Positions 1-64,000 of a stretch of 64,000 nucleotides of DNA are shown here, in pieces. A model generated the notes under the pieces. The model made no database searches and was not told where the DNA came from. It was given only the letters and a program-made list of their open reading frames with translations. Position 1 is the first letter of the stretch, and every line of letters starts with the position of its first letter. Source of the stretch: Bradyrhizobium murdochi (GTDB lineage: Bacteria; Pseudomonadota; Alphaproteobacteria; Rhizobiales; Xanthobacteraceae). Made by a program: the position numbers and the translations under genes. The stretch covers positions 62,269-126,268 of the forward strand of contig NZ_AXAU01000003.1 of NCBI RefSeq assembly GCF_000472965.1, in the 5' to 3' direction.

Positions 1-1
1 A

Positions 2-970
2 GGCAGTGTGCGAAGAAGCCGCGACCGCGTACGCATCACCGCTCAGCTCAACGACACGGCAACCGGCAGCCACATCTGGGCGGAGCACTACGACCGCGAC
101 CTGACTGACGTATTCGCGATACAGGACGAGATCACGGACGCCATTGTCGCCGCGATCGAGCCGCAGATTTACGCCGCGGAGAATTTTCGCAGTCGGCGCA
201 AGCCACCCAACAGCATCGATGCATGGGACTTGGTGATGCGCGCGCTGTCGCATCACTGGCGTGTAACGCAACCCGACAGCCTCGCCGCGCAAGCGCTGCT
301 GGAACGCGCCATTGCGCTCGATCCGGACTACGGCCAGGCGCTGGCGCTGTTCGCGACCAACCATATGTTCGGCGTGCATCTTGGCTGGACCGATCTTGCA
401 ACCGCAGCACCCGTCGCCGAGCAAGCGGCATTGGCGGCGATTGCCGCCGACGCCGAGGATGCCTGGGCCCATACGGCCCTCGGCAGCGTGTATTTCTCCA
501 CGCGCCGGCTCGACCGTTCGCTGGCCGAGTTCGAACTGGCGCTCCAGCTCAACCCCAGTTTCTCCCTGGCGCAGGGGTACTATGCCCTGGCGCTGTCTTA
601 TACCGGGCGATGGATGGACGCCTATGCGGCAGCGCAACGCGCCATCCGCCAGAGTCCCCGCGATCCCTCTTCGGCGATCTACTACGGCGTTGCCGCCTAT
701 GCCCAGTTCGTGGGCCGGAACTATCAGGAAGCCATCGCACTGGCGCGCGAGGCGACGCGTCAGCGCGGCGACCTCACCGGCGCCTATCGGGTGCTGACGG
801 TCGCCGCCGGCATGACCGGCCAGATCGAACTCGCGCGCGCTGCGCTTCAGGAATTGCGCCGGACCCAGCCGAATATCTCGCTCACCTGGATCGCGACGCA
901 GTTACCCTGGAAGCTCGATGCCGATCGCGAGCACTATCTCGAAGGCTTTCGCCGCGCCGGATTGGAGTGA
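2..970 (+). CDS. TPR protein, C-terminal part (cyclase/CadC-type), 5' end outside window
   Basis: The frame is open from the first bases of the window, so the N-terminus is missing. The first visible residues (RVRITAQLNDTATGSHIWAE) are the usual linker seen just before the TPR region of adenylate/guanylate cyclase-like or CadC-type winged-helix regulators. The rest is helical TPR-like sequence with repeats such as ALLERAIALDPDYGQA and SLAEFELALQLNPSFSLA. The missing upstream part would decide between a class III cyclase domain and a DNA-binding domain. It ends convergently, 20 bp from the next gene on the other strand. Confidence 0.7.
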   Translation, partial: GSVRRSRDRVRITAQLNDTATGSHIWAEHYDRDLTDVFAIQDEITDAIVAAIEPQIYAAENFRSRRKPPNSIDAWDLVMRALSHHWRVTQPDSLAAQALLERAIALDPDYGQALALFATNHMFGVHLGWTDLATAAPVAEQAALAAIAADAEDAWAHTALGSVYFSTRRLDRSLAEFELALQLNPSFSLAQGYYALALSYTGRWMDAYAAAQRAIRQSPRDPSSAIYYGVAAYAQFVGRNYQEAIALAREATRQRGDLTGAYRVLTVAAGMTGQIELARAALQELRRTQPNISLTWIATQLPWKLDADREHYLEGFRRAGLE

Positions 971-990
971 GCTTCCGCGACCGGCCTCGA

Positions 991-2043
991 TTACTGCTGC
1001 TTTTCCCAGAACGACAGCAATCCCTGCGAGGCCGAGCCTCCGATCACGCAGGGAATGCCGACTGCGACCTGCCCTAGCGCAGCCGCAGAGACGCAGCCGA
1101 GCGCAACCGCGCCGACGCCAACCTGACCCCAGAAGCTGAGATTCCGGCGGCTATCGGAGCCCTTGGTCTTGAGTTCATCCACGGCGGCCAGCGCATCCTT
1201 GCGGAGAGCAGCGATCTGCACCGTGTCCGCCGCCTCGACCACTTCGGTGAGAGGCGCCTTGACCGCCGCCGGCTGTCTGGCAAGTTCGCTACGGAGGTAT
1301 TCGCGCAAATTTGCATCACGGATCGCGTAGCTTGCCAACGTATAGCGCGCCATGCTTCCGACCGTCAGCTTGTCGATCGTGTCGCGGCTCTTGCTCCATG
1401 GCAGCATCTGGATAATGCGCTGGATCGGCGCATGCGAACCGGTCGCAAAATAGTAGCCCCACAGCGTATCCAGCAAATCCTGGTTGCTCGCCAGCGTGAG
1501 TGTCGTGTTCAGCTTCCGCTCGTCCTTGGCAAACGGATTCTTGGTGAAGGCGCTGCGCAACTTGTCCATCATGCCGGGCTTTGCCTCTTCCAGCGGGATT
1601 TCGGCCAAGGTCGGCAGCTTGCCCGCCAGATAGCTATCGATCATGACCCGCCTGCCCGGCATTCGCGGCGCGACCCGGCGCAAAACGTTTCTCCAGTCAG
1701 GCAGCCCCGAATAGGCGATGGCGCGGACGATCACCCATTCGTCTTCCGGCCGAACGGGGAAGAAACTGGCAATGAGCTGTTCGGCCTTGGCAGGGTTGGA
1801 ACCAATCGCACCGGCGATAAAGCCCAGGTAAATGCCAGCGTTCTCAGGCTCCTTGAACGTCTGCGAATGAAACAGTACGCGCACGGCTGCCGGGACATGG
1901 GCATAGTCCGGCTTGGCCCGATAGTTATAGATCCATTGCTGGACTACCCCGAGCGAGGCGCGCGGATCGACCTCCGGCGCCTTCTCTGCATGCGCGGGCT
2001 GAATTAGCATGAGCGCAGCGGCAATGAAGGCGGCATATCGCAT
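991..2043 (-). CDS. Secreted protein of unknown function
   Basis: A 350-aa protein whose first 20 residues form a Sec-type signal peptide (MRYAAFIAAALMLIQPAHA, cleavage likely after AHA). The frame stays open upstream, but this ATG has AGGAG 8 bases ahead of it and puts the signal peptide at the N-terminus. The middle is helical and carries no motif I recognise. Near the C-terminus is a hydrophobic Gly/Ala-rich stretch (about residues 304-340) with two Cys, which could be a membrane anchor or hairpin. The gene is convergent with the TPR gene and divergent from the BamA-like gene. I do not recognise the family. Confidence 0.75.
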   Translation of the reverse strand: MRYAAFIAAALMLIQPAHAEKAPEVDPRASLGVVQQWIYNYRAKPDYAHVPAAVRVLFHSQTFKEPENAGIYLGFIAGAIGSNPAKAEQLIASFFPVRPEDEWVIVRAIAYSGLPDWRNVLRRVAPRMPGRRVMIDSYLAGKLPTLAEIPLEEAKPGMMDKLRSAFTKNPFAKDERKLNTTLTLASNQDLLDTLWGYYFATGSHAPIQRIIQMLPWSKSRDTIDKLTVGSMARYTLASYAIRDANLREYLRSELARQPAAVKAPLTEVVEAADTVQIAALRKDALAAVDELKTKGSDSRRNLSFWGQVGVGAVALGCVSAAALGQVAVGIPCVIGGSASQGLLSFWEKQQ

Positions 2044-2280
2044 GTGATGCTCCTGCGAGCGCCGACGCCTGCGCGGTTCCTGCGCGAGCGTCCGAGGCTC
2101 TATCGATGGCGAAGCATGATGCGTGCATTGCGACAATTCTGAGAAAATCGGCATTAACAGAAGACGTCTAAATTGTGGCGCGTCGCGAAAAAGTTGCCCG
2201 CACCTCACCTTATCCCAGACATTTTTTCGCCCCGCGCGGGCAATTCGATCTCAGCCGATCAACTGGGAGTCCGCCGGGAC

Positions 2281-4626
2281 GTGGAGATCAGACGCATCAC
2301 GCAGCGCAACCGACCGTTCCGATCGGGGGTGGCCGTTTGCCGGCTTGCCGGCGCCCTCGGCTTGATTTTCGCGACGCCGGTCGTCACCGAAGCCGCGCCG
2401 CCATCGCAAGATACGATCATCGTCGAAGGCAACCGCCGCGTCGACGCCGAGGCTGTACGCTCACACTTTCATCCAAACGCCGACGGACATTTCGATGATG
2501 CCGCGCGTGATGCGGCGCTGAAAGCACTGATCGCAACCGGCCTGTTCGAGAAAGTTTCCATCGAACGCGCCGGTGATCGGCTTGTCGTGCATCTGTCCGA
2601 AGCGCCTGTACTCGACCGCGTCGCATTCGAAGGCAACAGGAAAGTCAAGGACGCCGACCTCGCCGCCGCCATCGAATCGAAGCCACGCGGCTCGCTGCAA
2701 CGCGCCACGGTGCAGTCCGACGTCGGCCGCATCATCGAGGCCTACCGGCGTGTCGGCCGCGCCGAGGTCAGCGTCGATCCGCAAATCATCGACCGCGGCA
2801 ACGGCCGGGTCGACCTCATCTATGCCGTAACGGAGGGCGCAAAGACTCCGGTACAGCGGATCGATTTCACGGGCAACAAGGCCTTCGGCAAGCGACAGCT
2901 CAGCGCCGTAATCAAGACCTCCGCCACCCATATGCTAAGTTTTCTGACCGGCGGCAACGTCTACGATCCCGACCGCGTCGCGCAAGACCGGGAACAGCTA
3001 CGGCTCTACTACCGCAGCAAAGGTTACGCCGATGTCAGCGTGTCATCGGCAAAGGCGGAGTATGATCCGGCGGCGAAGGGGTTCACGCTGAACTTCGCAA
3101 TCGACGAAGGCCCGCTTTATCACTTCCGGGAAGTCAGCGTCGCCTGCAACATTCCGGGCATGGACTGCGACAAGCTTCGTGCTCTTCCCACCGCCCATCC
3201 AGGCGCGGTGTTCGACGGCAACACCCTGGACAAGACCACGGAGCTGCTGGCGATCGAAATGGCAAAGCTCGGCTATCCCTTTGCCCAGGCGACGCCGCGA
3301 CTTACCCGTGATGCCACGGCGCAACGCATCGACGTTGCCTTCGTGATCGAACAGGGGCCTCGAGCCTATGTCGAGCGGATCGAAATTCACGGCAACACGC
3401 GGACCCGCGATTACGTGATCCGGCGCGAATTCGATATCGCCGAAGGCGATCCCTACAACAAGACACTGATAGATCGGGCCGAACGGCGCCTCAAAAACTT
3501 GAACTACTTCAAGACGGTGAAAATATCGAATCGGCCGGGCTCGGCGCCGGATCATGTCATCCTCGATGTCGAGGCGGTTGACCAGGCAACCGGTGATTTC
3601 AACATCGCTGGCGGCTACTCGACTGTCGATGGTGCGCTCGTCGAGGTCAAAGTAGGCGAGCGCAATTTCTACGGCACGGGCAAGAACGTGCAGGCCACCT
3701 TCACGTACGGCCAATATGCGCGCGGCATCAACCTGGCCGCATCTGAACCGTATTTTCTCGGCACCAAGGTCGCCGCGGGAATCGAACTTTTCGGTCGCCA
3801 GAACGACGCCAATAGCTACCAATCCTACGGCAGCAACACCTACGGCGCGAGGCTGCAACTGGGCACGCCGATCAACGAGGAGCTCGGCGTGCAGTGGCGC
3901 TACTCGATCTACAATCAGAACATCACGCTATGGCCGAACAGCTCCGGCCTGACGCCCTCGTTGGCCGTCCGGCAGGCGGCCGCCGCCGGCCCGACGTGGG
4001 TCTCCGCCCCCGGCAGTACGACGACCTACAGTACGCTCGACAACACAAAGAGCCCGACCAGCGGAATCAGATCGCAGCTCAGCCAGGATCTGGCCGGACT
4101 GGGTGGCGACGTGAAATTCCTGAAAACTACGGAAGACGTGCGGTACTACAAGTCACTCAGCAGTGATCTGGTTGGCATGGTGCGCGCCCAGGGCGGCTAC
4201 GTTACCGGTTGGGGCGGCCAGCAGGTACCGCTGATGAACAACTTCTTCGGCGGCCCGACCATGGTGCGAGGCTTTGCCCCGAACGGCTTCGGCCCACGCG
4301 ACCTGACGCCGGGCACCACGATGGATAATGTCGGCGGCAGCGCCTATTGGGCAACGACCGCCGAACTGCAGAGCGCGATTCCCGGCGTGCCCAACGAATA
4401 CGGCCTCAGGGCCACGGCCTTCGTCGACGCCGGCAGCGTATTCCGCTACAGCGGATCGACGGCATCGCTTCAGGTCGCCAACAAGAATGTCGTGCGCTCG
4501 TCGGTCGGCGCCGGCCTGACCTGGGCCTCGCCGTTCGGCGCCTTGACCGTCGACTATGCCGTGCCGTTGACGAAGGCGGCGTATGACGTGGTGCAGCCTC
4601 TGCGCTTCAGCGCGGGAGGGTTTTGA
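2281..4626 (+). CDS. BamA/TamA-type outer membrane protein assembly factor (second-copy type)
   Basis: An Omp85-superfamily protein of about 781 aa. A signal peptide (hydrophobic stretch ending TPVVTEA) is followed by several POTRA domains, the first starting at DTIIVEGNRRVDAEAV, and from about residue 438 by a 16-strand-type barrel. The barrel carries the VRGF lid-lock motif at about residues 662-665 and ends in a terminal Phe, the usual outer-membrane C-terminal signature. The start is uncertain: GTG 2281 has GGGAG 11 bases upstream and fits the signal peptide, while a TTG at 2173 would add 36 residues. The usual bamA neighbours (rseP, skp, lpxD) are absent, so this is probably a paralogue rather than the main BamA. 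Confidence 0.85.
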   Translation: MEIRRITQRNRPFRSGVAVCRLAGALGLIFATPVVTEAAPPSQDTIIVEGNRRVDAEAVRSHFHPNADGHFDDAARDAALKALIATGLFEKVSIERAGDRLVVHLSEAPVLDRVAFEGNRKVKDADLAAAIESKPRGSLQRATVQSDVGRIIEAYRRVGRAEVSVDPQIIDRGNGRVDLIYAVTEGAKTPVQRIDFTGNKAFGKRQLSAVIKTSATHMLSFLTGGNVYDPDRVAQDREQLRLYYRSKGYADVSVSSAKAEYDPAAKGFTLNFAIDEGPLYHFREVSVACNIPGMDCDKLRALPTAHPGAVFDGNTLDKTTELLAIEMAKLGYPFAQATPRLTRDATAQRIDVAFVIEQGPRAYVERIEIHGNTRTRDYVIRREFDIAEGDPYNKTLIDRAERRLKNLNYFKTVKISNRPGSAPDHVILDVEAVDQATGDFNIAGGYSTVDGALVEVKVGERNFYGTGKNVQATFTYGQYARGINLAASEPYFLGTKVAAGIELFGRQNDANSYQSYGSNTYGARLQLGTPINEELGVQWRYSIYNQNITLWPNSSGLTPSLAVRQAAAAGPTWVSAPGSTTTYSTLDNTKSPTSGIRSQLSQDLAGLGGDVKFLKTTEDVRYYKSLSSDLVGMVRAQGGYVTGWGGQQVPLMNNFFGGPTMVRGFAPNGFGPRDLTPGTTMDNVGGSAYWATTAELQSAIPGVPNEYGLRATAFVDAGSVFRYSGSTASLQVANKNVVRSSVGAGLTWASPFGALTVDYAVPLTKAAYDVVQPLRFSAGGF

Positions 4627-5182
4627 CCGAAACGGGATGCTCCGTCGCGAACCCGTACAACAGCGCCAGCCGGTCGAGGCATTCGCGCAATCGCCTTGAA
4701 AAATACTCATGCCATCGCTTGGTGCGCAGTCCCCTCCGCTCGCCGACCTGTTCCATCGTCATTCCCTGGACCAGGACATCATGCACCAGCGCCGAGCCGT
4801 CCGCCCCAAGCTCGCGCTCGGCACGGTTCAACCGCAGCACGGCCTTGCGTTGACCCTCGGTGATCGGTTCGCGTCGCTGCCCGCCATCGACATATTCCCG
4901 GCTCGGATCGACCGCGCGCGGGCCGCGCTCCGCCTTCTCCCAGTCGCTCTGGAACGCCCTCCCCGCCTGATACTGCGCCTCGTCGATCTGGCGGTGGGAA
5001 TGTAACCGAGCGAGGGGATCGTTGCGAATCGAACGCAAGGCAACGATCTTCTCACCCGGCTCCAACGCCAGCGGGTTGTCGACCTCGACGGTTGCGACTT
5101 CGGCATTGCGTAACAAATCGCGCGACCTCCGGTCGTGCGCCTTGGCGGGATTGTACGGCTTTCGGCGTTTAGCTCTCGGCAT
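4607..5182 (-). CDS. Unknown protein with helical C-terminal domain, third gene of the gcrA-like operon
   Basis: A 191-aa basic protein. The N-terminus is Lys/Arg-rich (MPRAKRRKPYNPAKAHDRRS). The C-terminal 90 residues hold a compact helical motif containing LVHDVLVQGMTMEQVGERRG, then a Trp and a second helix, which resembles a sigma-factor or helix-turn-helix-like region (DUF6456-like from memory, not checked). The start has AAGGAG 8 bases upstream. It lies 47 bp downstream of the 56-aa gene and is read in the same direction, so probably in one transcript with the GcrA-like gene. Its 3' end overlaps the 3' end of the BamA-like gene by 20 bp on the opposite strand. Confidence 0.65.
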   Translation of the reverse strand: MPRAKRRKPYNPAKAHDRRSRDLLRNAEVATVEVDNPLALEPGEKIVALRSIRNDPLARLHSHRQIDEAQYQAGRAFQSDWEKAERGPRAVDPSREYVDGGQRREPITEGQRKAVLRLNRAERELGADGSALVHDVLVQGMTMEQVGERRGLRTKRWHEYFSRRLRECLDRLALLYGFATEHPVSVKTLPR

Positions 5183-5229
5183 CTGATATGCTCCTTGAAA
5201 ACAGTGAATTTCGGTATCGACCCGGAGTT

Positions 5230-5400
5230 CTATTCGGTTGATGCGCTCGATATCTCGTCGCGCAGCAATTGGGACAATTCATCCCGCCGGCCGCAGCCTT
5301 CCGGCTGAAGTCCGATCAGCGCACGCAGGTGAGCGATCCGGTGGCGACGCGGCAGCCGTTTCAGCCGGTCGGCGACGCATGTGACAGCAACGTTCGTCAT
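5230..5400 (-). CDS. Small unknown protein, translationally coupled to the gcrA-like gene
   Basis: A 56-aa frame starting MTNVAVTCVADRLKRL and ending DEISSASTE, basic in the middle and acidic at the end. Its ATG overlaps the TGA of the GcrA-like gene in an ATGA arrangement (5397-5400), the classic geometry for translational coupling. This is the main support that it is a real gene despite its size. No hydrophobic segment or known motif is visible. It sits between the GcrA-like gene and the unknown at 4607-5182, all on the same strand. Confidence 0.55.
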   Translation of the reverse strand: MTNVAVTCVADRLKRLPRRHRIAHLRALIGLQPEGCGRRDELSQLLRDEISSASTE

Positions 5401-5930
5401 GCCGTCTCCAACATCCGCAGCAGAGCGGTGCTCACCGCGTGTTCGGACGGCACGACCGGGTTGCGACTCAAATGAAAATGGGGCGTGCAGTAAGCCGAAC
5501 CCGGGCGGCGCGGATGACCGCAGAAAGTAATAACCTCACTCTCCTCATCGCCGCCATAGGGATAGCGGCAGTCACCACTCTCCAGCTCGGTCAGGGAGAT
5601 ATGCCGTGGCTCGATCGCCGCGCAGCGCAGCTTGAGCGGCTTGATCTCCTTAAACAACGGCACCGGCCAGACAAGCGCAGACGTCCTGGAATCACTGGCA
5701 CGAGGTTCTCCGATGTCGTGCAGGTCGGCCGGCTTGGTGGGCATAGACGGTTGCAGACGACCGTCAGCTCCTAGTCCGAGACGCCGTGCGCGCCCGAGCG
5801 CTGCACTGCGAGTGTAAAACGTATTGAATCGTGAATTGATCGCTCGCGCGGCCTCCGAATAGCTCATGCCTTTGGCAAGCAATTCCCGCAGCGCGTCCGA
5901 GTGCTCGGGCGCCCAGTTCGACAGTTCCAT
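5397..5930 (-). CDS. GcrA-family cell-cycle/transcription regulator homologue
   Basis: A 177-aa protein with the GcrA layout. The N-terminal helix-turn-helix-like domain (NWAPEHSDALRELLAKGMSYSEAARAINSRF) is followed by a linker and a C-terminal cysteine cluster (DCRYPYG, then FCGHP, then YCTPH) typical of the family. GcrA proteins bind the housekeeping sigma factor and act at GANTC-methylated promoters; that role here is inferred from the family. The internal ATG is chosen because AAGGA lies 7 bases upstream. The gene is divergent from the S24 repressor, and a copy of the shared palindrome lies in its likely promoter. Being next to a phage-type repressor suggests an accessory copy rather than the cell-cycle gcrA. 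Confidence 0.8.
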   Translation of the reverse strand: MELSNWAPEHSDALRELLAKGMSYSEAARAINSRFNTFYTRSAALGRARRLGLGADGRLQPSMPTKPADLHDIGEPRASDSRTSALVWPVPLFKEIKPLKLRCAAIEPRHISLTELESGDCRYPYGGDEESEVITFCGHPRRPGSAYCTPHFHLSRNPVVPSEHAVSTALLRMLETA

Positions 5931-5976
5931 CTTGTTGTCCTTGCTCTTGTCAACGCCGCCCGATGCCGGCAATCAA

Positions 5977-5993
5977 TTTCTGATATTCCGAAA
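5977..5993. promoter_or_regulatory. Operator-like palindrome, copy 1
   Basis: TTTCTGATATTCCGAAA, matching the five-copy consensus TTTCYGANNNTCNGAAA. It lies downstream of a TTGACT -35-like hexamer (minus strand, 5998-6003) and would fall inside the spacer of a promoter reading into the GcrA-like operon. The -10 for that promoter is poor. Confidence 0.7.
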
Positions 5994-6005
5994 TGAAAGT
6001 CAAGC

Positions 6006-6035
6006 TTGATTTCTGATAATCGGAACTGCTATTGT
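6006..6035 (+). promoter_or_regulatory. Candidate sigma-70 promoter of the S24 repressor gene
   Basis: TTGATT (6006-6011), 18-base spacer, TATTGT (6030-6035). Palindrome copy 2 occupies the spacer and copy 3 starts at the end of the -10. Confidence 0.5.
6010..6026. promoter_or_regulatory. Operator-like palindrome, copy 2
   Basis: TTTCTGATAATCGGAAC. It falls in the spacer of the candidate promoter for the S24 repressor gene, so binding here would block RNA polymerase. The last base departs from the consensus. Confidence 0.7.
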
Positions 6036-6051
6036 TTCTGAAATTCGGAAA
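6035..6051. promoter_or_regulatory. Operator-like palindrome, copy 3
   Basis: TTTCTGAAATTCGGAAA, the best copy. It lies between the candidate -10 and the ribosome binding site of the S24 repressor gene, as expected for autoregulation. Confidence 0.75.
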
Positions 6052-6060
6052 GGAGTGACC

Positions 6061-6699
6061 ATGCTGGACATCAGGTTGATCGAGCGGGGCCTGGAGAAGC
6101 CGGGCAAGACCAAGGGCGGATTGGCCGCCGCGATGGGCGTTCGTCCTGGCGCGGTTTCGGAAATCCTGTCCGGGATACGGCTGATCAAGGCATCTGAAAT
6201 CGCCCCGATCATCGAATATCTCGAACTGAATTCGGTGCCGATCATGGGTCGGGTGGGCGCCGGCGCCTCGATCGAGCCGGAACACGAGCAGGTGCCGCCG
6301 GAAGGCCTCGGCGAAGTCGAACTGCCCTTCCCGATCGCGGAAGAAACCATCGCCTTCGAGGTGGCCGGCGATTCCATGCTGCCAAAGTACGAAAACGGCG
6401 ATGTTATCGTCGTCTACCGAGAGCAGCGCCACCCGCTGTCGAGCTTCTACGGCGAGGAGGCCGCGGTCCGCCTGAAGACCGGCGAGCGTTATCTGAAGAC
6501 GATCGCGCGCGGAAAATCCCCAGCGTCGGTCAACCTGACGAGCTTCAATGCCAAGCCGATCACCGGCGTAAAGCTGGAATGGATCGGCGAGATCTGCGTC
6601 ACCCTGCCGAGGGGCCAGATCGAACGATTGCGCAACAAGGCCGCGGCCCGCTCGCGCAAGGCAGCAAGGGCGACCGGCGGACGCACGCCGGAAAAGTAA
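6061..6699 (+). CDS. LexA-like S24 repressor (self-cleaving phage-type regulator)
   Basis: A 212-aa protein with an N-terminal XRE-type helix-turn-helix (GLAAAMGVRPGAVSEILSG, about residues 21-39) and a C-terminal S24/LexA peptidase-like domain. Visible landmarks are a possible autocleavage pair Ala67-Gly68 in GRVGAGASI, the catalytic Ser105 in AGDSMLP and a catalytic Lys146 in YLKTI. The protein is therefore likely to dimerise on DNA and cleave itself on RecA or stress signals; this follows from the family. ATG 6061 is chosen over a GTG at 6055 because AGGAG lies 5 bases upstream. Three palindromes lie before the gene and two after it, which suggests that it controls itself, the divergent GcrA-like operon and the gene at 6873. 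The C-terminal tail is very basic. Confidence 0.85.
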   Translation: MLDIRLIERGLEKPGKTKGGLAAAMGVRPGAVSEILSGIRLIKASEIAPIIEYLELNSVPIMGRVGAGASIEPEHEQVPPEGLGEVELPFPIAEETIAFEVAGDSMLPKYENGDVIVVYREQRHPLSSFYGEEAAVRLKTGERYLKTIARGKSPASVNLTSFNAKPITGVKLEWIGEICVTLPRGQIERLRNKAAARSRKAARATGGRTPEK

Positions 6700-6773
6700 T
6701 CAAGGCAGCTTTCGTCTTCCGAATCAACAAATCCTGCTGAGGCGCGACCGTCTCCCTGACGCTTTGCCTGCAA

Positions 6774-6790
6774 TTTCTGTTTTTCGGAAT
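6774..6790. promoter_or_regulatory. Operator-like palindrome, copy 4
   Basis: TTTCTGTTTTTCGGAAT, the weakest copy, ending 6 bases upstream of the -35 of the promoter for the gene at 6873. Confidence 0.6.
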
Positions 6791-6796
6791 TTTCGC

Positions 6797-6825
6797 TTGA
6801 CTTATTTCCGATTTTCAGAAATACT
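6797..6825 (+). promoter_or_regulatory. Candidate sigma-70 promoter of the gene at 6873
   Basis: TTGACT (6797-6802), 17-base spacer, AATACT (6820-6825). Palindrome copy 5 fills the spacer almost exactly and copy 4 lies just upstream, so the promoter looks repressor-controlled. Confidence 0.6.
6805..6821. promoter_or_regulatory. Operator-like palindrome, copy 5
   Basis: TTTCCGATTTTCAGAAA, in the opposite orientation to the other copies by its asymmetric positions. It lies between the -35 and -10 hexamers upstream of the gene at 6873. Confidence 0.75.
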
Positions 6826-6872
6826 CTCCCCATCGTTTCCGGCGCGCGGGAGATAAGGGTCAGATCGCCAGC

Positions 6873-7148
6873 ATGCAATATTTCGTCGTGATGATCGACT
6901 ACGGCCGCCGCGGTCGCGAGGCCATTGTCGATCCGGAAATCACAAGGCGCGAGGTCGTCTCCCGGGTCGCGTCGGGTGAATACCGCAATATCAGCTTCAT
7001 CCACGAAATCGCGGATTGCTCGGTCGAGGACATCACGGCCGATATTCTGAGCGAGGCGGCCATTCCCGACATCGGCGCGACGGGCGCCGATCTGCAGGCC
7101 AGCCATTTCGATCACATCCGAGATCTGCGCAAGCACGAGAGCGCGTGA
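6873..7148 (+). CDS. Small unknown protein under the S24-repressor operators
   Basis: A 91-aa soluble acidic protein starting MQYFVVMIDYGRRGREAIVD. It contains no Cys cluster, signal peptide or membrane segment apart from a single Cys (ADCSVED). I do not recognise the family. Its promoter carries two copies of the operator palindrome, so it is probably the target gene of the neighbouring repressor. A good Shine-Dalgarno is not obvious; GGGAG lies 20 bases away. The first strand-helix resembles an N-terminal ferredoxin-like fold, but that is a guess. Confidence 0.6.
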   Translation: MQYFVVMIDYGRRGREAIVDPEITRREVVSRVASGEYRNISFIHEIADCSVEDITADILSEAAIPDIGATGADLQASHFDHIRDLRKHESA

Positions 7149-7313
7149 TCACGTTCGGTCACGCTATTCCCTCAAAACATTGTGATTACTGGGCGGGCTT
7201 TAATCGCCGACAACTTGCTTAACTATTGTTCACGCAAAGTCTATTCGGACAGCGCGGACGATCGCACTAGATTCGCGATTCGATTTCTCCGACATGTAAA
7301 GTCTTAGCCAACA

Positions 7314-8501
7314 ATGCATCCGTCAATGAAGGCCGAGCTCGCCGCGCGCGACCGCGATCTCCGACTCTGTCTCCTGCTTGGCATCGCGGCCTGGTTTCTC
7401 TTTCTGGATCACGTCCCGCACAATGCGGTCAGCCTGCTGACCATGCGCAATTTCGGCTTCAGCGGCGCTACCGACCTGTTTGTATTTATCGGCGGCTACA
7501 TGGCCGCGATCCTCTATGGAAAGATGATGCTGGAACGCGGTTTGGTCGTGTCGGCGACCCGCGTTTTCAAGCGCCTGTGGCAACTTTACGCCACTTACGT
7601 CGTTTTGTTCGTGATCTATATCGAACTGATCGGATATGTCGCGCGCAGATCCCGCGCCCCCGAACTGATCGGCGAGTTCAATGTTACGGGGATCGTCGAC
7701 CATGCGATCCGGACGCTGATTCACGGCCTGCTGCTTCAGGCCAAGCCGCTCAATCTCGACGTGCTGCAACTGTTCATCGTGCTGATGGCGTTCTTTCCGA
7801 TCGTGCTGTTCGGCATGATGCGGCGGCCGAACCTCACGATCGCCGGATCGTTTGGTCTCTACTTCGCATCCCGCCTGCTCGACTGGAATCTGTCTTCGTT
7901 TCCGGACGGACGCTGGCATCTCAACCCGTTCTCCTGGCAGCTCCTGTTTGTGCTCGGCGCCTGGTTTGCGCTGGGCGGTGCCAGCCAGGTGCACGCCATA
8001 CGCACCCTACAGGGCCTCGCAATCCTGCGCACCGCGGCGTGGCTGTACCTGCTCTTTGCGCTGGTCGTCACCGTTGCAGGGAAGTTTCCGCAAGCTGGCA
8101 TTGTGCCGGATTTCCTGCGCGATATCTTTCCTTCGAACGATGGGGAGAACCTTGCCCCCTACAGGGTGCTTCATTTCCTGGCGCTGGCCTTTCTCTTTAC
8201 CTACATGGTGCCGCGGAGCTGGCGCGGCTTCCGATGGCAGGCGTTACAGCCGATCATGAAGTGCGGCGAGGAATGGCTGGCCGTGTTTTGCGCCGGGGTG
8301 TTTCTCTCGTTTGCCGCGCATCTCGTCCTGATCACAGGCCCGGATTCGCTTGCCCTGCATGTCCTGGTCAGCTTCGCCGGGATTTCGATCATGATAGCCA
8401 TCGCCTACTATGTGTCGTGGTCCAAACAGCAGGATCACAAGCCCGCATTCCGGACCCGGGGAATGACGGAGCTGCCGAAGGAAGGCCGGTTCGCGAAGTA
8501 G
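7314..8501 (+). CDS. OpgC-family membrane protein (glucan or polysaccharide acyltransferase type)
   Basis: A polytopic membrane protein of 395 aa with about ten hydrophobic segments. The N-terminus (RLCLLLGIAAWFLFLDHVPH, then FGFSGATDLFVFIGGYMAA) matches the OpgC family, which adds succinyl groups to osmoregulated periplasmic glucans in Proteobacteria. The role in this organism is inferred from the family only; no opgG or opgH is present nearby. ATG 7314 is used, and a second ATG four codons later is equally possible. Two GATTC sites (7270-7274, 7277-7281) lie just upstream, which could make it a CcrM/GcrA-sensitive promoter. Confidence 0.8.
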   Translation: MHPSMKAELAARDRDLRLCLLLGIAAWFLFLDHVPHNAVSLLTMRNFGFSGATDLFVFIGGYMAAILYGKMMLERGLVVSATRVFKRLWQLYATYVVLFVIYIELIGYVARRSRAPELIGEFNVTGIVDHAIRTLIHGLLLQAKPLNLDVLQLFIVLMAFFPIVLFGMMRRPNLTIAGSFGLYFASRLLDWNLSSFPDGRWHLNPFSWQLLFVLGAWFALGGASQVHAIRTLQGLAILRTAAWLYLLFALVVTVAGKFPQAGIVPDFLRDIFPSNDGENLAPYRVLHFLALAFLFTYMVPRSWRGFRWQALQPIMKCGEEWLAVFCAGVFLSFAAHLVLITGPDSLALHVLVSFAGISIMIAIAYYVSWSKQQDHKPAFRTRGMTELPKEGRFAK

Positions 8502-8543
8502 TTTGCGCCGGCATCTTGCCTTCCGCCCCCGCACCGCGGTCCC

Positions 8544-8879
8544 TCAATCCACAGGGAACGCCCCTTTCAGCCGCGTCTCACTGTCGCCCAACATGGCGGC
8601 GTCGAACCTGCCTTCGGCCGACGCCGCCATGGCGCAAGTGAAGATGCGATAGAACTGCGCTCCGTCGAAGGCGACCAGCAGCAGATCGACGCCGGCATTG
8701 AGCGCCTCGACTACTGCCGTGCAGACATTGCGTTGATAGATTGCCCCCATCACGAGGTCGTCGGTCATGATGACACCCTGATAGCTCCATTTTTTGCGAA
8801 TGATGCCGTCGACGACGCGTTTGGAATGCGACGCGGCGCGGTCCGGGTCGACGGACGTCAGCGTCACATGCCCGATCAT
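8544..8879 (-). pseudogene. GH3 glycosidase, C-terminal fragment after frameshift
   Basis: A 111-codon frame beginning at an ATG that overlaps the TGA of the upstream fragment. It continues the GH3 (NagZ-like) fold directly: MIGHVTLTSVDP corresponds to the strand after the active-site loop, and GVIMTDDLVM carries the Asp (position 40 of this fragment) that is the catalytic nucleophile in NagZ-type enzymes. Alone it would lack most of the barrel. It could be rescued only by ribosomal frameshifting or by reconstitution of two chains. Confidence 0.65.
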
Positions 8880-9844
8880 CAGTTGCCTTTCGTGCCGGCC
8901 AGCACTTTCCTGAATGGAATCCAGTCCGACGCTTCGAGTTCATCGAGCGGCGTATCCAAGTCAGCGCTGAAATGATGAGTATCGGCTCGCACGCGGCCGA
9001 GCCCCGGAAAATGCTTGACAGCCGCTCCAACGCCGGACGCTTCGAGGCCGTTCACATAAGCTCGTGCGATCTCGGCGACGACCGCCGGATCATCGGAAAT
9101 CGCGCGGCGGCCGATCAGCGTATTGAAGTCGAACCGGCTACGCTTCAGTTCAGGTCGCAAATCCAGCACCGGCGCAAGATTCAGGCTGACGCCGAGCGCC
9201 GCCAGTTCCTGCCCATGAGTGCGCCCGAACGTTTGTGCTTTCTCGGCGCGCACGTCCGGCGCCAGGCTCGCAAGCGTCGATAGCGCCGGCAGCTTGGTCA
9301 AAGGCGGCGCCAGATGCGATACGATACCGCCTTCCTGGTCGGCCGCGACGATCAGGGGCGGCAGGCCGGCAGCGTGCCGCTTTGCCTGTAGCGCCGAAAT
9401 CTCCTCTTTCAGACGCGTCGCCGACGATCCCGCGACATTGTGCTTGGTGATGTAGACGCCGGATATCAGGCCCTTCTCGGCGAGAACTGAAACCTCCGGG
9501 AATGACGAGTAGCCAACGATAAAATGTTTTCCAAGGCTGCGGACCTGTGCAGCATCTGCCCGCAGAACCCGTTGCTTGCGCCATTCAAACGCAGCATGCG
9601 CACCGAGCATCGACAGCAATGGCAGGCACCACAGCAGTGTGAGCGCCCTTCCCGCGACGCCTCTTCTCCAATAGCCGCGACGGATGAGCAAGACGGCGAC
9701 AACCACGCTCGCAGTAGCCAGAGCGATGTTTCCCGTTCCCCGCAGCGAAATCAGATAGGGATCGTTCTTGTTCGCAGCAGCGAAAACGAAGGCTATTCCA
9801 GCGAGCCAGACCAGGATCAGGCCGATACGTTTGAGACTTTGCAT
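8879..9844 (-). pseudogene. GH3 glycosidase (NagZ-like), N-terminal fragment ending at a frameshift
   Basis: Two or three N-terminal membrane segments (about residues 5-23, 38-55, 66-85) lead into a glycoside hydrolase family 3 barrel with the hallmark KHFPGLGRVRADTH. The Asp-Thr-His at residues 288-290 corresponds to the acid/base dyad of NagZ beta-N-acetylglucosaminidases. The frame stops at TGA within the barrel at ...LAGTKGN, and the missing sequence follows in the next frame (8544-8879). The start could be ATG 9844 or ATG 9886; neither has a good Shine-Dalgarno. Either the gene is broken, the base call is wrong, or the join is recoded. An intact enzyme would act on cell-wall amino sugars in the periplasm, tethered to the inner membrane. 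Confidence 0.65.
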
Positions 9845-10138
9845 GAAAATGATGGGAGTTTGGGCAAGGGGATCAGACGAGACCATCGCCCGTATCAAAC
9901 TTGTCTCGCCGGCGCGAGCGCATAACCGCACCTGCACGGAAACTGCAGAAAAATCCTGAACTCTTGCAGACGGCGCTCCAACCAATTGCACAACCGCGCC
10001 AGATAGTCCGTCTTGCAACTCAGCGGCGGTCTTCGAATGCCTGTTCCCACAAGATTAGCTAACGACGGGTGGTGGCTTTGCGAGCGACCCGCGACGGCGC
10101 TGATTTGCAATTTTCCTCTCCAGACAGGTAGCGCAACA

Positions 10139-11629
10139 ATGACCGACCTAACCACGCCGGCATCCGATGCAGGCTCCGCTCAGGCGAGTCCGCTCCCGGT
10201 CAAACCCGCGATTGCCGTGGCGCTGGCGGCCCTGACCGACTGGTTGTTCTACGGCCAACAAATCGGAATTTCTGCGGTCGTCTTTGCGCTCGCGCTGGCT
10301 CTGGGCTCACTCACCGCCAACTTCGCAACGTTGAACAGAAGTCGGATGCTGCTGGCCGGCGTGCTCGTGTTGGCCGGACTTGTACCGGCTATCGAGGAAT
10401 TCAACGCGGCTTCTCTGGCCTTCATGATTCTGGCGCTCGGCGTTGGTCTGTTGCTGACCACCAACCTGCAAAGGTACAAGCTCAGTGAACAGGCGGCGGC
10501 GTTATGCGATCTGTTTCTGGTCGGTCCCTTCAGGCTTTTTCGGGATGCCATAGGCTTGTTCAATCTGCCGACACTGAAGACTGGTCTTACGATATGGTTC
10601 ATTCCCGTGGCCCTCGGCGGCATCTTCGTTCTTCTTCTGGTGTCGGCAAACCCATTGCTGGAGAAGTGGATCCGCGTGATGAACCCGGGCGACGCCGCCT
10701 CTTATCTGAGCCTGCGTCGGATATTGTTCTGGGCTGTGGCGCTGTCGATCATATGGCCCTTCATCCATGTCTGGTGGCGCAGCAAGATGGCGGTTTCGTC
10801 CGCCCTGGTCGAAGCAGCGGTTCTGGACCGGGCGCCACGATCGGACCGGATGGAGTTTTTCGGCGTCGCGACGATCCTGCGTTCGCTGATTCTGTTCAAC
10901 TTGCTGTTTGCTGTTCAAACCATCCTCGATGCGATCTATCTCTGGGGCAACGTGGCCTTGCCCGCCGATATCAGCTACGCCTCCTACGCCCATCGAGGCG
11001 CCTATCCCCTCATTGTCACGGCGCTTCTGGCGGCAAGCTTCGTTCTGGCCGCGATGAGACCAGGTGGGCCGGCCGAGCAATCGAAAGTGATTCGGCCGCT
11101 GGTCTATCTATGGGTGGCGCAGAATGTTCTGCTGGTGATGTCGTCGATCCTGCGCCTCGATCTTTATGTCCAAATCTATCTGCTGACCTGGTGGCGCGTC
11201 GCGGCCTTCATCTGGATGGTACTGGTCGCGTTGGGCCTCGTGCTCATCGTCGCCCGCATCGTGCTGAACCGTTCGAATGATTGGCTGATCCGCGCCAACC
11301 TGATCACCCTGACGGCAACTCTCTACATCTGTTCACTGGTGAATTTCACCGCCATCGTCGCCGACTATAATGTCAGCCATAGCCGCGAAGCGGGCGGCAA
11401 AGGAGTGTGGATCGATATGAACTATTTGCTATCCCTCGGGCCGCAGGCATTGCCTGCCATCGACCGCGCCACGGCCCTTCGCGGGTTCGATCCGGCCCTT
11501 GTTTCCCGCCGTAGTTGCCTTGTAGAACAACTAGCGAAAGAGACCGCTTCCTGGCGCTCCTGGGGCTTTCGGAGTTGGCGCCTCCAGCGTGCCCTGGAAG
11601 CCCAACCGAAGAGTTCGACCACAGGTTAG
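10139..11629 (+). CDS. DUF4173-type polytopic membrane protein
   Basis: A 496-aa integral membrane protein with about a dozen hydrophobic segments. The frame is open further upstream, but this ATG begins a normal hydrophilic N-terminal tail (MTDLTTPASDAGSAQA). The sequence WVAQNVLLVMSSILRLDLYV followed by VLIVARIVLNRSN is what I remember of DUF4173 proteins, whose function is not established. It is followed after 34 bp by a response regulator and histidine kinase on the same strand, so it may be an operon partner or accessory sensor of that system. Confidence 0.7.
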   Translation: MTDLTTPASDAGSAQASPLPVKPAIAVALAALTDWLFYGQQIGISAVVFALALALGSLTANFATLNRSRMLLAGVLVLAGLVPAIEEFNAASLAFMILALGVGLLLTTNLQRYKLSEQAAALCDLFLVGPFRLFRDAIGLFNLPTLKTGLTIWFIPVALGGIFVLLLVSANPLLEKWIRVMNPGDAASYLSLRRILFWAVALSIIWPFIHVWWRSKMAVSSALVEAAVLDRAPRSDRMEFFGVATILRSLILFNLLFAVQTILDAIYLWGNVALPADISYASYAHRGAYPLIVTALLAASFVLAAMRPGGPAEQSKVIRPLVYLWVAQNVLLVMSSILRLDLYVQIYLLTWWRVAAFIWMVLVALGLVLIVARIVLNRSNDWLIRANLITLTATLYICSLVNFTAIVADYNVSHSREAGGKGVWIDMNYLLSLGPQALPAIDRATALRGFDPALVSRRSCLVEQLAKETASWRSWGFRSWRLQRALEAQPKSSTTG

Positions 11630-11663
11630 TTCGACTGCAAGCCGATTGCGCCGGGAGAGACGT

Positions 11664-12368
11664 TTGACGCACCGCATTCTCATCGTTGACGATGACCTTC
11701 ATATACGCGAGGTCATCCGGGTTGCACTAAGGAAAGCCGGAATGACCGTCTTTGAAGCGCGCGACGGCAAGGAAGCGTTGACCCGCTTTGCCGCCGACAA
11801 GCCGGATCTGATCATTCTGGATATCGGCATGCCGGAATTCGACGGCCTGGACGTCTGCCGCGAAATACGAAAAACCTCAGACGTTCCGATCCTGTTTCTC
11901 TCTGCGCGCGACGACGAGATCGATCGCGTACTGGGCCTGGAGATCGGTGGTGACGACTATGTCACCAAGCCCTTCAGCCCGCGCGAACTCGTAGCGAGGG
12001 TAAACGTCATCCTGCGCCGCATCATCTCGCGCGGGCAGGACGCAAAGGCGTCCACTGCCACGCTGTCGCAAGGCAAATTGTTCGTCGATCCCGGCCAGCA
12101 TATTGCCGAGTTTGCGGGCAAGCCGCTGCGCCTGACGGCCATCGAGTTTGGAATCCTCAGGGCATTCCTGACACGGCCAACGCTCGTTTTCAGCCGCGAG
12201 CAGATCATGAGCGCCGCCTATCAGCTCAACATCCAGGTGTCGGATCGCACCATCGACAGCCACATCCGCAATATCCGCGCCAAGCTGTCCGCCGTGAACT
12301 GCGACAACGTCATCGAAACCATACACGGCGTCGGCTTCAAGCTCGGGCGATGCGAGCTCCAGGCATGA
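11664..12368 (+). CDS. OmpR-family response regulator
   Basis: A 234-aa regulator with a receiver domain (ILIVDDDLHIREVIRVALRKAG, phospho-acceptor Asp53 in LIILDIGMPEFDG, Lys in VTKPFSPREL) and a C-terminal winged-helix DNA-binding domain (LTAIEFGILRAFLTRPTLVF ... DRTIDSHIRNIRAKL). The start is TTG at 11664, with GGGAGA about 5 bases before it; this removes an unrelated N-terminal extension. Its last bases overlap the ATG of the kinase gene (ATGA), so the two are coupled. The input signal cannot be read from the sequence. Confidence 0.9.
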   Translation: MTHRILIVDDDLHIREVIRVALRKAGMTVFEARDGKEALTRFAADKPDLIILDIGMPEFDGLDVCREIRKTSDVPILFLSARDDEIDRVLGLEIGGDDYVTKPFSPRELVARVNVILRRIISRGQDAKASTATLSQGKLFVDPGQHIAEFAGKPLRLTAIEFGILRAFLTRPTLVFSREQIMSAAYQLNIQVSDRTIDSHIRNIRAKLSAVNCDNVIETIHGVGFKLGRCELQA

Positions 12369-13957
12369 TTCCTCGCAAGGCTGAAAAATGGCGGCCGTCG
12401 GTAGGACAGGTCATTTTTGCCGCGCTCGCCGCTGCGGCGACACTGCCGCTGGTCGGGCTATTCTTCTTCCGCCTCTATGACAATCAGCTCATTCACCAAA
12501 CCCAGGCCGAGCTGATCGCGCAAAGCCGGGTACTTGCCGCGGTCTATGCCCGGGAAGTGGAAACCCGCCTTAACGCCGGCATTGCGCTCGGCGCCGAAAT
12601 TCCGCCCGAGGCGCGCCTGGGCCGGGAAGACCAGCTTACGCCGATCCGACCCGCGCTCGATCTCGCTGCCGGCGCCGACCTACTTCGGCGACGGCCTGAC
12701 GCACTTCCAGCAAGCGCGCCCGCATCGCAACCCTATGTCGAGATCGGCTCGCGGCTGACGCCGATTATCCGGGAAACTCAGAAAGTCACGCTGGCCGGCT
12801 TCCGCATCCTCGACCCCCATGGCGTTGTGATTGCCGGCCGCGACGAGGTAGGCCAATCGCTCGCCCATATCGAGGAGATAGCCACGGCGCTCAAAGGACA
12901 ATATCGGGCGGCCCTGCGGATTCGCAAACCCGACAAGCCTCCTCCTCCGATCTATTCGATCAGCCGCGGCGTCGGCGTCCACGTGTTCTCGGCAATGCCT
13001 GTTGTCGTCAACAACCGCGTCGCGGGCGTGATCTATACGTCGAGGACCCCGAGCAACATCTTCGACCATCTCTATCAGGAACGCGGCAAGTTCATTCTGG
13101 CGGCACTTGCGGTTGTTTTCGCGACCATCTTTATCGGACTGGTGTTCTCCCGAACCATCACCCGCCCGATGCGCGAGCTGGTCGATCGAGCCGCGCGCAT
13201 CGGCCGTGGCGATCGCGATGCATTTCGGCCCCTCGCCCATTACGGCACGCGCGAGTTTGCCCAGTTGTCGCACAGTTTTCTCGACATGGCCGAACAATTG
13301 TCACGGCGGTCGGATTACATCGCGACCTTCTCGGCGCACCTTACCCACGAATTGAAGTCGCCGCTGACATCGATCAAGGGTGCCGCCGAACTACTGCTGG
13401 ATTCCCTGCAGAGCAAGGCAGACACCCTCACCCGGATGGAGCAGAAGAATTTCATATCGAACATTTTGGGCGATACCGGGCGCCTGGAAGCCATGACCCA
13501 GCGCTTACGCGAACTGGCGCGCGCCGAGGCTGCACCTCAGAACGAGCAGACCGATCTGTCGCAGGTCATCGGCGGATTGAAGAGCCGGTTTCCGACACGC
13601 GCGATCGACGCAACGGGGTGCCTGGATCGCTCGATCGGCATGTCCAGCGAAAAGGCGCTGATCGTGTTGTCGCATCTGACCGACAACGCCATCCGTCATA
13701 ACGCCAAGGCCGTGCGCCTCGAAGCGGCCGAGGAAAACGGATCCGTCAGGATGGTAGTCAGAAATGACGGCGATCCAATATCCGAAGCGAATCGGGAGAA
13801 GATCTTCGACGCTTTCTTCACCACGCGCCGCGACACCGGCGGCACGGGAATGGGACTCTCGATCGTCCAGGCTATCATGGCCAGCCACGGCGGATCGATC
13901 CGGCTTTTGTCATCCGACAAGGGCGTCGCGTTCGAGCTGCAGTTTCCGGCCGCCTGA
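12365..13957 (+). CDS. Membrane sensor histidine kinase, partner of the adjacent OmpR-type regulator
   Basis: A 530-aa kinase with a first membrane segment at about residues 17-38 and a periplasmic sensor region of about 200 aa. A second membrane segment (FILAALAVVFATIFIGLVF) follows, then HAMP, HisKA with the H-box HLTHELKSPLTSIKG (His328) and a HATPase domain with N-box LTDNAIRHN and the G-box TGGTGMGLSIVQ. The sensor region contains the stretch YSISRGVGVHVFSAMPVVVN, which resembles a CHASE/CreC-like extracytoplasmic domain. The ATG sits in the ATGA overlap with the response regulator gene. It probably signals to that regulator; the ligand is unknown. Confidence 0.88.
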   Translation: MIPRKAEKWRPSVGQVIFAALAAAATLPLVGLFFFRLYDNQLIHQTQAELIAQSRVLAAVYAREVETRLNAGIALGAEIPPEARLGREDQLTPIRPALDLAAGADLLRRRPDALPASAPASQPYVEIGSRLTPIIRETQKVTLAGFRILDPHGVVIAGRDEVGQSLAHIEEIATALKGQYRAALRIRKPDKPPPPIYSISRGVGVHVFSAMPVVVNNRVAGVIYTSRTPSNIFDHLYQERGKFILAALAVVFATIFIGLVFSRTITRPMRELVDRAARIGRGDRDAFRPLAHYGTREFAQLSHSFLDMAEQLSRRSDYIATFSAHLTHELKSPLTSIKGAAELLLDSLQSKADTLTRMEQKNFISNILGDTGRLEAMTQRLRELARAEAAPQNEQTDLSQVIGGLKSRFPTRAIDATGCLDRSIGMSSEKALIVLSHLTDNAIRHNAKAVRLEAAEENGSVRMVVRNDGDPISEANREKIFDAFFTTRRDTGGTGMGLSIVQAIMASHGGSIRLLSSDKGVAFELQFPAA

Positions 13958-13991
13958 AGTCCGTCAGACGCGCGAAGCGCAGGGAGAGAGG

Positions 13992-14834
13992 CTACAGCAT
14001 CGGCAACCCCCGCGGCTTGGGGCCGCGCGGAAAAGCCTTGTCGAGCGCGGCAATATCGGCCTCGCTCAACTTCAAGTCTCCCGCCCGCGCATTCTCGGCC
14101 GCGTGTTCCGCGCTGGAGGCTTTCGGAATCGCGAGCACTGACGCCGTACGCGTGAGAAACGCCAACGCTACCTGGCGCCGGGTCGCCTTGTGTGCATCGG
14201 CAATCGCTTGCAGCACCTCGCCGCCCTTGCTGCGCGGCGACGGAAAGTCATTGTGGCCGAACGGCGAATAGGCGACGACGGCGACGCCATGCCTCTCGCA
14301 CCACGGGATCACGGCATGCTCGATCGCGCGCTCCCGCAGGTGATAGAGCACCTGGTTGCAGGCGATCTTGCCCTTGCCTGCGATATCGACGAGTTCGTCG
14401 AGATCATCTGAATCAAAATTGCTGACGCCCCAGGAACGGATCTTTCCGCTCGTCACCAGTTCCTCGAACGCCGCTACCGTCTCCTCGAACGGATAGGAGC
14501 CGCGCCAGTGCAGCAGGTAGCAGTCGAGATAATCGGCCTTCAGCCGCTTCAGCGAGCGCTCGCAGGCGGTGATGGTGCCGCGCCGCGAGGCGTTGCTCGG
14601 CAACACCTTTGAGACCAGGAAGAGCTTTTCCCGCGGCAGCCCCGCGATCGCGTCGGCAATCACGGGCTCGGCATCGCCATACATTTCAGCGGTGTCGATA
14701 TGGGTCATGCCGGCTTCGATGCCACGACGCAGCGCCGCAATCGCGGCCTTGCGGTCGCCGTGGTCGAGATACCAGGTGCCCTGCCCGATCACGGAGACGT
14801 CGGGGCCGTTGGTACCGAATTTTCTTGTTTGCAA
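13992..14834 (-). CDS. Aldo/keto reductase
   Basis: A (beta/alpha)8 oxidoreductase of about 280 aa. Visible features are the first strand (VSVIGQGTWYLD), the Asp/Tyr active-site block (THIDTAEMYGD), the Lys in KVLPS and the DCYLLHW motif. It reduces carbonyls with NADPH; the substrate is not predictable. The TTG at 14834 gives the canonical start (QTRKFGTNGPDVSVIG), with GAGG 5 bases upstream. An ATG at 14870 would add 12 residues and has no Shine-Dalgarno. It is convergent with the histidine kinase. A repeat element lies immediately upstream. Confidence 0.85.
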   Translation of the reverse strand: MQTRKFGTNGPDVSVIGQGTWYLDHGDRKAAIAALRRGIEAGMTHIDTAEMYGDAEPVIADAIAGLPREKLFLVSKVLPSNASRRGTITACERSLKRLKADYLDCYLLHWRGSYPFEETVAAFEELVTSGKIRSWGVSNFDSDDLDELVDIAGKGKIACNQVLYHLRERAIEHAVIPWCERHGVAVVAYSPFGHNDFPSPRSKGGEVLQAIADAHKATRRQVALAFLTRTASVLAIPKASSAEHAAENARAGDLKLSEADIAALDKAFPRGPKPRGLPML

Positions 14835-14900
14835 GGTCGCCTCGTTCGTCCATGGAGCCGCGCGGACCATAGACGAAACGGGCGATGATGTCTCCACAAT

Positions 14901-15040
14901 GTCGTCCCTGCGAAAGCAGCGATCCATAACCACGAAGGTCAGATACGAAGGAAACTGCGGCCGCAGCGCCGCGCCACAACCCACATTTATGGTTATGGGT
15001 CCCGGCCTGATGCGCAATTGCGCATGAGGGCCGGGACGAC
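14901..15040. repeat. Intergenic dispersed-repeat element (GTCGTCCC...GGGACGAC ends)
   Basis: About 140 bp between the aldo/keto reductase start and the amiE end, bounded by inverted GTCGTCCC and GGGACGAC. It holds inner complementary parts (ATAACCA and TGGTTAT) and a perfect palindrome ATGCGCAATTGCGCAT. It resembles a repeat family I associate with Bradyrhizobium-group genomes. Only one copy is seen here. Confidence 0.55.
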
Positions 15041-15066
15041 CTTCGAATGTGTGGCACGCTGACCGG

Positions 15067-16107
15067 CTAGTAATTACTTGCCGTCGCCTCGTTCGGGATA
15101 CCATCGATCGGGCATTCGTCGGTGCCGACGGTCGAGCGCGTCATCGCTTCGACCATCTCACGCGTCCCTTCGGGGTCGGCGATCCACTTCGCATAGAAAT
15201 CGTAGGGACAGGCCGCGAGGCCGCGCGCGCCTTCGCCGGAATTGATCATGCCGGTATAGCCGCGGTGCAGCAGCTTGAAGAGATGGTTCTGCGACTGGCC
15301 GTTGCGGCGCGCGTCGCGGATCAGGCTCTTCGACAATCCCGCGTACTGAATGCCGTATTCCTCCTCGCCTGTCTCGCCGAGTGTGCGGCCGTCGAAGCCG
15401 ATGATCGCGGAATGGCCGAAATAGGAATAGACGCCGTCAAAGCCTGCAGCGTTGGCGACCGCGACATAGACATTGTTGGCCCAGGCCATCGCCTTGGAAA
15501 TCAGGATCTGCTGTTCCTTGGCTGGATACATGTAGCCTTGGCAGCGCACGATCAGCTCGGCGCCCTTCATGGCGCAGTCGCGCCAGATCTCCGGAAAGTT
15601 GCCGTCGTCGCAGATGATCAGGCTGACCTTCAGGCCCTTGGGGCCTTCGGAAACATAGGTGCAATTGCCTGGGTACCAGCCTTCGATTGGCACCCACGGC
15701 ATGATCTTGCGGTATTTCTGGACGATCTCGCCCTTGTCGTTCATCAGGATCAAGGTGTTGTACGGCGCCTTGTGCGGGTGCTCCTCGTGCCGCTCGCCGG
15801 TCAGCGAGAACACGCCCCAGACTTTTGCCTTGCGGCACGCTTCGGCAAAGATTTCCGTCTCGTCACCCGGAATCGACGACGCGGTCTCGTACATCTCCTT
15901 GGAGTCGTACATGATGCCGTGGGTGGAATATTCCGGGAAGATCACGAGATCCATGCCCGGCAGACCGAGCTTCATGCCGACGATCATGTCGGCGATCTTG
16001 CGGGCGTTGTCGAGCACCTCGGCCTTGGTGTGCAGACGCGGCATTTTGTAATTGACGACGGCGACGCCGACCGTGTCGTTGCTGGAAGATATGTCACCGT
16101 GAAGCAT
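15067..16107 (-). CDS. amiE: Aliphatic amidase
   Basis: A nitrilase-superfamily amidase of exactly 346 aa, the classic AmiE length. It hydrolyses short aliphatic amides to ammonia and a carboxylic acid. The catalytic triad falls at the reference positions: Glu59 (FPEYSTHG), Lys134 (YRKIMPW) and Cys166 ([11 protein letters not shown]). The ATG has AGAGG 8 bases upstream. It is the last gene of the minus-strand amide operon, after fmdB and fmdA. Its presence beside the uptake genes indicates that imported amides are used as a nitrogen source. Expected to be cytoplasmic and oligomeric. Confidence 0.95.
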
Positions 16108-16150
16108 TGGGATCGCCTCTTGTTCTGGTTTGAGTTGGAAGGATCGAGCC

Positions 16151-16498
16151 TCAGTGGCTGATCATCCACGGGCGCGCGGTTGGAAAGCCCTTGGCGCCGC
16201 TCTTGGTCTTGGTCATGAGCCGAGCCGGCTTCTTCTTTCCGGTTGAACAGCAGCCACAGCCGGGACCGTGCAAAGCCTTGTATTCCGCTGATGTCTTCGG
16301 CGCATGGGCGCTGCGCTCGTTAGTGGCGATCGCCTTGCGCTTTTCTGATGGCATGCAGAAGAACGCCGGTGCGGTCAGGATCACGCGCGGCGATTCATTT
16401 TCGCAATTCGGACAGTCCTGCGGGTCGTCGCATTCGGCCATAGGCCGCATGTCCGTGAACGGGCCGCAGTCGTTGCAGAGATATTCGTAGACGGGCAT
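16151..16498 (-). CDS. fmdB: FmdB-type zinc ribbon protein
   Basis: A 115-aa protein with an N-terminal zinc ribbon: [12 protein letters not shown] supplies Cys8 and Cys11, and CPNC supplies Cys29 and Cys32. A low-complexity basic tail has another Cys group ([13 protein letters not shown]). FmdB proteins accompany formamidase genes and are thought to be regulatory, though this is not well established. The start is fixed by GAGG 7 bases upstream. It lies 91 bp after fmdA and 43 bp before amiE, on the same strand. Confidence 0.88.
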
Positions 16499-16589
16499 CT
16501 GGTTTCCTCGCGATGTTTCCTTGTAGCTTCGCGACGGATGCGGGGCGGCGTGACACGCGGCGCCGTCCCGCACCCTTCCCGCGCGGGAA

Positions 16590-17819
16590 TCACTTGTCCG
16601 GCGAGATCGGCATCTGGATGTCGCCCTTGATGTGTTTGATCGGTCCGGCCGACGACGGCATGATGTCGAAGTCGAATATCTCGGTCGGCAGCCACAGCGT
16701 GGCGCAGGCGTTGGGCACGTCGACGACGCCTGAGATGTGGCCCTGGCACGGCGCGGTGCCGAGGATCGAATAGGCCTGCGCGCCGGAATAGCCGAACTTC
16801 TTAAGATACTCGATCGCGTTCAAACATGCCTGGCGATAAGCGATGTGAACGTCGAGGTAATGCTGCTTGCCGGCCTCGTCCACCGAGATGCCCTCGAAGA
16901 TCAGATAATCCTTGTAGTTCGGCGTGATCGGCGATGGCTTGAACACGGGATTCTTGATGCCGTATTTGGCAACGCCGTCCTTGATGACATCGACCTTCAG
17001 ATGCAGCCAGCCGGCCATTTCGATTGCGCCGCAGAAAGTGATCTCGCCGTCGCCCTGGCTGAAGTGCAAATCGCCCATCGACAGCCCGCCGCCCGGCACA
17101 TAGACCGGGAAAAAGATCTTCGAACCGCGCGACAGATCCTTGATGTCGCAATTGCCGCCATGCTCGCGCGGCGGCACGGTGCGGGCGCCTTCGGCACCAA
17201 CCTTGGCCTTGGCATCGCCCTTGGCGCGGCCGGCATGCGCGGTCGCGGCGAACGGTGGATTGGCAAGGCCTGGCACGCGCGTCGGATTGGTCGCTATCAG
17301 CGCGGTCTCGCGCTCGTTCCAGGTCGCCAGCAATTTCGGATCGGGCAGACAACCGATCAGGCCGGGATGGATTAAGCCAGCAAAATTCACGCCGGGCACG
17401 TGGCGCGACGAGGTGTAGAGACCCTTGATGTCCCAGATCGATTTCTGGGCCAGCGGGAAATGGTCGGTCAGGAAGCCGCCGCCGTTCTGCTTGGAGAAGA
17501 AGCCGTTAAAACCCCACAGGCTTTCCTTCAGGGGGCCGACATCGAGCAGGTCGACTACGAGCAAATCGCCGGGCTCGGCGCCCTTGACGCCGATCGGACC
17601 GGACAGGAAGTGCACGATTGACAGGTCGATGTCGCGCACGTCATCGGCGGAATCGTTGTTCTTGATGAAACCGCCGGTCCAGTCATAGGTCTCGATGATG
17701 AAATCGTCGCCCGGATTGACCCACGCCACGATCGGAATATCGGGATGCCAGCGGTTGTGGATCATGTCGTTGTCGTAGGCCGATTTCGAAAGATCGACCT
17801 TGATCAGTGTCTCTGGCAT
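16590..17819 (-). CDS. fmdA: Formamidase / acetamidase
   Basis: A 409-aa member of the FmdA/AmdA family, which hydrolyses formamide (sometimes acetamide) to ammonia and the acid. Characteristic blocks are visible: HNRWHPDIP near the N-terminus, EPGDLLVVDLLDV, HPGLIGCLPD, REHGGNCDIKDL and GGGLSMGDLHFSQGDGE, which together form the metal-containing active site. The ATG has GGGGGAG 6 bases upstream. It sits between urtE and fmdB, within one co-directional operon. It differs from AmiE in fold and mechanism, so the operon carries two independent amide hydrolases. Confidence 0.93.
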   Translation of the reverse strand: MPETLIKVDLSKSAYDNDMIHNRWHPDIPIVAWVNPGDDFIIETYDWTGGFIKNNDSADDVRDIDLSIVHFLSGPIGVKGAEPGDLLVVDLLDVGPLKESLWGFNGFFSKQNGGGFLTDHFPLAQKSIWDIKGLYTSSRHVPGVNFAGLIHPGLIGCLPDPKLLATWNERETALIATNPTRVPGLANPPFAATAHAGRAKGDAKAKVGAEGARTVPPREHGGNCDIKDLSRGSKIFFPVYVPGGGLSMGDLHFSQGDGEITFCGAIEMAGWLHLKVDVIKDGVAKYGIKNPVFKPSPITPNYKDYLIFEGISVDEAGKQHYLDVHIAYRQACLNAIEYLKKFGYSGAQAYSILGTAPCQGHISGVVDVPNACATLWLPTEIFDFDIMPSSAGPIKHIKGDIQMPISPDK

Positions 17820-17857
17820 CGATAGCTCCCCCTTTTTAGACAGCACGGTTTGCGGGT

Positions 17858-18547
17858 TTACACGGACAGGAATTTAGAGACTTGCGCGGCATCGACGCTG
17901 TCGCGTGGCTCGTCGCGGACGATCTCGCCATTCTCGATGACCAGCACGCGGTCGGCGATGTCGAGCGCAAAGCTCAACACCTGTTCGGAGACCACGATCG
18001 AGAGGCCGCGCTCGTCGCGGATGCGCTTCAGGGTGCGCGCCATGTCCTTGATGATCGACGGCTGGATGCCCTCGGTCGGCTCGTCCAGCAGCAGCACTTT
18101 TGGCTTGGTGGCGAGCGCGCGGGCAATTGCGAGCTGCTGCTGCTGTCCGCCGGAGAGATTGCCGCCGCGCCGGCCTTTCATCTCCAGCAGCACCGGGAAC
18201 AATTCGTAGATGTCCTCGGGCACCTCCGAGCCGCCCGACACCACGAGGCCGGTCTCGATATTCTCCCTCACCGTCATGGTGGAAAAGATCATGCGGCCCT
18301 GTGGCACGTAGGCGAGGCCCTTGGCGACACGCTCGTAGCTCGGCAGCGCGCTGAGCTCGGCGCCTGCCATGCTCACCGAGCCGCTCTTGGTCGGCACGAT
18401 GCCCATCAGCGACTTCATCAGCGTGGTCTTGCCCATGCCGTTGCGGCCCATGATCGCGACGATCTCGTTGGGCGCGACCGAGACGTTGAGGCCGTGCAGA
18501 ACTTCGCTTTGGCCGTAGGCGACGTGAAGATCCGAAATAGCTAGCAT
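17858..18547 (-). CDS. urtE: Urea/short-chain amide ABC transporter ATPase UrtE
   Basis: A 229-aa HAAT-type ATPase. Visible motifs are Walker A (GRNGMGKTT), the Q-loop (YVPQGR), the signature NLSGGQQQQLAIARAL and Walker B (LLLDEPTEG). Its partner is UrtD and the membrane subunits are UrtB and UrtC. The ATG has AAGGAG 5 bases upstream. Fusion of this transporter to the amidase operon points to amide or urea as the cargo rather than branched-chain amino acids; this is inference from context. Confidence 0.92.
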   Translation of the reverse strand: MLAISDLHVAYGQSEVLHGLNVSVAPNEIVAIMGRNGMGKTTLMKSLMGIVPTKSGSVSMAGAELSALPSYERVAKGLAYVPQGRMIFSTMTVRENIETGLVVSGGSEVPEDIYELFPVLLEMKGRRGGNLSGGQQQQLAIARALATKPKVLLLDEPTEGIQPSIIKDMARTLKRIRDERGLSIVVSEQVLSFALDIADRVLVIENGEIVRDEPRDSVDAAQVSKFLSV

Positions 18548-18613
18548 GAGCGCTCCTTATTTGTTGCGCATGATCATGTCCGTAAACCGGACGCCACTTT
18601 CCGGGATCACGCG

Positions 18614-19352
<739 letters not shown>

Positions 19353-19369
<17 letters not shown>

Positions 19370-19428
19370 GATCTATCTCCTCATTTCGCCAATGTGGCAT
19401 CGGCAACCGTGGTGACCGATGAGCATGA
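19353..19428. repeat. Direct repeat around the urtD start codon
   Basis: TGGTGACCGATGAGCATGA occurs at 19353-19371 and again at 19410-19428, exactly 57 bases apart. Each copy carries, on the minus strand, a Shine-Dalgarno and the codons ATG CTC ATC GGT CAC. Confidence 0.85.
19373..19426 (-). CDS. Possible 17-aa leader peptide upstream of urtD
   Basis: ATG at 19426 with GAGGAGG upstream opens MLIGHHGCRCHIGEMRR and stops with TAG just before the urtD start. Its first five codons copy those of urtD. It may be a duplication relic or a translated leader; there is no direct evidence that it is expressed. Confidence 0.3.
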   Translation of the reverse strand: MLIGHHGCRCHIGEMRR

Positions 19429-19436
19429 CGTCCTCC

Positions 19437-20582
19437 TCACTCTGCCGGCGCGCCGTCGGCGACCGAATTGCTGGTCCAGTCGCCGGACTTCTTCTTGATC
19501 GAGCTGACCAGGCGATCGATGCGCGACTGGACGTGATCCGCCCAGATGCCCGACAAGCCGTTCGGGAAGGCCAGCACGACCGCGATGAACAGCGCGCCGA
19601 GGCCGAACAACCAGAGCTGCGGGAAGGATTCCGAAAGGCCGGTCTTGGCAAAATTGACCAGCAGCGCACCCCACACCGCGCCGAAGATCGACGTCCGTCC
19701 GCCGACGGCGGTGTAGATCACCATTTCGATCGACGGCACGATGCCTACAAAGGACGGCGACATGAAACCGACATTGAGTGCAAACATGGCGCCCCCTATC
19801 GCGGCGAAGATCGCAGCCATGCAGAAGGCGAAAATCTTGAAATTGGCGACGCTGTAGCCGGAGAAGCGGACGCGATCTTCCTGCTCGCGCATCGCCACCA
19901 GGATGCGGCCAAGCTTTGTCAGCCGGATGAACTGCGCGATAAGGATGCAGCCAAACAGCAGGAACACTTCAAAGAAGTATAAAACGACCTTGGCGTGGTC
20001 CGGCCTGATGTCCCATCCCTTCAGTGTACGCAGGTCGGTCATGCCGTTGATGCCGCCGGTATAACCCTGCTGCCCGACAATCAGAATGGTGAGGATGGCG
20101 GCGACGGCCTGGGTGATGATCGCGAAATAGGTACCGCCGACGCGGCGCTTGAACATTGCCGTGCCGATGATCAGGGCGAAGAGGCCTGGGACCAGGATGA
20201 TGGCGAGAACGGTGAAAGTGAGGCTGTGGAACGGCTGCCAGAACAGCGGCAGCGCGGTGATCTGATTCCAATCCATGAAATCCGGAATGCCGGGCGTGGA
20301 CTGGATCTTGGTGTTCTCGACGCTGGAGGCCTCCAGCTTGAGGAACATCGCCATGCAGTAGCCGCCGAGGCCGAAGAACACGCCCTGCCCCAGACTCAGG
20401 ATGCCGCCATATCCCCAGCACAGCACGAGGCCGATCGCGACAAAGGCGTAAGTCAAATATTTCGCGACCAGATTGAGACGGAACACATCCAGCGACAGCG
20501 GCAGGATCACGAACAGGATCAGGCCCAGTGCAACGAAGCCAATGAGCTCGGATCGATTGAAGAAGCGCGAGTTGATGATCAT
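19437..20582 (-). CDS. urtC: Urea/short-chain amide ABC transporter permease UrtC
   Basis: A 381-aa polytopic permease with 9-10 hydrophobic segments. It has the HAAT-permease block GYGGILSLGQGVFFGLGGYCMAMFL near residue 60 and the EAA-like loop GRILVAMREQEDRVRFSGYSV. The highly charged C-terminus (SSIKKKSGDWTSNS) is cytoplasmic. It forms the channel with UrtB. The start ATG has only a weak Shine-Dalgarno, but the gene lies 18 bp after urtB and may be translated by reinitiation. Confidence 0.92.
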   Translation of the reverse strand: MIINSRFFNRSELIGFVALGLILFVILPLSLDVFRLNLVAKYLTYAFVAIGLVLCWGYGGILSLGQGVFFGLGGYCMAMFLKLEASSVENTKIQSTPGIPDFMDWNQITALPLFWQPFHSLTFTVLAIILVPGLFALIIGTAMFKRRVGGTYFAIITQAVAAILTILIVGQQGYTGGINGMTDLRTLKGWDIRPDHAKVVLYFFEVFLLFGCILIAQFIRLTKLGRILVAMREQEDRVRFSGYSVANFKIFAFCMAAIFAAIGGAMFALNVGFMSPSFVGIVPSIEMVIYTAVGGRTSIFGAVWGALLVNFAKTGLSESFPQLWLFGLGALFIAVVLAFPNGLSGIWADHVQSRIDRLVSSIKKKSGDWTSNSVADGAPAE

Positions 20583-20600
20583 GACCGTGCTTTCTCGTTC

Positions 20601-21527
20601 TTACTTGCGAACCTTGAGGCTGAAGAGACCCTGGGGCCGCAACATCAGGATTCCGACGACGGCGAGCAACGTGAGAACCTTGGCCATCGAGCCCGACATG
20701 AAGAATTCGAGCGTCGATTGCGTCTGCGAGATCGAGAAGGCCGACGCGATGGTGCCGAGCAGGCTCGCGGCGCCGCCAAACACGACAACCAGGAACGTGT
20801 CGACAATGTAGAGTTGCCCCGAGGTCGGACCGGTCGAGCCGATCATGGTAAAAGCGCTTCCCGCTATCCCGGCGATCCCGCAACCGAGGCCGTAGGTGTA
20901 GCGATCGACTTTTTCGGTATTGATGCCGACGGCGCCGGCCATGATCCGGTTCTGCACGACCGCGCGGACCTGCCGTCCCCAGCGCGACTTGTAAATGACG
21001 TAAGCGACCGCGCACGTGATCGAAACGGTAAGACCCATCACGAAGATGCCGTTGATCGGCACCTCGATGCTGTCGGTCACCTTGAGCGAACCCAGCATCC
21101 ACTGCGGTAGCTCGACGCCGACCTCGCGCGCCCCGAAGACGGAGCGGTAGGCCTGCTGCAGTATGAGGCTGAGGCCCCATGTGGCGAGCAGGGTGTCGAG
21201 CGGGCGCTTGTAGAGGTGCCGGATCAGCACCCACTCCACCAGCATTCCGAGCGCGCCGGAGGCGAGGAACGCCAGCATCATCGCGAGAAAGAAATAGCCG
21301 CTGAAAAGACCCGGCAGATAGCTCTGGAACAGATTCGACGTCATCCAGGTGACGTAGGCCCCTAAGATCATGAACTCGCCATGCGCCATGTTGATGACGC
21401 CCATCTGGCCGAAGATGATGGCAAGGCCGAGCGCCATCAGCACGTAGACGGAGAACAGGATCAGGCCCGCAAAACCCTGCATGACGAAGATGGAGCCAAG
21501 ATCGCCAATCGAATAGTCGCCAAACAT
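20601..21527 (-). CDS. urtB: Urea/short-chain amide ABC transporter permease UrtB
   Basis: A 308-aa membrane protein with eight or so hydrophobic segments. It has the LivH-type N-terminus (ALGLAIIFGQMGVINMAHGEFMILGAY) and the cytoplasmic loop RAVVQNRIMAGAVGINTEKVDR, typical of UrtB. The ATG has GGAGAA 5 bases upstream. It lies downstream of urtA across a 122-bp gap that contains two stem-loops, which may let urtA be made in excess over the membrane subunits. Confidence 0.92.
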   Translation of the reverse strand: MFGDYSIGDLGSIFVMQGFAGLILFSVYVLMALGLAIIFGQMGVINMAHGEFMILGAYVTWMTSNLFQSYLPGLFSGYFFLAMMLAFLASGALGMLVEWVLIRHLYKRPLDTLLATWGLSLILQQAYRSVFGAREVGVELPQWMLGSLKVTDSIEVPINGIFVMGLTVSITCAVAYVIYKSRWGRQVRAVVQNRIMAGAVGINTEKVDRYTYGLGCGIAGIAGSAFTMIGSTGPTSGQLYIVDTFLVVVFGGAASLLGTIASAFSISQTQSTLEFFMSGSMAKVLTLLAVVGILMLRPQGLFSLKVRK

Positions 21528-21551
21528 CTAACTTCTCCGCCGGAGGAAGGT

Positions 21552-21581
21552 CCCGCGTCGCGAGAGAATTCGCGACGCGGG
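21552..21581. promoter_or_regulatory. Perfect 12-bp stem-loop between urtA and urtB
   Basis: Arms CCCGCGTCGCGA and TCGCGACGCGGG with a 6-base loop. No T-run follows, so it looks like an mRNA-protecting hairpin for the urtA segment rather than a full terminator. A second 7-bp hairpin (GCGGGAA/TTCCCGC) lies at 21631-21647, just past the urtA stop. Confidence 0.6.
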
Positions 21582-21649
21582 GTCGTGAAGCGCGGATTGA
21601 CGGTCCACGCCAGGGAGCGGTTGGAGAGTTGCGGGAAGGCTTCCCGCGC

Positions 21650-22909
21650 TTATTGGTAGCCCTTCGGGAACGGATCGGGCTCGATCAGATCCGCGGTCTC
21701 GAAGATCAGCTCGAACTGGCCATCGAGCTTGGCGCGCCCGACGCGGGTCTTCGACCAGAGGTGATGGTTTTCATGGATGCGCACGTAGCCTTCGGGCGCC
21801 TCCTTGAATTCCACGCCGGGCGAAGCGGCCGCGATCTTGTCGACGTCGAAGCTACCGGCCTTCTCGCAGGTCAGCTTCCACAGCCACGGGCCGAGATAGC
21901 CGGCTTGCGTCACGTCGCCGATCACGGTCTTCTCGCCCCACATCTTCTTGAAGGCGGGAACGAACGTCTTGTTGTTGGCATTGTCGAGCGACTGGAAGTA
22001 CTTCATGCAGGCATAGGCGCCCGCGATATTCTCGCCGCCGATGCCGTCGATTTCATCTTCGGTCACCGAAATCGTCAGCAGCGCCTGCTTCGACAGGTCG
22101 ACGCCGGCCGCCTTGAGCTGCTTGTAGAAGGCGACGTTCGAGCCGCCGACCACGTCGGTGAAGATGACGTCGGGCTTGGTCAGCTTGATCTTGTTGATCA
22201 CCGAATTGAACTGGGTGCTGCCGAGCGCGTAATATTCCTCGCCGACGACCTTGCCCTTCAGTACGTTCTCGACGTGCTTGCGCGCGATCTTGTTTGAGGT
22301 GCGCGGCCAGATGTAGTCCGAGCCGATGAAAAAGAACGATTTGGCGCCCTTCTCCTTGGCGATCCAGTTCAGGCCGGCGAGGATCTGCTGGGTTGCTTCC
22401 TGGCCGGTATAAATGACGTTCTTGGACTGCTCGAGACCTTCATAGAAGGTCGGATAGTACAGCATGCCATTGTACTGCTCGACCACCGGCAGCACCGCCT
22501 TGCGCGATGCCGAGGTCCAGCAGCCCATGATCGCTGCGACCTTGTCGTTGACGAGAAGCTTCTTGGCCTTTTCCGCAAAGGTCGGCCAGTCGCTGGCGCC
22601 GTCTTCCTGGATGAACTTGATCTTGCGCCCGAGCACGCCGCCGGCGGCGTTGATCTGTTCGATCGCGAGCTTTTCGGCCTGTATCGAGCCCGTCTCCGAG
22701 ATCGCCATCGTGCCGGTGGCCGAGTGCAGGATGCCGACGGTGACCTCCGTATCGGTGACCGCGAGCCCCGTTGTGTTGACGGTGGCGGTTGCGGGACCTG
22801 CCCCGAATGAGGGCCGAGGAAGGATCGAAACGAGCGGCAGCGCCGCCGCGCCCATCAGCAGTTTGCGGCGAAGCGGAGACCGCAGTCCCTTGTTTGGTTC
22901 GTCTGACAT
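21650..22909 (-). CDS. urtA: Urea/short-chain amide ABC transporter substrate-binding protein UrtA
   Basis: A periplasmic binding protein of 419 aa with a twin-arginine-like leader (SPLRRKLLMGAAALPLVSIL), suggesting Tat export. The mature part has the class I fold and the ligand-pocket region TVGILHSATGTMAISETGSIQAE that is characteristic of UrtA/AmiC-type urea and amide binders. The second ATG (22909) is preferred, since it gives the normal charged n-region. It opens the eight-gene operon reading to amiE and is divergent from the hybrid kinase across a 169-bp control region. Confidence 0.93.
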   Translation of the reverse strand: MSDEPNKGLRSPLRRKLLMGAAALPLVSILPRPSFGAGPATATVNTTGLAVTDTEVTVGILHSATGTMAISETGSIQAEKLAIEQINAAGGVLGRKIKFIQEDGASDWPTFAEKAKKLLVNDKVAAIMGCWTSASRKAVLPVVEQYNGMLYYPTFYEGLEQSKNVIYTGQEATQQILAGLNWIAKEKGAKSFFFIGSDYIWPRTSNKIARKHVENVLKGKVVGEEYYALGSTQFNSVINKIKLTKPDVIFTDVVGGSNVAFYKQLKAAGVDLSKQALLTISVTEDEIDGIGGENIAGAYACMKYFQSLDNANNKTFVPAFKKMWGEKTVIGDVTQAGYLGPWLWKLTCEKAGSFDVDKIAAASPGVEFKEAPEGYVRIHENHHLWSKTRVGRAKLDGQFELIFETADLIEPDPFPKGYQ

Positions 22910-22963
22910 GAGCACCCCATTTTGTTCGAGAACGCTTATTGGTCAGGCGAGGATTGCCCAGAA

Positions 22964-22978
22964 TTGTGCACCGCACAG
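22964..22978. promoter_or_regulatory. Inverted repeat in the urtA/kinase control region, site 1
   Basis: TTGTGC, 3 bases, GCACAG. Eleven of twelve arm bases are palindromic. The core TGCACCGCA recurs at site 2, 32 bp away (about three helical turns). Candidate binding site for the neighbouring LuxR-type regulator or a nitrogen regulator. Confidence 0.5.
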
Positions 22979-22997
22979 ATACGTGGGATTGCGTATA

Positions 22998-23008
22998 TTG
23001 CACCGCAA
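22998..23008. promoter_or_regulatory. Inverted repeat in the urtA/kinase control region, site 2
   Basis: TTGC, 3 bases, GCAA, sharing the 9-bp core TGCACCGCA with site 1. It lies about 17 bases upstream of the sigma-54 -24 element of the kinase gene. Confidence 0.45.
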
Positions 23009-23023
23009 AATAGCGACGTAGAT

Positions 23024-23040
23024 TTGGTACGGAGTTTGCT
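23024..23040 (+). promoter_or_regulatory. Sigma-54 (RpoN) promoter of the hybrid kinase gene
   Basis: TTGGTACGGAGTTTGCT matches TTGGYACN5TTGCW, with the invariant GG and GC separated by exactly 10 bases. Transcription would start near 23051, 28 bases before the GTG start. It implies control by a nitrogen-type enhancer-binding protein. Confidence 0.65.
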
Positions 23041-23078
23041 GGGCCAAGCGGGTCAGTCGAACTGGGCAGGAGCAGCAA

Positions 23079-26000
23079 GTGGCAGGGCGGCAGCGGATAG
23101 ACCGCGTCAGGCGCCAATATAACCAATGGGTCGCCAATCAGACGCTGGAAGACTACGCGCTGCGCTTCACCGCCAAGAGCGCCCGGCGGTGGTCTGCCGC
23201 CCGCGTCGCCAATACCGCGCTCGGCGCGATTTCCTTTCTTGCGCTGGAGGCGATCGGCGGCACCATTACGCTCAATTACGGCGCGGCCAACGCCACATCA
23301 GCCATTCTTGTCGTCAGCGTCATCATCTTCCTCTGCGGCCTGCCGATTGCCTATCATGCCGCAAAATGTGGCATCGACATTGATCTGCTGACCCGCGGCG
23401 CCGGCTTCGGCTATATCGGCTCCACCATCACCTCGCTGATCTACGCCTCCTTCACCTTCATCTTTTTCGCTATCGAGGCAGTTATCATGGCCGCGGCGCT
23501 CGAGATGTGCTTCGGCATCCCGCGCCCGATCGGCTATCTCATCAGCGCCGTCGTCATCATTCCCTTGGTGACCTACGGCATCACCCTGATCAGCCGCTTT
23601 CAATTGTGGACGCAGCCGCTCTGGATTGTCCTGCACATCCTCCCTTTCGTTGCGATTGCCTACGCCAATCCCCACTCGTTCGCTGAATGGCGGAAGTTCG
23701 CCGGCGAACACGGCAACGCCGGCGGTCATCTCGATCTGCTGCTGTTCGGCACCGCTGCCTCGGTGGTGTTTTCGCTTGTTGCGCAGATCGGCGAGCAGGT
23801 CGACTTCCTGCGGTTTCTGCCGCGCGATCGCCGGACCTCGCGAATGTCGTGGTGGATCGCGCTGCTCAGCGCCGGCCCCGGCTGGATCATTTTCGGCGCG
23901 CTCAAGCTGCTCCTGGGCTCGTTTCTCGCCTACTTCGCGCTGAGCCATGGCGTCGCCAGCGAGCAAGCCGCCGAGCCTGCGCACATGTATCTCGAAGCCT
24001 TCCGCTACGTGCTGTCCCAGCCCGATCTGGCGCTGGCGCTGACCGGCACCTTCGTCATTCTCTCGCAGATCAAGATCAACGTGACCAACGCCTATGCCGG
24101 CTCGATCGCCTGGTCGAACTTCTTCTCGCGGCTGACCCACAGCCATCCCGGCCGTGTGGTGTGGCTCGTCTTCAACGTTCTGGTAGCGCTGCTGTTGATG
24201 GAAATCGGCGTCTACAAGGCGCTCGAGCAGACGTTGGCGCTTTATTCCAACGTGGCGATTGCCTGGGTCGGCGCGCTGGTTGCCGATCTCGTCGTCAACA
24301 AGCCGCTTGGCTTGCGCCCGCAGCACATCGAGTTCAAACGCGCGCATCTCTGCGATATCAACCCGGTCGGCGTCGGCGCGATGACGATCGCGACCATTGT
24401 CTCGATCTCTGCCTTTTACGGCCTGTTCGGCCCGACAGCGAAGGCGCTCTCCGCCTTCGTGGCGCTCGCAGTTGCCTTCGTCACCGCGCCCCTGATCGCC
24501 TGGGTGACCGACGGCAAGTATTACATCGCGCGCAAGCCGAAGCGGAGCTGGCAGAACCTCGAATCGATCCAGTGCTGCATCTGCGAGCACTCGTTCGAGC
24601 CGGAGGACATGGCCTCCTGCCCGGCCTATGCCGGCCCGATCTGTTCGCTGTGCTGCTCGCTCGATGCCCGCTGCCATGATCTCTGCAAGCCGCATGCGCG
24701 CGCCGGCGCTCAGGTCTCGGACATGCTCGGAAAGCTGTTGCCGGAGACGATTTATGCTCGGATTAATTCGCAGTTCGGGCACTATCTCGGCGTGTTTGCG
24801 GTCTCCGCGGGGCTGGTCGGGCTGACGCTGGGACTGATCTATCTGCAGACCTCGGCGGCAATACCCGTCGAAAATTTTGCGCTGTCGGAGGTACTGTGGA
24901 AGGTGTTCTTCGCGCTCACCATCATCATCGGCGTGGTGGCATGGTTGTTCGTGCTGGCGCAACAGAGTCGCCGCGCGGCGGAAGCGGAGACGCGGCGGCA
25001 GACCGCGCTCCTGATCCAGGAGATCGACGCGCATAAGCGCACCGACGCCGAACTGCAGCGCGCCAAGGAAGTCGCGGAATCGGCAAACCTTGCCAAGAGC
25101 CGTTACGTGGTGGGATTGAGCCATGAACTGCGCTCACCGCTGAACGCCATCAGCGGCTATGCGCAATTGCTGGAGCAGGATTCCAACCTCCCCGCCAAGC
25201 CCCGCGACCAAGTGCGCGTGGTCCGGCGCAGCGCCGACCATTTGTCGGGACTGATCGACGGCATCCTCGATATCTCCAAAATCGAAGCAGGCCGGCTTTA
25301 CCTGTCGCGCGACGAGGTCCGCCTGAGCGAATTTCTCGATCAGCTCGTCGGCATGTTTCGCGTTCAGGCCGCCGCCAAGGGTATCGACTTCATCTTCAAG
25401 CGGCCTTCGGTGCTGCCGCTCGTCGTCTATGCCGATGAGAAGCGGCTGCGGCAGGTTCTGATCAACCTGCTGTCGAATGCACTGAAGTTCACGCAGACCG
25501 GAAACGTGCAGTTCGTCGTGCACTACCGCAGCCCCGTTGCGGAGTTCGAGGTGATCGATACCGGGCCCGGCATTCAGCCGAACGACCTCGAACGTATCTT
25601 CGCACCCTTTGAGCGCGGCGCGCTCGGCGTCTCGCAGCCGCAGACCGGCACCGGGCTTGGGCTGACCATCAGCCGCCTCCTGGCGGGCGTGATGGGTGGC
25701 GACATCAAAGTGACCAGCCAAGTCGGCAACGGCAGCACGTTTCGGGTGAAAATCCTGCTGTCGGAAGTCACGAATCCGACGCGGATCGCGCCGGTGGAGG
25801 CGCCGATCTTCGGCTATCACGGCCCCCGCAAGACGATCCTGATCACCGACGACGATCCGACCCACCGCGATCTCCTGCGCGAGGTGCTGACGCCGCTCGG
25901 CTTCATTCTGCTCAGCGCGCCCGATGGCCCCGGCTGTCTCGCGCTGGCGCAGCATTGCCGGCCGGATCTGTTCCTGCTCGACATCTCGATGGCCGGCATG

Positions 26001-26450
26001 GATGGCTGGACGGTGGCGGAAACGCTGCGCGCAAATGGCCATCACCAGGCGCGTATCCTGATGGTGTCGGCGAGCGCGCTTGAAGCGCATGGCGCGCCGC
26101 TGGCGCAACCGTTCCACGACGGCTACCTGATGAAGCCGATCGATATTCCCAAGCTGCTCGAAACCATCCGGCAATTGCTCAAGCTCGAATGGCAGTATGA
26201 GGCAGGCGATGTCCCTGCCCCGCATTGGAGGCCGGAGACCGGCTCACGGCCGCCAGTGAAACATGTCGAGGAACTGATCGGGCTCGGGCAACTGGGCTAC
26301 GTCCGCGCGATCCAGGTCAAGCTCGACGAGATCGGAAATGGCTACCCCGAACATGCCGACTTCGTGTCGCAAATGCGTGCCTTGATCGACCGCTTCGATC
26401 TCGATCAGTACATGGCGACCCTGAAAGCCCTGCACAGCTATGATTATTGA
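23079..26450 (+). CDS. Hybrid histidine kinase with an NCS1-permease sensor half and cysteine-rich linker
   Basis: An 1123-aa multi-domain protein. Residues about 1-480 form an NCS1-type (cytosine/purine/allantoin family) permease with about 12 hydrophobic segments and the family-like block GIDIDLLTRGAGFGYIGS. Residues 499-536 hold nine Cys (CCIC, then CSLCC, then RCHDLC), a probable zinc-binding or redox module. Two more membrane segments follow (about 570-590, 607-627) and then a coiled linker. HisKA has His682 in SHELRSPLNAISGYAQLL. The HATPase has LLSNALKF and TGTGLGLTISRLL. A receiver domain has Asp968 and Lys1019, and the last 60 residues are Hpt-like in size but lack a clear Hpt His motif. 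The GTG start has AGGAG 6 bases upstream. It is divergent from urtA and overlaps the response regulator gene by 11 bp, so it probably senses an amide or related nitrogen compound. The closest concept is CbrA, which uses an SLC5 rather than an NCS1 domain. Confidence 0.85.
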   Translation: MAGRQRIDRVRRQYNQWVANQTLEDYALRFTAKSARRWSAARVANTALGAISFLALEAIGGTITLNYGAANATSAILVVSVIIFLCGLPIAYHAAKCGIDIDLLTRGAGFGYIGSTITSLIYASFTFIFFAIEAVIMAAALEMCFGIPRPIGYLISAVVIIPLVTYGITLISRFQLWTQPLWIVLHILPFVAIAYANPHSFAEWRKFAGEHGNAGGHLDLLLFGTAASVVFSLVAQIGEQVDFLRFLPRDRRTSRMSWWIALLSAGPGWIIFGALKLLLGSFLAYFALSHGVASEQAAEPAHMYLEAFRYVLSQPDLALALTGTFVILSQIKINVTNAYAGSIAWSNFFSRLTHSHPGRVVWLVFNVLVALLLMEIGVYKALEQTLALYSNVAIAWVGALVADLVVNKPLGLRPQHIEFKRAHLCDINPVGVGAMTIATIVSISAFYGLFGPTAKALSAFVALAVAFVTAPLIAWVTDGKYYIARKPKRSWQNLESIQCCICEHSFEPEDMASCPAYAGPICSLCCSLDARCHDLCKPHARAGAQVSDMLGKLLPETIYARINSQFGHYLGVFAVSAGLVGLTLGLIYLQTSAAIPVENFALSEVLWKVFFALTIIIGVVAWLFVLAQQSRRAAEAETRRQTALLIQEIDAHKRTDAELQRAKEVAESANLAKSRYVVGLSHELRSPLNAISGYAQLLEQDSNLPAKPRDQVRVVRRSADHLSGLIDGILDISKIEAGRLYLSRDEVRLSEFLDQLVGMFRVQAAAKGIDFIFKRPSVLPLVVYADEKRLRQVLINLLSNALKFTQTGNVQFVVHYRSPVAEFEVIDTGPGIQPNDLERIFAPFERGALGVSQPQTGTGLGLTISRLLAGVMGGDIKVTSQVGNGSTFRVKILLSEVTNPTRIAPVEAPIFGYHGPRKTILITDDDPTHRDLLREVLTPLGFILLSAPDGPGCLALAQHCRPDLFLLDISMAGMDGWTVAETLRANGHHQARILMVSASALEAHGAPLAQPFHDGYLMKPIDIPKLLETIRQLLKLEWQYEAGDVPAPHWRPETGSRPPVKHVEELIGLGQLGYVRAIQVKLDEIGNGYPEHADFVSQMRALIDRFDLDQYMATLKALHSYDY

Positions 26451-27369
26451 ACCAAAAAAGCGCGACGTCGCCCTCGTCGTCGACGACTCGCCTGAGACGC
26501 TGCGGCTATTGACCGATGCGCTCGACGGCGCGGGCATGACCGTCATGGTCGCGCTCGATGGTGCTTCCGCCATGCGGATCGTCGACCAGATCACGCCCGA
26601 TATCGTGCTGCTCGACGCTGTGATGCCGGGGATGGATGGGTTCGAGACCTGCAGGCGGCTGAAGCGCGACGCCGGGCTCGACCATGTTCCGATCATCTTC
26701 ATGACGGGGCTGGCCGAAACCGAACACATCGTGCGCGGGCTGGAGGCCGGCGGCGTCGACTATGTGACAAAACCGATCGCGGTCGAGGAGATGCTGGCGC
26801 GCATCCGCGTCCATCTCGCCAATGCCCGCCTGACCCAGAGCGCGCGCGCCGCGCTCGACGTCTCCGGCCGCTATCTGCTCGCCGTGAATGCCGCGGGCAA
26901 GATCATGTGGGCGACACCGCAGGCGCAGAAGCTGCTCTCCGAATCGCTCGCCGCCGACGGTGACGATAACGTTGTGCTGCCCGAGCCGATTCCGCAATGG
27001 CTCGATGAGGCACGCAGGGGTAAAGCCGCGGCGAAGGCCGCGGCTATGCCGACGCGTCACGGCAACGAGCAGCTTCGCCTGCAATATATGGGGAAGCTCG
27101 GCGCGAACGAATTCCTGCTGCGGCTGGCGAAAGATTCCGGCGCGGAAGCGCCAGTGGAATTCTCCAGCGAGTTGGGGCTGACGACGCGCGAGGGCGAAGT
27201 GCTGTCATGGCTGTCGAAGGGCAAGACCAATCGCGATATCGCGCAGATTCTAGGACTCTCCCCGCGCACCGTCGACAAGCACCTCGAGCAGATCTATTCC
27301 AAGCTCGGCGTCGAGAACCGCACCGCCGCGGCGGCAATCGCGGTGAATGCGAAGAACAGGAGGGGGTGA
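26440..27369 (+). CDS. Response regulator with receiver and LuxR-type DNA-binding domain
   Basis: A 309-aa regulator. The receiver domain has DD at residues 15-16, the phospho-acceptor Asp59 in DIVLLDAVMPGMDG and Lys in YVTKPIAVEE. A middle segment (residues about 130-235, DVSGRYLLAVNAAGKIMWAT) looks like a reduced PAS domain. The C-terminus is a LuxR helix-turn-helix (LTTREGEVLSWLSKGKTNRD ... SPRTVDKHLEQIYSKLGVENRT). Its start overlaps the kinase gene by 11 bp, so the two form a pair. It is the obvious candidate to bind the inverted repeats before urtA and turn on amide uptake. Confidence 0.9.
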   Translation: MIIEPKKRDVALVVDDSPETLRLLTDALDGAGMTVMVALDGASAMRIVDQITPDIVLLDAVMPGMDGFETCRRLKRDAGLDHVPIIFMTGLAETEHIVRGLEAGGVDYVTKPIAVEEMLARIRVHLANARLTQSARAALDVSGRYLLAVNAAGKIMWATPQAQKLLSESLAADGDDNVVLPEPIPQWLDEARRGKAAAKAAAMPTRHGNEQLRLQYMGKLGANEFLLRLAKDSGAEAPVEFSSELGLTTREGEVLSWLSKGKTNRDIAQILGLSPRTVDKHLEQIYSKLGVENRTAAAAIAVNAKNRRG

Positions 27370-27383
27370 AGGGGTTGCTCTGC

Positions 27384-27506
27384 TCCTTCTCCCCGTTCTT
27401 CACGGGGAGAAGGTCGGGATGAGGGGCTGTCTCCGCGCATTCGACTCGTGGAGAGAGCCCCCCACCCCGACCCTCTCCCCGCAAGAGCGGGGCGAGGGAG
27501 AAGAGC
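27384..27506. repeat. Intergenic palindromic repeat, family A
   Basis: An interrupted inverted repeat. The left arm runs CCTTCTCCCCGTTCTTCACG into GGGGAGAAGGTCGGGATGAG. The right arm is roughly its complement (CCCCACCCCGACCCTCTCCC, then GCGGGGCGAGGGAGAAG). It lies directly after the response regulator stop and may also terminate transcription. This repeat type is common between genes in related genomes, by recollection. Confidence 0.6.
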
Positions 27507-27522
27507 CGGCGCGTCCAATGTC

Positions 27523-27642
27523 CGTCATTGCGAGCCAACGGGTCGCGCGAATGCGCGCCCGATGACAGGCTCCGCGAAGCAATCCATCGCTCCACAAGCG
27601 GAGGCATGGATTGCTTCGTCGCTTCGCTCCTCGCAATGACGC
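27523..27642. repeat. Intergenic repeat, family B, copy 1
   Basis: Bounded by CGTCATTGCGAG and CTCGCAATGACG, with inner GAAGCAATCCAT and ATGGATTGCTTC. The second copy lies at 44495-44612 in the opposite orientation; the block CAACGGGTCGCGC is shared. It touches the nasA stop. Confidence 0.8.
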
Positions 27643-27649
27643 GGAGAAA

Positions 27650-30355
27650 TCAATGCTTCGCCGCTAGCTTCCGCTGTTCGGCATCGCTCGGCGCCATCTG
27701 CGCGATCAGCCGCTTCATTTCAGGAATGCAGGAGCCGCAATTGGTGCCGGCTTTCAGCTTCGTCCCGATATCGGCTGCCGAACGCGCACCCGCTGCGATG
27801 GCCTCGCAAATCGTGTTGCGGCCGACACCGAAGCAGGCGCAGACGATCGGGCCGGCGTTGGCGAGGCCGTCGGCCGATTTGCCCGACAGCAGCATGCGGC
27901 GCTGGTCGTGGTTCAGCGTGTCCGCGGCAAACAGGTCCTTGACCACGTTCCAGTCTCCGGCGTCGCGCGCCGGGCCGATGAACAGGCAGGTGTCGATACG
28001 GTCGCCGTCAAAAGATGCGGCGCGATAGACGCCGCCGCCAAAGTCCTTGTACTCGGCGAGATCGTCGCGCGCGATGGATTTCAGCCAGGATTGCCAGCTT
28101 GCGACATCGGCATTGTCGGCGAACAGGTAGCCATGGCCGCCGTTGACGGCAACGCGCACCACCCAGGCATGCGCGGGCAGTTCGAGTGGCTTGCGCGATA
28201 GTGCGAAGCCGCGGAAGACGTATTCGTACGGCACAATCGAGGCCGGCGTCGCCTTGTTCTCGGGCTGGCCCGAGAACGGATCGGTGACGGGCGCTACCAG
28301 CGAGCCGACGCGCGCGCCGGTCGCATTGGCCCCGCTCCAGTGGATCGGCGCGAACAGCATACCGCGCTGCTGGCGTTCGCTGACGATGACGCGGAGCGTG
28401 CATTGCCCGTAATCAGTGGTGACCCGCGCGAAATCGCCGTCGGCGACGCCGTATTTTGCGGCATCGTCAGGATGGACTTCGACGAACGGCTCCGACAGAT
28501 GCTGGCCGAGCCGCGGGCTCATCCCCGTGCGCGTCATGGTGTGCCACTGGTCGCGGATGCGCCCGGTGTTGAGCCGCAAGGGCCGTGCCGCGCTGGTCTC
28601 GGTCCGCAGCGCCGGCATCTCCGGCGCGATGAAACGGGCTCTGAAATCGTTGGCAAAGAACCCGCCTTCGGCGAAGAAGCGCGCTTGCGGCTCGGTCCCC
28701 TGCCGGACCGGCCATTGCACCGGCGCCATTGCATCGAAATCGCTGTCCGACAGCGACTGCAGCGCGCCGATATCGAAGTCGCGCGCGCCCACGTTCTCGA
28801 AGGCCGAGAGCGCGGCGTGCTCGCGAAAAATATCCGCCGCCGAGGTGAAGCTGAAGGCCGCGCCGAAGCCAAGGCGCCTGGCGACTTCGCCCATGATCCA
28901 CCAATCGGGCTTGGCCTCTCCCGGCGCGGGAAGAAACGCGCGCTGCCGCGAGATGCGCCGTTCCGAGTTGGTCACCGTGCCGGATTTCTCGCCCCAGGCC
29001 TGCGCCGGCAGCAGCACATGCGCGCCCGCGTCCACCGTGTCGTTCGAGATCACGTTCTCGGAAATCACGAACAGCTCGAGCTTTTTCAGGGCTTCGCGAA
29101 CACCGTCCGCGTTCGGCAGCGACACGGCCGGATTGGTGCCCATCACCCACAATGCCTTGATCTCGCCGCGCGCAATGGCCTCGAACATCTGCACCGCCTT
29201 CAGGCCCTCATGGATAGCAATGCGCGGCGCCTTCCAGAACCGCCGCACGCGATCGATATCTGGCGGCGTGAATCCCATATGGGCGGCGAGCTGGTTGGCG
29301 AGCCCGCCGACCTCGCGGCCGCCCATCGCGTTGGGCTGCCCGGTCAGCGAGAACGGCGACGCACCCGGCAGGCCGATCCGCCCGGTCGCGAGGTGGCAAT
29401 TGAGGATGGCGTTGACCTTGTCGGTGCCCTGCGCCGATTGATTGACGCCCTGCGAATAGAGGGTGACCACGCGCGGCGTACTGGCAAACATCCGGAAGAA
29501 TGTTGCGACGTCCTGCTCGGACAGGCCTGTCGCCAGCGCCGTCGCGCCGACGCTGCCGGTGATGCTGCGTGCGCGGGCGATGGCATCGTCGAATCCGGTG
29601 GTGTGGAGTTCGATGTAGTCGCGGTCGAGTACGCCGTTGTCCGCGAGGTAAACCAGCAACCCGCTGAATAGCGCCGTATCCGTGCCCGGCCTCAATCCCA
29701 GGAACAGATCGTCGTCGCCGACAGTGTCGGTCCGGCGCGGGTCGATCACGACGATGCGCGCGCCGCGCTTCTGCTTGTTGGCGATCATGCGCTGGTACAG
29801 CACCGGATGGCACCAGGCCGCGTTGGAGCCGACCAGCACCAAGAGGTCGGCCTCGTCGAGGTCCTCGTAACACCCCGGCACGGTGTCGGCGCCAAAAGCG
29901 CGGCGGTGGCCGGCCACGGACGAGGCCATGCACAGCCGCGAATTGGTGTCGACATTGGCGCTGCCGACAAAGCCCTTCATCAGCTTGTTGGCGACGTAGT
30001 AGTCCTCCGTTAGCAACTGGCCGGAAAGATAGAACGCGACCGCGCCCGGACCGTCGCGCGCGATGATGTGCTGAAACCTGTGCGCGACATGGTCGAGCGC
30101 GTCGCTCCAGGCGACCCGCTCCATGGTTCCTTTGCCGCAACGGATCATCGGATAGAGCAGCCGGTTCGTCAGCCCGAGCGTCTCGCCAAGCGCCGAGCCC
30201 TTCGAGCACAGCCGGCCGAAATTGGCGGGATGATCAGGGTCGCCCGAGATCGCCGCCCCGCCCCGCCCGTCCGGCGTCGCCAGAATGCCGCAGCCGACGC
30301 CGCAATAGGCGCAGGTGGTTTTGACAGCACGGAGATCGGGATCAACGACCGTCAT
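27650..30355 (-). CDS. nasA: Assimilatory nitrate reductase catalytic subunit with C-terminal Bfd domain
   Basis: A 901-aa molybdopterin oxidoreductase that reduces nitrate to nitrite in the cytoplasm. The N-terminal [4Fe-4S] ligands are Cys15, Cys18, Cys22 and Cys50 (CAYCGVGC ... RLCSKGS). The molybdopterin domains contain NRLLYPMIR, SGQLLTEDYYVANK and LLPAQAWGEKSGTVTNSERR, and the C-terminal cofactor domain contains RLNTGRIRDQWHTMTRTG. The last 60 residues add a Bfd-like [2Fe-2S] module (CACFGVGRNTICEAI ... GTNCGSCIPEM), usual in proteobacterial NasA. It is last in the nrt operon, 13 bp after the FAD reductase that probably delivers electrons. Confidence 0.93.
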   Translation of the reverse strand: MTVVDPDLRAVKTTCAYCGVGCGILATPDGRGGAAISGDPDHPANFGRLCSKGSALGETLGLTNRLLYPMIRCGKGTMERVAWSDALDHVAHRFQHIIARDGPGAVAFYLSGQLLTEDYYVANKLMKGFVGSANVDTNSRLCMASSVAGHRRAFGADTVPGCYEDLDEADLLVLVGSNAAWCHPVLYQRMIANKQKRGARIVVIDPRRTDTVGDDDLFLGLRPGTDTALFSGLLVYLADNGVLDRDYIELHTTGFDDAIARARSITGSVGATALATGLSEQDVATFFRMFASTPRVVTLYSQGVNQSAQGTDKVNAILNCHLATGRIGLPGASPFSLTGQPNAMGGREVGGLANQLAAHMGFTPPDIDRVRRFWKAPRIAIHEGLKAVQMFEAIARGEIKALWVMGTNPAVSLPNADGVREALKKLELFVISENVISNDTVDAGAHVLLPAQAWGEKSGTVTNSERRISRQRAFLPAPGEAKPDWWIMGEVARRLGFGAAFSFTSAADIFREHAALSAFENVGARDFDIGALQSLSDSDFDAMAPVQWPVRQGTEPQARFFAEGGFFANDFRARFIAPEMPALRTETSAARPLRLNTGRIRDQWHTMTRTGMSPRLGQHLSEPFVEVHPDDAAKYGVADGDFARVTTDYGQCTLRVIVSERQQRGMLFAPIHWSGANATGARVGSLVAPVTDPFSGQPENKATPASIVPYEYVFRGFALSRKPLELPAHAWVVRVAVNGGHGYLFADNADVASWQSWLKSIARDDLAEYKDFGGGVYRAASFDGDRIDTCLFIGPARDAGDWNVVKDLFAADTLNHDQRRMLLSGKSADGLANAGPIVCACFGVGRNTICEAIAAGARSAADIGTKLKAGTNCGSCIPEMKRLIAQMAPSDAEQRKLAAKH

Positions 30356-30368
30356 GCAAGCAACCGGA

Positions 30369-31586
30369 TCATGCGGCTTCCGACCGTGTCGCGAGCGAGC
30401 GGCCGAACATCATATCGGCGCGAATTCGGGCCGTCGGCTGACGCGTGCGGATCAATTCGAGATACCAGAGCGCGTCGGCGACATCGCCGATCAGAACTGC
30501 GCCGGTCAATCGCCCATCCGCGATTACGAGCTTCTTGTAAGTGCCGTGGTTGATGTCGGAGAGCACGATCGCCTCGCTGCCGTCGCCGCCCATAAAATCG
30601 CCGGCGGAGAACACGCTGACGCCGGAAACTTTCAGATTGGTCGCAACGATGCTTCCGCTGTACGACGCTTCATGCCCGGCGAGATGCCGCGCCAGCACCC
30701 TCGCCTGCTCATAGGCCGGCTCGACCAGGCCGTAGCAGACGCCGCGATGCTCGGCGCACTCGCCGATGGCGAATACGTCGGGTGCGCCGGTCCGCAGGTG
30801 ATCGTCGACCACGATGCCGCGGTTGACGGGGATACCGGCTTCCCTGGCGAGCGCGATGTTCGGACGAATGCCCGCGGCAAAGATCACGGCGTCGGATTCA
30901 AGCCGGCGTCCGTCCGCCAGTTCGACGCCTTCAACCCGCGTCTCGCCATGAATGCTCGCGGTATTGGCGCTAAGCAGGATCTCGATGCCCTTGCTCTCGA
31001 CGAGGGATCTTAATAGCGCAGCCGCAGGCGCATCTAACTGTCGCTCCATCAGGCGGTCCATCAGATGTACCAGCGTCACCGGCGCGCCGGCCTTGGCGAG
31101 GCCATAAGCCGCCTCGAGACCCAGCAATCCACCGCCGATCACGACGACACGCTTCTTCTGCGCTGCCAGCGTCAACAGCAAGTCGACGTCGCGGCTGTCG
31201 CGAAACGTGTGCACGCCGGCGAGATCGGCGCCGGGTACATTCAGCCGCAGCGGCGACGAGCCGGTGGTCAGCACCAGTTTCGAGAACGGAATGCTCTCGT
31301 CGTTCTCGATCTTGAGTTCGCGGCGACCGACATCAATCTCGATCGCCACGCAACCATACTTCAGGGTGACGCCGCGGTCGCGCCACCAGGACGCCGGCCG
31401 CAGCTCTATGTCCTGCGAAGTGGTTTCGCCGGCCAGCACCGATGACAACAGCACGCGATTATAGGCAAGCCGCGGTTCGTCGCCGATCACGGCGATGGCG
31501 TAGCGGCCCAACGCCACCTTGGCGAGTTCATCGACCAGACGGGCGGCGGCCATGCCGTTGCCGACGATGACAAGCGGTTCGCTCAT
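30369..31586 (-). CDS. NAD(P)H/FAD oxidoreductase, probable electron donor to NasA
   Basis: A 405-aa flavoprotein with a first FAD-binding Rossmann motif (VIVGNGMAAARLVDEL), a second nucleotide-binding motif (VVVIGGGLLGLEAAYGLAKAG) and the third FAD contact DVFAIGECAEHRG. It resembles the N-terminal half of NirB and the NasB diaphorase. With no other redox partner in the operon, it is the likely route from NAD(P)H to the Bfd domain of NasA. The C-terminal third (FSAGDFMGGDGSEAIVLSD) is the NirB-like dimer domain. No NirB sirohaem domain and no nirD is present, so nitrite reductase must be encoded elsewhere. Confidence 0.85.
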   Translation of the reverse strand: MSEPLVIVGNGMAAARLVDELAKVALGRYAIAVIGDEPRLAYNRVLLSSVLAGETTSQDIELRPASWWRDRGVTLKYGCVAIEIDVGRRELKIENDESIPFSKLVLTTGSSPLRLNVPGADLAGVHTFRDSRDVDLLLTLAAQKKRVVVIGGGLLGLEAAYGLAKAGAPVTLVHLMDRLMERQLDAPAAALLRSLVESKGIEILLSANTASIHGETRVEGVELADGRRLESDAVIFAAGIRPNIALAREAGIPVNRGIVVDDHLRTGAPDVFAIGECAEHRGVCYGLVEPAYEQARVLARHLAGHEASYSGSIVATNLKVSGVSVFSAGDFMGGDGSEAIVLSDINHGTYKKLVIADGRLTGAVLIGDVADALWYLELIRTRQPTARIRADMMFGRSLATRSEAA

Positions 31587-31619
31587 GGCACGTCCTCACC
31601 TAGCCGCTTTCGTATGGAC

Positions 31620-32414
31620 CTACGCCGCCTCGACGAAGCGATGCCGCTCGTAGAGGAATTCGAGCACGCGCTGCCGGCACTTGAGGTAGCCAGGGTTGGT
31701 CGCGAGCTCGAGCCGCTTGCGCGGACGCGCCAAAGGCACTTCCAGCACCTCTCCGATCCGCGCGCTCGGGCCGTTGGTCATCATCACGATGCGGTCCGAC
31801 AGCAGCACGGCCTCGTCGACGTCGTGCGTGATCATCAGGATGGTGTTGCCGAGCTTCTGGTGCAGCGCCATCACCGAGTCCTGCAGGTGCGCACGTGTCA
31901 GCGCGTCAAGCGCGCCGAACGGCTCGTCGAGCAAAAGCACTTTCGGCTCCATCGCCAGCGCACGGGCAATGCCGACGCGCTGCTTCATGCCACCTGAAAT
32001 CTCCGACGGGCGCTTGTCCTTGGCGTGCGCCATCTGCACCAAATTGAGATTGTGCATCACCCAGGCGTCGCGCTCGGCGCGGCTCTTGGTCGACGAAAAC
32101 ACCTTGTCGACGCCGAGCTTGACGTTTTCGTACACCGTCAGCCACGGCAGCAGGCTGTGGTTCTGGAAAACCACCGCGCGATCCGGTCCCGGTGAATTGA
32201 CCTCGCGGTTCTCCAGCAGCACGCCACCATTTGTGGCGCCGGTGAGGCCGGCGACGATATTGAGCAGCGTGGACTTGCCACAGCCGGAATGGCCGATGAT
32301 CGAGACATATTCGCCCTTCGCGATGGTCAGGCTGATGTCCTTCAGCACTTCCGTCGTGGCATTGCCGCGGGTGAACGTCTTGTCGATATGGTCGAGCTTC
32401 AGATAGGCGTGCAT
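31620..32414 (-). CDS. nrtD: Nitrate ABC transporter ATP-binding protein
   Basis: A 264-aa ATPase with Walker A (GHSGCGKSTLL), the signature EISGGMKQRVGIARAL, Walker B (LLLDEPFGALDAL) and the H-loop ITHDVDEAV. This is the NitT/TauT type that serves nitrate, taurine and sulfonate importers. The start ATG has AAGGA 8 bases upstream; the long open frame in front of it is part of nrtB. It lacks the NrtA-like C-terminal domain of cyanobacterial NrtC, so it is NrtD-like. It lies between nrtB and the flavoprotein. Confidence 0.9.
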   Translation of the reverse strand: MHAYLKLDHIDKTFTRGNATTEVLKDISLTIAKGEYVSIIGHSGCGKSTLLNIVAGLTGATNGGVLLENREVNSPGPDRAVVFQNHSLLPWLTVYENVKLGVDKVFSSTKSRAERDAWVMHNLNLVQMAHAKDKRPSEISGGMKQRVGIARALAMEPKVLLLDEPFGALDALTRAHLQDSVMALHQKLGNTILMITHDVDEAVLLSDRIVMMTNGPSARIGEVLEVPLARPRKRLELATNPGYLKCRQRVLEFLYERHRFVEAA

Positions 32415-32425
32415 GACTTGATCCT

Positions 32426-33334
32426 TCAGTTCAGCGCGGTACCGCGGGTCACGACCTTCGCCAGTCCCGCGATCAGACGGTCGAGCACGAAGCCGATGAT
32501 GCCGACATAGAACAGCGCCAGGATGATTTCGCTGATGTGCGAGGAATTCCAGGCGTCCCAGATGAAGAAGCCGATGCCGACGCCGCCGATCAGCATTTCC
32601 GCAGCCACGATCGCCAGCCACGATAGTCCGATGCCGATGCGCAGGCCCGTGAAGATGTAGGGCGCCGCCGCCGGAATCATGATCTTGGAGAAGAACTCCA
32701 GCGGATTGAGCTGCACGACGGCTGCGACGTTCCGATAATCCTGCGGGATGTTGCGGATGCCGACCGCGGTGTTGATGATAATCGGCCAGACCGAGGTGAT
32801 GAAGATGACGAAGATCGCCGACGGCTGTCCATCACGGAACGCGGCCAGCGACAGCGGCAGCCAGGCCAGTGGTGGAATGGTGCGCAGCACCTGGAACAGC
32901 GGATCGAGCCCGCGCATCGCCCACACCGATTGTCCGACCAGCGTACCCAGCGCGATGCCGACGATGGCGGCGATCGAATAGCCATACGCGACGCGCTGCA
33001 GCGAGGCGGACAGATGCCAGAACAGGCCCTTGTCGATGCCGCCATTGTCGAAGAACGGATCGAAGATCAGTTCCTTGGTGTCCTTGAAGACGCGCGACGG
33101 CGGCGGCAGCGTCGAGCCGGTGCGGCGGCAGACCAATTCCCAGAACAGCATCAGGAGCGCAAGCACGATCAGCGGCGGTACGACGCGCACCGCGATCTCC
33201 TTGCCCATCTTGACGTATTTTTCGGCACGCGGGGCCGGCCTCGGCGTCATCGTCACCACCGGCGCCGCAGAGGTCGGCGAAGCGGTTGGAATGGCCACGG
33301 CAGTGGCTTCAGCTTTGATCGCAGGCATCGTCAT
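32426..33334 (-). CDS. nrtB: Nitrate ABC transporter permease
   Basis: A 302-aa inner membrane permease. The N-terminal 60 residues are Pro/Ala-rich (MTMPAIKAEATAVAIPTASP), followed by six membrane segments. The EAA loop sequence AVVQLNPLEFFSKIMIPAAAPYIFTG is typical of NrtB. Substrate follows from its operon partners, the NrtA-like binding protein and NasA. The start is at the first of two close ATGs after GGAG. Confidence 0.9.
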   Translation of the reverse strand: MTMPAIKAEATAVAIPTASPTSAAPVVTMTPRPAPRAEKYVKMGKEIAVRVVPPLIVLALLMLFWELVCRRTGSTLPPPSRVFKDTKELIFDPFFDNGGIDKGLFWHLSASLQRVAYGYSIAAIVGIALGTLVGQSVWAMRGLDPLFQVLRTIPPLAWLPLSLAAFRDGQPSAIFVIFITSVWPIIINTAVGIRNIPQDYRNVAAVVQLNPLEFFSKIMIPAAAPYIFTGLRIGIGLSWLAIVAAEMLIGGVGIGFFIWDAWNSSHISEIILALFYVGIIGFVLDRLIAGLAKVVTRGTALN

Positions 33335-33395
33335 TGAAAATGCATCTCCGTGTTCAATGAGCGGGCCGCCCGCACCGCGCGCGGCCCGGGCTTGA

Positions 33396-34715
33396 TCAGA
33401 CTTCAACGCGCTTAATCGAAAGGGACTTCAGGTACGCAGCCGGGTTTTCCGGATCGAACACCTTGCCGTCGAAGAAGGTCTCCTTGCCACGCGAGGTCGA
33501 GGCCGGAATCTCTGCGGCGGGGACGCCGAGCGTCTTGGCGGCTTCCTTCCAGAGATCCTCACGATTGACCTTGGCGACCAGCGCCTTGCTGTCGAAGCCC
33601 GCTTCGTATTTGCCCCAACGGATATCTTCCGTCATGAACCAGAGATCGTGGCTCTGGAACGGATAGGAAGCGAAGTCGCGCCAGTACTTCATGATGTGCG
33701 GCGAGTTCTCGACGACCTTGCCGGGGATGCCGTAGTCGAACTTGCCCGCCGAACGGTCATAAACGTCGTCGACAGGGCAATTCATCCACTGTCGCTTGCC
33801 CATAATGGTGGCGAGCTCCTTCTTGTTCTCGGCCTTGTCGGCCCATTGCTGCGCCTCCATGACAGCCATCAAGATCGCCTTGGCGGCCTTTGGATATTTG
33901 TCGACCCAGGCTGCGCGCATGCCGAGCGACTTCTCCGGATGCTTGTTCCAGAGCTCGCCGGTGTTGACCGCGGTGTAGCCGATGCCCTGGTTGATGAGCT
34001 GCAGATTCCAGGGTTCGCCAACGCAGAAGGCATCCATCGTGCCCACTTTCATGTTGGCAACCATCTGCGGCGGCGGCACCACGATGGTCTCGACGTCCTT
34101 GTCGGGATCGATGCCACCGGCGGCGAGCCAGTAACGGATCCACAGATCGTGCGTGCCGCCCGGGAAGGTCATCGCAATCTTCGCCGACTTGCCGGCGGCC
34201 TTCTTCTGCTCGAATACGGCTTTGAGCGGTGAAGAGTCAGTCCCGATCTTGAGGTTGGCATATTCCTTGGCAATCGAGATGCACTGCGCATCGAGATTGA
34301 GCCGAGCCAGGATGTACATCGGCGTCGGCACGTTGTTCTGCGTCACCTTGCCGGCCGAAATCAGATAGGGCATCGGCGTCAGGATATGCGCGCCATCGAT
34401 GCCGTTGCCTTCCGAGCCGAGCACGAGGTTGTCGCGGGTGGTGCCCCACGATGCCTGCTTGGCGACCTCGACGTCGGGCATGCCGTGCTTGGCGAAGAAT
34501 CCCTTGTCCTTGGCGACGAACAGCGGCCCGGCGTCGCTGAGCGCAATGAACCCCAGCGTCGCCTTGGTCACTTCCGGACCGGCGCCTTGCGCAAACGCGC
34601 CGGCCGGGAAGTTCAGCTTGGCGGCGGCGAGTAATGCCGCCGTGCCGCCGGTGGCCTTGAGGAGCTGGCGGCGGCTGAAACCGCGGCGTGAGGTCGGATG
34701 GGTAGGCTTCGTCAT
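33396..34715 (-). CDS. nrtA: Nitrate ABC transporter substrate-binding protein
   Basis: A 439-aa CmpA/NrtA-family protein with a clear Tat leader (SRRGFSRRQLLKATGG). After the leader come the ligand-binding blocks LGFIALSDAGPLFVAKDKGF, QASWGTTRDNLVLG and GIDGAHILTPMPY seen in nitrate binders. The C-terminal region is long, as in NrtA rather than in alkanesulfonate binders. The ATG has AAGGAG 11 bases upstream. It is first in the five-gene nitrate operon, and upstream are a sigma-54-like site and GC-rich hairpins. Confidence 0.92.
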   Translation of the reverse strand: MTKPTHPTSRRGFSRRQLLKATGGTAALLAAAKLNFPAGAFAQGAGPEVTKATLGFIALSDAGPLFVAKDKGFFAKHGMPDVEVAKQASWGTTRDNLVLGSEGNGIDGAHILTPMPYLISAGKVTQNNVPTPMYILARLNLDAQCISIAKEYANLKIGTDSSPLKAVFEQKKAAGKSAKIAMTFPGGTHDLWIRYWLAAGGIDPDKDVETIVVPPPQMVANMKVGTMDAFCVGEPWNLQLINQGIGYTAVNTGELWNKHPEKSLGMRAAWVDKYPKAAKAILMAVMEAQQWADKAENKKELATIMGKRQWMNCPVDDVYDRSAGKFDYGIPGKVVENSPHIMKYWRDFASYPFQSHDLWFMTEDIRWGKYEAGFDSKALVAKVNREDLWKEAAKTLGVPAAEIPASTSRGKETFFDGKVFDPENPAAYLKSLSIKRVEV

Positions 34716-34788
34716 TAGTAGTGCGCTCCTTTGCGTGTGAATGGGGCCCTCCGTTTCGTGTCGCCGCGCGAGACGCATAAGGGCGCGC

Positions 34789-34805
34789 TCCGGGGATGCC
34801 CCGGA
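34789..34805. promoter_or_regulatory. Hairpin in the nrtA leader
   Basis: TCCGGGG, 3-base loop, CCCCGGA, a perfect 7-bp stem about 75 bases upstream of the nrtA start. It could belong to an attenuator, as nitrate operons often use NasT-type antitermination. No U-run follows it. Confidence 0.45.
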
Positions 34806-34870
34806 CGTGCGGCGTCACAATTCGGATAAGTGGTCTCAAGGGACGGCGACAATGGCGTCGGCACTAGCTA

Positions 34871-34887
34871 TTCAAGCTTCGTGCCAA
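34871..34887 (-). promoter_or_regulatory. Sigma-54-like site upstream of nrtA
   Basis: Minus strand TTGGCACGAAGCTTGAA. The -24 element TTGGCAC is perfect, but the -12 element has GA where GC is usual. A start near 34860 would leave a leader of about 145 bases containing the hairpin at 34789-34805. Confidence 0.35.
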
Positions 34888-34937
34888 GCCTTCAGCATCT
34901 CAAAAAGATTATTGATATCAGTATATTGTCTGATATT

Positions 34938-34954
34938 TGCCGCAAAAAGCGGCA
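34938..34954. promoter_or_regulatory. Stem-loop in the nrtA upstream region
   Basis: TGCCGC, loop of five A, GCGGCA. It borders an AT-rich stretch (34900-34937) with repeated TGATAT motifs. Confidence 0.4.
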
Positions 34955-34994
34955 GCGGTCAGGAACCAGTCATCGCATTCCAAACTTGCGATTC

Positions 34995-35027
34995 GCTCAA
35001 TCCTTGTGCGGCGCACAATAATTGAGC
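34995..35027. terminator. Large imperfect palindrome downstream of the dioxygenase gene
   Basis: Outer arms GCTCAAT/ATTGAGC and inner arms TTGTGC/GCACAA share one centre at 35011, with a 2x2 mismatch between them and a 3-base loop. It starts about 20 bases after the dioxygenase stop, so a terminator is likely even without a U-run. The inner part also resembles the inverted repeat at 22964-22978. Confidence 0.5.
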
Positions 35028-35047
35028 AGACAGCGCAGCGCGTCACC

Positions 35048-35962
35048 TCAGACCTCTTCGGTGGCTTTCGCCATCATCGGTTTCGGCGCGCTTCCCTTGC
35101 CTGGCTTCATGCGGAATTCGTAGCTCATAAGGTGCCACGGCTCGCCCGCGGGCTTGCCGTCCGGCATCGTCGGATCGGTACGCTTTTCGATTCTGGCGAC
35201 CAGCTCGTCCTTGACCCCGAACACCACGTCGGAATCGAGGTATTTGTCGCCGTCGATGAAGACGTGGGTTATCAACGGCTGATAGCCGGGCGCATCGACC
35301 AGGAAATGCACGTGCGCCGGCCGCATCGGGTGACGGCGGGTCTGCACGATCATCTCGCCCACCGGGCCGTCGGTCGGAATCGGGTAGCTGCACGGCAGGA
35401 TGGTGCGGAAGAAGAACCTTCCATCGGCATCAGTAATGAAACGCGCCCGCGACGACGGCCCTTCAGTCGCATAGGCCGGCTTCTGGGAATCATAGAAGCC
35501 GTCATCGTCGGCATGCCAGATGTCCACCGGCACGTCGGCCAGCGGCTTGCCCTCGAGGTCGGTGACGCGGCTCTGCACGAACATCCGCTCGCCGGGTAGC
35601 GTTGCCGAGATATCGGTGCCGTGCGGCGTCACCTTGTGCTCGCCGACATAGAACGGGCCGAGCACCGTGGTCTCGGTGGCGCCCTCGCGCTCCCGGTGGT
35701 TCACGGCATCGACCAGCATCGACACGCCGAGCACGTCGGACAGCAGAATGAACTCCTGCCGGATCGGGGTGCACTTCTGGCCGGTCCGCGTCAGAAAATC
35801 GATCGCATATTCCCATTCCTCGAAGGTGAGGTCGGTTTTGCGGACATAGTCGTGGAGTGATTTCACCAGTTCCTGCAGCAGGAATTTGGCGCGCGTATCC
35901 GGCGTATTGTCGAAGCTGCGGATGACGGCGGCGGTCAGTTCGGTCTCGCTGAATTGGCGCAT
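35048..35962 (-). CDS. Intradiol ring-cleavage dioxygenase (hydroxyquinol 1,2-dioxygenase type)
   Basis: A 304-aa non-haem Fe(III) dioxygenase. The N-terminal helical dimerisation domain (residues 1-95) precedes the beta-sandwich. The iron ligands are Tyr157 (DDDGFYDSQ), Tyr193 (LPCSYPIPTDG), His217 and His219 (RPAHVHF). Their spacing equals that of hydroxyquinol 1,2-dioxygenase (164/197/221/223). It would open hydroxyquinol or catechol to a muconate-type product. No maleylacetate reductase or other pathway gene is adjacent. It is divergent from the serine hydrolase. Confidence 0.88.
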   Translation of the reverse strand: MRQFSETELTAAVIRSFDNTPDTRAKFLLQELVKSLHDYVRKTDLTFEEWEYAIDFLTRTGQKCTPIRQEFILLSDVLGVSMLVDAVNHREREGATETTVLGPFYVGEHKVTPHGTDISATLPGERMFVQSRVTDLEGKPLADVPVDIWHADDDGFYDSQKPAYATEGPSSRARFITDADGRFFFRTILPCSYPIPTDGPVGEMIVQTRRHPMRPAHVHFLVDAPGYQPLITHVFIDGDKYLDSDVVFGVKDELVARIEKRTDPTMPDGKPAGEPWHLMSYEFRMKPGKGSAPKPMMAKATEEV

Positions 35963-36095
35963 TTTTGCTGTCCTGCGGAGATATGCGATGGCTGGGGTCA
36001 GCCTATATTACCCTTCCAGCCCACATAAGCACGGCCCGTTGGAACAGGGGACACTTTTCGGCTATCAAGGCCGCAGTCGCCAGCCGGAGATGCCG

Positions 36096-37364
36096 ATGTT
36101 AGCCCCCGCCTCGCCCGAATCCGCCGGAATGTCCAAGGCGGCCCTCGATCGCCTCGAAAATCATCTGAAGCAGCGCTACATCGATGCCGGCCGCTTCCCG
36201 GGGACGCAGCTCCTGATCTATCGCCGCGGCAAGGTCGTCCACTCGTCCGCGCAGGGCTTTGCCGACCTTGAGCGCAAGGTGCCGGTCAAGGACGACACGA
36301 TCTTCCGCATCTATTCGATGACCAAGCCGCTCACCTCCGTCGCCTTCATGATGCTGGTCGAGGAAGGCCGCGTCGCGCTCGACGAGCCCGTGCACAACTA
36401 TATTCCGGCATGGAAGAACCTCGGCGTGTTCGTGGCCGGTACGCACCCAACCTTCCTGACCAGGCCGCCGTCACGGCCGATGCTGATCGTGGATCTGTTG
36501 CGGCACACCTCCGGCCTGACATACGGCTTCCAACAACGCAGCAACGTCGATGCGGCCTATCGCGAGAATAAGATCGGCGAAGTCATCAAGGCCGGCACGC
36601 TGCAAGGCATGATCGACGATCTTGCAAAAATTCCGCTGGAATTTTCGCCGGGCGAGGCCTGGAATTACTCCGTCGCCACCGACGTGATCGGCTACCTCAT
36701 CGGTTTGATCAGCGGCAAGCCGTTCGAGCAGTTTCTGAAGGAGCGCATCCTCGATCCGCTCGGGATGAAGGATACCGATTTCTTCGTGCCCAAGGACAAG
36801 GCGCATCGGTTCGCGGCGTGTTATTCGGCCGATCCGCAAGGCGGCTTCAACCCGCTCGCCGCCGAGCGCAAGGGCACGCTGACGCTGCAGGACGACCCGG
36901 CGACGAGTTCATTCCTGTCGCCGCCCTCCTTCATCTCCGGCGGCGGCGGCCTGTGCTCGACCACGGCCGACTATCTCACCTTCTGCCGGGCGCTGCTCAA
37001 TGGCGGCGAGCTCGGCGGTGTCAGATTGTTAGGTCCGAAGACGCTGAAGCTGATGACGTCCAACCATCTGCCCGGCGGGGTCGACCTGCCGGCGATGTCG
37101 CGCTCGCTATTCTCGGAAGCGGCCTATAACGGCATCGGCTTCGGCCTCGGCTTCGCCGTCACCATGAACCCGACGCAGACCTTGATTGCCGGCAGTCCCG
37201 GCGAGTTCAACTGGGGCGGTGCGGCGACGACATCGTTCTTCATCGATCCGGCGGAAGAACTGATCACGATCTTCATGACTCAGGTGCTGCCGTCGAGCGC
37301 CTATCCCTTGCGGCGGGAGCTGCGCACGATGGTGTATGCCGCGATCACCGACAGCAATCTTTGA
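36096..37364 (+). CDS. Serine hydrolase of the beta-lactamase/EstB family
   Basis: A 422-aa protein of the class C beta-lactamase-like esterase group. The nucleophile lies in SMTKPLTSV (S-x-x-K), the Tyr motif in WNYSVATDVIGY, and a late GGAATTSFF block stands for the third element. There is no signal peptide, so it is probably a cytoplasmic esterase rather than a lactamase. Of two close ATGs the second (36096) has GGAG 6 bases upstream; the first directly abuts it. The natural substrate is unknown. Confidence 0.87.
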   Translation: MLAPASPESAGMSKAALDRLENHLKQRYIDAGRFPGTQLLIYRRGKVVHSSAQGFADLERKVPVKDDTIFRIYSMTKPLTSVAFMMLVEEGRVALDEPVHNYIPAWKNLGVFVAGTHPTFLTRPPSRPMLIVDLLRHTSGLTYGFQQRSNVDAAYRENKIGEVIKAGTLQGMIDDLAKIPLEFSPGEAWNYSVATDVIGYLIGLISGKPFEQFLKERILDPLGMKDTDFFVPKDKAHRFAACYSADPQGGFNPLAAERKGTLTLQDDPATSSFLSPPSFISGGGGLCSTTADYLTFCRALLNGGELGGVRLLGPKTLKLMTSNHLPGGVDLPAMSRSLFSEAAYNGIGFGLGFAVTMNPTQTLIAGSPGEFNWGGAATTSFFIDPAEELITIFMTQVLPSSAYPLRRELRTMVYAAITDSNL

Positions 37365-37488
37365 GGTCGGCATTCTCTGAGGTCGGCGGCCGGGCCACAC
37401 GGCGGAACCCGGCCGCTTCTCCAGTCGGCTGAATATCTTACCTTATCCTCTTATTATTCTTGGCGAAGTTCGGCGGCTTCTCCTATGC

Positions 37489-39027
37489 TTGCCCCGATTG
37501 GGCGCCGATCCGGGGCTTGCGTTGAAACTTTCACTGCCAGTGCGTCTTGTCCTTCTGGTCGCGGGAACCACGCTGCCGTTGATTGTTTTCGCGGCCGGCA
37601 TCGTTTTCAACCATTATAAACAAGACCGCCAGAACGCGACGCAACGGGTCCTTGAAACGGTTCGCAGCATTCGCCTCGTGCTCGACTCGGAGATGCAGCG
37701 GATCACCGGCGCACTCCAGGTGTTGTCACTGACAAACGCAGTGCGCGACGGGGATTTCGAGGGTTTCCGCCGCATCTGCCAAGGTTTTCTTGACCAATAT
37801 GGCGAAGGCGGCGTCGTGCTGGTGGCGGACCGCGAAGGCCGCCAGGTGTTCTCTTCTCTCACGCCTGATACGGCCAACCTGCCGTCCCGCAACAATCTTC
37901 CGTTGGTCGAAAGGGTGTTCGCGGAAAAGAAGCCGGTCTATTCCAACCTGTTCTATGGGTCGGTGAAGAAGCGGCTGATCGTAACGGTCGAAGTGCCCGT
38001 CATCGTCGATGGCGAAGTACTCTACGACATTTCCTTCAGTCCACCGATCGAGATTTTCCAGGCGATGGTCGAGCAGCAGCGGCCGAGCAAGGACTGGACG
38101 ATCTCGATCTTCGACGGCGAAGGCACCAATTTCGCGCGCGTGCCTAACCCACAGGATACTGTCGGTAAGCGTGCATCGCCCTCGCTCTATACGGAGATGT
38201 TCAACAACCCGGAAGCCACCCTGCCGACGGTATCGCTCGAGGGCGTGCGGCTGATTACGAGCTTTACCCGATCCTCGCTTACCGGCTGGACCGTTGCCGC
38301 CGGCGTTGCCGAAAGCTCGCTGGTCGCGCCGCTCTGGCGCAACCTCGCGATCACGAGCGTAATGGGCGCCGTGCTGCTAATGGTCGGGCTCGCCTTCGCG
38401 GTGCGGATGGCAACCCAGATCGCCCGCGGCGAGATGCTCCACAATCTCCTGATCGAGGAGCTCAACCATCGCGTCAAGAATACGCTCGCGGTCCTGCAGT
38501 CGATCGCCACCCAGACCTTCCGCAGCGCGAGCCGGGCGGAGCGCGAGAAGTTCGAGGGAAGGCTCGGCGCGCTGGCGGAGGCGCATAACTTGCTCAGCCA
38601 GGAGAAGTGGCAAGGCGCGGAGCTGCGGGAAGTGATTGCGCGGGTGCTGCAGCCCTACCTGCTCAACAATGCGGAGCGGGTGCGGATGTTCGGACCGCAG
38701 GTCCCACTGTCGCCGCGGCTTGCCGTTGTGCTGTCGATGATCGTGCACGAGATCGCAACCAATGCCGCTAAATACGGTGCGCTATCGAACGACACCGGGA
38801 CCGTCGCGGTGGATTGGGAAATCCTCGAAGAAAGCGACGGGCGCAAGTTGCGGTTGATCTGGACCGAGGCAGGCGGCCCGCCCGTCACGGCACCGGTGCA
38901 GCGCGGCTTCGGCTCGCGCCTGATCGAGCGCAGCGCACGCGACCAGCTCGGCGGCGAAGCAACCGTCGACTTTCTACCGCGCGGTGTTGTCTACACCGTA
39001 AGCTGCGCGCTCGACAGCGAAGAATAG
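37489..39027 (+). CDS. HWE/HisKA_2-type membrane sensor histidine kinase
   Basis: An orphan kinase of up to 512 aa. A membrane segment (about residues 20-40) and a dCache-like periplasmic domain (to about residue 275) are followed by a second membrane segment (ITSVMGAVLLMVGLAFAV). The cytoplasmic kinase has the H-box IEELNHRVKNTLAVLQSIA (His327) and IVHEIATNAAKYGALS, typical of the HWE/HisKA_2 group common in rhizobia. The start is uncertain: TTG 37489 is the longest, and TTG 37522 (KLSLPVRLVLL) with GGGG upstream is also likely. No response regulator is adjacent; such kinases often act on single-domain or PhyR-type regulators. Confidence 0.85.
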   Translation: MPRLGADPGLALKLSLPVRLVLLVAGTTLPLIVFAAGIVFNHYKQDRQNATQRVLETVRSIRLVLDSEMQRITGALQVLSLTNAVRDGDFEGFRRICQGFLDQYGEGGVVLVADREGRQVFSSLTPDTANLPSRNNLPLVERVFAEKKPVYSNLFYGSVKKRLIVTVEVPVIVDGEVLYDISFSPPIEIFQAMVEQQRPSKDWTISIFDGEGTNFARVPNPQDTVGKRASPSLYTEMFNNPEATLPTVSLEGVRLITSFTRSSLTGWTVAAGVAESSLVAPLWRNLAITSVMGAVLLMVGLAFAVRMATQIARGEMLHNLLIEELNHRVKNTLAVLQSIATQTFRSASRAEREKFEGRLGALAEAHNLLSQEKWQGAELREVIARVLQPYLLNNAERVRMFGPQVPLSPRLAVVLSMIVHEIATNAAKYGALSNDTGTVAVDWEILEESDGRKLRLIWTEAGGPPVTAPVQRGFGSRLIERSARDQLGGEATVDFLPRGVVYTVSCALDSEE

Positions 39028-40347
39028 CTATTTAAGCATCTCTGGCACGATCAGGCGCGGCAGGAACAACGAGACGCTCGGCCAGACAATGACGGCGACC
39101 AATACCAGCAGCATCGGTATCAGCATGATCAACGTGTCTTTCAGCGCGTAGCGCAGCCGTACGCCCGCGATCGAGCAGGCGATCATCAGGCACAGACCAT
39201 AGGGCGGCGTCACCAGTCCGAACGCCAGCGACACGATCGAGATGATCGCAAACTGAACGGGGTGCAGGTCGACCGACTTCGCTAAGGGTTCCAGCACGGT
39301 GCCGACAATCACGATCGCCGGAATGGCGTCGAGAAAACAGCCTACGACCAGGAAGCAGAACGCGATGAAGAAGCCGGCCGCGACCGCGCCCATACCCCAG
39401 GTCGAAACGTTGGCCAAGAGCTCCTGCGGTATCTTGTAGTAGGCCAGCAGCCAGCCGAACGCGCTCGCGGTGCCGATGCAGAACAGCGCGACGCCTGCCA
39501 GGCGCCCGGTATCGAGCAGCGCCTTATAGAGTTCGCGCGGGCCGGTTTCGCGGTAAAAGAACGCCGACAGCACCACGGAATAGAGCACGGCGACGCAGGC
39601 GGATTCGGTGGCGGTGAACCATCCGAGCAGGATGCCGCCGACGATGATGAACGGCGTCATCAGCGCCGGTATCGATCGCCAGATGGCGTAGCCGATGTCG
39701 GTCCAAGTCGATTTCGGGTAGGTCGGATAGCCGCGGCGTACCGCGTAGACATGCACGGTCGCCATCTGGGCGCCCGCGATCAACAGGCCGGGGACGATGC
39801 CGGCCAGATACATAGCTGCGATCGAGGTCGAGATCAGTCCGCCCCAGACGATCATCAGGATCGAGGGCGGGATGATGACGGCAAGCACCGCTGTTACCGC
39901 CGTGATGGCGATCGAGAACGAGAGGTCGTAACCTTCCTTGGTCTGGGCATCGATGAAGATCTTTGACTGGCTTGCGGCATCCGCAGTGGAAGAGCCGGAA
40001 ATGCCGGCAAAGAACACCGACAGCACGACGTTGATCTGCGCCAGCGAGCCCGGCCAATGCCCGACCATCGAGCGCGACAACGCCACCAGGCGGTCGGTGA
40101 TGCCGCCGATGCCCATCAGGTTGGCGGTCAAGAGGAAGAAAGGCACGGCGAGCAGGATGAACGAGTTGTAGGCGTTGAAGGTTTCCTGCGCGAGCGACAT
40201 CATCGACAGGCGGGGCTCGATCACCAGGATCGGTACGCAGGCAAGACCCAGCGCAAACGCCACCGGCACGCGCACGATGAGCAGGCCAACGAAAACGCCA
40301 AACAGCACCAGTGCAGCCTCTCCGGCGGAAAGTACATTACCGTTCAT
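39028..40347 (-). CDS. dctM: TRAP transporter large permease (DctM type)
   Basis: A 439-aa membrane protein with 12 or more hydrophobic segments. Family blocks are RVPVAFALGLACVPI, FFAGISGSSTADAASQSKIF and IIPPSILMIVWGGLIS. It carries the substrate across the inner membrane using an ion gradient. It overlaps the small-subunit gene by 11 bp. The TRAP cargo is typically an organic acid; here it is not determined. Confidence 0.93.
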   Translation of the reverse strand: MNGNVLSAGEAALVLFGVFVGLLIVRVPVAFALGLACVPILVIEPRLSMMSLAQETFNAYNSFILLAVPFFLLTANLMGIGGITDRLVALSRSMVGHWPGSLAQINVVLSVFFAGISGSSTADAASQSKIFIDAQTKEGYDLSFSIAITAVTAVLAVIIPPSILMIVWGGLISTSIAAMYLAGIVPGLLIAGAQMATVHVYAVRRGYPTYPKSTWTDIGYAIWRSIPALMTPFIIVGGILLGWFTATESACVAVLYSVVLSAFFYRETGPRELYKALLDTGRLAGVALFCIGTASAFGWLLAYYKIPQELLANVSTWGMGAVAAGFFIAFCFLVVGCFLDAIPAIVIVGTVLEPLAKSVDLHPVQFAIISIVSLAFGLVTPPYGLCLMIACSIAGVRLRYALKDTLIMLIPMLLVLVAVIVWPSVSLFLPRLIVPEMLK

Positions 40348-40858
40348 CGCTCGCCCCGACCAGAATTTTCAATTCGTCGATGATCTGTTCGCCGGCAAAG
40401 ACGATCCACGTCACACCCGCCGCGGGCCATGCGACATGAATCATCCAGAGCGGTAGATCGGCCAGTTCCGACGTTCGGTTCCAGGCGAACCGCGTAAATT
40501 CCAGGCCAGCCCACACGAATACCAGCGCCATCGCCAGCACGCCGAGGCGCGCGACGATCCGCACCGCGGCTTCCGCCCGCCGCGACAGGGTGGGCCAGAT
40601 GTCGACCTCGAAATGCTGCGCCTCCCTGATCCCGACCATGGCGCCGATCATGATGGTCCAGATGAACAGGAAACGCGCCATCTCCTCGGTCCAGATGTAG
40701 GACGGAATGAACGGCGTGTAGCGCGAGATGACCTGCAGGGTGACCGGAACGACCAGAATGCCGACACATGCCGCGAGCAGGATTTCGAGTAATTTCGCGT
40801 AGGCCGCCGTCGCTCGTCGCCATAGCGACGGGTTCGGCGGCATCGATATTTCAGTCAT
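40337..40858 (-). CDS. dctQ: TRAP transporter small permease (DctQ type)
   Basis: A 173-aa protein with four membrane segments and the DctQ signature TEEMARFLFIWTIMIGAMVGIREAQHFEVDIW. Two ATGs are in tandem; the second (40858) has GGAG at a 5-base spacing and is preferred. It lies between the binding protein gene (79 bp upstream) and dctM, which it overlaps by 11 bp. Confidence 0.92.
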   Translation of the reverse strand: MTEISMPPNPSLWRRATAAYAKLLEILLAACVGILVVPVTLQVISRYTPFIPSYIWTEEMARFLFIWTIMIGAMVGIREAQHFEVDIWPTLSRRAEAAVRIVARLGVLAMALVFVWAGLEFTRFAWNRTSELADLPLWMIHVAWPAAGVTWIVFAGEQIIDELKILVGASDER

Positions 40859-40939
40859 CATGGCTCCGGGGGGTACCGATCACGGAATGGGGCAAGCCGC
40901 ATGGCTTGCCCCATTTCCTGTCGCTTGGCGCGACAATTA

Positions 40940-41938
40940 TCAGGCGACGTTGATCTTCTCAAAGATGGCCTCGGCGCCGATTTCCTTGGCATAGGTGGCC
41001 ATCACGGGATCGGCGAGCTTCTTCATGGCGTCGCGCTCTTCGAACGGAACGCGCTTGAGCTTGCCGGCCTTTTCCAGCGTATCGAGCTTGACGACCTCCT
41101 CGCTCGACTCGAGCTGACGGCCATAATCGCCGGCTTCCTTGCCGGCCTTCATGATCGCGTCCTGCAAGTCCTTCGGCAGAGTCTTCAACGTCTTCACCGA
41201 GAAGCAGATCGGCCGGATCGATACCGCGTGCTGAGTCAGACTGAGGTGCGGGGCGACTTCGTAGAACTTCATCGCCTCAACGCCGGCCGCCTCGTTTTCG
41301 CCCGCCGAGATCACGCCGTTCTGGATGGCGTTGTAGACCTCGTTGTAGGCGATCACCGTCGGGCTCATGCCAACGGCTGCAAACGTCTTCGACCAGATCG
41401 GAGCGCCCTGCACGCGCACCTTGAGGCCTTTGAGATCGGCAAGGTTCTTGAGCGGCTTGTTGGCGAAGATGTTGCGAATGCCGCCGCCCGCATAGCCGAT
41501 CAGGACGACCTCCGCCTTAACAGCGATTTCGTCGGCCACAGGTGCCAGAATATTCTTTTCGACCACCTTATTCATGTGCTCGATGCCCTTGAACACAAAG
41601 GGTGCATCGATGAAGGGAGCCGCCTTGGCGAAGGTCGACATGTGGGCCGGCGAGACGATGCCGTAATCGACCGCCTTGCCCTGCGACATGTACTCGAAAT
41701 ACTGCTTCTCGAGACCGAGCGACGAGTTCTTGTGCAGCGTGAAGTTGACTGGCTTGCCGTAGTACTTCTTCACCAGCTCTTCGAACCTGGTCAGCGCCTT
41801 GGTGAAGGCGTGATCGTCGTTGAACTGCACCGCCCCGTTGAGGGTAACGGGCGCCTGTGCCCTGACGATCGATGGCATGCCCAGGACGCCGGCAGCAGCC
41901 GTCGCACCAAGGCCCGCAAGTAGGGTTCTTCGTTTCAT
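40940..41938 (-). CDS. dctP: TRAP transporter substrate-binding protein (DctP type)
   Basis: A 332-aa periplasmic protein with a leader containing KRRTLLAGLGATAAAGVLGM, followed by Ala-Gln cleavage (IVRAQ). The long connecting helix and the Arg in LKVRVQGAPIWS are family hallmarks; this Arg normally binds the ligand carboxylate. The ATG has GGGGAGGA 4 bases upstream. It heads the dctPQM operon. Confidence 0.92.
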   Translation of the reverse strand: MKRRTLLAGLGATAAAGVLGMPSIVRAQAPVTLNGAVQFNDDHAFTKALTRFEELVKKYYGKPVNFTLHKNSSLGLEKQYFEYMSQGKAVDYGIVSPAHMSTFAKAAPFIDAPFVFKGIEHMNKVVEKNILAPVADEIAVKAEVVLIGYAGGGIRNIFANKPLKNLADLKGLKVRVQGAPIWSKTFAAVGMSPTVIAYNEVYNAIQNGVISAGENEAAGVEAMKFYEVAPHLSLTQHAVSIRPICFSVKTLKTLPKDLQDAIMKAGKEAGDYGRQLESSEEVVKLDTLEKAGKLKRVPFEERDAMKKLADPVMATYAKEIGAEAIFEKINVA

Positions 41939-42839
41939 AGCTTCCTCCCCAGTAACGCCCGTCCCTTGTAAGCGGGACTTTGGCCTGGCCGACGACGCGG
42001 CCACTACCGCAAAACGTATGCAAAACGGTGCGGCTGTGGAAGCCAATTTAAGTAGTACCCCAGGCCAATAAGCCGCAGACGGCCAAGCCGGTGATTGCAA
42101 TCACTTTGGGCAAATCCCGGCTCGAGCCGAGCCTTGCGTCCCCCGGCGCCAACAGCCGTAAGCGCGCCCCGAGACGGCTTCGGCATGTGCGTCGCTGCGC
42201 GACATCGATCGATCCGTGGGATGCCGCCGGCACGGTGCAACCGACACGCCGCAAATATTGCGCGATGTCGGATCCGGCCTGTCCCGCGTGCAAGCGCGTT
42301 CCCGTTCGAACGACGCTGCGCCAGATCCATTTGCAGGATTCCGATAGCGCGGTGAGCACGCGGGTTGCCCTATTTCCCAGAACGACTGATCCGAAAGCGG
42401 AGCTGAACTCTGCTGTATTTTGTCAGGCATCAGTGTCCGCGGAAACTCTTAGCAACAACCACCGATGCGCTGCGGGCGGCTGCACGATCGGCCCGCAACC
42501 CCGTAGAAATCCGGTCCTGATCGGGACACAGTAAGCATGCGGGCCAAAATCTGTGGCCATTGAACTCGCGGTGGTTGTGGTTTGTCGAATATTTTGCCAA
42601 ATGTAATGGGCGGGGTTTTGCCAATACGCCCCGGGCGCCGACAGCTTTAGGTAGTTGGCGGCGCCGGTATCAGGATGCTCCCAATACGCTAAGGCGCTTG
42701 GCTGCCATCCCGCAATCTCAGGAATTCCGTGGTTCCCTATACCAACTCACGGACCGGACTGACTTTAACGCGGTACATATGGATGAACCCCTGACCTACT
42801 TTTGCCAGGGTTTCCCGATTGAAGGACGGTAAAACCAGA
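41939..42839. other. Gene-poor interval upstream of dctP and of the XRE regulator
   Basis: About 900 bp between two outward-facing genes. Short open frames exist on both strands, but their amino acid composition is Arg/Pro/Ser-rich, lacking domains, and none has a convincing start. A TTTTGCCA motif recurs near 42590 and 42615. I see no tRNA, hairpin terminator or repeat family. It may hold the dctP promoter, gene relics or an unrecognised RNA. Confidence 0.5.
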
Positions 42840-43235
42840 ATGAACAGATCAGCAGCGAAAAAGATGAAACAACGCAGCGCCGGCAAACCCGATATCGAAT
42901 TGGGCAAGCGGATTCGCCTGCGGCGTGTGGAACAAAAAATCTCGCAAGCGGAGCTTGGCGACAAGCTCGGCGTCAGCTTCCAGCAGGTTCAGAAGTACGA
43001 GAAGGGCGTCAATCGTGTCGGCGCTGCTCGTCTTCAGCAGATCGCTACCGCGCTCGACGTGCCGGTGACGTTCTTCTACGACGGCGACGGCAAGGCGCGG
43101 GAAGTCGAGAGCCTGCTCTTCCTGGACAGCGCGTTCAGCCTGAGGCTGCTTCGTGCCTACAGCAAGATCAAGGACCAGACTGTACAGCGTCAGTTGGTGT
43201 CTTTGATGGAATCGATCGCCGCCAACGAGGGCTAG
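42840..43235 (+). CDS. XRE-family helix-turn-helix regulator
   Basis: A 131-aa protein with a basic N-terminal tail and an XRE helix-turn-helix (IRLRRVEQKISQAELGDKLG ... FQQVQKYEKGVNRV, about residues 21-60). The C-terminal half contains VTFFYDG and a helical tail (LLRAYSKIKDQTVQRQLVSL). This short one-domain type is numerous in Bradyrhizobium-group genomes and is usually of unknown target. AAGGA lies 13 bases before the ATG, a long spacing, so the start is only probable. No neighbour suggests a role. Confidence 0.8.
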   Translation: MNRSAAKKMKQRSAGKPDIELGKRIRLRRVEQKISQAELGDKLGVSFQQVQKYEKGVNRVGAARLQQIATALDVPVTFFYDGDGKAREVESLLFLDSAFSLRLLRAYSKIKDQTVQRQLVSLMESIAANEG

Positions 43236-43644
43236 GCATTATCGCGCCTGGATCGCAGCACCGCGGACCCGATCATTCGCGCGAGAAATCGCCGGGTAGC
43301 CTGTTGCTGCGCTGGGCCAAATCTTGAGCTGGCCGGGACTATATACCCCTGCGACGCCATCAGGATGGGGATGGCGAAGTCCGGACGCACGGCAGCGAAA
43401 AGCCGACGCGGCAGGTCTCCGACGACTACCGCCGGTTCGACCATTAACAGCGACTGCATCACCGTCACGCCGATATTCCCTCACACGCAATGCGCGTGAG
43501 CCCGCTCCTGCCCTCACGACCTCACCTGACGACCTCACCATTGCCCCGCGCCCTCTGCTGGTCGCACGTGCAAAGGCGGTAATTGACCTCGGCGCGACGC
43601 TTGTCCGAGAATAGACCAAGCCTCACGCGTGAAAGCCGCAACCG
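43236..43644. other. Intergenic region before the enoyl-CoA hydratase
   Basis: 409 bp without a convincing gene. A 126-codon minus-strand frame covers most of it but has no start signal, no recognisable domain and Arg/Ser-rich composition. No hairpin or repeat stands out. Confidence 0.5.
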
Positions 43645-44466
43645 ATGCTCGACATCGCCAAAACTGCCGAAATATCCCGTGCCGACGGCAAGATCCTGCA
43701 AAGCGTCAGCGATGGCGTCGGCGTCATCACCTTCAACAATCCCGACAAGCGCAATGCGATGTCGCTCGAAATGTGGGAAGGCCTGGGCCACGCGCTGACC
43801 GAGCTGCGCGACGACGCCGACGTGCGCGTCGTGATCCTGGTCGGCGCCGGCCACAAGGCCTTCGTCTCGGGAGCCGACATCAGCCAGTTCGAAAAGACCC
43901 GCCATAATGCGGCGGCGTCGGAAGAATATTCCAAGCGGAGCGAGGCGCAACGCGCGCTGCTCGCAAGTTACCCCAAGCCGACGATTGCCTGCATCCGCGG
44001 CTTCTGCCTCGGCGGCGGCATGCAGGTCGCGATGCTCACGGACATCCGTATCGCCTCCGACAACAGCCAGTTCGGCATTCCAGCCGCCAAGCTCGGCATC
44101 GCCTATGGCTATGACGGCCTGCGCCACCTGGTCTCGCTGGTCGGCCCATCCTGGGCTCGGCTCATCATGTACACGGGCATGCGGATCGAGGCTGCGGAAG
44201 CGTTGCGGATCGGACTGATCGACCGCGTGCTGCCGGATGCGGAATTGTGGGACGCCACCATGGAGATCGCGCGCACCATCTCCGGCAACGCGCCGCTCGC
44301 CATCAAGGCCGCCAAGATCACCATCGCCGAGGTGCTGAAGGACGAAAGCCAGCGCGACATGGAGGCGATCAGGGCAATCGGCCGGGCCTGCATGGATAGC
44401 GAGGATTTCCGCGAGGGCCGAACGGCTTTCATGGAAAAGCGCAAGCCGCAGTTCAAGGGGAAGTGA
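43645..44466 (+). CDS. Enoyl-CoA hydratase/isomerase family protein
   Basis: A 273-aa crotonase-fold protein. The oxyanion-hole segments are AFVSGADISQFE and ACIRGFCLGGGMQVAMLTDI. In the second loop, where hydratases carry catalytic Glu (about residues 145-170), the sequence reads IPAAKLGIAYGYDGLRHLV, so the catalytic acid is not obviously in its usual place. It could be a hydratase, isomerase or decarboxylase-type member. It has no strong Shine-Dalgarno. A family B repeat follows the stop. Confidence 0.87.
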   Translation: MLDIAKTAEISRADGKILQSVSDGVGVITFNNPDKRNAMSLEMWEGLGHALTELRDDADVRVVILVGAGHKAFVSGADISQFEKTRHNAAASEEYSKRSEAQRALLASYPKPTIACIRGFCLGGGMQVAMLTDIRIASDNSQFGIPAAKLGIAYGYDGLRHLVSLVGPSWARLIMYTGMRIEAAEALRIGLIDRVLPDAELWDATMEIARTISGNAPLAIKAAKITIAEVLKDESQRDMEAIRAIGRACMDSEDFREGRTAFMEKRKPQFKGK

Positions 44467-44494
44467 CGCTCACAAAGGGCAAATGAGCGAAATC

Positions 44495-44612
44495 CGTCAT
44501 TGCGAGCGAAGCGAAGCAATCCACTTCTCCGCTCGGGGATAAATGGATTGCTTCGTCGCTGAGCCTGTCATCGGGCGCGCATGCGCGACCCGTTGGCTCC
44601 TCGCAATGACCG
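44495..44612. repeat. Intergenic repeat, family B, copy 2
   Basis: Same family as 27523-27642 but in the reverse orientation, bounded by CGTCATTGCGAG and CTCGCAATGAC. It fills the gap between the stops of the enoyl-CoA hydratase and the convergent dehydrogenase. Confidence 0.8.
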
Positions 44613-44624
44613 TGGGGCCGCCTT

Positions 44625-45707
<1,083 letters not shown>

Positions 45708-45726
45708 GGGGTTCCTCAACTGAGTT

Positions 45727-45806
45727 GTCATTCCGGGGCGATGCGAAGCATCGAACCCGGAACCTCGAGATTCCGGGTCTGGTCCTTCGGACCATCCCGG
45801 AATGAC
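45727..45806. repeat. Intergenic palindromic repeat, family C
   Basis: Ends GTCATTCCGGG and CCCGGAATGAC, with inner complementary parts CCCGGAA/TTCCGGG around CCTCGAGA. It sits between two minus-strand genes and would form a long hairpin in RNA. Confidence 0.65.
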
Positions 45807-45823
45807 GGCGGCAATAGCGTGCC

Positions 45824-46894
45824 TTAAGGCGTCAGCACCGCGCGGCCGACCAGTTTGCCCTTCTGCAAATCGGCGAGCGCTTCGTTGGCTTTCGCGAGCG
45901 GCAGCGTCGTCACCGGAATCGGCGCGATCATCTTGTTTCGAACAAGTTCGAGCAATTCCTTGGTCTCGCGCAAATTGCCGACATAGCTGCCCTGGATCGT
46001 GATCGCCTTGATCGGGATCAGCGGCAAAGCAAAGGTCGCGCCGCCGCCGAACAGGCCGACGATGACGAGCTTGCCGCCCTTGGTGAGGCAGTCGAATCCA
46101 AGCTGCGTGGTCTGCGCGTTGCCGACGAGGTCGATCACGGCGCGAATGGGTTCGCCGGCCTTCTTCGCGAGCTGCTCCAGCGCGTCCGGCGCCTTGCCGT
46201 CGACGGTTGCAAGCGCACCGGCGGCCTCGGCCGCTTCGCGCTTGCGCGCATCGATGTCGACAACGATGGCGCCCTTGCCGCCCATCGCCTTTAGCAGCGA
46301 CAGCGCCATCAGGCCGAGGCCGCCGGCGCCGAAGATCACGATCGGCGAGTTGAAGGCGAATTCGACCTTCTTCAGCGCGCTATAGGTGGTGACGCCGGAG
46401 CAGGCATAGGGCGCCGCGGTGACGGGGTCGAGCCCCTTCAGGTTCAACAGATATTTCGGATTCGGCACCGTCATGTGGTCGGCATAGCCGCCGTCGCAAT
46501 ATACACCGAGCGAGTTTGGCTTGACGATGCACATGTTCTCGTCGCCGCCGACGCAGGTAGGGCATTTGCCGCAGCCGAGCCAGGGATAGACCAGCGCGAC
46601 GTCGCCGACCTTGAGATCGCCTTTGTCGGCAGCGGTAACGTCGGGACCGAACGCCACGACCTCGCCGACCGTCTCGTGGCCCATCGTGCGCGGCAGCGAC
46701 ACGCCGCGGTCCTTCAGCGACAGCGGCTTGCGGCCATGGCCGAGATCGTAACCGCCTTCCCAAATGTGGAGATCGCTATGGCAGACGCCGGCGGCCTTCA
46801 CCTTGATCAGCACCTGCGTACCCGTGGGCTGCGGCGTCTCCTGATCCACCTCTTTCAGCGGTGCGTTGAACTCAGCGACCTGAAAACTCTTCAT
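45824..46894 (-). CDS. Zinc-dependent alcohol dehydrogenase
   Basis: A 356-aa medium-chain dehydrogenase. Catalytic zinc ligands are seen in GVCHSDLH and GHETVGEV, the structural zinc loop is GCGKCPTCVGGDENMC, and the NAD-binding motif is VIFGAGGLGLMAL. It oxidises an alcohol to an aldehyde with NAD(P). The frame is open upstream, but ATG 46894 (GGGAGAG upstream) gives the standard N-terminus MKSFQVAEFNAPL. The insertion SLKDRGVSLPRTMGHE before the zinc ligand is typical of one bacterial subgroup. Substrate unknown. Confidence 0.9.
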   Translation of the reverse strand: MKSFQVAEFNAPLKEVDQETPQPTGTQVLIKVKAAGVCHSDLHIWEGGYDLGHGRKPLSLKDRGVSLPRTMGHETVGEVVAFGPDVTAADKGDLKVGDVALVYPWLGCGKCPTCVGGDENMCIVKPNSLGVYCDGGYADHMTVPNPKYLLNLKGLDPVTAAPYACSGVTTYSALKKVEFAFNSPIVIFGAGGLGLMALSLLKAMGGKGAIVVDIDARKREAAEAAGALATVDGKAPDALEQLAKKAGEPIRAVIDLVGNAQTTQLGFDCLTKGGKLVIVGLFGGGATFALPLIPIKAITIQGSYVGNLRETKELLELVRNKMIAPIPVTTLPLAKANEALADLQKGKLVGRAVLTP

Positions 46895-47012
46895 CGCTTC
46901 TCTCCCGTCATTCTTGTTCTTGAACCATTTCTTGGGCGCTAGATACTTCTTGAGAACGAACATTGCCACGTCCGTCCCATCGAGACAAACGCGGGCGGCG
47001 CTCCCCGGGTAT

Positions 47013-47993
47013 TCAGATCAGCGGGTGATGGCAAGCCACGAACTGGCCCGGCGCCACAGCGCGCAGTTCCGGCACCTCGTCGCTGCATCGTTGATCCGCG
47101 CGGGGACAGCGGGTGCGAAACCGGCAGCCGGACGGCGGCGCGATCGGCGACGGCGGCTCCCCCACGGGTACGGTCTCGGCGGGGCGCACATCCGGGTCTG
47201 GCATCGGGATGGCCTCGATCAGGAGCGCGGTATAGGGATGCGCCGGCCGGGCGAAGAGCTGCTCGGAGGGACCAACCTCGCACAGACGCCCCAGATACAT
47301 CACCGCGACGCGGTCGCTCACGGCTTTCACCACCGCGAGATCGTGCGCAATGAACAGCAACGTCAGCCCGAACCGGGCCTTCATCTCCTCGAGCAGATTG
47401 AGTATCTGGGCGCGTATCGATACATCGAGCGCGGAGACCGGCTCGTCGCATACGATGAACTCGGGATTGAGAATGAGCGCGCGCGCGATGCAGATGCGCT
47501 GGCACTGGCCGCCAGAAAATTCATGCGGCAGCCGTCCGACGACGAGCGTCGGGTCAAGCCCGACCGCGCTCAGCACCTCGTGGACAAGCTGCTTGCGCTT
47601 GTCCGGATCCTTCACACCCGCGATCACCAGCGGCTCGGCGACGATATCGCCGATCTTGCGGCGCGGATTGAGCGAGGCGATCGGATCCTGGAAAATCAAC
47701 TGCACGCGCCGGCGCATCAGCCGCAAGGCATCGCCTTGCATCGTCGTGAGATCGTGGCCATCGAACAGCACACGCCCGCCGGTTGGGCGGCGCAGTTGCA
47801 GGACGGCGCGGCCGAGCGTCGATTTCCCGCACCCGGATTCGCCGACCAGACCCAGCGTTTCGCCGCGGGCGATCTGCAAGGAGACGCCGGACACGGCGTG
47901 AACGACCCTGGAACCGACAGGATATTCGACCACGAGATTGTCGACTTCGAGCAACGCGTGAGACGAAATCGATGGAGGGGATTGCGGCATCAT
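47013..47993 (-). CDS. dppF: Peptide/nickel-type ABC transporter ATPase, second subunit
   Basis: A 326-aa oligopeptide-type ATPase with Walker A (GESGCGKSTLG), the signature EFSGGQCQRICIARAL and Walker B (FIVCDEPVSALDVS). The C-terminal Cys-rich tail (SGCRFRTRCPRADQRCSDEVPEL) is characteristic of OppF/DppF. It starts within the dppD stop (ATGA overlap). The signature has SGGQCQR with Cys where Arg is common. It is the last gene of the five-gene operon. Confidence 0.9.
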   Translation of the reverse strand: MMPQSPPSISSHALLEVDNLVVEYPVGSRVVHAVSGVSLQIARGETLGLVGESGCGKSTLGRAVLQLRRPTGGRVLFDGHDLTTMQGDALRLMRRRVQLIFQDPIASLNPRRKIGDIVAEPLVIAGVKDPDKRKQLVHEVLSAVGLDPTLVVGRLPHEFSGGQCQRICIARALILNPEFIVCDEPVSALDVSIRAQILNLLEEMKARFGLTLLFIAHDLAVVKAVSDRVAVMYLGRLCEVGPSEQLFARPAHPYTALLIEAIPMPDPDVRPAETVPVGEPPSPIAPPSGCRFRTRCPRADQRCSDEVPELRAVAPGQFVACHHPLI

Positions 47994-48985
47994 GCGTTGG
48001 CATCCGCGTGGGCTTCTATCGGGTGGAAGCAGGCGAACTGATGGGCCTTCGTCTCTGCCGCCTCGAGCGCCGGTTTCTCGTCCTGGCAGCGGGCCACCGC
48101 ATAGCGGCAGCGCGGCGAGAACGAACAGCCCTTTAGCGGCCGCGTCGGATCTGGCGGACGCCCCGATATCGCCGGCAGCGGCGTGTGAGGCGCGGCGTCG
48201 AGTTTGGGGAGCGCCGCCAGAAGGGCCTCGGTATAGGGCATCCGCATCTTCTTGAACAAGGCAGGCGTCGGCGCGCGCTCCACCACGCGGCCGGCATACA
48301 TCACCGCAACTTCGTCGGTACGGCCGGCGACGACGCCGAGATCGTGGGTAATGATGATCATCGCCATGTGGCGGCGGCGCTGCTCCCTCGCCAAGAGATC
48401 GAGGATCTGCGCCTGGATCGTGACGTCGAGCGCGGTGGTCGGCTCGTCGGCGATCAGGAGCTTTGGTTCGCACGACAGCGCGATCGCTATCGCAACGCGC
48501 TGCCGCATCCCGCCGGAGAGCTGATGCGGATACTGCGCCAGCCGCTGCTCCGGCGCCGGGATTCCGACCGCCGCGAGCAGCTCGACGCTGCGTCTGGTGG
48601 CGGCGGCGTCGTCCAGTTCGAGGTGCTCCTGCAATGTCTCGATCAACTGGGTCCCGATCGTGAGCACCGGGTTGAGCGAGGTCATCGGATCCTGAAATAC
48701 CACCGCCAGCGACCGGCCGCGCAGCTTACGCAGTTTCTCCGGCGGAAGCTGCAGCAGGTCCTGCCCGTCGAACATCACGCGGCCGGAGAGCTTTGCCTTT
48801 TTCGGCAGCAATTGCAGGACCGCCCGCGACAGCATGGTCTTGCCGCAGCCGGATTCGCCGACGATACCGAGCGTGCGCCCGGCGCCGACGGTGAGGTCGA
48901 CATGATCCACCGCGCGCAGATTGCCGCGCGGGGTCGGAAGATCGACGACGACATCTTCGACAGAAAGCAAGTAATTCCCGTTCAC
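47990..48985 (-). CDS. dppD: Peptide/nickel-type ABC transporter ATPase, first subunit
   Basis: A 331-aa ATPase with Walker A (GESGCGKTMLS), the signature QLSGGMRQRVAIAIAL and Walker B (LLIADEPTTALDVT). The C-terminal cysteine region is RPLKGCSFSPRCRYAVARCQDEKP. It overlaps the permease gene upstream (48982-48985) and the second ATPase gene downstream by 4 bp each, so translation is coupled across the operon. Confidence 0.9.
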   Translation of the reverse strand: MNGNYLLSVEDVVVDLPTPRGNLRAVDHVDLTVGAGRTLGIVGESGCGKTMLSRAVLQLLPKKAKLSGRVMFDGQDLLQLPPEKLRKLRGRSLAVVFQDPMTSLNPVLTIGTQLIETLQEHLELDDAAATRRSVELLAAVGIPAPEQRLAQYPHQLSGGMRQRVAIAIALSCEPKLLIADEPTTALDVTIQAQILDLLAREQRRRHMAMIIITHDLGVVAGRTDEVAVMYAGRVVERAPTPALFKKMRMPYTEALLAALPKLDAAPHTPLPAISGRPPDPTRPLKGCSFSPRCRYAVARCQDEKPALEAAETKAHQFACFHPIEAHADANA

Positions 48986-49854
48986 AACGCGCCCTGTCGT
49001 GGATCGGTCAGCGCACGCAGCGTATCGCCGACCAGATTGAAGGAAAGCACAGTGAGGAACATCGCCGCCGCCGGCAGGAACGCGAGCCGCGGGGCCACAT
49101 CGAGGCTCTCGCGCCCCTCCCCGATCATGCTGCCCCAGCTCGAGATCGGCGGCGGCACGCCTAGCCCGAGGAATGACAGCGAGCCCTCGACCACGATGAT
49201 GACGGCAACACCGAGCAGGAAGAAAGCCAAGAGCGGCAACATGACATTGGGCAACAATTCGCGCAGCAGGATCCGCGCATGCGTCGCCCCCAACGCCTGG
49301 GCCGCAATCACGAACTCACGCCGCGCCAGCGTCAGCGTCGCGGCCCGTGCCACCCGCATGAAGGCGGGAACGCTGAGCAAACCGAGAATGAGGGTCAGAT
49401 TAAAAATCGACTGCCCAAGATAGGCCGTCACGGCCAGCGCCAGGATCAAAGGCGGAAACGCCAGCAGCACATCCATGCTGCCGACCACCATCGATTCGAA
49501 CCGGCCGCGGAAATATCCGGCGAGCATGCCGAGCGCGCCGCCGATGACGAGCCCGATCACCGGCGCGCACACTCCGACAACCAGCGATATCCGCGCACCA
49601 TAGATGAGCCGCGAGAGTTCGTCGCGGCCGAGCCCGTCGGTGCCGAGCCAATGCTCCGCCGAAAACGGTGCGCGCCGCTCCAGCATGTCCATGTCGGTCG
49701 GGCTCGGCAGCGGCAGAACGGTCGCGAAAATCGCCACCGCGAACACGAAGATCAACCAGCCGATTGCCGTCCAGAACAGCATTCCAAGCCGCCGGCCCTT
49801 ATGCACGGGCTGGGTTACGGCCTCCTCGGCAACTTCGAGCTCAAGCGTGGCCAT
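48982..49854 (-). CDS. dppC: Peptide-type ABC transporter permease (DppC type)
   Basis: A 290-aa permease with about six membrane segments and an N-terminal cytoplasmic tail. LGTDGLGRDELSRLIYGARISLVVG and the EAA motif LGATHARILLRELLPNVMLPLLA are typical of DppC/OppC. It overlaps dppB by 14 bp. The conserved binding-protein-dependent pattern near the end is VGDTLRALTDPRQ. Confidence 0.9.
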   Translation of the reverse strand: MATLELEVAEEAVTQPVHKGRRLGMLFWTAIGWLIFVFAVAIFATVLPLPSPTDMDMLERRAPFSAEHWLGTDGLGRDELSRLIYGARISLVVGVCAPVIGLVIGGALGMLAGYFRGRFESMVVGSMDVLLAFPPLILALAVTAYLGQSIFNLTLILGLLSVPAFMRVARAATLTLARREFVIAAQALGATHARILLRELLPNVMLPLLAFFLLGVAVIIVVEGSLSFLGLGVPPPISSWGSMIGEGRESLDVAPRLAFLPAAAMFLTVLSFNLVGDTLRALTDPRQGAL

Positions 49855-50791
49855 GGCGGATCCTGGGATCGAGAACGGCGTAGAGCATGTCGACGATGAA
49901 GTTCATGATCACGAAGCCGGCGCCGACCAGCAGCACGACTCCCTGCAGGATGATGAGGTCGCGCGTGAGGATTGCGCCGATAAGCAGGCGGCCGATACCC
50001 GGAAGCGCAAAGATCGTCTCGACGATGACAGCACCGCCGATCAATCGCCCGATATTGATGCCCGTGATCGTGACCAGCGTGAGGGACGACGGCTTCAGCG
50101 CGTGCACAAACAGAATGCGCGAGGTCTTCAGACCCTTGGCCTTGGCCAGTGAGATATAGTCTTCCTGCAGGGTCGCAATCATGTCGGATCGCAGCACACG
50201 CATGATGCTTGGCCATTCGGCGAGCGCCAGCGTCAGCGCCGGCAGCACCATGAAGCGCAGGTTTGCGGCGGGATCTTCGGCAAAAGGCACGTAGCCGGTC
50301 GCCGGCAACCAGCGCAGTTCGACCGCGAAGAAATAGATCAACAGGATCGCCGACAGGAAGGTCGGTACCGACAACATGCCGAAAGCAGTGCCGGTCATGA
50401 AGCGGTCGAACGGTCCACCGCTCCGCGCCGCGCAGATGATCGCCAGGGGAACGCCGATTCCGAGCGCGCCGAGCTGTGCCAACAACATCAGTTCGATCGA
50501 GACCGGCAGCCGCTCGGCGACCGCCTGCAACACTGTCTGTCCGGTGCGGAACGAACGGCCGAAATCGCCCTGCAGCACATTGCCGAGCCAGCTCAGGTAA
50601 CGCCACCAGATCGGCTGATCCAGTCCCATGTCGTGCCGCAACGCCGCCACGTTCTCCGGCGTCGCCTGGTCACCGAGGATGGTGTACGCGAGATCGCCCG
50701 GCAGCAGCGACGCGATGGAGAAGGTGAGCAGCGAAACCGCAATCAGCACCGGCAACAAATACAACAGCCGGCGCGCGACGAAAAACGTCAT
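49841..50791 (-). CDS. dppB: Peptide-type ABC transporter permease (DppB type)
   Basis: A 316-aa permease with six membrane segments. The N-terminus (FFVARRLLYLLPVLIAVSLLTFSI) and the EAA loop YISLAKAKGLKTSRILFVHALKPSSLTLV are standard for DppB/OppB. AAGGA lies 10 bases upstream of the ATG, and the gene begins 6 bp after the binding protein gene. Confidence 0.9.
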   Translation of the reverse strand: MTFFVARRLLYLLPVLIAVSLLTFSIASLLPGDLAYTILGDQATPENVAALRHDMGLDQPIWWRYLSWLGNVLQGDFGRSFRTGQTVLQAVAERLPVSIELMLLAQLGALGIGVPLAIICAARSGGPFDRFMTGTAFGMLSVPTFLSAILLIYFFAVELRWLPATGYVPFAEDPAANLRFMVLPALTLALAEWPSIMRVLRSDMIATLQEDYISLAKAKGLKTSRILFVHALKPSSLTLVTITGINIGRLIGGAVIVETIFALPGIGRLLIGAILTRDLIILQGVVLLVGAGFVIMNFIVDMLYAVLDPRIRHGHA

Positions 50792-50797
50792 CGACGG

Positions 50798-52342
50798 TTA
50801 TTCCTTCCAGGCACGCGATACGTCGATCACCCCGCTGTACATCTTGGGCAAGCCCTTAACTTTCGTGCTCGAGATTGCGTAGTAGGTGTTCTGGAAGGTC
50901 CAGAACCAGATCGCCTCCTTGTTGATCAGCCGGGTGATCCCGCAATAGAGATCGACGCGCTTGTTCTGGTCGGCGGTGACCCGCGCTTCCTCGAGCAATT
51001 TATCGAGTTCCGGATTCGAATAGTTGGCCAGCGCGACCGGGCTGCCGGTGTGGAAATTGGCATACATCTGGATGTCAGGATCGGCGAAATCGACGATCCG
51101 CCACGGCGTCATCTGGAACTGGCGCATGAAGGCGCGCGGCGGAATGGTCGCCTGATCGACCTGCTCGATTTCCATATTGGCGCCGGCCCGCTTCCACAAC
51201 TGTTGCAGCACCTGGCCTACGGTGCGTCCGCGGGGCGTCGCCGTGACGAGCATCTTGAACTCGACGGGCTTGCCGTAGTCCTTGATCAGCGCCTTGGCTT
51301 TCTCAAGGTCTTCGGGAAGCGCACCGTCGTCCTTGCACTTGACCCAGGAGCCGTCGCCGTAGGGGTTGCTGGCAGGTCGAGCGAGACCATTGGTAATGGC
51401 CTGCGACATCTTCTTGCGGTCAAGCGCCATTACCAGCGCCTGGCGCACGCGCACGTCGTCGAACGGCGGCGTCTTGGTGTTCATGGCGTAAACCGCTGCA
51501 CCCGAACCGGCATAGGTGTGCACGGTTAGTTTGGAGTCCTTTTGCGCCCTCTGGATGTTATCGGCGGAATATTCGTCGTCCCAGATCAGGTCGACCTCGC
51601 CCGATTGCAGGCTCGCAAAGCGCGACTGCGCGTCGGGCAACGGCTTCAGCGTGATGCGGTCGAAATAGACCTTGTCCTTGTCCCAATAATCCGGGTTCTT
51701 CTCCAGGATCATGCGATCACCGGCCGTCCAGGATTTCAGAATATAGGGGCCGGTGCCGACCGGATTGCGGTTATAGTCCTCGCCCTTGGTCTTCCAGGCA
51801 GTCGGCGAGTGAATCGCGCCGTTCTGGTTCGCGTAAGAAATCAATAGTGAGGGGAAATTCACCGAGGGGTCGTTGAGGTTAAAGACCAACGTCAGCTCGT
51901 CCGGCGCCTGAACGTTGTTGACGTTGGAGATATAGAAGGCGCAGCGGCACTTGTTGGCGGGATCTTTCTGCCGGTCGAAATTCGCTTTGAACGCTTCGGC
52001 GTTGAACGGCGTGCCATCGTGGAACTTGACGCCAGGACGCAGCTTGAAGGTCCACATCTTGAAGTCCTCGGAGGGCTCCCAGGACAGTGCCAGCTTCGGC
52101 TGCGGCTTGCCGTTCGCATCGAGAGTGGTGAGCGTATCGAAGAGCGCGGATGACGCGGTGAGTGCTGCCGTGTCGTAAACGCCGACCTTCAGCACATCGA
52201 AACCGGGGATATCAAGCTCGAGACCGACGGTAATGCTTCCGCCCGGCTTCTGCGCGCTGGCGGGCACTGCCGACAACGCCACAGCAAATCCCGCCACAAG
52301 AAATATTCGCGCGAGCGCGCTCGAACGGATCGCCGCTTTCAT
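50798..52342 (-). CDS. dppA: Peptide-type ABC transporter substrate-binding protein (SBP_bac_5)
   Basis: A 514-aa periplasmic protein with a signal peptide (hydrophobic FLVAGFAVALSAVPASA, cleaved before QKPGG). The fold is the cluster C binder, with the family block WTFKLRPGVKFHDGTPFNAEAFKANFDR. Ligand types range from peptides to opines and glutathione; none can be named here. GGAGGG lies upstream of the ATG. It heads the operon with dppBCDF. The Cys pair (NKCRCAF) is unusual and may form a disulfide or be fortuitous. Confidence 0.9.
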   Translation of the reverse strand: MKAAIRSSALARIFLVAGFAVALSAVPASAQKPGGSITVGLELDIPGFDVLKVGVYDTAALTASSALFDTLTTLDANGKPQPKLALSWEPSEDFKMWTFKLRPGVKFHDGTPFNAEAFKANFDRQKDPANKCRCAFYISNVNNVQAPDELTLVFNLNDPSVNFPSLLISYANQNGAIHSPTAWKTKGEDYNRNPVGTGPYILKSWTAGDRMILEKNPDYWDKDKVYFDRITLKPLPDAQSRFASLQSGEVDLIWDDEYSADNIQRAQKDSKLTVHTYAGSGAAVYAMNTKTPPFDDVRVRQALVMALDRKKMSQAITNGLARPASNPYGDGSWVKCKDDGALPEDLEKAKALIKDYGKPVEFKMLVTATPRGRTVGQVLQQLWKRAGANMEIEQVDQATIPPRAFMRQFQMTPWRIVDFADPDIQMYANFHTGSPVALANYSNPELDKLLEEARVTADQNKRVDLYCGITRLINKEAIWFWTFQNTYYAISSTKVKGLPKMYSGVIDVSRAWKE

Positions 52343-52492
52343 GGATGTTCCCTCCGATATGTCGTTCGTCCGGTATTCCGGATCGTCGATGTCTATCGGA
52401 GATTGTCTGGAAACGCCGTCGCGGGCAAGGGCGTTTGCAAGCCGCAGATGAAAAGCCGCAGCATCGACACCCTTGCGTCGCGACGCGCGCCG

Positions 52493-53698
52493 TCAGACGC
52501 TCGCAGACACCTGCGCTTTGCCGGCGAAGGATGCGATCTCGTCCTCTGACAGACCGGTCTCCTTCAGGTAGGCACGCGTGTGCTCGCCGAGCGTCGACAT
52601 GCGCTTCGCCGCCGACACGTTGGCGCCCGACATGCGGAACGGCAGATTGAGGACCTTGAAAGTGCCGCCGCCGTCCTCGACCTCGGCCAACGCACCGCGA
52701 TGGGCGATCTGCGGATCGCGCAGCGCCTCGGCGACCGTGCGATAGGCCGACGAAGGCACGCCGTACTCATTGAGCGCGGCAAGGCACTGCTCGGTCGTCA
52801 CGGTGCGCGACCATGCCTCCACGCCTTCCATCAGGCTCGTCCAGTTTTCCCGGCGGTCGGAATATTTCGCAAAACGCGGATCGCTCACCCATTCCGGATG
52901 ACCGATCACCTGCATCAGGCTCTGGAAGGTTTTCTCGCTGGCGATCGCCATCATCACATAGCCGTCCGTGGTCTCGATCGGGCCGAACATTGGCCGTTGC
53001 GTCGGCTTCACCTCGAATTGCGACCATTGCAGTTCGTTCAACGTCAGGCTCAGCATGGATTCCAGCATCGAGACGTCGATATGCTGGCCCTGCCCGGTTG
53101 CCGTGCGCTGATACAGCGCCGCCGAGATCGCGCCGAATGCGTAGACTCCGGTGAGTACGTCAGCGTGATAGATGCCGCAATAGTCTGGCCGGCTTCGTCC
53201 CGGCTGGTAGGCCAGATGCGCCATCTCATAGCCTGATGCCGCGTGAATCACCGGCGCATAGGCCGGCAGCTCCGCCGATGGCCCGGTCTGGCCATATCCG
53301 GAAATCGAGCAATAGACCAGTTTCGGATTGAGGCCGTGCAGGGAGGCATAATCGAGCTTCAATCGCCGCATCACGCCGGGGCGAAAATTCTCCACCAGCA
53401 CGTCTGCAGTCGCGGTCAATCGGCGAACGGCCTCGACGCCCCTGGGTGATTTCAGGTCGAGCACCAGACTGTTCTTGCCGACATTGAGCTGACCGAAGGC
53501 GGTCGAACAATTATTCCGCACCGGCGGACGGGTCCGCATCGTCTCGCCTTCCTCGGTTTCAATCTTGATGACCTCGGCGCCCATATCGGCTAGCATGCGC
53601 GTGCAGTGAGGCCCGGCAATCGTGGTTGAGAAATCGAGGACGCGTAGGCCTGCGAAGCTGCCTGTCATATTCCTCTGCTCGTTACCGGCTATCGTCAT
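52493..53698 (-). CDS. CaiB/BaiF-type CoA transferase (family III)
   Basis: About 401 aa. The family N-terminus (LRVLDFSTTIAGPHCTRMLADMGAEVIKIE), the block LVENFRPGVMRRLKLDYASL and the catalytic Asp region (CGIYHADVLTGVYAFGAI) are visible. It moves CoA between organic acids; the substrate is not predictable. ATG 53698 has AAGGAG 10 bases upstream, while ATG 53668 (TGSFAGLRVL) is also possible. It lies downstream of glgA's divergent promoter region and upstream of the peptide transporter genes, on their strand. Confidence 0.88.
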   Translation of the reverse strand: MTIAGNEQRNMTGSFAGLRVLDFSTTIAGPHCTRMLADMGAEVIKIETEEGETMRTRPPVRNNCSTAFGQLNVGKNSLVLDLKSPRGVEAVRRLTATADVLVENFRPGVMRRLKLDYASLHGLNPKLVYCSISGYGQTGPSAELPAYAPVIHAASGYEMAHLAYQPGRSRPDYCGIYHADVLTGVYAFGAISAALYQRTATGQGQHIDVSMLESMLSLTLNELQWSQFEVKPTQRPMFGPIETTDGYVMMAIASEKTFQSLMQVIGHPEWVSDPRFAKYSDRRENWTSLMEGVEAWSRTVTTEQCLAALNEYGVPSSAYRTVAEALRDPQIAHRGALAEVEDGGGTFKVLNLPFRMSGANVSAAKRMSTLGEHTRAYLKETGLSEDEIASFAGKAQVSASV

Positions 53699-53897
53699 TC
53701 TCGTGTAGCTCCTTGGGCCTAACGGCACTTGTTGTTGGCGCGGCGTGACCCTAAAGGGCGCCGCCGCGGCAGGGAAAGCCTTTCGCATTAGGAACCGATA
53801 GCTAGGGCCCGGCATTATCGCCAGTAGACTGGACCCTTAGAGTAACTGGACCCTTTCTTGCATTTCCTCTCATCAGAGGCTGGTAGAGGGCATTCCT

Positions 53898-55355
53898 TTG
53901 AGAGTCTTATTCATCACTACGGAAATGGATGATTTCGTCCGGGTGGGCGGGCTTGCCGCCGTGTCCGCCGCCCTGCCCCGGGCGCTTCGCCGACGAAGCG
54001 ACGTCAGGGTCATGCTGCCCGGCTATCGGGACGTCGTCGAGCAACTCACCCACGTTGATATTGTTGGACAATGTGACGCGCTGGCGGAGATGCCGGCCTG
54101 CTCGGTCGGGCGGGCAGCGACCAAGGACGGCCTGCCGGTCTACGTCCTGCTCTGCCCGCAATTATATGACCGGCCCGGCAACCCCTATGGCGATGAATCC
54201 GGCCGCGACTGGCCCGACAACGACATCCGCTTCGGGCGGTTTGCGTCAGCCGCCGCCGAAATTGCCTTGGGCAAGGTGGACAAGAATTGGGCAGCGGACC
54301 TGGTTCACGCCAATGACTGGCAGGCTGCATTGACGCCGGCCTACCTGGCCTGGAAGGGCGCAAAAGTTCCTTCGATCCTGACCATTCACAACCTCGCCTA
54401 TCAGGGACTGTTTCCCGCGGACTCGCTGCGCCGCATCGGGGCGCCCGAGAGCTCCTTCCACATCGACGGGCTCGAATTCTACGATCACGTGTCGTTCCTG
54501 AAAGGCGGCCTCGTCTATGCCTCGCATCTGACCACCGTCAGCGCGACCTACGCAAAGGAGATCACGACGCGCGAGCTCGGCTGCGGGCTCGAAGGCCTGC
54601 TGAAGCGCCGCTCGGACGCCGACCAACTGACCGGCATCCTGAACGGCATCGATGAAAGCTGGGATCCGCGCGCCTGCGCACAATTGGCGCAGACCTTTGG
54701 CGCCGGCGATTGGGCAGGCAAGCAGGCGAACGCGGATTACGTTCGCAAGCAGTTTGGCCTGGCGGTGTCACGCGGGCCGATTTTTGCGCTTGTCGCCCGC
54801 CTCGTCCACCAGAAGGGCGTCGACCTCGTGTTGTCAGCCGCCGACAAAATCATCGATGCCGGCGGCCAGATCGTCGTGACCGGCAGCGGCGAGCCCCACA
54901 TCGAGAAGGCGCTGGTCGAGGCACATCTGCGCCGGCCGGACGCGATCGGTGTCGTCATCGGCTTCAACGATGGACAGGCGCGGCGGATGTTTGCCGGCAG
55001 CGATTTCACGCTGATGCCGTCACGGTTCGAGCCGTGCGGACTAAGCCAGATGTATGCGCAGCGGTTCGGATCGCTGCCGATCGGTCACCAGACCGGCGGG
55101 CTGGCGGAGACCATCAAGGACGGCGAAACCGGATTCCTGTTTTCGAAGCCGTCGCCGGAGTCGTTTCTCGGCGGCGTGCGGCGGGCGTTCGAAGCCTTCC
55201 GCGCCAAGGATCGGCTCGACACGATGCGACGCAACGCAATGGCGCGATCGTTTAGCTGGGATCTTTCGGCCGCCTGCTACAACGCGCTCTACAAGAAGAC
55301 AGTCGCGCCTTCGATCGTCACGTTACGCCCAGCTACTCCGCCGCTTCCGGCATAA
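53898..55355 (+). CDS. glgA: Glycogen/starch synthase homologue (GT5)
   Basis: A 485-aa glycosyltransferase of the GT5 family. It would extend alpha-1,4-glucan from ADP-glucose. The GT-B layout is clear: HANDWQAALTP and THNLAYQGLFP in the N-domain, GITNGI-like LTGILNGIDESWDPRA at the hinge, FALVARLVHQKGVDLV and SRFEPCGLSQMYAQRFGSLP in the C-domain. The KxGGL motif near the N-terminus that binds the donor reads RVGGL, so Lys is replaced by Arg. The start is TTG 53898 with GAGGG upstream. No glgB, glgC or glgP is adjacent. It overlaps the patatin-like gene by 23 bp at the 3' end. Confidence 0.87.
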   Translation: MRVLFITTEMDDFVRVGGLAAVSAALPRALRRRSDVRVMLPGYRDVVEQLTHVDIVGQCDALAEMPACSVGRAATKDGLPVYVLLCPQLYDRPGNPYGDESGRDWPDNDIRFGRFASAAAEIALGKVDKNWAADLVHANDWQAALTPAYLAWKGAKVPSILTIHNLAYQGLFPADSLRRIGAPESSFHIDGLEFYDHVSFLKGGLVYASHLTTVSATYAKEITTRELGCGLEGLLKRRSDADQLTGILNGIDESWDPRACAQLAQTFGAGDWAGKQANADYVRKQFGLAVSRGPIFALVARLVHQKGVDLVLSAADKIIDAGGQIVVTGSGEPHIEKALVEAHLRRPDAIGVVIGFNDGQARRMFAGSDFTLMPSRFEPCGLSQMYAQRFGSLPIGHQTGGLAETIKDGETGFLFSKPSPESFLGGVRRAFEAFRAKDRLDTMRRNAMARSFSWDLSAACYNALYKKTVAPSIVTLRPATPPLPA

Positions 55356-56496
55356 CTTCCATCTGCTCGTGGAGGATGACGCCGGACAGCGGATCGAACT
55401 CGCCGACCCACGGCTTGCGCCCGAGCACGTTTTTGGTGTGGCGGTAACCGGCATCCCAGCGCTGCATGATTCCGGACGGACTGAAATCGATGTCCTTGGT
55501 GTGGTCCTCCCGGCTGAGCTGCGGAGCCAGCAGCCGCACGACATGCATCCGGGTCGGACAGCCATAACCCGTCAGTTCCCTCACCGCCTCGCTGTTGCGC
55601 TCGGCCTCCGGCAGGCGCGCGGCGAGCTGGTTGATGACGTGGCGCAGGCGATGGGCCTGCTGCTGTCGCGCGATGTGGCTGGCGATCCGGCTTGAATACT
55701 GCACGTCCTTGTGCCGGTTCAGCACCTCCGCCATCGTGGTCGGCTCGGCGCCGGACGGATTCCAAAGATGCACGGCGAAGATCAACGAGTTCTTGCGCGG
55801 GTTATCGTCGAATACAGCCTCCGTCGGCGTATTCGATAATATGCCACCGTCCCAGTAAAGCTCGCCGTCGATGCGGATCGCCGGGAATGCCGGCGGCAGC
55901 GCGCCCGACGCCATGATGTGCCTGATGCCAAGCTCGCAGTCCCGGCTGTCGAAATAGCGCATCTGGCTGGTGCGGACATGGGCGGCGCCGACCGTCAGGC
56001 GTGGCGAGCACTGATTGACCAGCTTGAAATCGACCAGCTCGCTCAAGGTTCCCTCCAGCGGCGCGGTCGAGTAGTAGCCGGCATTGTCGGCGCCGAGCGG
56101 ATAGGAGTCGCCGGCATGGGCCAACGGGTTGGGCCGAAAGAAACCGGGAATGCCGTTGGTCACGGTCGACCAGTAGGAGAGCTTTTCGTTGAAACCTGGA
56201 AAGATGTCGCGAAAGGTCCAGACCGGACTCTGTTCCATCTTCTTCCAGAACTCGCGAAGGCGCGACAATCGGTTCTGCGGCGCGTTGCCGGCGATCAGGC
56301 CGGCATTGATCGCGCCGATCGAGGTGCCGATGATCCAGTCCGGTTCGATTCCGGCCTCATGCAGCGCTTGATAGACACCGGCCTGATAAGAGCCAAGTGC
56401 GCCGCCGCCCTGCAGCACCAGGACGATCTGACCTGACTCGGACCTGGCCAGAGATCGCAAGTTTGGCGAAGAACCGATATCCTGAACGTCCTTCAT
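55333..56496 (-). CDS. Patatin-like phospholipase with C-terminal DUF3734-like region
   Basis: A 387-aa lipid acyl hydrolase. The nucleophile elbow is IIGTSIGAINAG (Ser59), preceded by the oxyanion loop VLQGGGALGSYQAG, and the catalytic Asp is in YWDGGILSN. A further 150 residues at the C-terminus (from about AHRLRHVINQL) are of the type found in bacterial patatins near PHB genes. GAGGGA lies upstream of the ATG. It lies 23 bp downstream of bdhA on the same strand, so the two probably share a transcript; a link with polyhydroxybutyrate or lipid turnover is suggested by context. Confidence 0.87.
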   Translation of the reverse strand: MKDVQDIGSSPNLRSLARSESGQIVLVLQGGGALGSYQAGVYQALHEAGIEPDWIIGTSIGAINAGLIAGNAPQNRLSRLREFWKKMEQSPVWTFRDIFPGFNEKLSYWSTVTNGIPGFFRPNPLAHAGDSYPLGADNAGYYSTAPLEGTLSELVDFKLVNQCSPRLTVGAAHVRTSQMRYFDSRDCELGIRHIMASGALPPAFPAIRIDGELYWDGGILSNTPTEAVFDDNPRKNSLIFAVHLWNPSGAEPTTMAEVLNRHKDVQYSSRIASHIARQQQAHRLRHVINQLAARLPEAERNSEAVRELTGYGCPTRMHVVRLLAPQLSREDHTKDIDFSPSGIMQRWDAGYRHTKNVLGRKPWVGEFDPLSGVILHEQMEVMPEAAE

Positions 56497-56519
56497 GTCA
56501 GTTCCCTCGGATTGTCGCT

Positions 56520-57344
56520 CTAGTGTGCGGTCCAGCCGCCGTCGACCGGCAGCGCGATGCCGGTGATCGAGGCCGCCGCGTCGCTGGCAAGAAACACCGT
56601 CAGCGCGCCGAGCTCTTCGACAGAGGCAAACCGCTTGTTCGGTTGCTGCGCCAGCAACACGTCGTGGATGACCTGCTCGCGAGAAATGCCGTGGGCCCTG
56701 GCCTGGCCGTCGATCTGCGCCTCGACCAGTGGCGTGTAGACGTAACCCGGGCAAATCGCGTTGCAGGTGATGCCCTCTTCCGCGGTCTCCAGCGCCGCCA
56801 CCTTGGTCAGGCCGACGATACCGTGCTTTGCCGCGACATAGGCCGCCTTGAACGGGGACGCGACCAGGCCGTGAGCGGAAGCGATGTTGATGATGCGGCC
56901 GAACTTGTTCTGGCGCATCGCGGGCAATGCGAGCCGTATGGTGTGAAATGCCGATGACAAATTGATCGACAGGATCGCGTCCCACTTCTCGACCGGAAAC
57001 TGATCGAGCGGCGCGACGTGTTGAATGCCGGCGTTGTTGACCAGAATATCGAGCCGGCCGTGACTGGCGACCGTGGTCGCGATCATCTCGGCGATTGCTT
57101 CCCGGCTCGTCATATCGGCCGCGGAATAGCTGGCCTCGACGCCGAAATCGGCGGTAAGCTGATCGCGGGTCTTGGCGATCTCGGCCGCGAGGCCGAAACC
57201 GTTCAGCACCACGGCCGAGCCGGCTCCGGCCAACGCACGGGCGATCCCGAGCCCGATGCCGCTGGTCGAGCCCGTGACCAGCGAGACCTTGCCTGTCAGT
57301 GGCCGCAAGGCCGAAGCGCCCTGTGTCTTGAGCTGAATATTCAT
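56520..57344 (-). CDS. bdhA: 3-hydroxybutyrate dehydrogenase
   Basis: A 274-aa short-chain dehydrogenase. The cofactor motif is TGSTSGIGLGIARALAGAG, NNAGIQHVAPLDQFP follows, and the active site includes Ser in IINIASAHGLV and Tyr-x3-Lys in YVAAKHG. The HGLVASPFKAAYVAAKHGIVGLTK segment is characteristic of BdhA. The enzyme converts 3-hydroxybutyrate to acetoacetate. The start is ATG 57344 with AAAGGG upstream. It is divergent from a LysR regulator across 187 bp. Confidence 0.9.
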   Translation of the reverse strand: MNIQLKTQGASALRPLTGKVSLVTGSTSGIGLGIARALAGAGSAVVLNGFGLAAEIAKTRDQLTADFGVEASYSAADMTSREAIAEMIATTVASHGRLDILVNNAGIQHVAPLDQFPVEKWDAILSINLSSAFHTIRLALPAMRQNKFGRIINIASAHGLVASPFKAAYVAAKHGIVGLTKVAALETAEEGITCNAICPGYVYTPLVEAQIDGQARAHGISREQVIHDVLLAQQPNKRFASVEELGALTVFLASDAAASITGIALPVDGGWTAH

Positions 57345-57531
57345 GAACTGCCCTTTCGTGTGGCTGGTCAACGTCGTAACGAGACCATTTCCGCCGCAAT
57401 CTGCGCGCGGTCGCGGCTTCAGGGAAATGCCCTTTGGCTTCCAAAACCATACGCCCGCGCTATGGCGGTTTGGGTAGTCATCGGGGGGCGCCATCGGGTA
57501 GCTTTCCTGCAAGACAGAGCGGGGCACGACC

Positions 57532-58434
57532 ATGGAGATGCATCAGGTTCGCTACTTCCTTGCGGTCGCGCGCGTGCTCAACTTCACGCGCGCCGCCGAC
57601 GAGTGCAACGTCACGCAGCCGTCGCTGACGCGGGCAATCAAGCAACTCGAAGCCGAACTCGGCGGCGATCTGTTTCGCCGCGAACGCCCGGCCGCGCAAT
57701 TGACCGAGCTCGGCCAGCGCATGCATCCGCTGCTCAAGCAATGTTATGAGGCGGCGACCGGTGCGCGCGAACTTGCCTCATCCTTCAAGAGCGGCGAAGT
57801 CGGCGCGCTCCGGATCGCGCTGACCCATTCGGTCGATCTGTCGCTGTTGATTCCGCATCTCGACCAGATCAAGCGGATGTTCAACCGTCTAGAGTTTCGC
57901 TTCTTGCGCGGCAACGCCCGCGAAGTCGCGGAATATCTGAAGAAGGGCGAAGCCGAACTCGGCATTGCCGCCGAAATCAGCGAAGAATGGGACCGGCTCG
58001 ATACCTGGCCGCTGTTTACCGAAAACTTTCAGCTCGTCATCAACCGGAAGCATCCGTTGGCAGACCGCGATAAGCTCGACTTCGGCGATCTTCGCGCCGA
58101 ACAATTGCTGTCGCGGAACTACTGCGAACATGCGGCGCGGGTGAATTCTTCGCTTCGCGAGCACGGCCTCAACGTCGATCGCAGCCACGAGATCGCATCC
58201 GAGCGCGATCTGATCGAGCTGTTGGAGGCCGATATCGGCGTCGCCGTGGTGCCCGATACAGCGTCGATCCCGCCGACGCTAAAGCGCGCCAGCGTCGAGG
58301 GGCTGGATGCGCGGCGAACGGTAAATCTTTACGGCGTGGCCGGACGTGAACGGACTGCGGTGGCATCCGCCGTGATGCGGATGCTGCGCAGCACCAATTG
58401 GCAGCAACTCATTGACAAGGGTGGAACTCCCTGA
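57532..58434 (+). CDS. LysR-family transcriptional regulator
   Basis: A 300-aa protein. The N-terminal helix-turn-helix (QVRYFLAVARVLNFTRAADE ... QPSLTRAIKQLEAELGGDLF) is followed by the substrate-binding domain. Its ligand pocket region begins LRIALTHSVDLSLLIPHLDQ. The divergent orientation to bdhA and the patatin gene is the usual LysR layout, so these are likely targets. No LysR T-N11-A box was identified with confidence. The co-inducer is unknown. Confidence 0.9.
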   Translation: MEMHQVRYFLAVARVLNFTRAADECNVTQPSLTRAIKQLEAELGGDLFRRERPAAQLTELGQRMHPLLKQCYEAATGARELASSFKSGEVGALRIALTHSVDLSLLIPHLDQIKRMFNRLEFRFLRGNAREVAEYLKKGEAELGIAAEISEEWDRLDTWPLFTENFQLVINRKHPLADRDKLDFGDLRAEQLLSRNYCEHAARVNSSLREHGLNVDRSHEIASERDLIELLEADIGVAVVPDTASIPPTLKRASVEGLDARRTVNLYGVAGRERTAVASAVMRMLRSTNWQQLIDKGGTP

Positions 58435-58551
58435 GAAGCCCCGGCTGGATCGGTTCCCGCGCTTTCCGCCACATTTGCGCTGAGTACGGATCCCCTTAAA
58501 ATCCAGGACGGCCGCACCATATAGGGATGAGGCTGGGAGTTGGAGGGACCG

Positions 58552-58737
58552 ATGAAATCTCATCCGCGCCCGAACCGCAAAGATTGGGAGCAGATCGCCG
58601 AGGATTTACAGGAGACAGCGGACAAGCTGCCGCCCGGCGATGACAAGGAAGCCGCCAAACGCAAGGCATTGCAAATGAGGAAGGCAGTCGAAATCAGAAA
58701 TTGGCTGACTTCCCCAGGCATGCAACCACCCCGCTGA
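58552..58737 (+). CDS. Small unknown acidic/basic protein
   Basis: A 61-aa protein, MKSHPRPNRKDWEQIAEDLQ then a Lys/Glu-rich helix (KEAAKRKALQMRKAVEIRNWL). GGAGGG stands 5 bases upstream of the ATG, which supports translation. There is no membrane segment or Cys. I do not recognise a characterised family. It may be co-transcribed with the LysR gene, whose stop is 117 bp upstream. Confidence 0.7.
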   Translation: MKSHPRPNRKDWEQIAEDLQETADKLPPGDDKEAAKRKALQMRKAVEIRNWLTSPGMQPPR

Positions 58738-59151
58738 TGCGGTGCTCCGCCCGGGGGAAGGGTGGCGTATACCTGCTCGGTAGCGCATGCCTGCCCGGTA
58801 GGGTGAATATCTGCTCGATAAAAAAGAGCGACCCCGCCATTTGAAATCGCAAAATGACGGGGCCGTCGGAGCATTTCATCTTCTATGAAGAAGATTACTT
58901 GCTCCTTAGCTACGTAACCTTCGACGCGCGATCACGTTCCGGGTCTCTTCGAGATTTTTTGCGCTGGTTCCGCTCCGGACGAAGGGCTTGCTCGGCTCGG
59001 CCTGCCACCGGTTCCAGCAGCAGCGGTCTGCTCCTTTGACTATGCAGATAAACGAGCCCTCTGCGCGCGGAGCTTGATCCAGACGCCCTCGGCTGATCGC
59101 CTGGAACTGCATCCTGCTAGGGGAATTTCCATAGTTTGACGCGAGGTCGCC
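58738..59151. other. Intergenic region before nuoD with a minus-strand hairpin and T-run
   Basis: 414 bp without a convincing gene. The short frames on both strands are not supported by starts or composition. Features seen are the terminator-like hairpin at 58832-58862 (minus strand) and a small hairpin (TTCTTC/GAAGA with ATA loop, minus strand) at about 58877-58893. The final part before nuoD lacks a recognisable promoter. Confidence 0.5.
58820..58862 (-). terminator. Rho-independent terminator-like hairpin on the minus strand
   Basis: An 11-position stem with one mismatch (CCCCG pairing CGGGG, then CATTT pairing AAATG) and a 9-base loop, with a run of six T on the minus strand 6 bases after the stem. 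The gap before the T-run is longer than usual. No minus-strand gene is known just upstream. Confidence 0.4.
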
Positions 59152-60342
59152 ATGGCTGAAGCTGCTCTTCGCAATTTCACCATCAACTTCGGGCCGCAGC
59201 ACCCGGCAGCGCACGGTGTCCTGCGGCTTGTGCTTGAACTCGACGGTGAAGTCGTCGAACGCGTCGATCCGCATATCGGATTGCTTCACCGCGGAACGGA
59301 GAAGCTGATCGAGCACAAGACCTATCTACAAGCGCTACCGTATTTCGATCGGCTCGACTATGTGGCGCCGATGAACCAGGAACACGCGTTTTGCCTGGCC
59401 ACCGAAAAGCTGCTTGGCATCACCGTTCCCAGGCGCGGTCAACTGATCCGGGTGCTCTACTGCGAGATCGGCCGCCTGCTCTCGCATCTGCTCAACATCA
59501 CCACGCAGGCAATGGATGTTGGCGCGCTCACCCCGCCGCTATGGGGATTCGAGGAGCGCGAGAAGTTGATGGTATTTTACGAACGCGCATCCGGCGCGCG
59601 CATGCACGCAAATTACTTCCGGGTTGGTGGGGTGCATCAGGATCTGCCGCCCAAGCTGCTCGACGACATCTGGGCATTCTGCGATCCGTTCCTGAAGGTG
59701 TGCGACGATCTGGAAGGCCTGCTGACCCACAATCGCATTTTCAAGCAACGCAACATCGATATCGGCGTCGTCAAGCTCGCGGACGCCTGGGCCTGGGGAT
59801 TTTCAGGGGTCATGGTGCGGGGCTCCGGCGCCGCCTGGGACCTACGCAAAGCGCAGCCCTACGAATGCTACCCCGAATTCGATTTCGATATCCCCATTGG
59901 CAAGCATGGCGACTGTTACGATCGCTACCTGGTACGCATGGAGGAGATGCGCCAATCCGTGCGCATCATGAAACAATGCATCGAGAAGCTCCGCAGCGCC
60001 GACGGACAGGGACCGGTCATGATCGTGGACAACAAGATCGCGCCGCCACGGCGTGGTGAAATGAAACGGTCGATGGAGGCAATGATCGAGCACTTCAAGC
60101 TATACACCGAAGGCCACCACGTTCCCGCCGGCGAGGTTTATGCCGCGGTCGAAGCGCCCAAAGGCGAGTTCGGCGTCTATCTCGTCTCCGATGGCACCAA
60201 CCAGCCCTACAGGTGCAAGATTCGCGCGCCCTCTTTCGCGCACCTGCAAGCGATGGATTTCCTGACCCGCGGGCACCTGCTTGCCGATGTCTCGGCGATT
60301 ATCGGCTCGCTGGATATCGTGTTCGGAGAGATCGATCGATGA
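59152..60342 (+). CDS. nuoD: NADH-quinone oxidoreductase subunit D homologue, outside a nuo operon
   Basis: A 396-aa 49-kDa-type subunit. The conserved N-terminus ([20 protein letters not shown]), [20 protein letters not shown] and [19 protein letters not shown] with its quinone-site His and Tyr are intact, as is the C-terminal end [13 protein letters not shown] lies upstream of the ATG. NuoD forms the quinone-reduction site of complex I with NuoB. Here it stands with only a monooxygenase-type gene and nuoB; nuoA, nuoC and nuoE-N are not in the window. It is probably a second copy, either serving an incomplete or specialised complex or able to replace the main subunit. Confidence 0.92.
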
Positions 60343-60391
60343 GCTACCAATGCACCGAAAACTTTCGAGGTAACAATCAGGGAGATCAGCC

Positions 60392-60718
60392 ATGCCGCAG
60401 ATCAGCACCGACAGACAGCCCGTTACCCAGATCACGATCGTCGAGTCAGAGCCCGAGAAGCAGGCCGAGGCGCTGTCGGTCATGACCGAGCGCGCCCGCT
60501 TCATGGCGCGTCAGCCGGGCTTCATCTCCATCAGCCTGCATCGCAGTCTGGATGGACGCCGCATCGTCAACTACGTGCAATGGCAGAATCGCGACCTGCT
60601 GCGATCGGCCCATCAATCGCCGGAATTTCGCAAGGAGTGGGGTCACTTCGACGAAATAACGAGCGAGATCGATCCCTATCTGTATGAGGTTTCCGAAGTC
60701 ATGGACAGTGGACGGTAA
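60392..60718 (+). CDS. Antibiotic-biosynthesis-monooxygenase (ABM)-fold protein
   Basis: A 108-aa single-domain protein with the dimeric alpha/beta-barrel pattern: [20 protein letters not shown], then the core [24 protein letters not shown]. Such proteins degrade haem, quinols or other aromatics, or act only as structural units; a function cannot be chosen. GGGAG lies upstream of the ATG. It separates nuoD (49 bp before) from nuoB (46 bp after) on one strand, an unusual gene order. Confidence 0.82.
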
Positions 60719-60764
60719 ACACGGACGCGGTTGCAGCCTGACCAGACCAAGCGGGAACAATCAA

Positions 60765-61334
60765 ATGCAGCATTCCCGACCATTGATCGCGCCCTCCGGA
60801 AGCGGAATGTTGGACCCGGGGACCGGCACCCCCGTGGGTGATGACTACTTTTTTGCGGGGTTGAACAGCGAGCTTAGCGACAAGGGCTTCTTCGTTGCCG
60901 CCGCCGACGATCTGATCACGTGGGCTCGCAGCGGTTCGTTGATGTGGATGACATTTGGCCTCGCTTGCTGCGCGATCGAAATGATGCAGATGGCGATGCC
61001 CCGCTACGACGCCGAACGGTTTGGATTTGCCCCCCGCGCCAGTCCACGGCAGTCGGATGTAATGATCGTCGCCGGTACTCTATGCAACAAGATGGCTCCC
61101 GCGCTCCGCAAAGTCTATGATCAGATGCCCGAACCCCGGTATGTGATTTCGATGGGTTCGTGCGCCAACGGCGGCGGCTATTACCACTATTCGTACTCGG
61201 TCGTGCGTGGCTGCGACCGCATCGTGCCTGTCGATATCTATGTTCCGGGCTGCCCGCCGACCGCCGAAGCGCTGCTGTACGGCGTGATGCTGTTGCAGAA
61301 GAAGATTCGGCGTTCAGGCACCATCGAACGCTGA
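60765..61334 (+). CDS. nuoB: NADH-quinone oxidoreductase subunit B homologue, outside a nuo operon
   Basis: A 189-aa PSST-type subunit. All four N2 cluster ligands are present: Cys68 and Cys69 (GLACCAIEM), Cys133 ([11 protein letters not shown]) and Cys163 ([11 protein letters not shown]). The N-terminus is longer than needed and starts [14 protein letters not shown]. It pairs with NuoD in complex I, and the two genes are here with nothing else of the complex. ATG 60765 is preferred; the frame is open upstream into the ABM gene. An extra Cys107 lies in GTLCNKM. Confidence 0.92.
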
Positions 61335-61414
61335 CGTCGATCGCCCGGAAAACGGGAACCTTGCCAGAATCCTCGTGCTGACAATATGTCGGAACCAACG
61401 GTGAGGAGTTCACG

Positions 61415-61930
61415 ATGGCAACGGCAAAGCAAAAGGCCGCAGCGAAAAAGAGCATTCGCAAGGCGCGCACGGCATGGCGCGGCATGTCGGCGCAAGCCCA
61501 TGCAAGGGCTCAGCCCGAGGGGCGCCGCCGCGCCAAGCCCGGAGCCCGCAGCAGCGGCGGTTTCTTCCATATCGAAGTGCGGCCGCGGCGCGAATTTAAG
61601 ACGTTCCGGACCCAGGATGTGGGAAAGACAGGCGGGATCGAACGGGTCGCCGGCAAGCGCGTCAGCGGTTCCTGGGATACTCAGAAATGGCTGATCAGCA
61701 AGGAGCATGCCCATCGCGTCGGCGCCCGTCTGGTGCCGGATACCGCGGATGCGCGAAAGATCCTAAAAACGCTCGGCGCACCGCCGCGCCATCTTTCCGG
61801 TGACCGCTTCAAGGCGACGGATCGGCCCAACGTACCCGAACGCACCAAGCCGACGCCGGCCATGCGGCGCGCGCGGACCCGCAATATACGCAAAGCCCAG
61901 GCAACGAAGCGCAAAAGCTCCTCCCGCTAG
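61415..61930 (+). CDS. Basic protein of unknown function
   Basis: A 171-aa strongly Lys/Arg-rich protein. The low-complexity N-terminus (MATAKQKAAAKKSIRKARTA) resembles histone-like or ribosomal extension sequence. A central part (GFFHIEVRPRREFKTFRTQD, then KRVSGSWDTQKWLISKEHAH) looks like a small folded domain. GAGGAG stands 7 bases before the ATG. I do not recognise it with certainty; nucleic acid binding is plausible from charge alone. It follows nuoB by 80 bp. Confidence 0.7.
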   Translation: MATAKQKAAAKKSIRKARTAWRGMSAQAHARAQPEGRRRAKPGARSSGGFFHIEVRPRREFKTFRTQDVGKTGGIERVAGKRVSGSWDTQKWLISKEHAHRVGARLVPDTADARKILKTLGAPPRHLSGDRFKATDRPNVPERTKPTPAMRRARTRNIRKAQATKRKSSSR

Positions 61931-61962
61931 GCGCAATGCAAGGGCGGCCAGGATGGGCTCGG

Positions 61963-62682
61963 CTATCGCTCTTCGCTTGCACTCTTCAACGCGGCGATCA
62001 GGTCGTCGATCTCCATGCGCTTGCGGAAATCGGGATCGACGAAGCGGGCCTTTACCAATCCATCGCGGCCGACCACGAAGGTAGCCGGGATCGGCAGCAT
62101 CCAGCCGTCATTGCCCTGAAAACTCGCCATATCCTGATACGAAAGCAGCCGCTGGATTTCGGTGCCGAGCCAGATCGCGAGGTTGAGCGACAGCGCGTAG
62201 CCGTTGTCGAGATCGGTCAGCACCGGGAACGGCGCTGCGGCCTCGGATTTGAATTTCTCGGCATAGGCCTGCGTCTCCGGCATGATCGCAACTGTCTGCG
62301 CGCCCAATGCCCTGATCCGGTCCTGGGCCTGGATCACCGCCCTCACGTTTAGCCGGCAGTAAGGGCACCAATGGCCGCGATAGAACATCACGGCGACCGG
62401 CCCCTGATCGAGGAGCGATTTCAGGCTGACCAGCCGGCCGGTCTCGTCCGGCAACAGGAACGGCGGCATCACCTCGCCTGGCCTCGGCGCGTTTTCGCCG
62501 CCGCCGTTCTCATTGAGCCGCGCCACCAGCCGGTCGACCGCTTCGCCATAGGCCGGAAAGATCTCCCGCCCCGCCGCAGCGTAGGCCTCGAGCTGCTCGC
62601 GCAAGGTACCCTCCATGTCGCGGCATTGCTGGAACGCATCCTTGAGGCGTTCGGCGTTGGCTGGCGATAGCGTTGTCGTCAT
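61963..62682 (-). CDS. Peroxiredoxin-like (AhpC/TSA) protein
   Basis: A 239-aa thioredoxin-fold protein. An N-terminal helical segment (residues 1-65) precedes the AhpC/TSA core (PPFLLPDETGRLVSLKSLLD). The active site is YRGHWCPYCRLNV, with Cys106 and Cys109 in a C-x2-C pair. This differs from classic peroxiredoxins, which have a T-x2-C motif. It is more like the PRX-like bacterial proteins with a thioredoxin-type pair. ATG 62682 is preferred because GGAG lies 6 bases before it. Substrate unknown. Confidence 0.85.
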   Translation of the reverse strand: MTTTLSPANAERLKDAFQQCRDMEGTLREQLEAYAAAGREIFPAYGEAVDRLVARLNENGGGENAPRPGEVMPPFLLPDETGRLVSLKSLLDQGPVAVMFYRGHWCPYCRLNVRAVIQAQDRIRALGAQTVAIMPETQAYAEKFKSEAAAPFPVLTDLDNGYALSLNLAIWLGTEIQRLLSYQDMASFQGNDGWMLPIPATFVVGRDGLVKARFVDPDFRKRMEIDDLIAALKSASEER

Positions 62683-62761
62683 GGCTTGCTCCGGCATATC
62701 CGTATTATTTTCCGGCTCGGGCCGCCCCGCAAGGGCAGCCCGAACCTGGAGTGCTCCCGCG

Positions 62762-63046
62762 TCAGGGCAGATAGAAATTGCCGGTCGGGTCAAGCATGCC
62801 CGAGGTCGAATAGAGCTGGCCCTTGTCCATGAAGAACACGGTGTTAGCAGGCACCTTTTTGGCGTTCTTCATCATTGCGTCGTGATTCTTGGGCGTCGCC
62901 GCCATTGCCATCGCCGACATCTTGCCGGGGCCGGCATACATGTAGGCCATGCCCGGATTGAATTCCCAGGGGACTTGCGAGAAGGCGGTCGTTGCGACGG
63001 CGGCAAAGGCCGCGGCGGCAATCAGGGTCTTGGAAAGGGTGGTCAT
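62762..63046 (-). CDS. Small secreted protein of unknown function
   Basis: A 94-aa protein with a Sec signal peptide (MTTLSKTLIAAAAFAAVATT, cleaved near AFSQ). The mature part is Met-rich (FNPGMAYMYAGPGKMSAMAM) and ends NFYLP. GAGGAA stands 5 bases upstream of the ATG. The Met/His pattern could suggest copper or other metal contact, but no family is recognised. It is divergent from the DUF302 gene, which is also secreted. Confidence 0.72.
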   Translation of the reverse strand: MTTLSKTLIAAAAFAAVATTAFSQVPWEFNPGMAYMYAGPGKMSAMAMAATPKNHDAMMKNAKKVPANTVFFMDKGQLYSTSGMLDPTGNFYLP

Positions 63047-63248
63047 GGGAAATTCCTCAAGATTGACATCGCGCCCGCCAATCGGACGCTGGCCCATCAG
63101 AGGATGGACTTCCCTTGATTTGAAATGCCGTTGCACAATCGGTTCGATAGCCATGGCGTATTGAGGGGCACCGATAGTCCGCCGCTATCGACTTGAGAGC
63201 GGATGCGCATTTCATATCGGCCCGCCGAACGTTCATCCTGTCCTCGAA

Positions 63249-63278
63249 GGCATGCGGAGGGCATGCGGAGGGCATGCG
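63249..63278. repeat. Tandem repeat of an 11-bp unit
   Basis: GGCATGCGGAG occurs twice in full and once truncated (8 bases), directly upstream of the DUF302 gene Shine-Dalgarno. Short, possibly of no function. Confidence 0.8.
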
Positions 63279-63298
63279 CCACCGACAGGAGGTTTTCC

Positions 63299-63790
63299 AT
63301 GACAAGCCATCTGACGAACCGCTTTGCAAATTTCTTTGCCACACTGCTGCTGGCGGTGCTCGTGCTTTCCGTCGTCTCGGCAGCACGGGCGGACAGCGAC
63401 GATGGCATCGTTCGTGTCAAGAGCGCGGTGCCGATGCCGGAGGCGATCAGCCGCATCAAGGCCGATATCGCAGCCAAGGGCATCAAATTCTTCAGCGAGA
63501 TCGACCAGTCGAAACTCGCGGCCGACGCCGGCACCAAGCTGCGTCCCTCGACGCTATTGGTGTTCGGCAATCCGCCGCTCGGGACGCAGTTCATCACCTC
63601 GAATCCGAACGCCGGGCTTGACTGGCCGGTCCGGCTATTGCTGACGCAGGATGACAGTGGCGATGTCTGGGCAGTCTGGACCGATTTCGGATGGATCGCC
63701 AGGCGTCACAACATCAGAGACCGTGTGGCGCAGTTCGAGATGGCGACCAAGGTGGTGGGCTCGATCACTTCGACCATCACAACCAAGTAA
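63299..63790 (+). CDS. Secreted DUF302-family protein
   Basis: A 163-aa protein with a signal peptide (FFATLLLAVLVLSVVSAARA, cleavage before DSDDG). The DUF302 core is visible as VPMPEAISRIKADIAAKGIK and LVFGNPPLGTQFITSNP, followed by LLLTQDDSGDVWAVWTD. AGGAGG stands 6 bases upstream of the ATG. DUF302 proteins are small alpha/beta proteins of uncertain role, often near redox or heavy-metal genes. The next gene, a flavoprotein, starts 89 bp later. Confidence 0.85.
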   Translation: MTSHLTNRFANFFATLLLAVLVLSVVSAARADSDDGIVRVKSAVPMPEAISRIKADIAAKGIKFFSEIDQSKLAADAGTKLRPSTLLVFGNPPLGTQFITSNPNAGLDWPVRLLLTQDDSGDVWAVWTDFGWIARRHNIRDRVAQFEMATKVVGSITSTITTK

Positions 63791-63879
63791 CCGTGTCGCC
63801 CGCTTGCAGTAGGCTCATCAGGCTGCGCCGCCGGCGCGGCCTGATCGCATCCGGCGTTGCCAACAGAGGAGTTCGTTGT

Positions 63880-64000
63880 ATGACCCCGGAGAAATTTGAC
63901 GTTGTCATTCTCGGCGGCGGCAATGCCGGCATCGGTGTCACCGGACCGGTCCGGCGCGCGGGAATCTCGGTCGCGATGATAGAGGCCGATCTTCTCGGCG
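63880..64000 (+). CDS. FAD/NAD(P)-binding oxidoreductase, 3' end outside window
   Basis: Only the first 40 codons are visible: MTPEKFDVVILGGGNAGIGV, the FAD-binding glycine motif, and a later strand ending in IEADLLG, where an acidic residue after the strand binds the ribose. This suggests a mercuric/dihydrolipoamide-reductase-type flavoprotein, but the disulfide motif is cut off. GAGGAG lies 9 bases upstream of the ATG. Confidence 0.75.
   Translation, partial: MTPEKFDVVILGGGNAGIGVTGPVRRAGISVAMIEADLLG

Follow-up and report, generated by a model that had tools for sequence, protein, structure and literature searches.

A permease-fused hybrid histidine kinase as a probable sensor for the adjoining urea and formamide genes of Pseudomonadota

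The closest described counterparts of the locus reported here are the SLC5/STAC kinases CbrA, CrbS and RpuS, in which a transporter of the LeuT fold is fused to a kinase, that of CrbS being a hybrid. CbrA is discussed as a kinase set by its transport state and is reported with both transport and kinase activities, the LuxR-type partner of CrbS requires an inverted repeat, and RpuS/R regulates a transporter gene. Ks-Amt5 offers a further likeness, since a transporter domain, here of the Amt fold, is reported to have been made into the histidine-kinase sensor for a small nitrogen compound (PMC5764959). As regards the metabolic genes, the fmdCABDEF cluster of Methylophilus resembles the operon described below in combining formamidase with an amide/urea ABC transporter, and is inducible by formamide and urea; the published account consulted places in the cluster a putative positive regulator other than the present pair and names no two-component system. 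UrtABC and AmiF are listed for the urea transport system (UTS) of Klebsiella ST307 plasmids, a plasmid urea cluster that has been discussed with regard to the urinary tract, and the terms ‘histidine kinase’ and ‘two-component’ are absent from the main texts of the two reports that list these proteins.

The kinase under study lies in a window of 64,000 nucleotides of Bradyrhizobium murdochi DNA, divergent to a urt-fmd-ami operon (Table 1), and adds a new class to the transporter-fused kinases already known. Unlike the SLC5/STAC kinases, its transporter part is NCS1-like rather than SLC5, a Cys module and two helices may take the place of a recognised STAC domain, and its neighbours are urea and amide genes whereas theirs relate to acetate, histidine or pyruvate. 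Ks-Amt5 differs in its Amt fold and was studied in one organism, whereas the present family is NCS1-like and widespread. No paper listed in searches of a largely open-access literature could be identified by title or abstract as reporting an NCS1-domain kinase that senses urea or amides. Because this transceptor stands beside urea or formamide genes in nearly every genome examined, we regard it as the probable switch for these nitrogen genes: the transporter-fronted kinase is probably a sensor that turns on its neighbours.

Table 1. Features of the kinase–regulator locus and the divergent operon (window coordinates)
Feature	Position	Strand	Basis or remark
Aliphatic amidase (amiE)	15067..16107	-	NF009802
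fmdB-like zinc-ribbon protein	16151..16573	-	PF09723
fmdA formamidase	16590..17846	-	NF045496
urtE	17858..18547	-	UrtE-type ATPase match
urtD	18614..19369	-	UrtD-type ATPase match
urtC	19437..20582	-	UrtC-type permease match
urtB	20601..21527	-	TIGR03409
urtA	21650..22915	-	Start listed as GTG, but likely ATG at 22909; TIGR03407
Predicted regulator site, 16-bp palindrome TACG-N8-CGTA, here TACGTGGGATTGCGTA	22980..22995		urtA–kinase gap, conservation
Second conserved block, urtA–kinase intergenic region	22999..23021		Alignment
Permease-fused hybrid histidine kinase (transceptor), 1123 aa	23079..26450	+	ORF list, Pfam, sequence inspection
NCS1-like permease domain, residues 1-485	23079..24533	+	Fold model, PDB matches, intermediate sequences
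Cys module, residues 499-536	24573..24686	+	Alignment: 8/9 Cys invariant in 56/56 FMD/UREA rows
Two extra membrane segments, residues about 568-631	24780..24971	+	Hydropathy; helices in model
HisKA, His682	25095..25292	+	Pfam, sequence inspection
HATPase_c	25434..25760	+	Pfam
Receiver domain, Asp968	25836..26171	+	Pfam, sequence inspection
LuxR/NarL-type response regulator (receiver + GerE), 309 aa	26440..27369	+	ORF list, Pfam

A sequence-only reading of the window had described a single 1123-residue frame running from a permease into a hybrid kinase, and the ORF coordinates and domain matches bear this out. The frame is open from 23022 and starts at GTG 23079, the sole start codon ahead of residue 30; its 11-bp overlap with the regulator ORF (26440..27369) is likewise as described. 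HisKA (673-738), HATPase_c (786-894) and Response_reg (920-1031), together with the conserved His682 (SHELR) and Asp968 (LLDIS) at the positions given earlier, identify a hybrid histidine kinase, and Response_reg plus GerE identify its partner as a NarL/LuxR-type regulator. Pfam finds no match in the kinase before residue 673. That part comprises a permease of 12 helices, nine cysteines (499, 500, 502, 514, 522, 525, 526, 532 and 536) and two hydrophobic segments (about 566-597 and 599-631), and residue positions and hydropathy agree with the earlier account of all nine cysteines and both segments; residues 486-640 have no Pfam or NCBIfam match and are modelled with low confidence. The divergent operon proposed by the same reading is real, with UrtA (TIGR03407 score 529 bits against a cut-off of 493), UrtB, FmdA and the aliphatic amidase identified by family models. 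Nitrate-assimilation-like genes also adjoin the kinase–regulator pair in the window.

Profile searches assign the permease half to no Pfam or NCBIfam family. The NCS1 model PF02133 matches neither the window protein nor 14 members of its family, and it gives no match in the organism's own genome at E<=10; in this the permease differs from Mhp1 and CodB, lying below PF02133 detection; a profile built from the transceptor family alone finds no PDB chain. Since these searches gave no family, fold and intermediate sequences were used. The kinase model reaches a middling confidence (pLDDT 67), and its top four Foldseek matches are Mhp1 (E 6e-7) and CodB. Structural comparison of the permease model gives CodB a Z of 28.5 over 389 residues and Mhp1 up to 25.0, level with ApcT, the next family after CodB (25.1), and the best SLC5 chain listed, CHT1, reaches 22.6. 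Sequence steps lead from the transceptor to the stand-alone permease L196 (28% identity; PF02133 36 bits) and to L199 (21%; PF02133 81 bits; CodB E 1.5e-31), while a tblastn search started from the window protein leads to a protein annotated as a cytosine permease (24%, E 4e-10); a family profile matches CodB at 9e-17, a value partly built in because the profile contains L199. The earlier NCS1 assignment therefore holds, as the fold model fits NCS1 permeases best and the intermediates agree: the permease half is NCS1-like in fold, with sequence continuity to proven NCS1 members, rather than a member of an unrelated membrane family. An SLC5 (SSS) identity is disfavoured by the direction of the sequence steps and by the lower score of CHT1; the absent SLC5 Pfam match does not count by itself, because Pfam also misses NCS1 here.

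Beyond the fold, the permease shares with Mhp1 and CodB the FG..GS motif, and N337 aligns with Mhp1 N318 and F129 with W117. As we read the alignment, it differs in having E133 for Mhp1 Q121 and K332/I333 for Mhp1 S312/T313, the Mhp1 residues having ligand and sodium roles. More distant NCS1 relatives have the same or similar residues at the candidate pocket positions E133, K332 and N337, which therefore do not point to urea. By the rule used, E299/D299 is the only permease position that divides fmd-type from urease-type loci, and for this reason we claim no specificity residue.

The Cys module looks like a structural, zinc-ribbon-like part that was kept and extended in the kinase. Of the seven permease relatives that have no kinase, six carry a CxxC...CxxC tail, and the remaining one, beside fmdA, has lost it. 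The suggestion that the module senses metal or redox state is weakened by this distribution, and its role as a dedicated sensor was set aside because the kinase-free relatives have the same core.

Transceptor loci were counted in 398 evenly drawn Pseudomonadota genomes, the window included. Some match was present in 57 genomes, five of which (G127, G250, G292, G344 and G352) held fragments or other proteins, leaving 57 transceptor loci in 52 genomes. Fifty-five of these loci adjoin urea or amide genes (urtA, fmdA, amiE or urease), 38 being of the urt/fmdA type and 17 having urease or a urease-type urt, against 0 of 20 control stretches of the same genomes. Among 80 named GTDB loci with the conserved architecture, kept from at least 583 confirmed relatives, 79 stand beside one of the same genes; the two sets overlap (L081 with L127, L032 with L128). 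The three unlinked loci (two in the draw, one in the GTDB set) are all at contig ends, and two of them represent the same genome, present in both sets. These neighbourhood counts leave out L119 and L129-L148, shorter duplicates of other loci, as well as a same-family survey (37/60); L197-L201, in which no transceptor match covers half of the query, and the stand-alone L196 are outside the 57. The tie to urt and fmd genes supposed from the sequence is thus nearly universal, and widens to urease. Over the supported tree the partners change between urt-fmd, urt-ure, ure alone, fmdA alone and a stand-alone permease, the urease-type rows requiring at least three changes of setting on starred branches; three such changes may equal one gain and two losses.

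Of seven close stand-alone permease relatives (44-55% identical), picked from the best 20 of 535 records and from tblastn matches, five adjoin urease or fmdA, and two, L222 (A. baumannii) and L224 (Streptomyces), have no nearby urea or amide gene. The A. baumannii transceptor of L222 has a stand-alone permease, and the 20 kb covered there contain no urea or amide gene. The putative ligand, left by the sequence-only reading as a nitrogen compound reported on or imported by the permease half, can be narrowed to urea and short amides. A kinase of the same architecture might instead respond to a heterocycle such as hydantoin, allantoin or cytosine, with the urea genes acting downstream of that pathway: among NCS1 proteins of solved structure the nearest are transporters of hydantoin and cytosine, and a distant relative (31%) adjoins hydantoinase genes. 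We consider this unlikely, for it is the urea and amide genes themselves that adjoin the 55 linked loci, the gene tables examined around transceptors and close stand-alone relatives (those from PLSDB being incomplete) contain no hydantoinase or allantoinase, and an NCS1 protein, MetT, is reported to accept the linear compound metformin (PMC13390362).

Urea or short-amide sensing would also be compatible with a permease half that still imports its ligand and sets the kinase through its transport state. The permease motifs are largely kept across transceptors and stand-alone relatives, and CbrA, with its two reported activities, would be a precedent. Yet at seven positions the transceptors have a fixed residue that none of the seven stand-alone relatives shares; these include F53, E57 and A340, whose helices align with Mhp1 TM1 and TM8, as if transport had been exchanged for sensing. 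Ks-Amt5 is reported to have lost transport on becoming a sensor (PMC5764959). We hold continued transport to be a tentative possibility.

The palindrome TACG-N8-CGTA is the predicted site of the partner regulator. Of 36 fmd-type loci, 29 carry an exact copy, whereas 300 shuffled runs gave a mean of 0.11 and a maximum of 2 of 36; any other half-site spacing from 0 to 20 is present in at most one such locus, and five of the seven loci lacking the exact site have a near copy. Eight of the 36, the window among them, are of the window's own genus, without which the site is exact in 21 of 28. All 13 named loci below 84% identity have it, four of them from the alignment where it was first noticed, as do 3 of 3 plasmid-collection loci independent of its discovery and two loci with a stand-alone permease in place of urt. 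Nine of 17 urease-type loci, both fmdA-only loci and 2 of the 36 fmd-type loci show no palindrome or a weak one, and in Methylovirgula it is lacking from the gap ahead of the stand-alone permease. The 20 other loci of this count include two exact sites, in L172 and in L127, a same-genus locus cut by a contig end. The organism's own genome (7.95 Mb) holds seven matches, one at this locus, five inside open frames and one (C14:3414) between two frames. Binding sites of NarL follow a 7-2-7 arrangement, and the form of the palindrome is 7-2-7-like. The promoter might be a sigma-54-like site (TGGTACGG..TTTGC) ahead of the kinase, but this is treated as a lead only, because that form was seen in no loci other than those of Bradyrhizobium.

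The position of the palindrome between urtA and the kinase also speaks against the amide operon being mainly under its own FmdB-type zinc-ribbon protein, with the pair controlling other genes or its own. The window operon does contain an fmdB-like gene, and fmdB of the fmd cluster is termed a putative positive regulator in reviews and papers, but the pair is equally tied to urease loci without a visible fmdA, and we judge such a division of labour improbable. FmdB and the kinase–regulator pair could act jointly. Still less probable is a control of general nitrogen status by the pair, which would then owe its position beside urea genes to inherited synteny; the neighbouring nitrate-assimilation-like genes would suit this, but the partner operon varies over the supported tree (possibly by one gain and two losses) and two of the new settings retain the palindrome.

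We thus consider it likely, from sequence and context, that the pair is a urea and short-amide transceptor with a regulator that binds TACG-N8-CGTA between the divergent genes. An NCS1-type permease would have turned into the sensing part of a hybrid histidine kinase; urea, or a short amide such as formamide or acetamide, would bind the central permease cavity and cause a conformational change, which would pass through the Cys module and the two extra helices to the kinase and His682. Phosphate would then move to the partner regulator, directly or via the internal receiver Asp968, and the phosphorylated dimer, bound to the palindrome, would raise transcription of urtABCDE-fmdAB-amiE and perhaps also of the kinase–regulator genes.

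On balance we favour a broader view, in which an unnamed, widespread class of urea and short-amide transceptor kinases, derived from an unrecognised NCS1 branch of urea and amide permeases (annotated as cytosine/allantoin permeases), governs how Pseudomonadota use urea and formamide, Klebsiella plasmid clusters for urea uptake included, via the TACG-N8-CGTA operator. A relative occurs in 342 Klebsiella plasmid records, and in one plasmid (L218) urtABCDE-amiF lies beside this kinase–regulator pair, in likeness to the ST307 UTS; the same pair is found on Klebsiella plasmids that carry a urea cluster. Transporter-fused kinases in the literature covered use SLC5 or Amt domains, and NCS1 would be a third type. 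If true, the NCS1 scaffold can turn sensor and serve urea and amides instead of heterocycles, a likely sensor, with a named candidate operator, is offered for operons inducible by formamide and urea, and the neighbourhoods suggest that some ‘cytosine/allantoin permeases’ of urease operons may be urea or amide permeases.

The permease-fused kinase (the transceptor) and its LuxR-type regulator proved to be built as the sequence-only reading had described them: a 1123-aa frame overlaps by 11 bp with one of 309 aa, His682, Asp968 and the nine cysteines lie at the positions first assigned, the kinase half comprises HisKA, HATPase_c and receiver domains in keeping with the claim of a hybrid kinase, and the regulator combines a receiver with a GerE domain. 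Family models likewise bear out the divergent urt-fmd-ami operon; UrtA and UrtB exceed the NCBIfam cut-offs, NCBIfam searches also identify formamidase FmdA and an aliphatic amidase, a Pfam search finds UrtC/D/E-type proteins, and an FmdB-like zinc ribbon is encoded as well.

Coordinates of the features discussed (L-numbers, loci of other genomes or plasmids unless noted; G000, the Bradyrhizobium murdochi genome, with contig)
Feature	Sequence	Position	Remarks
urtA-kinase gap	window	about 22912-23078	contains a block conserved from Bradyrhizobium to Enhydrobacter
Palindrome TACG-N8-CGTA	window	22980-22995	core of the block
Sigma-54-like site TGGTACGGAGTTTGCT	window	23025-23040	precedes the kinase; shared by most relatives in Bradyrhizobium
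Transceptor	window	23079-26450 (+)
Regulator	window	26440-27369 (+)
Nitrate-assimilation-like stretch	window	27650-34778	adjoins the regulator; molybdopterin oxidoreductase-like frame (by eye), pyridine nucleotide-disulphide oxidoreductase, NMT1-type binding protein
Second UrtA	G000:C3	148892-149989	above NCBIfam cut-off; transceptor single in this genome
Further exact palindrome (L213)	G000:C14	3414-3429	between two open frames, the upstream one presumably FixC-like
Annotated stand-alone permease	L223	7956-9563	in urease or fmdA cluster
Annotated stand-alone permease	L221	5950-7557	in urease or fmdA cluster
Annotated stand-alone permease	L228	6926-8569	in urease or fmdA cluster
Non-hybrid transceptor	L191	7146-10956	adjoins fmdA; no urt; receiver-kinase protein next
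Frame similar in length to that of L191	L192		beside fmdA
Same-family kinase without permease	L197	9857-11713	Cys-rich start and helix pair kept; adjoins alcohol-dehydrogenase-like gene (by eye); regulator convergent
Kinase-regulator pair	L218 (Klebsiella plasmid)	11001-15264	adjoins plasmid-borne urea cluster

The permease half found no family match in Pfam, NCBIfam or the PDB sequences, a few chance-level rows aside, and PF02133 is without a match in the B. murdochi genome up to E 10, which argues that Pfam is blind to this permease branch. A fold model (14 input sequences, pLDDT 67.4, pTM 0.67) nevertheless retrieved Mhp1 and CodB first in Foldseek (E 6.4e-7 to 2.5e-6); on re-alignment with VIA-align CodB led (Z 28.5, 389 residues, 3.9 A), followed by ApcT (25.1) and Mhp1 (25.0) in a tie. 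Two relatives bridge the distance in sequence: L196, at 28% identity, scores 36 bits with PF02133, and L199, at 21%, scores 81 bits and matches CodB at E 1.5e-31; both have the FG..GS, D..R and N.Y..S positions. By tblastn the window protein reaches an annotated cytosine permease (24%, E 4e-10). The initial NCS1 call for the front half is thus upheld by fold and bridging sequences, the profile search itself having returned no family.

A first GTDB scan yielded at least 583 confirmed relatives, 80 of which were kept as named loci, and among 398 evenly drawn Pseudomonadota genomes 57 gave some match, 52 of which hold 57 transceptor loci. Stretches of up to 20 kb per draw locus (about 5 kb for the window's genus) were searched by tblastn for UrtA, FmdA, amidase and urease proteins; urea-type genes were identified by UrtA/UrtB and urease gamma models in one locus (L182), and the remaining urea-type loci were assigned by similarity to L182 or to a UreC. 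The expected co-occurrence with urt/fmd genes was borne out, at least one urea/amide gene lying beside 55 of the 57 draw loci (window counted) versus none of twenty control stretches, each 20 kb long and placed arbitrarily on the same contigs in twenty of these genomes. Thirty-eight loci are fmd-type, having fmdA, a urtA like that of the window or both; 17 are urea-type, having urease, a urease-type urtA or both. The other two are L193, on a 4.8-kb contig, and L127, where a contig end limits the locus to 3.8 kb. Among the named loci 79/80 have such a gene, the sole exception (L081) being at a contig end, apparently of the same contig as L127.

When 68 permease domains were placed on a maximum-likelihood tree, the urea-type members needed three or more changes on well-supported branches, possibly one gain and two losses; the linkage to urea/amide genes is therefore not one unchanged arrangement. 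Besides urt-fmd, the settings include urt-urease, urease alone, with the pair either at the operon end after ureC and accessory genes named by eye (L176, L186, L188) or divergent from ureA (L184, L187, L189, L194, L195), fmdA alone (L191, with a non-hybrid kinase, and L192), and a stand-alone permease replacing urt.

Seven stand-alone, kinase-free relatives of the front half (44-55% identity) were compared. That of Acinetobacter lwoffii lies upstream of ureEFG-hupE-ureDABC, a setting shared by a near-identical A. ursingii copy, that of Klebsiella lies downstream of ureG, and those of Moraxella, Tsukamurella and Methylovirgula adjoin fmdA. The A. baumannii permease and a transceptor are divergently arranged, and the 20-kb stretch around them has no urea/amide gene, and the Streptomyces one has no urea/amide neighbour in the gene table. 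Databases name these relatives hypothetical, cytosine permease or allantoin permease; the L223, L221 and L228 genes are probable urea/amide permeases. A CxxC...CxxC tail occurs in 6/7, and seven positions, F53, E57 and A340 among them, are fixed in at least 55/57 transceptors and differ in all seven stand-alone relatives.

In 36 fmd-type loci the 500 bases before the kinase were scanned for the palindrome at all spacings of 0-20; spacing 8 occurs in 29 of them, any other in at most one each, and 300 first-order shuffles averaged 0.11 loci, with no more than 2 in any run. Without the window's genus the exact form is present in 21 of 28, and five of the seven fmd-type loci missing it carry a near copy with one or two mismatches, L158 and L166 having neither. 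It also occurs in 13/13 named loci below 84% identity, four of which were in the original discovery alignment, and outside the discovery set in the Klebsiella urtA-kinase, A. baumannii kinase-permease and Methylovirgula fmdA-kinase gaps; it is absent from the Methylovirgula regulator-permease gap. The stricter TACGY-N6-RCGTA has seven matches in the B. murdochi genome (7.95 Mb) versus 58 for the reversed pattern. Urease-type loci have weaker versions; compared with shuffles of their own sequence, 8/17 reach a p of at most 0.03, the other nine and both fmdA-only loci missing this value; where kinases stand at urease-operon ends, the scanned gap is not the promoter of that operon. No scanned genus besides Bradyrhizobium showed the TGGTACGG..TTTGC form of the nearby sigma-54-like site.

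Hydropathy suggests that the Cys module is cytosolic after twelve helices and that two more helices return the chain to the cytosolic kinase. In the most likely order, a predicted ligand would enter the permease cavity and change the permease state; this change would pass through the Cys module and helix pair to His682, and thence via the regulator to the palindrome, the predicted operator, and urt-fmd-ami. In a profile alignment read by eye, W117, Q121 and N318 of Mhp1 align with F129, E133 and N337, and its S312/T313 with K332/I333. If S312/T313 hold sodium in Mhp1, a lysine occupies that position here, which makes sodium coupling doubtful. The aligned residues are identical or similar in other NCS1 relatives and are no proof of urea as the ligand. 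The amide/urea fmd cluster of Methylophilus is reported to encode a putative positive regulator, a term that another paper applies to fmdB (PMC13209695); by analogy, the FmdB-like protein of the window operon may share in control.

Transporter-fused kinases of the SLC5/STAC type (CbrA, CrbS, RpuS) have been described, as has Ks-Amt5, which is reported to have lost transport, and the transceptor is of the same kind. A 2026 paper describes an NCS1 permease whose substrate, metformin, is a linear compound (PMC13390362). A relative of the permease half occurs in 342 Klebsiella plasmid records, and two published accounts of the Klebsiella urea cluster, searched by term, mention no kinase. Because transporter-fused kinases are known but our literature search found no report of an NCS1-fused or urea-sensing one, the transceptor is filed among them as a new, NCS1-like version.
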